Source: a virus
Strand: one strand, 5' to 3'
IMG/VR virus record: IMGVR_UViG_3300020421_000106
Location: 1-28,321 of that record
Length of the DNA stretch: 28,321 nucleotides
This document shows, in pieces, positions 1 to 28,321 of the stretch (its first letter is position 1; every line of letters starts with the position of its first letter). Under the pieces are notes generated by a model. It saw only the letters and a program-made list of their open reading frames with translations, was not told the origin of the DNA and searched no databases. The position numbers were made by a program, and so were the translations under genes.

Positions 1-139
1 CGAAGCATGGGAGGAATTCAGAAAGCATAATAAGTTGACAGACGATCAACTTTATGCTCTGTGTGAAAGATCCCCAAGTGGCACATTGGATGCTATAGAC
101 AATATGGCATGGAGAAGATATCAAGATAGACTCATATAG
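1..139 (+). CDS. 3' end of an unidentified gene (5' partial)
   Basis: An open frame enters from the left edge (first full codon at base 2) and stops at TAG 137-139, leaving 45 residues ending in WRRYQDRLI. The tail is polar and charged, with a DDQLYALCERSPSGTL stretch, and looks like ordinary soluble protein. I do not recognise the family. The stop codon lies inside the terminator hairpin that follows, so this is the last gene of its transcription unit. The true start is outside the window. Confidence 0.6.
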   Translation, partial: EAWEEFRKHNKLTDDQLYALCERSPSGTLDAIDNMAWRRYQDRLI

Positions 140-170
140 AGTCTATTTTTTTTTTTTTTTTTTTTTTTTT
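127..170 (+). terminator. Rho-independent terminator with a 25-T tract
   Basis: A perfect 7-bp stem, TAGACTC (127-133) with GAGTCTA (139-145), closes a 5-nt loop (ATATA) and is followed at once by 25 consecutive T (146-170). The stem includes the stop codon of the upstream gene. The hairpin plus U-tract is textbook. The length of the homopolymer is not, and may be partly a sequencing or assembly effect. Confidence 0.85.
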
Positions 171-270
171 AGACAGGAGGAGTGACGAGCGTTGATCAAG
201 CAGCGACTTTGCTGCTACCTTCCTCTTGTTATTCTTATAATAGCAAACCACCAGAGAAAAACAACCAACT

Positions 271-294
271 TGTGCCACTTTATTAACTGGCACA
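271..294 (+). repeat. Inverted repeat TGTGCCA-N10-TGGCACA
   Basis: TGTGCCA (271-277) and TGGCACA (288-294) are perfect 7-bp arms around a 10-nt A+T-rich spacer, about 60 nt upstream of the ArdA-like start. They could be an operator bound by a dimeric regulator or an RNA hairpin. The right arm extended by two bases (286-294) recurs inverted just after the ArdA-like stop (925-933). Confidence 0.6.
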
Positions 295-327
295 TTGCAG
301 ACAGACAACCCATGAAACTGCGGTTAA

Positions 328-339
328 TATACATGTATA
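328..339 (+). promoter_or_regulatory. 12-bp perfect palindrome, candidate operator
   Basis: TATACATGTATA at 328-339 is a perfect 12-bp palindrome, 16 nt before the ArdA-like ATG. Its position fits a repressor site over the promoter or start region of that gene. That function is inference; no matching -35 element is clear upstream. Confidence 0.4.
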
Positions 340-355
340 CCAATGATTCATTCAA

Positions 356-922
356 ATGACTCAAACAACTCTTTCACTTAAGTCTTTCTTTAACGGTGAT
401 CCTCTCACACTGGAAGAGCATAAAGCATTGCCTTATCGCATTTCTACAGTAGGTAAGGACAACACTTATCAGGTGGCACGGGTTGAAAACACAGCATGGT
501 TAACAGAGGTAATAGACGACGAAGACGACTCTGAGATTTACGAGTCAGAGATAGAGTCAATAGTAGAAATGCTTATTGAAGGTGAGACTATCAGGGACAC
601 TGTTGAAAATTTCATTGATCGCTTCGGAGTATGTGAACTTGAATACTTCCAAGACTATCAGACCGCCCTTGACGAGTGGTCAGAGCATACAGTTGATGCT
701 TTCCTTGAAATCTGGGACATCTCAGATGTTGAGCATATCGGCAGTGCTTTCTATGGTCATTTTGACAGCATAGAAGAGTTTGTTGATGATTATATGGAGC
801 AGATAGGAAATGATGTTCCAAGTTGGATAGTAATCGATTACGACAGGACTTGGGACTCTGCTCTTCGCTTTGACTTCGACTTTGACGAGTCTAATGGCAT
901 TATGTGGTGTTCAAACTGGTAG
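356..922 (+). CDS. ardA: ArdA-like antirestriction protein
   Basis: ArdA proteins are acidic DNA mimics that bind and block type I restriction-modification enzymes. This 188-residue protein carries 46 D+E against 9 K+R by my count. Its C-terminal third (131-188) has the family layout as I know it: FYGHFDSIEEFVDDYMEQIG, then a PSW...IDYDRTWDS segment that aligns with the usual IDYE..ARDL region, and an aromatic ending MWCSNW. Length is typical for the family (about 165-190). The ATG at 356 is the only sensible start, since the next in-frame Met is near residue 70; no Shine-Dalgarno sequence precedes it. It sits alone between a structured leader and a G+C-rich hairpin, outside the structural operon, and its base composition is less A+T-rich than the virion genes, which fits acquisition as an accessory gene. 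Seen: composition and motif. Known: the ArdA family role. Inferred: activity here. A generic acidic phage protein is the alternative. Confidence 0.6.
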   Translation: MTQTTLSLKSFFNGDPLTLEEHKALPYRISTVGKDNTYQVARVENTAWLTEVIDDEDDSEIYESEIESIVEMLIEGETIRDTVENFIDRFGVCELEYFQDYQTALDEWSEHTVDAFLEIWDISDVEHIGSAFYGHFDSIEEFVDDYMEQIGNDVPSWIVIDYDRTWDSALRFDFDFDESNGIMWCSNW

Positions 923-934
923 TATGTGCCAGTC

Positions 935-956
935 GGGGAAGTGTCCACTCTTCCCC
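935..956 (+). terminator. G+C-rich hairpin after the ArdA-like gene
   Basis: GGGGAAG (935-941) pairs perfectly with CTTCCCC (950-956) around an 8-nt loop, 12 nt after the stop. The following sequence is only moderately T-rich (CATTTTGTCCTTTATT), so this may be a weak terminator or a 3'-end stabilising hairpin. Confidence 0.55.
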
Positions 957-985
957 CATTTTGTCCTTTATTCCCATTATAATAA

Positions 986-1246
986 GTGAGTAACAAACAA
1001 AAACACTCTATGCTATCAGCAACCCGTAAAGGCAGAGCAATGGGAAACCTTTCACAGATAGACAGACCACAGGCGACTAAATGCGTTAGCGGTGGCGGTG
1101 CTGGCAATCGTGGCGGTTTTACCATGACCAGAGTTACAGGGTTAGGAGCAAAAATGGTTGACGACCTACCAACAGTATTAGTTCGTGCCAAGGCACAGTA
1201 CAGAGCAGACCGCATTGCCATGATCAGGGAGGGCAGTGCCACTTAA
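986..1246 (+). CDS. Unidentified small basic protein
   Basis: An open frame of 86 codons runs from GTG 986 to TAA 1244-1246. In-frame ATGs at 1010 and 1040 would give 78 and 68 residues; only the 1040 start has a faint purine stretch (AAAGG) at suitable spacing, so the start is unsure. The predicted protein is basic and glycine-rich in the middle (VSGGGAGNRGGF), with a helix-prone C-terminus (VRAKAQYRADRIAMIREGSAT). I do not recognise it. Its G+C is visibly higher than that of the late genes. It lies between two strong hairpins (935-956 and 1265-1290), which raises the alternative that the stretch is mostly noncoding. The antisense frame 1242-838 is longer (134 codons) but runs through both neighbouring genes and has no coding character. 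Confidence 0.45.
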   Translation: MSNKQKHSMLSATRKGRAMGNLSQIDRPQATKCVSGGGAGNRGGFTMTRVTGLGAKMVDDLPTVLVRAKAQYRADRIAMIREGSAT

Positions 1247-1451
1247 GCAATTGGTTCGTATATCGGCAGTGGGGGTCCGTCGCCCCCGCCCGTTATAAAA
1301 ACCGATAGAGACCCTAACCTACAAAGTGTTACGGAAGCGAGAACAATGTCTTAAGCAATCCAAATTTTTTTTTCGCTGTTAAAAAATCCCCACAGGGTTG
1401 ACTTGCTAATAATTCAAAAGTGATATATAATGGAAAATCATAATCCACAGT
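1247..1451 (+). other. Intergenic stretch with a strong hairpin
   Basis: No gene is visible here. A hairpin of GGC (1265-1267) plus GGGGG (1271-1275) pairs with CCCCC (1283-1287) plus GCC (1288-1290), with a 3-nt bulge (1268-1270) and a 7-nt loop. Alternatively, an enclosing helix of TATCGG (1261-1266) with CCGATA (1302-1307) can form and shares 1265-1266 with the inner stem. No U-tract follows the hairpin, so it is not a simple terminator. A 9-T run lies near 1364-1373 without a clear stem before it. The early-type promoter at 1398 follows. Confidence 0.5.
1398..1431 (+). promoter_or_regulatory. Sigma70-like promoter, imperfect spacing
   Basis: TTGACT (1398-1403) is followed by the A+T-rich string TGATATATAAT (1421-1431). 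An exact TATAAT (1426-1431) lies 22 bp from the -35, which is too far. GATATA (1422-1427) at 18 bp is a usable but poor -10. The same TTGACTT heptamer opens the well-spaced promoter at 1799. This fits a host-RNA-polymerase (early) promoter for the gene at 1452. Confidence 0.45.
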
Positions 1452-1619
1452 ATGCAAAAAAATATCCCAGATCAAAAACGCCCCATAGAAGTTGATACAG
1501 TAACAGGAGAATATCTTATAAGATTACCAGAATGGGTCGTTAATGACCAAGGTTGGTATGAAGATACAGAAGTAACTTTTAAAACAGATGGCGATGAACT
1601 TATCATTACAGAAGACTAG
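1452..1619 (+). CDS. AbrB/MazE-like short protein
   Basis: This 55-residue protein (ATG 1452, TAG 1617-1619) has the look of a swapped-hairpin AbrB/MazE-type fold: GEYLIRLPEWVVNDQGWYED, then EVTFKTDGDELIITED. The order is a strand, a loop with LP.W, and a W-x-(D/G)-x-x-V-x-(F/I) strand ending in a short hydrophobic strand (ELIIT). In that family such proteins are DNA-binding regulators or antitoxins, but no toxin gene is evident next to it, so I infer only the fold. It lies downstream of an early-type promoter and overlaps the next gene. No Shine-Dalgarno sequence is visible. It is too short for firm assignment; a generic acidic phage hypothetical is the alternative. Confidence 0.6.
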   Translation: MQKNIPDQKRPIEVDTVTGEYLIRLPEWVVNDQGWYEDTEVTFKTDGDELIITED

Positions 1620-1776
1620 TACGTATCACATATACCTAAGAGGAGAGTGTCTCTTCAAGGATTTGAATGATTATGAGTTTAAGTTAATATGGGGAAGAAT
1701 ATATCAATCATACTTTAAGGATGAGTTATCATACGAAGAATTTGAACAAGAGAATATGATAGACGCATCATACTGA
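1588..1776 (+). CDS. Small hypothetical protein (YLRGECLFKDL type)
   Basis: This is a 62-codon gene ending at TGA 1774-1776. It overlaps the preceding gene by 32 nt from the ATG at 1588, or by 26 nt from the ATG at 1594; neither start has a Shine-Dalgarno sequence. The protein has a conserved-looking pattern of strand plus helix: YHIYLRGECLFKDLNDYEF, then IWGRIYQSYFKDELSYEEFE. Short proteins with a leading beta strand, a (C/L)xFKDLxxxEF turn and a DELSYEE tail are, as I recall, common hypothetical proteins in T4-like cyanophages. The function is unknown. It probably shares the transcript of the upstream gene through translational coupling. Confidence 0.6.
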   Translation: MAMNLSLQKTSTYHIYLRGECLFKDLNDYEFKLIWGRIYQSYFKDELSYEEFEQENMIDASY

Positions 1777-1798
1777 TAACCCTACCTATAAAATGTAG

Positions 1799-1827
1799 TT
1801 GACTTACCATACATAATGGGATATAAT
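1799..1827 (+). promoter_or_regulatory. Strong sigma70-type (early) promoter
   Basis: TTGACT (1799-1804) and a perfect TATAAT (1822-1827) are separated by exactly 17 bp, so initiation is expected near 1834. The 5' leader holds an 8-bp palindrome, CTACGTAG (1840-1847), right before the glycosyltransferase ATG at 1853; it could be an operator. T4-like phages use host-type promoters for early genes. Confidence 0.8.
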
Positions 1828-1852
1828 ATATGGTATAAACTACGTAGGTTTA

Positions 1853-2608
1853 ATGACTAAAGGATTTACAGTTAAGGCAAAATCCCCCACGGTTGCTAAA
1901 GAACCAGAATGGGATTACGCTAAGGCTAAGGAGATAGTAAAAGGTAAAACAATTGTATTCTGTTTACCTGGTAGAAACGTCTCATATACATTTTTGAAAA
2001 GTTTTGTACAGTTATGCTTTGATCTTGTCCAAGCACAGGCTTCGATACAGATCTCCCAAGATTATTCGTCAATGGTTAACTTCGCACGGTGTAAGTGTTT
2101 AGGTGCTAATGTTCTAAGAGGACCTGATCAAATGCCTTGGGATGGTAAGTTACCATATGATTGGCAATTATGGATTGATTCAGATATCGTTTATAATACA
2201 GAGAAGTTCTGGCAGTTAGTTCTTATGGAACAGGATATTGCTGCTGGTTGGTACATGACAGAGGATGGTAAGACTACTTCAGTTGCTCACTGGTTAGAGG
2301 AGGATGACTTCCGTACCAATGGTGGAGTGATGAACCATGAGACAGGAGATAGTATAGGTAAGCGTAAGAAGCCATTTACAGTTGATTACACTGGTTTTGG
2401 TTGGTTACTTATCAAGAACGGTGTCTTTGAACATAAAGAAATGCCTTATCCTTGGTTCGCTCCTAAGATGCAAGTCTTTGAGAGTGGCGAGGTTCAGGAC
2501 ATGTGTGGCGAAGATGTCTCATTCTGCTTAGATGCAAAGGAGGCAGGTTTCGAGATCTGGTGCGATCCTCGCATTCGTGTAGGACATGAAAAGACAAGGG
2601 TAATCTAA
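1853..2608 (+). CDS. GT-A type glycosyltransferase (GT2-like)
   Basis: This 251-residue protein has a GT-A layout. A first strand (TIVFCLPGR, 33-41) is followed by a helix. Then comes QLWIDSDIVY with the D-S-D motif at 109-111, the DxD that binds the metal and nucleotide-sugar. The C-terminal acceptor-side motif is CGEDVSFCLDAKEAGFEIW (from 218, ED 220-221), with a late H245 in RVGHEK. These are hallmarks of inverting GT2-like enzymes that move a sugar from a nucleotide-sugar. The acceptor could be virion protein, DNA or a host glycan, and the sequence does not say which. There is no signal peptide or membrane segment, so it should act in the cytoplasm. It is the first gene after a strong early-type promoter, and the next gene starts at the very next base. 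Its early-type promoter, unlike the late motifs that follow, suggests expression before virion assembly. Confidence 0.75.
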   Translation: MTKGFTVKAKSPTVAKEPEWDYAKAKEIVKGKTIVFCLPGRNVSYTFLKSFVQLCFDLVQAQASIQISQDYSSMVNFARCKCLGANVLRGPDQMPWDGKLPYDWQLWIDSDIVYNTEKFWQLVLMEQDIAAGWYMTEDGKTTSVAHWLEEDDFRTNGGVMNHETGDSIGKRKKPFTVDYTGFGWLLIKNGVFEHKEMPYPWFAPKMQVFESGEVQDMCGEDVSFCLDAKEAGFEIWCDPRIRVGHEKTRVI

Positions 2609-2773
2609 GTGACTCGTTATAATATTCTAATTGATAGTAAGGTTGCTTACAAGGATCTCTCTCAAGATGAGTATTTTGCGACAATGGAGGATTTGGCACA
2701 AGAGTTTTATGATACTGGAGTGCCTCATCCAAAAAATATACTAACTGAATTTATTGAAGAATGGCAAAGGTAA
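2609..2773 (+). CDS. Small acidic hypothetical protein
   Basis: GTG 2609 directly follows the glycosyltransferase stop (TAA 2606-2608), and the frame ends at TAA 2771-2773, giving 54 residues. The protein begins TRYNILIDSKVAYKDLSQDE and continues with an acidic helix (MEDLAQEFYDTG) and a second helix (ILTEFIEEWQR). It shares the plan of a strand, KDL, then an acidic helix with the protein at 1588-1776, which may be a distant paralogue. I recall such proteins as hypotheticals beside gene 25 in cyanophages; no function is known to me. It was found from the frame itself, since it begins with GTG. It overlaps the next gene by 13 nt, which indicates co-translation. Confidence 0.7.
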   Translation: MTRYNILIDSKVAYKDLSQDEYFATMEDLAQEFYDTGVPHPKNILTEFIEEWQR

Positions 2774-2913
2774 AAGGTGGTGGCGGTCTCTTAGGAGGAG
2801 ACTACATACAGGCAACCCCGAAAAAGTCTCGACAAGGAACGGGCAAACATACAAAATATGCGGCATCATCCCGTAACTCGGCTCGTAAGAGGTATAGAGG
2901 ACAGGGTAGATAG
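2761..2913 (+). CDS. Small Gly/Arg/Lys-rich basic protein
   Basis: ATG 2761 to TAG 2911-2913 encodes 50 residues. The N-terminus is glycine-rich (MAKVKGGGGLLGGDYIQATP) and the C-terminus is highly basic and disordered-looking (SSRNSARKRYRGQGR). An internal GGAGGAG (2795-2801) is not in a start context. The composition suggests nucleic-acid or anionic-surface binding, but that is inference. I recall near-identical short basic proteins immediately upstream of gp25 in marine T4-like phages. It overlaps the preceding gene by 13 nt and is the last gene before a terminator, so it closes the early-type operon that starts at 1799. Confidence 0.7.
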   Translation: MAKVKGGGGLLGGDYIQATPKKSRQGTGKHTKYAASSRNSARKRYRGQGR

Positions 2914-2918
2914 AATAG

Positions 2919-2943
2919 AAAGACTCCTTCGGGGGTCTTTTTT
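2919..2943 (+). terminator. UUCG-loop Rho-independent terminator
   Basis: AAGACTCC pairs with GGGGTCTT (one G-U pair) around a TTCG tetraloop (2928-2931), followed by an uninterrupted T run to 2943. It separates the early-type operon from the late structural unit, whose promoter motif begins 11 nt further on. Confidence 0.93.
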
Positions 2944-2953
2944 AATGAATAGA

Positions 2954-2961
2954 CATAAATA
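2954..2961 (+). promoter_or_regulatory. T4-like late promoter motif before gp25
   Basis: CATAAATA matches the T4 late -10 element TATAAATA at 7 of 8 positions. It lies 34 nt upstream of the gp25 ATG and directly after a terminator. T4 late promoters are read by host RNA polymerase carrying the phage sigma gp55. An AGAGGA (2965-2970) downstream is too far from the ATG to be a normal ribosome binding site. Confidence 0.65.
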
Positions 2962-2987
2962 ACCAGAGGAAAGTATATCTACTCTGA

Positions 2988-3395
2988 ATGCCAATACAGA
3001 ATGTAAGGCGATCACAAGGATTTAAGGACATTAGTTTTTCCTTTTTACCTCATCCTGTGACCAAGGATTTACCAATATTGAAGAATGAACGTGCGATTGT
3101 TCGTGCCGTTCGCAATTTGGTAGAGACGATTCCTACTGAACGCTTCTTTGACTCTATGATAGGGTCTGAAGTACGTGGACTACTCTTTGAGAACTATACA
3201 GCACCCATTGCGATAGCAATTGAAGACCAGATTATTACTACAATTAAGAATCATGAGCCTAGAGTAGAGAATGTAGCAGTTGATCTTAATGCTCTACCTG
3301 ATGATAATAGTCTAGAGGTTACTGTTTTCTTTGATATTGTAGGTTTAGATGTACCTCGCCAAGCATTTACGTTCATATTAGAACCAACCAGATAA
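2988..3395 (+). CDS. gp25: Baseplate wedge subunit gp25
   Basis: This 135-residue protein is a close length match to T4 gp25 (about 132). gp25 is the conserved small wedge protein that sits between the inner baseplate and gp6, and it is shared by contractile injection systems. The family core is visible: LKNERAIVRAVRNLVETIPT (31-50) followed by MIGSEVRGLLFE, with the E-V-R (61-63) at the position of the family's conserved EPR signature. A helix-strand C-terminal domain then ends in PRQAFTFILEP. The ATG at 2988 gives the usual short N-terminus. The gene is first in the late unit, with gp6, its direct partner in the T4 wedge, 4 nt downstream. Confidence 0.93.
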   Translation: MPIQNVRRSQGFKDISFSFLPHPVTKDLPILKNERAIVRAVRNLVETIPTERFFDSMIGSEVRGLLFENYTAPIAIAIEDQIITTIKNHEPRVENVAVDLNALPDDNSLEVTVFFDIVGLDVPRQAFTFILEPTR

Positions 3396-3399
3396 AATA

Positions 3400-5361
3400 A
3401 TGCCAATCACACAATTTACTAGTCTAGATTTTGATCAGATTAAGGCACAGATAAAGGATTATCTTGCTGCTAACTCGAATTTTACTGATTTTGACTTTGA
3501 AGGATCCAACTTTGCGATTCTGATTGATACTTTAGCGTACAATACCTATATTAATGCCTTTAATGCCAACCTAGTTGCGAATGAAGCGTTCCTAGACTCT
3601 GCTACATTACGTGAAAATGTAGTTTCTTTGGCACGAAACATTGGATATGTACCTAGATCTAAGACTGCTGCCAAGGCATCTATTACTTTTAGTGTAGAAA
3701 TCGATGATGCGGCAGGTGCTGTACCATTTGTATCATTAAAACCTGGTTTAATAGCGGTTGGTAACGCAAATGACACCACATATCGCTTCTCTATACCCGA
3801 ATCTATCTCTGCAATCGTTGAAAATGTCATAAATGCCGATGGTAGCGTCAGTAGAGTTGCTACTTTTGGTACTCAGACCAATCCTATCAGTGTTTTTCAA
3901 GGATCTTTGGTCGAAAGTAAGTTTTTGGCAATGACAAATCAAGATCAACGCTTTATTTTAGGAAATTCAAGCATTGATAGCTCCACAATCGTTGTTTTTG
4001 TTGGTCAACAGAATACAACTGGGTTAGGACGACAATTTAAAAAGATCGATAACATACTAAATTTAAACAAAGATTCGGAGATTTTCTTAGTTCAAGAGAT
4101 TCAAGACGAAAATTTTGAAATTATATTCGGTGATGGGTACTTTGGTAAGGCATTAGAGAATAATGACAGCATTACTGCAAGATATATCGTAACAGATGGT
4201 GCGGATGGTAATGGTGCTAGAACATTTGATTTCCAAGGAACGATCATTGATCAGAATGGAACAGTTAAAATACCAAAGAAAACTGTAAATATTACTACTG
4301 TTCAGGGTGCTATAAATGGGTCTGAGATAGAGAATCTTAACTCCATTAAGTATTTGGCTCCTAGAACGTATTCGGCACAATACAGGGCGGTTACACCAAG
4401 GGATTATGAGGCAATCATATCACAAATCTATCCCCAAACAGAGTCTGTAGCAGTGGTTGGTGGTGAAGAAATGGATCCACCTCAATTTGGTACTGTTAGG
4501 ATCAGCATTAAACCAAAAAATGGTACTTATGTGTCTGATTTTGACAAGCAGATGATCAAAAGTAAGTTAAAGAGTTACGCTATTGCTGGTATTAATTCTA
4601 AAATTGTTGATCTAAAGGTTCTATATGTGGAGATTGACTCAACAGTATACTATAACACATCACAAATTGATACTCCAGATGCATTAAAGAGTAAAATTAC
4701 TAGTGCTTTAACCACTTATGCCGATACTGTTGATATTAATAAGTTTGGTGGAAGGTTTAAGTACAGTAAGACCTCTCAATTAATCGATAGGGTTCATAAT
4801 GGTATTACATCTAATATTACTAAAGTAAAGATTAGACGGGATTTAAAGGCACTTGTAGACCAATCTGCTCAGTATGAGCTATGTTTTGGTAATAGATTCC
4901 ATATTAATCAACAGGGTGCTAACATTAAGAGTACTGGATTTATGATTAATGGTTATGATAAAGTTGTTTATATAACTGATGTTCCCAATAAAGATGAGAA
5001 TGGAAACCTAGATGGTTCAATGAAAGGTAATTTAGGTCTAGTTTCTAGAGACGCAAACAGTGTTTTTAACATTGTAGGTAAATCTGTAGGAACAGTTGAC
5101 TATAAGAAAGGTGAAATTCTCTTAAATACCATTCATATCACATCAACGGTTTCTGCTAATGACATTGTTGAGATTCAGGCATTCCCTGATTCAAATGATA
5201 TTATTGGATTGAAGGATCTATACCTTAGTTTTGATGTTTCTAATAGTAAGATAAATATGGTTAAGGATGTAATTGCTTCAGGCGAAGATGTATCAGGAAT
5301 TGTATTTTCACGAGATTATTATACTTCAAGTTATTCAAACGGGGAACTAGAGAGAAAATAA
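3400..5361 (+). CDS. gp6: Baseplate wedge subunit gp6
   Basis: At 653 residues this is almost the length of T4 gp6 (660), the dimeric wedge protein that forms the continuous ring holding the baseplate together. The N-terminal region has the family's look: DFDFEGSNFAILIDTLAYNT, then a helix ending in LARNIGYVPRSKTAAKA (about 83-99). The middle holds the TPRDYEAIISQIYP segment (near 337-350), characteristic of the J-like core of gp6 proteins. A beta-strand-rich C-terminal extension follows. It starts 4 nt after gp25, and its stop codon abuts the next ATG. Gene order and length make the assignment firm. In T4, two gp6 chains bind one gp7, and here the next gene occupies the gp7 position. Confidence 0.93.
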   Translation: MPITQFTSLDFDQIKAQIKDYLAANSNFTDFDFEGSNFAILIDTLAYNTYINAFNANLVANEAFLDSATLRENVVSLARNIGYVPRSKTAAKASITFSVEIDDAAGAVPFVSLKPGLIAVGNANDTTYRFSIPESISAIVENVINADGSVSRVATFGTQTNPISVFQGSLVESKFLAMTNQDQRFILGNSSIDSSTIVVFVGQQNTTGLGRQFKKIDNILNLNKDSEIFLVQEIQDENFEIIFGDGYFGKALENNDSITARYIVTDGADGNGARTFDFQGTIIDQNGTVKIPKKTVNITTVQGAINGSEIENLNSIKYLAPRTYSAQYRAVTPRDYEAIISQIYPQTESVAVVGGEEMDPPQFGTVRISIKPKNGTYVSDFDKQMIKSKLKSYAIAGINSKIVDLKVLYVEIDSTVYYNTSQIDTPDALKSKITSALTTYADTVDINKFGGRFKYSKTSQLIDRVHNGITSNITKVKIRRDLKALVDQSAQYELCFGNRFHINQQGANIKSTGFMINGYDKVVYITDVPNKDENGNLDGSMKGNLGLVSRDANSVFNIVGKSVGTVDYKKGEILLNTIHITSTVSANDIVEIQAFPDSNDIIGLKDLYLSFDVSNSKINMVKDVIASGEDVSGIVFSRDYYTSSYSNGELERK

Positions 5362-8300
5362 ATGAGTATAGAATTCGATAAGAAAGTACAAGTAAATACC
5401 ATTATAGAGAATCAGCTTCCACAATTTTTGGTTGCTGATTTTCCTAATGCTACTGAGTTTTTTAAACAGTACTACCTCTCACAAGAGTTTCAGGGTGCTA
5501 ATATTAATTTAGTTGATAATCTTGATAATTATCTTAAAGTAGATAATTTAGTTCCAGAAGTTGTTATTGGAACTACAAATATTACTGATGATATTGATGC
5601 TTCTGGTGATACCATTACCGTTGAATCTACAAAAGGATTTCCTGATGAGTATGGTCTATTAAAAATTGATGATGAGATAATCACTTATACAAGTAAAACA
5701 GATATTAATTTCTTTGGTTGTATTCGTGGATTCAGTGGTATATCAAATCTTAGTGGATCTACAACATTAGATAGTGTTAATAAGCAAGATTTAGTTTTTG
5801 AAGAGACACAAGCTGCTGCTCATACTGCAGGTTCTAGTGTTACTAACCTTAGTGTACTCTTTTTACAGGAATTTTATCAAAAATTAAAGAAAACCTTCTT
5901 ACCTGGTTTAGAAGATAATGAATTTGTAGATGGTCTTGATGTTGGAAACTTTATTAAGAATGCTAGATCTTTCTATCAGTCAAAAGGTATAGCAGAGTCT
6001 ATCCGAATATTATTTAAAGTATTATATGGCGAACATGCTGACGTATTAGATCTAGAAGAAAGATTAATTAAACCTTCTACTGCTGAGTATATTCGCAGAG
6101 AAGTTGTCATTGCAGAAGCAATTTCTGGTGATCCTGCTAATTTAGTAGGTCAAACTATTACTAAATCAACAGATTCTCAAACTTCTGCTTCTGTTTCGGA
6201 GGTAGAGATATTTGAAAGAAATCTTGGCATTGGTGCTAATATTAAAAAAACTTACTACAAGATCTCATTATTTGTAGGTTTTAGTGATAGAGATTTAATT
6301 GAAGGAATATTTACTATTCCAGGTAAAACTAAGGTACTAGAACCTGTTGCTATTGGATCTGATGTTATTTCTGTTGATTCTACAATAGGATTTCCTAGTA
6401 GCGGAACTGTAATATCTGGAGATAATACTATTACATATACTTCTAAGACTGTAAATCAGTTCTTAGGGTGTTCTGGAGTGGTATTTGCAATACATGATGC
6501 TGATGATTTAAGAGCAGATGAAGTAGTATTTGGATATGAGAATGCTGATACTTCTAAGAAAGTTGAATTAAGAATTACTGGTGTTCTATCCGATTTTGTT
6601 ATTTCTGGTGATGTAAATCTAATCAAAGAAGGTGAGAAGATTTATAGTAAGAATATGGGTGAAAGTATATCATCATATAACGTATCCAATGTTGATGATA
6701 GTAATAGAACCTATAAGCAAATTTTTGCTAATTCTTGGAAGTATAATACAAGTAGTCGTTATCAGGTAGATTCTTGGCCTGTTAATGGAAACCCATCTTT
6801 ACTAAGTCCAATTGATAAATCAAGTCTTGCTATTGGTGATAATATTGAAATATTTGATAGATTTGGATTAGATTCAGTTGGATCTGCTGTTATTAGTAAT
6901 ATTGATGAAAGTGATAATACTCTAACAGGATTGGACAACTTAATATGGAGCAGACCCGATGATCCTCATCCTGATAGAAATTATGATATACGTAGAATTA
7001 TAAGAAAATCGAAGTTAGAAACAACAGTTAATAGTGATGATCTTGTATCTTTTGGTAATAGTAATGAAAAATTTATTGCTGATGTATTAAATGTATATGT
7101 TGACGGAGATACTGATGGTTATGTAACATCTAACTCATTACCAAGTTATGGTGTTGATGCTGAATATATTAGAAAGTCTTTTGAGACTGGTAATGCCAAT
7201 ACTTTAGAATTACCCCAAACAACTGATCCGATAGATCCTTCTATTGCTATTGATTATATACAGATTAAATTTGATAGTCCTACAGTATTCAGTGATGGAG
7301 ATGCTGTTGTTTATGAAGCATATGACAAAACAACTGGTGCTGCAGCAGATACTCTTGTTGGAATTACTACTTTAAATCCAGATGGTACAACAAGAGTATT
7401 TTATCTTGATGTATCTGCTGATAAACAATCTATAAGATTACATGATTCTGTAGGTGCTATCGGTATATCTACGATTGTAATTAATAAAGCACCTTCATTT
7501 GTAAATACTGGTGTTATTCATAGATTTACTTCTGCTAGTGTTTATAATAGGACTCTAACTAATAATCCAATATTAAGGAAGTTTCCACTATCACAAGATC
7601 TTAACATAGCAGAAAAAGGTGAAAAAACAGAAAATAATGTTGGTGTTTTGATAGATGGTGTTGAAATTAAAGCAGCAACATCGTTAGATTTTGTTAAATA
7701 TGGTCAAATTAGTAGTGTTGACATTTTTAATGGTGGAGAGGGTTATGATGTATGTAATCCACCTAAAATTAAAATTGAAGATTCTACAGTAAGTACAGCA
7801 ACTACTGCATTAGCAGAACCTGTAGTTACTGGATCAGTTCAGGAAGTTATTGTTGAAACTCAGAATTTTGATATTGATCAATGTCGTTCAGTATCATTAG
7901 TTGGTGGTAATGGTAAGGGTTGTCTTCTAGAACCAGAAGTTGGTCCTAGATTCAGACAAATGAAGTTTGATAGTCAAGATTCCTTATTTAATGGTGGTGT
8001 TGACCCAGTTAATGAAGTTATAAGATTTATTGATACTCACGGTTTAAGAGATGGTGAGAGAATATTCTACAACAGCAATGGAAATGACGCAATTGGAATA
8101 GGTGCTTTCCAAAGTGGTGCTACCACAGTTAGTGATTATTTGGTAAATGGTGCTCCATATTACGTAAATGTACTTAATGATAGGAATATACGTTTGTTTA
8201 ATACTCCTGAAGACGCTTTAACAGGATCTACAGGTATCAATACAATTGGATTCTCTACTACAAGTAATGGAGTTCACATATTCAGAACAGAACCCAGAAA

Positions 8301-11300
8301 TACACTAAGATCTGTCAAGGTTGTTAATTCAGGTAGTGGTTATTCATATAAAAAAGTTATAGTTCCTCCCGTTGGTATATCTACTTCTTATGATTTGGTT
8401 CAATTTGAGAATCATGGATTCAAAGAAGGTGATATTGTCAAGTATGACACAATGGAATATGATGGATTTAGTGATCCAATAACAGAATTAAGTACTTATA
8501 ATTCATATACTGTAATTAAAATAGATGATAATGCATTCAGATTATCTGATAATGGTGTTGTGGATGCTCAAGACTGGGAAGCAGCAAAAGCATATGTTGT
8601 TGATGATTTAGTAAAGGAATCAAATAATACTTATATTTGTGTAACCAATCACACATCATCCAGTGCATTTATAGATGATTCTTCTAAATGGGAGTTAACT
8701 AAGAAAAAGGATGATTATAAGAGAGGTAAGTATGTCAATCTTACTAGTACAGGAACTGGATATAATGTATTCAAATACCCTGATATTACAGTAACTGCCA
8801 GTGTAACTTATAAGTCAAATAAGGCAGTTGGAACAATTAACTTTACACCTATTGTAACTGGTACTATTACTGGTATAGATCTTTATGAAAAGGGTAATAA
8901 GTATGGATCAGAGGTTATAAACCATAATAGAGATCCAGAAGGTTATGTACAAAATGGTAAAGAAGCAGAATTAAAAGCAATTGTATCAGATGGTAAAATA
9001 ATTGATGTTTATGTTCTTAATAAAGGGAAGGAGTATTATTCATTACCAGAAATAAAACTTACTGGATCTGGAACTGGTGCTAAGTTTAAACCAGTAGTTT
9101 CTGATGGGCAATTAACAGAAGTTACAGTTATAAATGAAGGAATTGGTTATTCTCAATCAGATACCTTTATTGTTGCCGAATCTAGAGGTAAAAATGGTTT
9201 CGTTAAGCCAAGAATTAGTAATTTTAATGTAGATATTGCTTCTCGTCGTAGTAATTTCCATTTAGAACCACATGGTGATGATAAATTGGTTTTAAGTGCT
9301 TATAGTTATGGTGGAAAAGTTGCAACTGCATTTGATGGTCTTGGTAGTGGTGGTCATTCCCCTATAATTGGTTGGGCATATGATGGTATTCCAATTTATG
9401 GACCAAATGGGTTTAGTGAACCAGATAAGTTTGGATCCACTATAAAGAGGATGGTATCTGGATATTCTAAGGATAGTGTTAAAATTGCTGATGATATTGC
9501 TGCTGGTATTAGACCAGCATTATCAAAATTCCCTGAAGGATCATTAATACAGGATTGGGAGTATAGTAGTGATAAAGATCTTGATGACCATAATGGTAGA
9601 TTCTGTAAGACACCTGAATTCCCTAAAGGAATCTATGCTTATTTTGCCACTATTGATGAAAATCAAGATCCAGTATATCCATACTTTATAGGAAAAACCT
9701 ATAGATTACCATACATTACAGGTAATAATGTCTTAAATCAGGAATTTGATTTTAATAGTACGACATTATCAAGAAATACTTTCCCGTACAAAGTAGATGA
9801 TAAATTTGCTGATAATGATTTCATTATAGAATCTAATGAAATTGTTAGGCAAATGTCTACTGTTGAATCTGTTACTAGAGGATCTGTATCAGAATTTGAA
9901 ATTTTAGATGGTGGTGATGGATATAAAGTCGGTGACTTTACAGTATTTGATAATACCGAAACTAATGGAACTGGTGCTAGAGGTCAAGTAGATGAAATTG
10001 TTGGTATAGGTGTTTCAAGTATTGAAACTGAATTAACTAAATTTGAAAATGTAGTATTTGAATGGAATAATGATTCCACTGTTTTTGCCAATCTTTATCC
10101 ACACGTTAGTTTAAATGATCAAGATACTGTTATAGTTTCTGGTTTAAGTACAACTAATGTTGCATTAACAAATTCATTTACTATTGGTATTAAAACAGAT
10201 ACCATGACATTGGTAAAAGAAATACCTCAAAATACTAATCCTAATGGAACTGTTGAAGATATCTACGTTAACTTTATCTCAGATGTTGTTTCTATAGGAT
10301 CTTCTATAAAAATTAATGATGAGTATCTAAAAGTATTGAATCTATATCCTATAGGATCTATAATAAGAGCAAAAAGATTTGGTACGGGAAATATTGTTTC
10401 CTATGGATCTACAATAGATGCTTTAGCAAGTAAGATCAGTATACCTGTTAGATCTCAAAGGTTTGAATCTACTCTCAATAAAGTAGTTTATTTCAATAGT
10501 ACTAAGTCTGTTGGTATTGGAACAACCAGTGGATCTTTTATTGACTATTCAATAGGTGAGAATAATAATCAAGTACCTGTTCCAGTTCAACAAATATATG
10601 TACCAAATCATGGATTTAGTACTGGTGATAAGATATCTTTCCGTAAGGATATAATTTCAGCACCTCCTGCGACTTCTTTATTAGTAAGTCCTAAGATTGA
10701 TGGTAGTGGTATTGTCAATATGCCTGATATAAACAGTGGTAAGACCGATGTTTATGTTATTAATAAAGGAACTGATTATATTGGATTAGCAACTAATGCT
10801 GGTGCTGCTCATACTACAGGTGGATTATATTTCTATGGTAATGGATCTGATAGTTATGAATATTCATTTACTACAAATTATGATCAAGTAGATGGTGATA
10901 TTAGTAGAATAACATCTACAGTGGTAACGAAAGTTGCTGCTGCTAATACATCAACACATGGTTTAAAAAATGGTGATGTTATTAGCCTCAATATAGTTCC
11001 AAATCATGTTGTTGGGTATGGTAATACCTTTGAGGTAGATGTTCGTTATAATTCTGAATATGAAAAATTACTCTTTAATCCATTAGACTTTGGTGTTGCT
11101 GGTGTATCAACTTCAGGTGATGATATTAATCCAAATACATTTACTATATTAAATCATGGATTTAGTACTGGTGATAAGGTATTCTATGATAGTGATCAAA
11201 TTATTTGGGATACTCCAAGTAATACTGGATTTACAACAGGATCATATTTTGTTCATAAATTAGATTCTAATACATTCTATCTCGCAGAGACACTAAAAGA

Positions 11301-14300
11301 TTCTCAATCTGTTCCTGCAAAGATTATTGGAATTGCTACTGAAGGTGGATTAACAGCAGAACATACTATAGCATCTATTAATCCTAAGATAGAAGTTGTT
11401 AAAAACTCACAATTAACATTTGGTTTATCTACTTCATCCTTATCTGGATTTGATTTTGATATTTACTATGATAAGGAATTTAAGAATAAATTTGTTAATT
11501 CTGGAGATTCAACTGATTTTAATGTTGTAAAGGGTGGAGAAATTGGCAATGAAGTAGTTGGAGCCGCTTTAACTATAAGAGTTTCTAAATCACTTCCAAG
11601 TAAGTTATTCTATTCTCTTGAGAAATCTGGGTATATAAGCACTGCTGATAAGGATGTATATAATTACTCTGAAATATCGTTTGTTGATAGTTTATATAAT
11701 GGTGAATATGAGATATTTGATGTAACCGATGATGAATTTAAATTCTCACCAAGAAGAGAGCCAGAATTACTTAAATATGATGATCGTGATTGTGATAAGT
11801 TAGAGTATTCAACAAAATCATCTGATGTTATTGGACCTATTAAAGGTCTTAAAACAATCTCAACAGGATTTGCCTATAAGAGAGTTCCTAAATTTAGTCA
11901 TGTTGCTAGTGAAAATGGTAGAAATGCAAATATTGTTGCTATATCAACATCAATTGGTAATATTAATCAAATAAGAATTAATGATATTGGTTTTGAATAT
12001 TCTGCTGATAAGACATTAAGACCAGAAGCATCTATCTCACCAATTGTTACTATTGATAATTTAGATCAAGTTTCTTCTGTTGATATTGTTAGTGGTGGTT
12101 TAAATTATTTAAGTGCTCCTAAACTATTACTCTTTAATCCAAATACAAATCAGGTAGTTGATAGTGATTCTTTTATAGCAATAGTTCCTGAACAATCAAT
12201 AGCAGAAGTTGAAATTGCTGCTCCAGTAAAGGGTTTAGAATCAGTAAATCATAGATTAATAGCAATTGACAATTCTAATGGAGTTGGTATCAATTCAATA
12301 TCTGTTGATGGTGATACAACAGTTGTATGTAGACTTCAAACCCCATTAAATGGGTTTAGAACACCTCCATTTGCTGTTGGGGATGAAATATTCGTTGAAG
12401 GTATTCAACGTGTTGGTGAGGCAGGTATAGGCGTTAGTAACACTGGTCAGACAGCAACTACTGTGGAAGGTGATGGATTTAATTCTTCTGATTATAATTA
12501 CCAATTCTTTACAGTTACTGAGTACTTATCATCAAACCCAGATGTACTGAAATTTGATTTAGTTGGCGTTACTACTAATCCAGGTGTTGCTAAAGTATTC
12601 CAATCTGGATATGCTAATATTGTTAACAGAAAGGTTTATCCTGAGTTAGAAGTAATTCAAGATAGAGCAGAATTTTCAGATAATGAATCTATATTAGTTC
12701 AACAGTCTGGTAGTTATATTAAAAAAGATATAAGAATCGTAGAATATAGGGATGATTATATTAAAACTGATGGTTATGATAACTTAAAGGTTGGTGATAG
12801 GTTTATCGGTAATGTTAGCGGAACGGCTGCCAATGTAACTGGAATCACGAATAGTAAAGCTAAATTCAACGTTGATTTCTCAAGTAGAGTTGATTATGGT
12901 TGGAATGACAATATTGGAAAGTTAAATGAAGATTTCCAAGTTATACCTAATAACGATTATTATCAGAATTTATCTTATTCTGTTAAGAGTCCTATTACAT
13001 GGGATAAATTTGTAGATCCTCTGAATAGAGTTATTCATCCAGCAGGTCTTAAGAATTTTGCTGATACAGTAATTCAAGATACAGCAAGTTTTGTTGGTGT
13101 TGGTACAACTCAACCAGCAGTTGCAGATATTACAATAGATGTGATTGAGGAAAAGAGAGTTGATGTAATTAATAATTTTGATTTGGCTATTGATTATGAT
13201 GCACTAGATGATAGATCAAAATTTATAGAATTCCAGAATGTAAAGTTAACTGATTATACAAAATGTTTGACTAATAGGGTATTGATTCACGATGATATTA
13301 GTGATAGATTCTCTAGTGCTGGTATAGGAGAGAATTTTACAGAAATTGAGGAAATTAATGGAAATTATGTAAAATATCTTGTTCAGATAACAGACCCAGA
13401 TAGTTTTGATGTTCAACTAAGTGATTTGGTTGTTTTGACCACAACTAATAATGCGTTTTTACTTGAAAAAACATCTGATTATTCTGGACATTTGTTGGGA
13501 GAATTCTCTGCTGATAGTGCTGATGCTGAGAGAAAAACTTTAATATTTACTCCAACAGAAAAATTTGATGTTGATCATGATATTAAAGTATTAAAAACAT
13601 CATTTAGTACTGATGTTGCTGGTATTGGAACAGAAACTTTTGGATCAGTTAAATTGGTTGGTGATAATGTTAATGTTGGTAGTGCTACTACAACTGTTAG
13701 TTCGACAATATCAGGAACAATTCAGAACGATGATTTAGTATTAACAGTTACTGATTATGATTTAAACAGTACTGATGCTGGATATGATAAGGTAATTCCA
13801 AATTTAATTGGATCATATTTAAGTTCTTGGGAAACAAAGAGTAGTTCTGCTGGTTTATATGAAGTAGGATTCGCAGTTACATCTATTACTAGTTCAACAA
13901 CTGCTAATTTAGTTCCTGTTCAGAAGACAACTACACTTGTACAGGATCCTGATACTGGAGTAATAACAATAAGGAATGACTTTATTAAGATACTTCCATC
14001 ATCAACTATTACATATTCTACTGATTATACAGTAGCATCTGATATTGGTTTCTTAGATAATACTGACATTCAAAGTATTGTCTTGGGTATCACTACAACA
14101 ACACTTTATAAAATTGATGAAAATGATTTCAATGGATTATCTGCTGATCTTGTTATCCAAGATGATTTCACTAGAGCTCTTAACTATAATGAAGTTCTTT
14201 TAAATATAGATCATGTAACTGATGAATTACAATTAGTAGAATCTTATACTGATACTACAGTAAATGAAGATGGTATACCACTTAGTTATAGTGCTAATAC

Positions 14301-17300
14301 CATTGGTATTCTTACTGCTACACATGATGGAAATTATGTAAATGTTAATATTGTTAATGATAGAAATAGAACACTATCTGCTGGAGTAAATGTTGTTGGT
14401 TTAGGAACTACAACTGCTGGAATAGGAACATATAGATTTAATGTTACTGGGCAACCAATTGGTGCTGAAAGATCAGCAAGATTAGAATCTACTTATTCTG
14501 GTGAAGCAGGTATTTCAACCGTAACTAGATTAAGTAGTGAAATTGATAGTAGTTTAAAATCATTAATTCGTGTTTCTTGTGGTGATACTACAGTATTACA
14601 TCAAGTAATCTTAATGCAGGATAAAGATAGTGATGCTGCTGTAGTTGAATATCCATATATTTCAAATGATTATGTTTCTGGAATTGGAACATTTGGAATA
14701 TCAAATCCAGATGCTGGAGTATTATCATTTAATTTCTATCCTGATGATGGAACCAATGGTACATTGGACTATACATCATCTATAGTTGAAGTTCAAGCAT
14801 TTAATACAATATTCCAAACAGTAAATGATTTTGAAAATGAAGCAGATATTCTTGAATATGGTCCTATTGTTTCTGATTTAGTTCTATCTGCTTATGATGG
14901 TCCTAATGGTGATAGAGCAAATAAAGTTAATTTTGAACTTAAGCATGAAGGAACACCAATCTACTATAAGAGATTTAATCCAAGTGATACTTCACAGTTA
15001 GATTTAGCAACAGGTAAGTTTACTTTATCTAATCATTTCTTCAATACTAATGAAGAGTTAACATATACACCATATTCTACTTTTATAGGTGTTCCTGCTA
15101 CTGCTCCAGGAATTGCTTCTACTGAAGGTATTGATGGTACTGTTATTAATACTTTACCAGAAACAGTTTATGTTAAAGCACTTTCTGGTGACGAATTCTT
15201 CTTGTATAGTAAGAAAGAGTATATTACTAGTGGAGATCCAATAACATTCACTAATTCAGGATCTGGTAATGCTCATAAGTTCCAGATGAGTAAAGTTTTA
15301 AGTAAAACTGTAATTGGATTAGATGGAATTGTTCAACAACCAATATCATATACAGCAGTAGAACATAATTTACAAGATGATGTTGGATTTGATTCTGTTG
15401 GTGTAGCTGTAACACAATTTGCATTAAGTGGTATTAGTTCAATACAACCAAGAGATGTATTGAAGGTTGGTGATGAGTATATGAAAGTTATAGAGGTTGG
15501 TTTAGCAGAATCTAATTCACAAGTACCTGATCCAGTAACTGGTAAATTACCAGCTATTGGTTCTGAAAAAGGAACTATACCCGTTGTTAACGTAAAGAGG
15601 GGTACTTTGGGTAGGGCAGCACAGTCACATAGTGCTGGAGCATCTTCAAGAGTTCATAGAGGATCATTTAATATTGTTGATAGTACAATTTGGTTCTTAG
15701 ATCCACCAAAAGGTAATACAAGACAGAGAAGAAGTGAAACAAATTTACCATACGTTAAGGCAGAATATAATGGTAGAACATTCTTAAGAACAAATTATGA
15801 TACCAATATGGTATTTGATGATATATCAGATTCATTTACTGGTATTGGAAGAACTTATACACTAACTGTTGGTGGTGCTAATACTGTTACTGGTGTTGGT
15901 GTTGGAAATGGGGTATTATTCATTAATGGAGTATTCCAGACACCATTAACTTTGAACAACTTAGGTAATAACTATGAATTTGAAAGTGATACTAATGTTG
16001 GCATATCAAGTGTTATGTTTACTGGAATTACTTCTGAAAATGGAAGTAGAATCCAATCTGAATATGATATCAACCAAAACCAGATTCCAAGAGGTGGTTT
16101 AATCAATACTCTAGGATCAAAAGCAGGTCTTGGATATGCACCTCTTGTTGGTGCTAGGGTAAAGGCGGAAAAGACTGCTGGTATAATCACAAGTTTAGTT
16201 GGTGTTGCTCATTCATCACTTAGTAATATTAATATTGTAGATGCTGAATATGATAATAATAGTGGAATTATTACAGTAACAACTGATAATCCACATTATT
16301 TCTCGTTAGACAATCCATCAACAGTTTTACTCAATCAATTAGAGTTTGAATGTAGTTCATCATATGCTGGAGTAACAACAACAGTATTCAATGATGATAA
16401 TCGTTCGATACCTGTAGTAGCAATTACTTCAGAGAGAACTTTTGAAGCATTCTGTGGTATTTCTACAATTAATCACAATTATGTTCATGGTGGAACTTAC
16501 TATAATGGTGGATATGTTTGTGAGTTCTATGAAGATTTAACATTTGGATCTGGATATAGAGAACCAGTTTCAATTGGAGTAACTGATATTGCTTATGAGC
16601 ACAGATTTATATCTGCTGCTTCTAATAGTGTTGTTAAGAACACTGGTGGTACAAATAGTACACAATATCAACCAACAAGTGCTGAATATGAGTCACATAC
16701 TGGTAGATTGCTTTTAGATGTAGGATATCATACTTTAGAGGCAGCAACTGCCTATGGTATCGATACTGCTTCTTATAGTGCTACTACAGGTAAATTAACA
16801 ATAACTAAAGCAGGACATGACTTTGTTGTTGGTGATTGGGTTAAGATTGTTGATTATGGAATATCATTTAAGTGTTCTATGGATAATTATGGATCAGTTC
16901 ATCCATATCCAAGACCAACAGATCCAATTAGTGGTAAATGGGTTCAAGTAACCAATAAAACTAATAATACATTTAAAGTAGAAGTAGGAACATCTCCTAT
17001 TGTTAAATTTACACCAACAACAGGAACTACATATGATCCTAATACTGGATTAATGGTATTAGAAATTGGAACACATACTTTAACTGTTGGAACAAGTATT
17101 AAGATTGCAGAAGAAGGATTGAAATTTAGTTGTGGATTTGGTGGTGCTAGTGGTACTGCTGCTGAGAAATCATATCCTAGATCTAATGGTAATGATCCAT
17201 TCTATGATAGTGCCTTTAATATCGTAGATGTAACTGAAACAACAATAACAGTTCAGGTATTAACAACTATTCCATCTACTAACGTAGATCCTCATACCTT

Positions 17301-20300
17301 TGTTGATGCTGTAGCAGATTGTGTAGAAACTGGTGGTAATTATACTCACCAATATGCTTCCCATTTGGATGGATGTATATTGAAAGCGAAGGATACAGTT
17401 ATTCTTAATGATGATACATTAACCTTTACTTGCTCTAGGGATAATCATTTTAGTAAGCATACTTATCCAAGATCAACTGATCCTGCTTCAAGTGCTACAT
17501 TAGGTATTGATGCTGTTAGTGACGATACTATTATTATAAACGTTGGACCAGGTGGTGGTGCTGGATTTGGTGGTCATGTAACTGCTAAGATTGCCGAGAA
17601 TGATCATAAGTATGTGAGTTCTTCAGCAATGGGTCTTACTGCTAATTCTGGAGGACCATTTAACATAACCACTGCGGATTATGATCCACAAACTGGTATA
17701 ATGTCAGTTACAACTAATCTTGCTCATAATTTCACAGCAGCAGATGTTACAGGTATATCAACTGCTTCATATGATCCTACTACTGGTATTGTAACATTAG
17801 AAACAGCATCTGCTCATGGATTTAGTAATGGTGATTATATTAAGATTGCTGAAAAATCTTTATTATTTACATGTGCACAAGATGAAGATTTAACTAAACA
17901 TGCTTATCCAAGAAAAACTGATCCTATTCATAATAAGTGGATTCAGATTTCAAACATAACTTCAACTACTTTTGATATCCAATGTTTACTTAATACACCT
18001 TCTACAAATACAACAGTTCATAAGTTATATTCTGCAGAACCAAATAATATTCAGAGAGCAAATAATACTGTTGAATTTGCCCAAGAATGTATAGTATTCA
18101 CCTGCAACAAGGATCGTCATGCTACAACTCACGCATATCCAAGAATATCTGATCCAATATATGGTTTATCTGTTGGTGTAGAGACTATTGTTAATACTAC
18201 AACATTTACAATTAATGTTGGTAAATCACCTGCTGGAACTGGTGGATCTCTAGAATTTAATGTTATTAATGGTGGAGCAAATTATGTAAACCCAGAAATT
18301 ATAACACCTGACCCAGTTTATCAAAATATGCCAATTGAAGGTATTTCTAGATTGGCTCTTGGAGAAACTAAAGAAACTGGAGTTAATTTATTACTTGATA
18401 TTGATGTAGATACTACTTCTGCTCCTGGTGTCAGTACATCATTAACACCAACTAGTGCTTCTTATAATCCATCTACTGGTATTTTAGGTCTTACTTTTGA
18501 TAGTACACATTTAACTGATTCTGAATTTAAGAATGGTGATATGATTACTATTGCTGATAATTCTCTATCATTTAGATGTGATATGGGAAGCAATGAGATT
18601 AAGACATATCCAAGACCTGGATTGGATCCTGCTTGTAGACAAGATTTAAAAGTTACTAACTTATCTTCTACTAGTTTTGATGTTCAGATTGGTAAATCCC
18701 CTACTGTAACTTATGATGTATCTAATGCCACCTATAATGGATCTAATGGTAAATTAGTTCTTACAATTGGTGCTAATCATGGACTTAAGAAGGGATCTAC
18801 TCTTAAATTAGCAGATGAATCAATAGCATTCACTTGCACTGCTCCTACAGGTACTCACGATTATAAAGGTGGTACGGTTACAAATGCTATTACAATTACT
18901 GCTGGTAATGTTCAGAAAGATGTTACTAATGCTTCATATGATCCTACTACTGGTCTCTTAGTATTAACTATTGGATCTCATAGTTTTACAACTAGTGATA
19001 CTGTTACTATTGGTGCTGGTAAGATTGTCTTTAGTTGTGATGCTGATAATCATGCTACCAATCATTCTTATCCACGTTCAGGTGATCCTGCTTATAATAC
19101 TGCTAGACCAATTACTGCTGTTGATACTACTGGTGGAACTATTACTGTTGATGTTGGCATTGCTAATCCAACAGGTAATACAAAGTCATACCCAAGAACT
19201 ACAATTGATACTCACACTGCTCAAGCAGGAACAACATATGAACCAGCCACTGGAGTTTTGACTGTAACTACAACATCAGATCATAATATGAAAGATGGTG
19301 ATTGGGTTAAGATTGCTGATAATGCAATTTCATTCATATGCGAATATGGTGTTGGGGAACATATTTACGATGGTGGAACAGCAACTGATGTTCTTACAAT
19401 AACACCTGTTGGTGCTCCATTTGACCAAACAAAGAGTGTAACTTGGGCTGATTATGATCATTTAACTGGTGATTTGGTATTAACTATCGGAACACACAAT
19501 TATTCAGTTGGTGATGCAGTTAAAATTGCTGATAATGGATTATCATTTACTTGTTCTGCTGATAGTCACCAAACATCACATACTTATCCTCGTGCTGTTG
19601 CTGCTGATGGTCAACCAGATCCAGCGTATGATACTGCTTTAAATATTACTGCTGTTGATACTACTGGTGGAAAGATTACAGTTAATGTTGGTGATGTTAG
19701 TGATGCTAGTAGAACAAAATCTTATCCAAGATCAACTGATGGTATTAGTGGTAACTGGATTAAAGTATTTTCTGCTTCTGGATCAACATTTAAGATAGAT
19801 GTTTTACAAGGAGATGTTTCAACTAATAATTCTACTCATACATTTGCTGGATGTGTTGCTAATGCTATAAGTCAGAAACGTGATAGAGCATATGATTCTC
19901 CTATTGAGGTTATTTCTGCTAATCAGGGTGCAGGAACAATAACATTACAAGTTGGTAAGACTGGTAACTTAAACACACATACATTTGATTCTGGTTCAAC
20001 AACTGCTGGTGCTGTTATTTCTGGTGGTAATTATAATCATACGTTTGTTAAATCTGATTCTGGTAGTATTACTAGAGGATTTAATCAGAATAATGAATTA
20101 TTTGGTATAAAGAATTTCCAAGTAGCAAGACAAGGACATTCATTTGCTATTGGAGATAGAATGAAAGTTGTTGGTCTTGTTACTTCTGCCTTAGTTCATG
20201 AACCAATTCAAGAATTTGAATTAAATGTTGCTTCAACAAGCAATGATTACTTTGCGGCATGGCAGTTTGGTGAAATAGATTTTATTGATGATATTAGATT

Positions 20301-21909
20301 CTTACAGGATGGAATTAGAACAAGGTTCCCAATATTCTTGAATGGTCAATTATTGAGTTTTGAAAAGGATGAAACGGATCCATTATCTGCTCAAATAGAT
20401 CTTAATGCTGTACTATTAATATTTGTCAATGGTGTTATCCAAACTCCTAATTGGGCATATCAATTCTTTGGTGGAACTTCATTTACATTCACTGAACCAC
20501 CAGATACTAATGATAAGGTAGATATCTTCTTCTTTAAGGGGCAAGATGGTATTGATATTAAAATAGTTGATATTGATGAAACAATTAAAGTTGGTGATCA
20601 GTTACAACTTAAAAAGCATAATGGATTAAAAGATACTAGATCTCAGTATAAAGCTAGAACTGTTAAAGAACTCCTTTCTTCAGACCTTGTTGAGACTGAA
20701 GTATATCGTGGACCTGGTATTAATGAAAATGACTTTAAACCAGTAGATTGGTTGAAGCAAAAGCAAGATACCTTTATAAATGGTGAAAAGATTTCTAAAA
20801 CAAGAGATTCTATAGAACCTCAAATTTATCCTACTGCTAAAATTATTGGAGACGTTACTACTACAACTGTAGGTAAGGATGGAGTAGATTATGGAATATT
20901 TGTTGATGATGCTCAGTCATTCCATTATGAAGATTTGGGTAATCCTAATATTGATCCTGGTGATAGGTACAATATTACTGTTGATCAGGTAGATGCGATA
21001 ATATATTCACCTGAAAATAATGATCTAGAATCAGCAAATATTACTGCTAATGTTTCAAATGATGGAACTGTAAGTTCTTTGACAATTGTAGATGGTGGTA
21101 GTGGATATAATGGATCCGTCACATTATCAATTGGTGCTCCTATTGGTGTTGGTGTTGGAACTCTAAATCGTGAAGAATATGAAGTTGCTGGTACATCAGA
21201 ATTTGCTAAAGCAACTGCTACAGTAACAAATGGAAGTATTACTGATACATTAATTACTGATATTGGAAAGGGATATAGTTCTACTAACCCACCACAGGTT
21301 AATGTGTCTTTAGATGCTACTGAATTTGAGAAGGTTACAAAAATTACAAATGTACAAGGTTGGTCAGCAATTATTACAGGAATTGCAGTAACAGATGGAA
21401 CTAATGGTAATGATGCTCTTAAATTTGAATTCCAAGTTGAAAGTAATCAATTAGCAGCAGATCTTCTTGTTGGATATCCAGTATTAATTCATGATACTCA
21501 ACTTGGAGATGGAGTTATTTCTATCGATGCTGATGATGCTAGTGTTGTTGGTGTAGGAACAACGTTCCTAGACAATGTATACAAGGTTCATCAAATTACG
21601 GGCACTCAAAGGACTGGTGTTATAACATGTAATGTTTCTAGTACATCTGCTATTGCTGGAATAGCACAAACAGGTCAATATGATCAAACTAATCTTGGTA
21701 TTACTACTTCTTTAGGTAGAATATCATGGGGTAGATTATACAATCCTTTAGATGGAGTTGTTAGGGATGAAACTCCATTAAACTTAGTAGTTTCTGGTAA
21801 AACGGTTAATGTTGGACTATCTTCATTCCCCACAATTCAACGTAGAACTTACGATCCTGCTTCTCATAAGGGACTAAGAAACACTGGTGCTATTAGGACT
21901 ATAGGATAA
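5362..21909 (+). CDS. gp7: Giant gp7-position baseplate/tail protein, YHYH domain
   Basis: One uninterrupted 5,515-codon frame starts at the ATG directly after the gp6 stop. It lies between gp6 and gp8, the place of gp7 in T4. Residues 17-40 (LPQFLVADFP...EFFKQYY) and 200-300 (ARSFYQSKGIAESIRILFKVLYGE at 202-225, LVGQT at 261) resemble the C-terminal part of T4 gp7 as I remember it; T4 gp7's long N-terminal part is absent. A second core piece, YYQNLSYSVKS to IHPAG (2558-2562), comes only about 2,250 residues later. Between them lie two GFP...YTSKT repeats (about 85-130, 338-375), many GxGY beta segments, a YHYH domain (about 1295-1450: HSPIIGWAYDGIPIYGP; RFCKTPEFPKGIYAYF) and two NHGFSTGDK motifs. 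After it lie a NGVFQTP region (about 3410-3540), an F-x-C/YPR repeat array (about 3627-4903) and a second NGVIQTP region (about 4980-5080). Virion location is near certain; the wedge role is inferred. T4 gp7 is about 1,030 residues. Confidence 0.85.
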   Translation: MSIEFDKKVQVNTIIENQLPQFLVADFPNATEFFKQYYLSQEFQGANINLVDNLDNYLKVDNLVPEVVIGTTNITDDIDASGDTITVESTKGFPDEYGLLKIDDEIITYTSKTDINFFGCIRGFSGISNLSGSTTLDSVNKQDLVFEETQAAAHTAGSSVTNLSVLFLQEFYQKLKKTFLPGLEDNEFVDGLDVGNFIKNARSFYQSKGIAESIRILFKVLYGEHADVLDLEERLIKPSTAEYIRREVVIAEAISGDPANLVGQTITKSTDSQTSASVSEVEIFERNLGIGANIKKTYYKISLFVGFSDRDLIEGIFTIPGKTKVLEPVAIGSDVISVDSTIGFPSSGTVISGDNTITYTSKTVNQFLGCSGVVFAIHDADDLRADEVVFGYENADTSKKVELRITGVLSDFVISGDVNLIKEGEKIYSKNMGESISSYNVSNVDDSNRTYKQIFANSWKYNTSSRYQVDSWPVNGNPSLLSPIDKSSLAIGDNIEIFDRFGLDSVGSAVISNIDESDNTLTGLDNLIWSRPDDPHPDRNYDIRRIIRKSKLETTVNSDDLVSFGNSNEKFIADVLNVYVDGDTDGYVTSNSLPSYGVDAEYIRKSFETGNANTLELPQTTDPIDPSIAIDYIQIKFDSPTVFSDGDAVVYEAYDKTTGAAADTLVGITTLNPDGTTRVFYLDVSADKQSIRLHDSVGAIGISTIVINKAPSFVNTGVIHRFTSASVYNRTLTNNPILRKFPLSQDLNIAEKGEKTENNVGVLIDGVEIKAATSLDFVKYGQISSVDIFNGGEGYDVCNPPKIKIEDSTVSTATTALAEPVVTGSVQEVIVETQNFDIDQCRSVSLVGGNGKGCLLEPEVGPRFRQMKFDSQDSLFNGGVDPVNEVIRFIDTHGLRDGERIFYNSNGNDAIGIGAFQSGATTVSDYLVNGAPYYVNVLNDRNIRLFNTPEDALTGSTGINTIGFSTTSNGVHIFRTEPRNTLRSVKVVNSGSGYSYKKVIVPPVGISTSYDLVQFENHGFKEGDIVKYDTMEYDGFSDPITELSTYNSYTVIKIDDNAFRLSDNGVVDAQDWEAAKAYVVDDLVKESNNTYICVTNHTSSSAFIDDSSKWELTKKKDDYKRGKYVNLTSTGTGYNVFKYPDITVTASVTYKSNKAVGTINFTPIVTGTITGIDLYEKGNKYGSEVINHNRDPEGYVQNGKEAELKAIVSDGKIIDVYVLNKGKEYYSLPEIKLTGSGTGAKFKPVVSDGQLTEVTVINEGIGYSQSDTFIVAESRGKNGFVKPRISNFNVDIASRRSNFHLEPHGDDKLVLSAYSYGGKVATAFDGLGSGGHSPIIGWAYDGIPIYGPNGFSEPDKFGSTIKRMVSGYSKDSVKIADDIAAGIRPALSKFPEGSLIQDWEYSSDKDLDDHNGRFCKTPEFPKGIYAYFATIDENQDPVYPYFIGKTYRLPYITGNNVLNQEFDFNSTTLSRNTFPYKVDDKFADNDFIIESNEIVRQMSTVESVTRGSVSEFEILDGGDGYKVGDFTVFDNTETNGTGARGQVDEIVGIGVSSIETELTKFENVVFEWNNDSTVFANLYPHVSLNDQDTVIVSGLSTTNVALTNSFTIGIKTDTMTLVKEIPQNTNPNGTVEDIYVNFISDVVSIGSSIKINDEYLKVLNLYPIGSIIRAKRFGTGNIVSYGSTIDALASKISIPVRSQRFESTLNKVVYFNSTKSVGIGTTSGSFIDYSIGENNNQVPVPVQQIYVPNHGFSTGDKISFRKDIISAPPATSLLVSPKIDGSGIVNMPDINSGKTDVYVINKGTDYIGLATNAGAAHTTGGLYFYGNGSDSYEYSFTTNYDQVDGDISRITSTVVTKVAAANTSTHGLKNGDVISLNIVPNHVVGYGNTFEVDVRYNSEYEKLLFNPLDFGVAGVSTSGDDINPNTFTILNHGFSTGDKVFYDSDQIIWDTPSNTGFTTGSYFVHKLDSNTFYLAETLKDSQSVPAKIIGIATEGGLTAEHTIASINPKIEVVKNSQLTFGLSTSSLSGFDFDIYYDKEFKNKFVNSGDSTDFNVVKGGEIGNEVVGAALTIRVSKSLPSKLFYSLEKSGYISTADKDVYNYSEISFVDSLYNGEYEIFDVTDDEFKFSPRREPELLKYDDRDCDKLEYSTKSSDVIGPIKGLKTISTGFAYKRVPKFSHVASENGRNANIVAISTSIGNINQIRINDIGFEYSADKTLRPEASISPIVTIDNLDQVSSVDIVSGGLNYLSAPKLLLFNPNTNQVVDSDSFIAIVPEQSIAEVEIAAPVKGLESVNHRLIAIDNSNGVGINSISVDGDTTVVCRLQTPLNGFRTPPFAVGDEIFVEGIQRVGEAGIGVSNTGQTATTVEGDGFNSSDYNYQFFTVTEYLSSNPDVLKFDLVGVTTNPGVAKVFQSGYANIVNRKVYPELEVIQDRAEFSDNESILVQQSGSYIKKDIRIVEYRDDYIKTDGYDNLKVGDRFIGNVSGTAANVTGITNSKAKFNVDFSSRVDYGWNDNIGKLNEDFQVIPNNDYYQNLSYSVKSPITWDKFVDPLNRVIHPAGLKNFADTVIQDTASFVGVGTTQPAVADITIDVIEEKRVDVINNFDLAIDYDALDDRSKFIEFQNVKLTDYTKCLTNRVLIHDDISDRFSSAGIGENFTEIEEINGNYVKYLVQITDPDSFDVQLSDLVVLTTTNNAFLLEKTSDYSGHLLGEFSADSADAERKTLIFTPTEKFDVDHDIKVLKTSFSTDVAGIGTETFGSVKLVGDNVNVGSATTTVSSTISGTIQNDDLVLTVTDYDLNSTDAGYDKVIPNLIGSYLSSWETKSSSAGLYEVGFAVTSITSSTTANLVPVQKTTTLVQDPDTGVITIRNDFIKILPSSTITYSTDYTVASDIGFLDNTDIQSIVLGITTTTLYKIDENDFNGLSADLVIQDDFTRALNYNEVLLNIDHVTDELQLVESYTDTTVNEDGIPLSYSANTIGILTATHDGNYVNVNIVNDRNRTLSAGVNVVGLGTTTAGIGTYRFNVTGQPIGAERSARLESTYSGEAGISTVTRLSSEIDSSLKSLIRVSCGDTTVLHQVILMQDKDSDAAVVEYPYISNDYVSGIGTFGISNPDAGVLSFNFYPDDGTNGTLDYTSSIVEVQAFNTIFQTVNDFENEADILEYGPIVSDLVLSAYDGPNGDRANKVNFELKHEGTPIYYKRFNPSDTSQLDLATGKFTLSNHFFNTNEELTYTPYSTFIGVPATAPGIASTEGIDGTVINTLPETVYVKALSGDEFFLYSKKEYITSGDPITFTNSGSGNAHKFQMSKVLSKTVIGLDGIVQQPISYTAVEHNLQDDVGFDSVGVAVTQFALSGISSIQPRDVLKVGDEYMKVIEVGLAESNSQVPDPVTGKLPAIGSEKGTIPVVNVKRGTLGRAAQSHSAGASSRVHRGSFNIVDSTIWFLDPPKGNTRQRRSETNLPYVKAEYNGRTFLRTNYDTNMVFDDISDSFTGIGRTYTLTVGGANTVTGVGVGNGVLFINGVFQTPLTLNNLGNNYEFESDTNVGISSVMFTGITSENGSRIQSEYDINQNQIPRGGLINTLGSKAGLGYAPLVGARVKAEKTAGIITSLVGVAHSSLSNINIVDAEYDNNSGIITVTTDNPHYFSLDNPSTVLLNQLEFECSSSYAGVTTTVFNDDNRSIPVVAITSERTFEAFCGISTINHNYVHGGTYYNGGYVCEFYEDLTFGSGYREPVSIGVTDIAYEHRFISAASNSVVKNTGGTNSTQYQPTSAEYESHTGRLLLDVGYHTLEAATAYGIDTASYSATTGKLTITKAGHDFVVGDWVKIVDYGISFKCSMDNYGSVHPYPRPTDPISGKWVQVTNKTNNTFKVEVGTSPIVKFTPTTGTTYDPNTGLMVLEIGTHTLTVGTSIKIAEEGLKFSCGFGGASGTAAEKSYPRSNGNDPFYDSAFNIVDVTETTITVQVLTTIPSTNVDPHTFVDAVADCVETGGNYTHQYASHLDGCILKAKDTVILNDDTLTFTCSRDNHFSKHTYPRSTDPASSATLGIDAVSDDTIIINVGPGGGAGFGGHVTAKIAENDHKYVSSSAMGLTANSGGPFNITTADYDPQTGIMSVTTNLAHNFTAADVTGISTASYDPTTGIVTLETASAHGFSNGDYIKIAEKSLLFTCAQDEDLTKHAYPRKTDPIHNKWIQISNITSTTFDIQCLLNTPSTNTTVHKLYSAEPNNIQRANNTVEFAQECIVFTCNKDRHATTHAYPRISDPIYGLSVGVETIVNTTTFTINVGKSPAGTGGSLEFNVINGGANYVNPEIITPDPVYQNMPIEGISRLALGETKETGVNLLLDIDVDTTSAPGVSTSLTPTSASYNPSTGILGLTFDSTHLTDSEFKNGDMITIADNSLSFRCDMGSNEIKTYPRPGLDPACRQDLKVTNLSSTSFDVQIGKSPTVTYDVSNATYNGSNGKLVLTIGANHGLKKGSTLKLADESIAFTCTAPTGTHDYKGGTVTNAITITAGNVQKDVTNASYDPTTGLLVLTIGSHSFTTSDTVTIGAGKIVFSCDADNHATNHSYPRSGDPAYNTARPITAVDTTGGTITVDVGIANPTGNTKSYPRTTIDTHTAQAGTTYEPATGVLTVTTTSDHNMKDGDWVKIADNAISFICEYGVGEHIYDGGTATDVLTITPVGAPFDQTKSVTWADYDHLTGDLVLTIGTHNYSVGDAVKIADNGLSFTCSADSHQTSHTYPRAVAADGQPDPAYDTALNITAVDTTGGKITVNVGDVSDASRTKSYPRSTDGISGNWIKVFSASGSTFKIDVLQGDVSTNNSTHTFAGCVANAISQKRDRAYDSPIEVISANQGAGTITLQVGKTGNLNTHTFDSGSTTAGAVISGGNYNHTFVKSDSGSITRGFNQNNELFGIKNFQVARQGHSFAIGDRMKVVGLVTSALVHEPIQEFELNVASTSNDYFAAWQFGEIDFIDDIRFLQDGIRTRFPIFLNGQLLSFEKDETDPLSAQIDLNAVLLIFVNGVIQTPNWAYQFFGGTSFTFTEPPDTNDKVDIFFFKGQDGIDIKIVDIDETIKVGDQLQLKKHNGLKDTRSQYKARTVKELLSSDLVETEVYRGPGINENDFKPVDWLKQKQDTFINGEKISKTRDSIEPQIYPTAKIIGDVTTTTVGKDGVDYGIFVDDAQSFHYEDLGNPNIDPGDRYNITVDQVDAIIYSPENNDLESANITANVSNDGTVSSLTIVDGGSGYNGSVTLSIGAPIGVGVGTLNREEYEVAGTSEFAKATATVTNGSITDTLITDIGKGYSSTNPPQVNVSLDATEFEKVTKITNVQGWSAIITGIAVTDGTNGNDALKFEFQVESNQLAADLLVGYPVLIHDTQLGDGVISIDADDASVVGVGTTFLDNVYKVHQITGTQRTGVITCNVSSTSAIAGIAQTGQYDQTNLGITTSLGRISWGRLYNPLDGVVRDETPLNLVVSGKTVNVGLSSFPTIQRRTYDPASHKGLRNTGAIRTIG
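9241..9720 (+). other. YHYH domain segment within the giant protein
   Basis: Codons about 1295-1450 of the giant gene encode the YHYH family pattern. It has F1299-H1300, then PHGDDKLVL, H1332 in GGHSPIIGWAYDGIPIYGP, DLDDHNGRFCKTPEFPKG and YAYFATID...YPYFIG. YHYH domains are common in marine phage tail proteins and in secreted bacterial proteins; their biochemical role is unproven. The terminal C-K-T-P-E-F-P and YPYFIG blocks are intact, so the domain appears complete. Confidence 0.8.
10606..11178 (+). repeat. 27-nt exact direct repeat pair inside the giant gene
   Basis: Bases 10606-10632 and 11152-11178 are identical and in frame. They encode NHGFSTGDK at residues 1749-1757 and 1931-1939, 182 residues apart. 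The flanking sequence is only loosely similar. This marks an internal duplication of a beta module with an H-G-F-x-x-G-D-x-V plan. The module recurs in weaker form elsewhere in the protein, for example HGLRDGERIFY and HGFKEGDIVKYD near residues 894 and 1018. Confidence 0.8.
16240..20068 (+). repeat. Array of F-x-C / YPR protein repeats
   Basis: Residues about 3627-4903 of the giant protein consist of repeats with the plan (A/T)-x-Y-(D/N)-P-x-T-G...GxH...G-D-x-(V/I)-K-I-A-(D/E)...(L/I)-x-F-x-C...(H/K)-x-Y-P-R-x-x-D-P...I-x-V-x-V-G. I count 11 F-x-C and 10 Y-P-R motifs. The Y-D-P-T-G-type unit starts fall at bases 16240, 16681, 16768, 17026, 17674, 17764, 18457, 18727, 18931, 19231 and 19447, and some units lack one half. 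Two DNA stretches are repeated exactly: 24 nt at 17764-17787 and 18931-18954, and 27 nt at 19111-19137 and 19645-19671. This points to recent amplification within the array. Confidence 0.9.
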
Positions 21910-21924
21910 TGGTGAACTTATGAC

Positions 21925-21932
21925 TATAAATA
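21925..21932 (+). promoter_or_regulatory. T4-like late promoter before gp8
   Basis: TATAAATA, an exact match to the T4 late -10 consensus, lies in the 47-nt gap between the giant gene's stop and the gp8 ATG at 21957. It is the largest gap in the late cluster. Initiation would be expected about 12 nt downstream, leaving a short leader before gp8. No terminator is visible before it, so gp8 can probably be read from both promoters. Confidence 0.8.
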
Positions 21933-21956
21933 AAGAAAAAAAGTACTGTTTATAAG

Positions 21957-23567
21957 ATGCCTGCAATTGTAACTGATCAATTTAGAATTCTTAATGCTAG
22001 TAATTTCGTAGAGAACGTCACTAACGGAAGTAATTCATATTACGTTTTTATCGGACTTGCTAATCCTAAGACTCCAACAGAGAACACAAAACTCTTTGGT
22101 AGGGATTGGAATTGGAATTCATCTGGACAGACACCAGCACCTATAGATAATTTTACCAATAATTATCATGTAGGGGATACCATTCTCTATGGTAAAAAGA
22201 TTACTGCTGATAATATTCGTAGAGTTATTAGAAAAGTTACTTGGGAACCAAATACAAGGTACGATTTTTATAGAGATGATGTTAGTTATGAAAATAAATC
22301 TAAGAATACTAACGTATCAAATCTATATTCATCAAACTATTATGTCATAAACAGTGAATTTAAAGTTTATGTTTGTATATCAAATGGTGCTACTGGTTCT
22401 AATCCACAAGGTAATATTTCTGCCGATCAACCAAATTTTACAGACCTAGAACCATCTAAAGCAGGTGGTAGTGGTGATGGATACCTTTGGAAATACTTAT
22501 TTACAGTTTCTCCTGCAGATATTATAAAGTTTGATTCTACAGAGTATATTACAGTTCCAAATAATTGGTCAACTTCCGTAGATCCTAGTATAAGATCTGT
22601 CAGAGAAAATGCTGACTCTACTGTTAATAGTAATCAATTAAAGCATGTCTATATTGATAATGCTGGTATTGGTTATGGAAACTTTACTGGAAAAGAATGT
22701 GATATATTGGGTGATGGATCTGGTGCTAAAGCAAGAGTAGATGCTACTAGTGGTAAGATAACAAATGCTGTAGTTAGTGCTGGTGGTAAAGGTTATTCTT
22801 ATGGAATTGTAGATTTAGGTACGTCTAATACTTCTTCAATTCAAACATTAGCAAAATTGGTTCCATTAATTCCTCCATCTAGGGGTCATGGATTTGATAT
22901 CTATACTGAATTAGGAACCGATAAGGTTCTTATATATGCTAGATTTGATGATGCTACTAAAGATTTTCCAGTTGATGCTAAATTTGCTCAAGTTGGTATT
23001 TTAAAGAATCCAACAAAGTCTGAAAGTACTGAAATTTTCTCAGAAGGTCAGTTTTCTGGACTACCTGCTATTAAAATGGATGATTCAGATTCATTAAATC
23101 TTCCTAGTGGATCTTTGACTGTTGGGGAAAAAATTACGCAATTGAGAGGAGATGGTAAAACCGCAGAGGCATATGTTGCTTCATATGATATTGATACTCA
23201 CGTAATTAAATATTTTAGAGATAGATCTTTAAATTATAGTACAGCACAAGATCAAACAGATTATTCTGGTGTTGCCAACAAAGGTACATTTTATGATTTT
23301 GAATCCACTAAAGCAAATAACACACCAGCAAATAATATTGTTGGTGAAAATGGATATAGTGGACAGGTTTATGGATCCTTCACTGGTATTACTACTGCCA
23401 GTAAAGATGGAACTAAAGTTATTAACTTAGGAACTACTTTCAATGAAGGGTTATCTAAATCAGAGATAAATAAAGGATCAGGGGATTTAGTGTATGTCGA
23501 TAATCGACCACTTATTGCTAGAAACCCTAGACAAAAAGAAGACGTTAAAATCATTCTGGAATTCTAA
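21957..23567 (+). CDS. gp8: Baseplate wedge subunit gp8
   Basis: T4 gp8 is a dimeric outer wedge protein of 334 residues that binds gp7 and gp10. This 536-residue protein keeps the family's landmarks, compared from memory. The N-terminus has VTDQFRILNASNFVENV and YYVFIGLANP (near 28-37). The strongest block is GSGDGYLWKYLFTVSPADI (171-189) leading to EYITVPNNW. The C-terminus SGDLVYVDNRPLIARN...ILEF (508-536) matches the T4 ending with its 'ENRPPI' segment. The excess of about 200 residues includes a GxGY beta insert (about 228-282: NAGIGYGNFTG and SAGGKGYSYG) of the same kind found in the giant neighbour, so the two wedge partners have taken up related modules. It has its own late promoter and lies 6 nt before the next gene. 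Confidence 0.9.
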   Translation: MPAIVTDQFRILNASNFVENVTNGSNSYYVFIGLANPKTPTENTKLFGRDWNWNSSGQTPAPIDNFTNNYHVGDTILYGKKITADNIRRVIRKVTWEPNTRYDFYRDDVSYENKSKNTNVSNLYSSNYYVINSEFKVYVCISNGATGSNPQGNISADQPNFTDLEPSKAGGSGDGYLWKYLFTVSPADIIKFDSTEYITVPNNWSTSVDPSIRSVRENADSTVNSNQLKHVYIDNAGIGYGNFTGKECDILGDGSGAKARVDATSGKITNAVVSAGGKGYSYGIVDLGTSNTSSIQTLAKLVPLIPPSRGHGFDIYTELGTDKVLIYARFDDATKDFPVDAKFAQVGILKNPTKSESTEIFSEGQFSGLPAIKMDDSDSLNLPSGSLTVGEKITQLRGDGKTAEAYVASYDIDTHVIKYFRDRSLNYSTAQDQTDYSGVANKGTFYDFESTKANNTPANNIVGENGYSGQVYGSFTGITTASKDGTKVINLGTTFNEGLSKSEINKGSGDLVYVDNRPLIARNPRQKEDVKIILEF

Positions 23568-23573
23568 AAAACA

Positions 23574-26500
23574 ATGTCACAAAAGACTAACTTAAATATA
23601 AGCCCTTATTATGATGATTTTGATAAGGCGAAAAATTATTACAGGACATTGTTCAAACCTGGATTTCCAGTTCAGGCAAGAGAATTAACAGGTCTCCAAT
23701 CGATTCTACAGAATCAAATAGAATCTTTTGGTAGTCATATGTTCAAAGAAGGATCTATGGTTATACCAGGATCTGTTACATATGACAGCACATATTTTTC
23801 ATGTAAAGTAAATGCCGATCATTTAGGTATAGATGTTAGTGTATATCTTGATGCTTTAATTAAAAATAATGATGGTAAGGGAACTAAAGTAAGGGGTCAA
23901 GAGTCTCAAATTACTGCAAGAATATCAAATTATATTTTACCTCCAACTGAAGGAGTTGATGATATTACAATTTTTGTAAAGTACAGTGAATCTGATAGTC
24001 AGGGTATTAGTCAAGCATTTCCAGATAATGAGATATTAATATTAGAAGAAAATGTTACTTATGGTAATACAACATTAACTACAGGTGATACAATTCTTAC
24101 ATTAACATCAGATTTAGCATCTAATACTGGTTCTTCTGTTGGTGTTGATACTGGAGTTTATTATGTAAGAGGACTTTTTGTAGATGTATCAAAATCTTTA
24201 GTAGTTCTAGAGCCATATTCAAATAAACCATCATATAGAGTTGGTTTTGAAATTAATGAGGAAATTATTAATGCTTCTGATGATTCTTTATTGAATGATA
24301 ATGCAAAAGGATTTACAAATTATGCTGCTCCAGGTGCTGATAGACTTAAGGTAAGTCTAAAGTTATCAAAGAAAGCATTGTTAGATTATAGCAATGATAC
24401 TAATTTTGTAGAATTAATTAGAATTCGTAAGGGTGAAATTAAGAAATTACAAGATAAATCGGTTTATAATATTATAAAAGATTACTTTGCTGAAAGAACA
24501 TATGATGAATCTGGAAATTATTCAGTAGAACCTTTTAGTGTAAGTATCCATAACTCATTAAATAATGAATTTGGATCTGGTGGAATGTATATTGAGGGAG
24601 AAAAGACTGATTTAGGTGCTACTCCAAGTGATGATTTAATGAATGTTGTATTGTCTCCAGGTAAAGCATACGTTAGAGGATATGATGTAGCATTACCAGG
24701 CACTACAGTTTTAGATGTAGATAAACCAAGAGATACTAAGAATATAAAGGCAGGTGCTGTTGACTTTAGAATGGGAAGTATTCTAAAAGTTAATAACTCT
24801 GAAGGAATGCCTAAATTTGGTATTGGTGGGGATTCTAGTATAGTTGAGCTTTATAATGGAAGAAAAGGTGCTTCAAACGCATCTACTGGTCTGAAGATTG
24901 GTGAAGCAAGAGTGTATAATTATGCACTTTCTGATGCTCCATATTCTGATAATGATACTGAATGGGATCTTCATATGTTTGATATTCAAACATATACAAC
25001 ACTTCAAATTTCTAACGGAACTTCAGTACCTACAGGAACAAGAGTTAGAGGTCTTAGTAGTGGTGCTATTGGATATGTTGCTGGTGTTAATTCTAGCGAG
25101 ATAAATGTAAGTCAAACTACAGGTCAATTTGTTGTTGGAGAGCAGTTAAGATTTAATGAATCTGATAATGTTGTTGGTCAAGATAATTCCACCTCTTCAA
25201 TTGTAAAAATTTGGACATACAGTACCGATGATATCAAATCAGTATACCAAGCTTCTGCTAATAGTGGATTAAATGGTAGTAAAAACTTTGTTGCTGATTC
25301 TGTTTTATATGATAGAATTCTACCTAATTTTAAGATTACTGATCAATTAGAAATTAAAAATTCTGGTGGTACAACCACAGCAACATGTTTAGGAAAAAGA
25401 TTTAGTGGTGCTGTTGGTATTAAGACAGATGCTATCATTAGCTATCAAACTGGATACGGTTCACAGGGTCTTATAGTTTATAATAGAGTTAATGTAATCA
25501 GTGCTGATGGATCAATAATAGGACTGGACGCAGTTGAAGATCTTGCTGGAACAAATTCTCAAGGACAAGCATTGACATTTATATCTGGTGATACTCCTAC
25601 TGCTGGCGTAACAACAACATCAACCTTTACTGTAAAAGTTCCAAGAATTATCAATCTAGGTAGATCTGGATTGTATAGTCAGTTACCAAAAAGAAATATT
25701 TCTACTGTTGATCTTTCAGATTCTAATTTGACAATAACTCGTCAAGCTGTAAATCGTACTGTAAGTGCTCAGAAAGAGATTGAATTAACTGTAGACCAAG
25801 TAATGGCAGATTCAGGAACTGGTGGTGCTGTAGGAATATCTACTGCATTATTTGAACCATTTGATGCTGAGAGGTATTCTATTGTTTATGAAGATGGAAC
25901 TGTAGAAAAATTAACTTCCGAGCAGGTTCAGATTACTGGTGGATTTACTGCTAAATTTACTAGATTGTCAAAAAATTCTGGTACTGCAACTGTAAACACC
26001 ACTCTAAAGAAGATTGGGTTATCCAGTAAAGGAAAAGACTATGTTAGAAGTTCTCAGTTAGAAGTAACTAACACTGCTGGTGTAACAACAACGACTAAGG
26101 GATTGGAAGCAAGTCCTGCTTATGGTTTGAGAATTGAAGACCATGAAATATCATTAAATGTTCCTGATGCTGTTAAGATAATCGCAGTATATGAATCTAC
26201 AAACAAAGATAAACCAACATTTGACTCATTAACCTTTGTAAGTGGACTTGCTTTAGATGATAATGTATCAATTGGCGAAAAAGTAAGAGGAGAAGATAGT
26301 AGAGCAGTTGGACAAGTAGTAAATGTAACTCCAAATAAGGTTGAGTATGTTTTATTAAATGATAGTCAATTTGCTAGAGGAGAAAAGGCAGTATTTTTAG
26401 AATCAAATATTGAAGCAAATATTCAAAAGAAGGGTGATGGTAATTATAGTGATAGAACAAATAATTATAGTTTAGACAAAGGACAAAGAAAACAATATTA

Positions 26501-28321
26501 TGATTATTCTAGAATAGTAAGAAAGAAAAATTCTTCTATACCATCTAACAGACTTTTGATTGTATTTGATTATTATGATACATCAGCAGCAGAGTCTGGA
26601 GATTTCTTCACTGTAAACTCATACAATAAAGATAGGTATACTTATGATATTCCTACTGTTGGTGCTAATAGAGCAACTGATACTATAGATTTTAGACCTA
26701 AAGTTGTTCCATTTAATCCATCTACTGCTACAACAGGTGTTAAATCTCCATTTGCATTTGCTAATAGGAAATTTGAAACTACAACAAATTATGCTATAGC
26801 ACCTAATGAAAGTACAGTACTTGGATATAGTTATTACTTACCTAGAATTGATAAGTTAGTTATTAATAAATTTGAACAAGTTAAATTGATTAAAGGTGTA
26901 TCTGAGGATAGACCATCACCACCTACTGAAGTTGGTGATTCAATGGAAGTTGCTGAAATAACATTACCACCTTATTTGTATGATCCTCAAAAAGGACCAG
27001 CAATAAGGATGTATGATAATAGAAGATTTACTATGAGAGATATTGGAAAAATCGAGAAGAGAGTTTCCAATCTTGAAGTAATGACTTCTTTAACTGCTCT
27101 TGAATTGGATACTAAGTCACTTCAAGTAACAGATTCTACAGGTACTAATAGATTTAAAACTGGTTTTGTTGTTAATGATTTCAAAAATAGAGATTTTATT
27201 GATTTTAATATAGATTCTGGTTCCAGATGTGATGTTGATGTTGTAAATCAAGAATTAATTAGTGCGGTTGATTTTTGGTCTCTAAGGGCAGAACTTGCTT
27301 TAAATCCTGCTATTGATAAGACAACAGCAGATATGTCATCTAATCTTGGATTATTAGATCCAAATTGCCAAAAAACTGGTGATCTAATAACACTTAAGTA
27401 TGATGAAGCTACATGGTTGGATCAACCACAAGCATCAAGACTTGTAAATGTTAATCCATTTGAAGTTACTGTTTTTGTTGGTGCTGTTCAATTAGATCCA
27501 CCATCAGATAATTGGGTAAGAACAATTTATATTGATAATTATAGAACCGAATCTACTGGTGCTAAATGGATAGAGCAAGCAAATATTGTTTCTGATGTTA
27601 CTACTGTAGGTACAACTGTAGATGTAACTGAAACTGATGTTGAAGCAGATCAAGATATATTTGATGGTAATCATACTGATATTACAACTACCAAGACAAC
27701 TACTACAACACAAAAAGTAGAAACATCTTTCACAAACACTATTGAAAATCTTAGAGAATTTGATTATGTTGAGAGTGTTAAAGTTTCTGGAACAGCAGAT
27801 AAATTTATGCGTTCTAGGAATGTAGGATTTGCTGCCAATGGATTAAAAGCATTTACTAAACATATTCATAAACTCAATACAGGTACTCCTGATATATTCC
27901 CTAAATTAATTCAAATTGAAATGTCAACTGGATCTCAAGGGTTTACTGTTGGTGAAAGTGTTAGGATAAGAAACGGATTCTATAGTATAGGTAGAGTTAA
28001 AGCAGCAGCACCTAATCATAAGTTTGGTAAAAATACACCAGATATTTTGAGTGGTATATCAAAACCAGCACATATGATAGAGACTTATATATCCGATCCA
28101 TTTGATAAGTCAAGACCAGCACCATCTGATACATATTCTCCAACTTCAATTCTATTCAATTGTGATATTGAAAGTTTAGCAAATGATGAGAATTATGCTG
28201 GATATGTTGTTAATGGTGCAACTCTTACTGGAGAAACAAGTGGTGCTGAAGCAACAGTTACTAGTGTAGATCTTTATTCTGACACTTATGGTGATTTATT
28301 GGGAGCATTCTACTTTAGAAA
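23574..28321 (+). CDS. DUF4815-type virion structural protein (3' partial)
   Basis: The frame from ATG 23574 stays open to the window edge (1,582 complete codons plus 2 nt). The first 60 residues are the DUF4815 signature: SPYYDDFDKAKNYYRTLFKP, GFPVQARELTGLQSILQNQI, ESFGSHMFKEGSM. These proteins occur in T4-like and other phages as tail-fibre or baseplate-periphery components. Further landmarks are YTYDIPTVGANRATDTIDFRP (about 1022-1042), a short coiled coil (RDIGKIEKRVSNLEVMTSLTALELD, about 1155-1180), a Thr-run (TTTKTTTTT, about 1370) and FMRSRNVGFAANGLKAFTKH (1411-1430). The window ends in a GDLLGAFYFR segment. The coiled coil suggests a trimeric fibre-like assembly. It follows gp8 by 6 nt and shares its transcript. 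In T4 the next genes are 9 and 10; this occupies that position, but whether it replaces gp10 is inference. Confidence 0.85.
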   Translation, partial: MSQKTNLNISPYYDDFDKAKNYYRTLFKPGFPVQARELTGLQSILQNQIESFGSHMFKEGSMVIPGSVTYDSTYFSCKVNADHLGIDVSVYLDALIKNNDGKGTKVRGQESQITARISNYILPPTEGVDDITIFVKYSESDSQGISQAFPDNEILILEENVTYGNTTLTTGDTILTLTSDLASNTGSSVGVDTGVYYVRGLFVDVSKSLVVLEPYSNKPSYRVGFEINEEIINASDDSLLNDNAKGFTNYAAPGADRLKVSLKLSKKALLDYSNDTNFVELIRIRKGEIKKLQDKSVYNIIKDYFAERTYDESGNYSVEPFSVSIHNSLNNEFGSGGMYIEGEKTDLGATPSDDLMNVVLSPGKAYVRGYDVALPGTTVLDVDKPRDTKNIKAGAVDFRMGSILKVNNSEGMPKFGIGGDSSIVELYNGRKGASNASTGLKIGEARVYNYALSDAPYSDNDTEWDLHMFDIQTYTTLQISNGTSVPTGTRVRGLSSGAIGYVAGVNSSEINVSQTTGQFVVGEQLRFNESDNVVGQDNSTSSIVKIWTYSTDDIKSVYQASANSGLNGSKNFVADSVLYDRILPNFKITDQLEIKNSGGTTTATCLGKRFSGAVGIKTDAIISYQTGYGSQGLIVYNRVNVISADGSIIGLDAVEDLAGTNSQGQALTFISGDTPTAGVTTTSTFTVKVPRIINLGRSGLYSQLPKRNISTVDLSDSNLTITRQAVNRTVSAQKEIELTVDQVMADSGTGGAVGISTALFEPFDAERYSIVYEDGTVEKLTSEQVQITGGFTAKFTRLSKNSGTATVNTTLKKIGLSSKGKDYVRSSQLEVTNTAGVTTTTKGLEASPAYGLRIEDHEISLNVPDAVKIIAVYESTNKDKPTFDSLTFVSGLALDDNVSIGEKVRGEDSRAVGQVVNVTPNKVEYVLLNDSQFARGEKAVFLESNIEANIQKKGDGNYSDRTNNYSLDKGQRKQYYDYSRIVRKKNSSIPSNRLLIVFDYYDTSAAESGDFFTVNSYNKDRYTYDIPTVGANRATDTIDFRPKVVPFNPSTATTGVKSPFAFANRKFETTTNYAIAPNESTVLGYSYYLPRIDKLVINKFEQVKLIKGVSEDRPSPPTEVGDSMEVAEITLPPYLYDPQKGPAIRMYDNRRFTMRDIGKIEKRVSNLEVMTSLTALELDTKSLQVTDSTGTNRFKTGFVVNDFKNRDFIDFNIDSGSRCDVDVVNQELISAVDFWSLRAELALNPAIDKTTADMSSNLGLLDPNCQKTGDLITLKYDEATWLDQPQASRLVNVNPFEVTVFVGAVQLDPPSDNWVRTIYIDNYRTESTGAKWIEQANIVSDVTTVGTTVDVTETDVEADQDIFDGNHTDITTTKTTTTTQKVETSFTNTIENLREFDYVESVKVSGTADKFMRSRNVGFAANGLKAFTKHIHKLNTGTPDIFPKLIQIEMSTGSQGFTVGESVRIRNGFYSIGRVKAAAPNHKFGKNTPDILSGISKPAHMIETYISDPFDKSRPAPSDTYSPTSILFNCDIESLANDENYAGYVVNGATLTGETSGAEATVTSVDLYSDTYGDLLGAFYFR

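Follow-up and report, generated by a model that had tools for sequence, protein, structure and literature searches.

The abundant viruses of the ocean include T4-like cyanophages, and most of their giant tail proteins have no known function. Among these are the cyanophage gp7 proteins (T4-GC 397), named 'baseplate wedge initiator', and the members of PHROGs 2885, 5342, 1276 and 701, which already contain the repeat considered here; their function is annotated as unknown or is derived from gene position, and we found no description of the repeat unit, its fold or its invariant cysteine for any of them. In the estuarine cyanophage S-CREM2, a protein that resembles the present one in gene position has been detected in virions, where it was represented by 91 unique peptides (PMC10665884). 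Chemostat evolution experiments have reported mutations in very large S-PM2d proteins and in structural proteins (PMC9910659), and adaptation of S-TIM4 fell mainly within genes for fibres and the baseplate (PMC6224464); in both cases a repeat protein may be among those affected. Outside the cyanophages, the phage K1F endosialidase has a polysialic acid-binding barrel whose loops influence host discrimination (PMC12632334). Here, we present a repeat array in a gp7-like protein of a marine T4-like cyanophage, and we consider it probable, though by no means certain, that the array is a string of FCCH-like beta-barrels which serves as a spacer and adhesin arm, with one structural buried thiol per barrel.

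A giant gp7-like protein and its repeat array

The window, that is the whole 28,321-nucleotide stretch analysed from virus record IMGVR_UViG_3300020421_000106, contains a single open reading frame at 5362..21909 (+) that encodes 5515 amino acids and spans the whole array, which lies in its C-terminal third. The genes of this 28 kb record are arranged in the order gp25 (2988..3395, +), gp6 (3400..5361, +), giant ORF and gp8 (21957..23567, +), the named neighbours being baseplate wedge families, and a DUF4815 protein is also encoded downstream. Residues 2-1073 of the giant protein match phrog_2885 ('baseplate wedge subunit') with 1224 bits. Its relatives in P-SSM4, P-HM2, P-HM1, S-SSM7 and P-SSM2 are annotated as gp7, baseplate wedge initiator, and S-SCSM2R has an identical gene order around its gp7-like gene. 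The giant protein is thus a homologue of annotated cyanophage gp7, placed between gp6 and gp8, and the sequence-only reading, which had treated the repeat as part of a phage fibre, is borne out in that the array lies in a predicted virion tail protein. Homology to T4 gp7 itself is seen in one local match rather than over the full length, hence the name 'gp7-like': a cyanophage profile of the N-terminal segment aa 117-420 (5710..6621, +; shared PHROG 26741) matches T4 gp7 residues 710-758 with 24.4 bits, in a single-sequence search whose E-value is not a database E-value. A phmmer search of the N-terminus against the PDB returned no T4 gp7 chain and chance-level matches only.

Several further features of the locus were recorded. 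A gp9-like gene lies between gp7 and gp8 in P-SSM4, S-TIM4, Syn9 and S-RIM8; it is absent here (21909..21957), and gp8 directly follows the giant ORF, as in S-SCSM2R. The giant protein also contains a CBM_5_12 carbohydrate-binding module (aa 1072-1102, 8575..8667; 26.7 bits against the Pfam cut-off of 26.2) and a YHYH domain (PF14240; ~aa 1253-1434, 9118..9663), which was detected as two pieces. Elsewhere in the window, a small ORF at 356..922 matches the anti-restriction PHROG phrog_36653 (E 1.8e-10) and, weakly, ArdA, and an ORF at 1853..2608 matches phrog_1574 (unknown) and, weakly, a glycosyltransferase PHROG.

The array extends over approximately aa 3626-4866 (16237..19959) and comprises eight complete F-x-C...YPR...DP units together with partial ones. 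Three F-x-C motifs lack YPR and belong to N-terminal half units or to a wider kind of unit (aa 3662, 4490 and 4658), and two YPR halves without a cysteine are orphans (aa 4610 and 4788). Against these eight complete motifs, none arose when the region was shuffled 20,000 times. Furthermore, a profile trained with near-identical relatives left out recovered all eight at 50-93 bits, as well as partial units, whereas 200 shuffles of the protein yielded a maximum of 2.5 bits. The earlier observation of about a dozen repeats at 16240-20068 therefore stands, with its extent and composition revised as above. In the (H/K)-x-Y-P-R-x-x-D-P motif that had been proposed, the alternation of His (6/10 window YPRs) and Lys (4/10) is confirmed, but the distance from YPR to DP is not fixed and varies between 2 and 9 residues.

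All elements of the array lie on the + strand (bit scores in brackets). It begins at aa 3626-3711 (16237..16494) with a unit that lacks YPR and is of the wider kind, LEFEC...INHNYVHGG, followed by a weakly detected isolated first hairpin (aa 3771-3795, 16672..16746; 3.2 bits). Two complete units come next: unit 1 (Cys 3838, HPYPR..DP; 16759..16998; 116 bits) and unit 2 (Cys 3924, KSYPR....DP; 17020..17274; 96 bits). Unit 3 (Cys 4024; 17308..17556; 98 bits) is of B type, with a GGNYTHQY hairpin in place of the first hairpin. After a second isolated first hairpin (aa 4102-4130, 17665..17751; 13.8 bits), the complete unit 4 (Cys 4171; 17752..18000; 116 bits) precedes the B-type unit 5 (Cys 4248; 18016..18231; 46 bits), which has an HKLYSA strand before it. 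The complete units 6 (Cys 4406; 18445..18702; 97 bits), 7 (Cys 4559; 18919..19167; 107 bits) and 8 (Cys 4731; 19435..19701; 110 bits) alternate with two N-terminal half units without YPR, FTC...GTHDYKGG (Cys 4492; 18715..18915; 27 bits) and FIC...GEHIYDGG (Cys 4660; 19222..19419; 32 bits), and an orphan C-terminal half without a cysteine (KSYPRSTD...; 19705..19815; 20 bits) follows unit 8.

A unit is built from a hairpin (ASYDPTTG...L.I), a strand HGF..GD.VKI, the strand L.F.C, a loop and the strand H/K-x-YPR; the remainder consists of ..DP...I..V, TFTVNVG and a last, closing strand HTFVSA. An equivalence between the His of the short form FTC...GTHxYxGG and that of HxYPR was considered and dropped, the better counterpart being the closing strand HTFVSA.

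Predicted fold and distribution of the unit

Multi-unit structure prediction with AlphaFold2, as the sequence-only reading had suggested, yielded a recognisable FCCH-like barrel fold. Two models were obtained, one of two A-type units (units 1-2; pLDDT 81.6, pTM 0.57) and one of an A-B pair (units 4-5; pLDDT 87.5, pTM 0.73), and both are almost entirely beta and form beta-barrels. In VIA-align, the solved structures that best match the A-B model are the UBA6 and UBA1 FCCH domains (Z 7.8, rmsd 2.5, 72-74 residues aligned). The barrel of the phi92 endosialidase, 4hiz, comes next (Z 7.0, rmsd 2.1 over 75 residues), and then that of the K1F enzyme, 1v0e/3gvj (Z 6.2-6.3). For the A-type model the top structural matches are phi92 (Z 6.3) and UBA6 (Z 5.2). 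Z values under 8, as here, may reflect no more than a common arrangement. Foldseek, in which no PDB match reached E <= 0.001, also ranked FCCH domains first for the A-B model. The structural match runs over model residues 1-105, so that the HKLYSA/HTFVSA strand probably closes the preceding barrel.

At the level of sequence, the leading Pfam match in the array is E1_FCCH (PF16190), at 18.4-18.8 bits (cut-off 29.5; best E 0.00065). This weak match and the agreement of the two models underlie our view that the array looks like a series of FCCH-like bead barrels, an assignment at fold level with Z under 8. No Pfam model reaches its cut-off in the array, NCBIfam gave no meaningful match, and phmmer against the PDB gave chance-level matches only. 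Matches of the profile in the PDB to an iota-carbonic anhydrase and an adhesin (E 0.005-0.013) were judged to be due to chance. The search of Pfam, PHROG and NCBIfam for a family annotation that would explain the motif thus found none, E1_FCCH being sub-threshold. PHROG 1276 is listed as 'unknown function' and no paper naming the repeat was found, in agreement with the earlier statement that it has no named function. The predicted fold is of an already known kind, and the repeat is unnamed in the literature found.

Family statistics rest on 131 fetched loci, of which 127 ORFs supplied 638 distinct units that were near-complete, with an effective number of 368 at 80% identity. Columns G10, C38 and P50 are invariant in this set, and Y49 (98%), H19 and R51 (97% each), Y5 and D54 (96% each) are nearly so. 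In contrast, position 47, the His of HxYPR, is His in 61% and Lys in 28% of units; of the Cys and His previously ascribed to each unit, the single cysteine proves invariant in complete units and the His does not. No HxH column is conserved among the 638 units. Among the 34 units of a wider set that lacks YPR, most read (F/Y)P-(D/R) and have no His.

The repeat is restricted to cyanophages in the searched collections, which were scanned with single protein sequences as queries. A consensus-like unit found 376 phage records, all of them Synechococcus or Prochlorococcus phages, cyanophages or marine single-cell viruses, and a unit of the wider kind found 87 records, all likewise from cyanophages or marine single-cell viruses. 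A first scan of bacterial and archaeal genome contigs returned no loci and a second returned four; the three of these that were tested all have phage tail or virion neighbours, and are therefore read as phage contigs rather than bacterial genes. On a 188 kb contig filed under the bacterium Nonlabens xiamenensis (L129:1-20237), a giant ORF with the repeat lies next to a phage virion gene, and the contig is probably a co-sequenced phage. Outside gp7, the unit is also present in S-WAM2, in a tail protein, and in Sf-CH1b, in a tail fiber protein; a hypothetical protein encoded by ACG-2014f has the wider kind. Between one and 25 units are present per ORF, and half units have been gained, lost or moved between phages.

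A proposed modular arm and the invariant cysteine

Variation from one to 25 units and exchange of half units are as expected of a modular arm. This modularity, the analogy with the K1F barrel, and the CBM_5_12 and YHYH domains in the giant protein lead us to propose an arm of the baseplate wedge with spacer and weak adhesive roles. The beads would form an extended structure that sets the reach of the arm, with units added, halved and swapped between phages, and the bead loops could offer many surfaces for weak contacts with picocyanobacterial envelopes; by analogy with K1F, these contacts may possibly involve glycans. The cysteine of each bead would lie on the core side of the barrel mouth.

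The same modularity, together with a fold that is a generic small barrel, would also suit beads that bind nothing and only set arm length while the conserved N- and C-terminal parts do the work. We regard this explanation as possible but rather unlikely, since YPR and the cysteine are under strong selection and the restriction to cyanophages suggests a host-related use.

The cysteine is the strictest feature of the unit, being present in 638/638 distinct near-complete units. Searches with masked columns were run to exclude a search bias toward Cys: it is found in 641/641 units with its own column masked, and in 638/638 with H47, Y49, P50, R51 and D54 masked as well. When columns 36-39 were masked, ten apparent exceptions arose, all of which are alignment slips with F-x-C beside the column. 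The residue is also kept in 34/34 wider units without YPR and in partial forms (B-type 119/119, N-terminal half 118/121). TGT makes up 83% of its codons and TGC 17%, so that the site undergoes silent changes but keeps its meaning.

As for its position, columns 34, 36 and 38 are L, F and C, while columns 35 and 37 are mostly Thr, Ser, Lys or Arg. Covariation of the column pairs 35-48 and 35-46 assigns 35, 46 and 48 to a common face, opposite to that of 34, 36, 38, 47 and 49. From this strand alternation and covariation we infer a core-facing cysteine at the strand end, at the barrel mouth and near position 47, and its role is most likely that of a structural, buried and unpaired thiol.

Disulfides formed outside the cell, between adjacent units or with other baseplate proteins, could instead lock or stiffen the arm. 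One absolutely conserved cysteine per complete unit would suit such bonds, there is precedent in the disulfide cross-linked tail and baseplate of phage Milano (PMC10811340), and unit 3 has two extra cysteines at equivalent positions (aa 3987 and 4005). However, the cysteine is kept in S-RIM8 and Syn9, whose proteins have a single recognised YPR-type unit, which argues against an inter-unit bond as its conserved role. It also appears to face the core, and other cysteines average 0.07 per unit, so that no regular partner exists inside the unit. We therefore consider this explanation improbable, and the disulfide role raised by the sequence-only reading is weakened. The extra pair in unit 3 (17320..17376) follows two consecutive H-x-F/Y strands and possibly forms a local disulfide.

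A buried structural thiol does not account for everything. An ordinary buried cysteine usually tolerates replacement by Ala, Ser or Val, and zero change in 638 units exceeds what a plain structural thiol predicts. The cysteine might instead be chemically active, through a covalent or redox-sensitive link with the His or Lys that would lie diagonally at the barrel mouth, for instance a bridge from Cys to Lys or a disulfide specific to the virion. This is a long shot; if true, the baseplate arm would be a fibre of as many as ~25 similar sensors that responds to redox conditions.

Finally, a metal ion such as iron held in each unit by the Cys with His, Asp or Tyr, akin to the HxH iron sites that exist in T4 gp37 and have been proposed for marine phage fibres (PMC11705849), would fit the conservation of C38, D41, Y49 and D54 in the YPR subfamily but is very unlikely and weakened as a claim, as Lys replaces His in 28% of units, the cysteine persists in 34/34 relatives without His or YPR, which argues against a His-based site, and no second ligand is conserved across both subfamilies.

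A defined bead unit with a predicted fold is an expressible piece for adsorption tests, and a cysteine unchanged in ~640 units regardless of its neighbours poses a clear single-residue question.

Comparison with known systems

T4 gp7 resembles the giant protein in that its gene likewise lies between those for gp6 and gp8 and that one stretch of ~50 residues matches, whereas at 1032 aa it is far shorter, and the remainder is without a match. The E1_FCCH domain of the ubiquitin-activating enzymes UBA1 and UBA6 (PF16190) is like the array in the predicted barrel over model residues 1-105, closing strand included, and the hairpin and HGF..GD strand of the unit supply the weak Pfam match; in contrast to family members, the array scores 18-19 bits against the cut-off of 29.5. 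To our knowledge, neither the Cys nor YPR is a feature of the E1_FCCH family. 'FCCH' is only a name here, the catalytic Cys being part of a different half-domain. The phi92 and K1F endosialidase barrels resemble the unit in structure (Z 6.2-7.0, rmsd 2.1-2.2), and the K1F segment 429-508 that aligns with the array model includes S460, S468 and G504 of the sialic-acid-binding barrel (PMC12632334). Whereas the endosialidase barrel is present in single copy in a capsule-degrading enzyme, the array is multi-copy, with no sequence match found between them; like the proposed arm, the endosialidase barrel is part of a phage adsorption protein.
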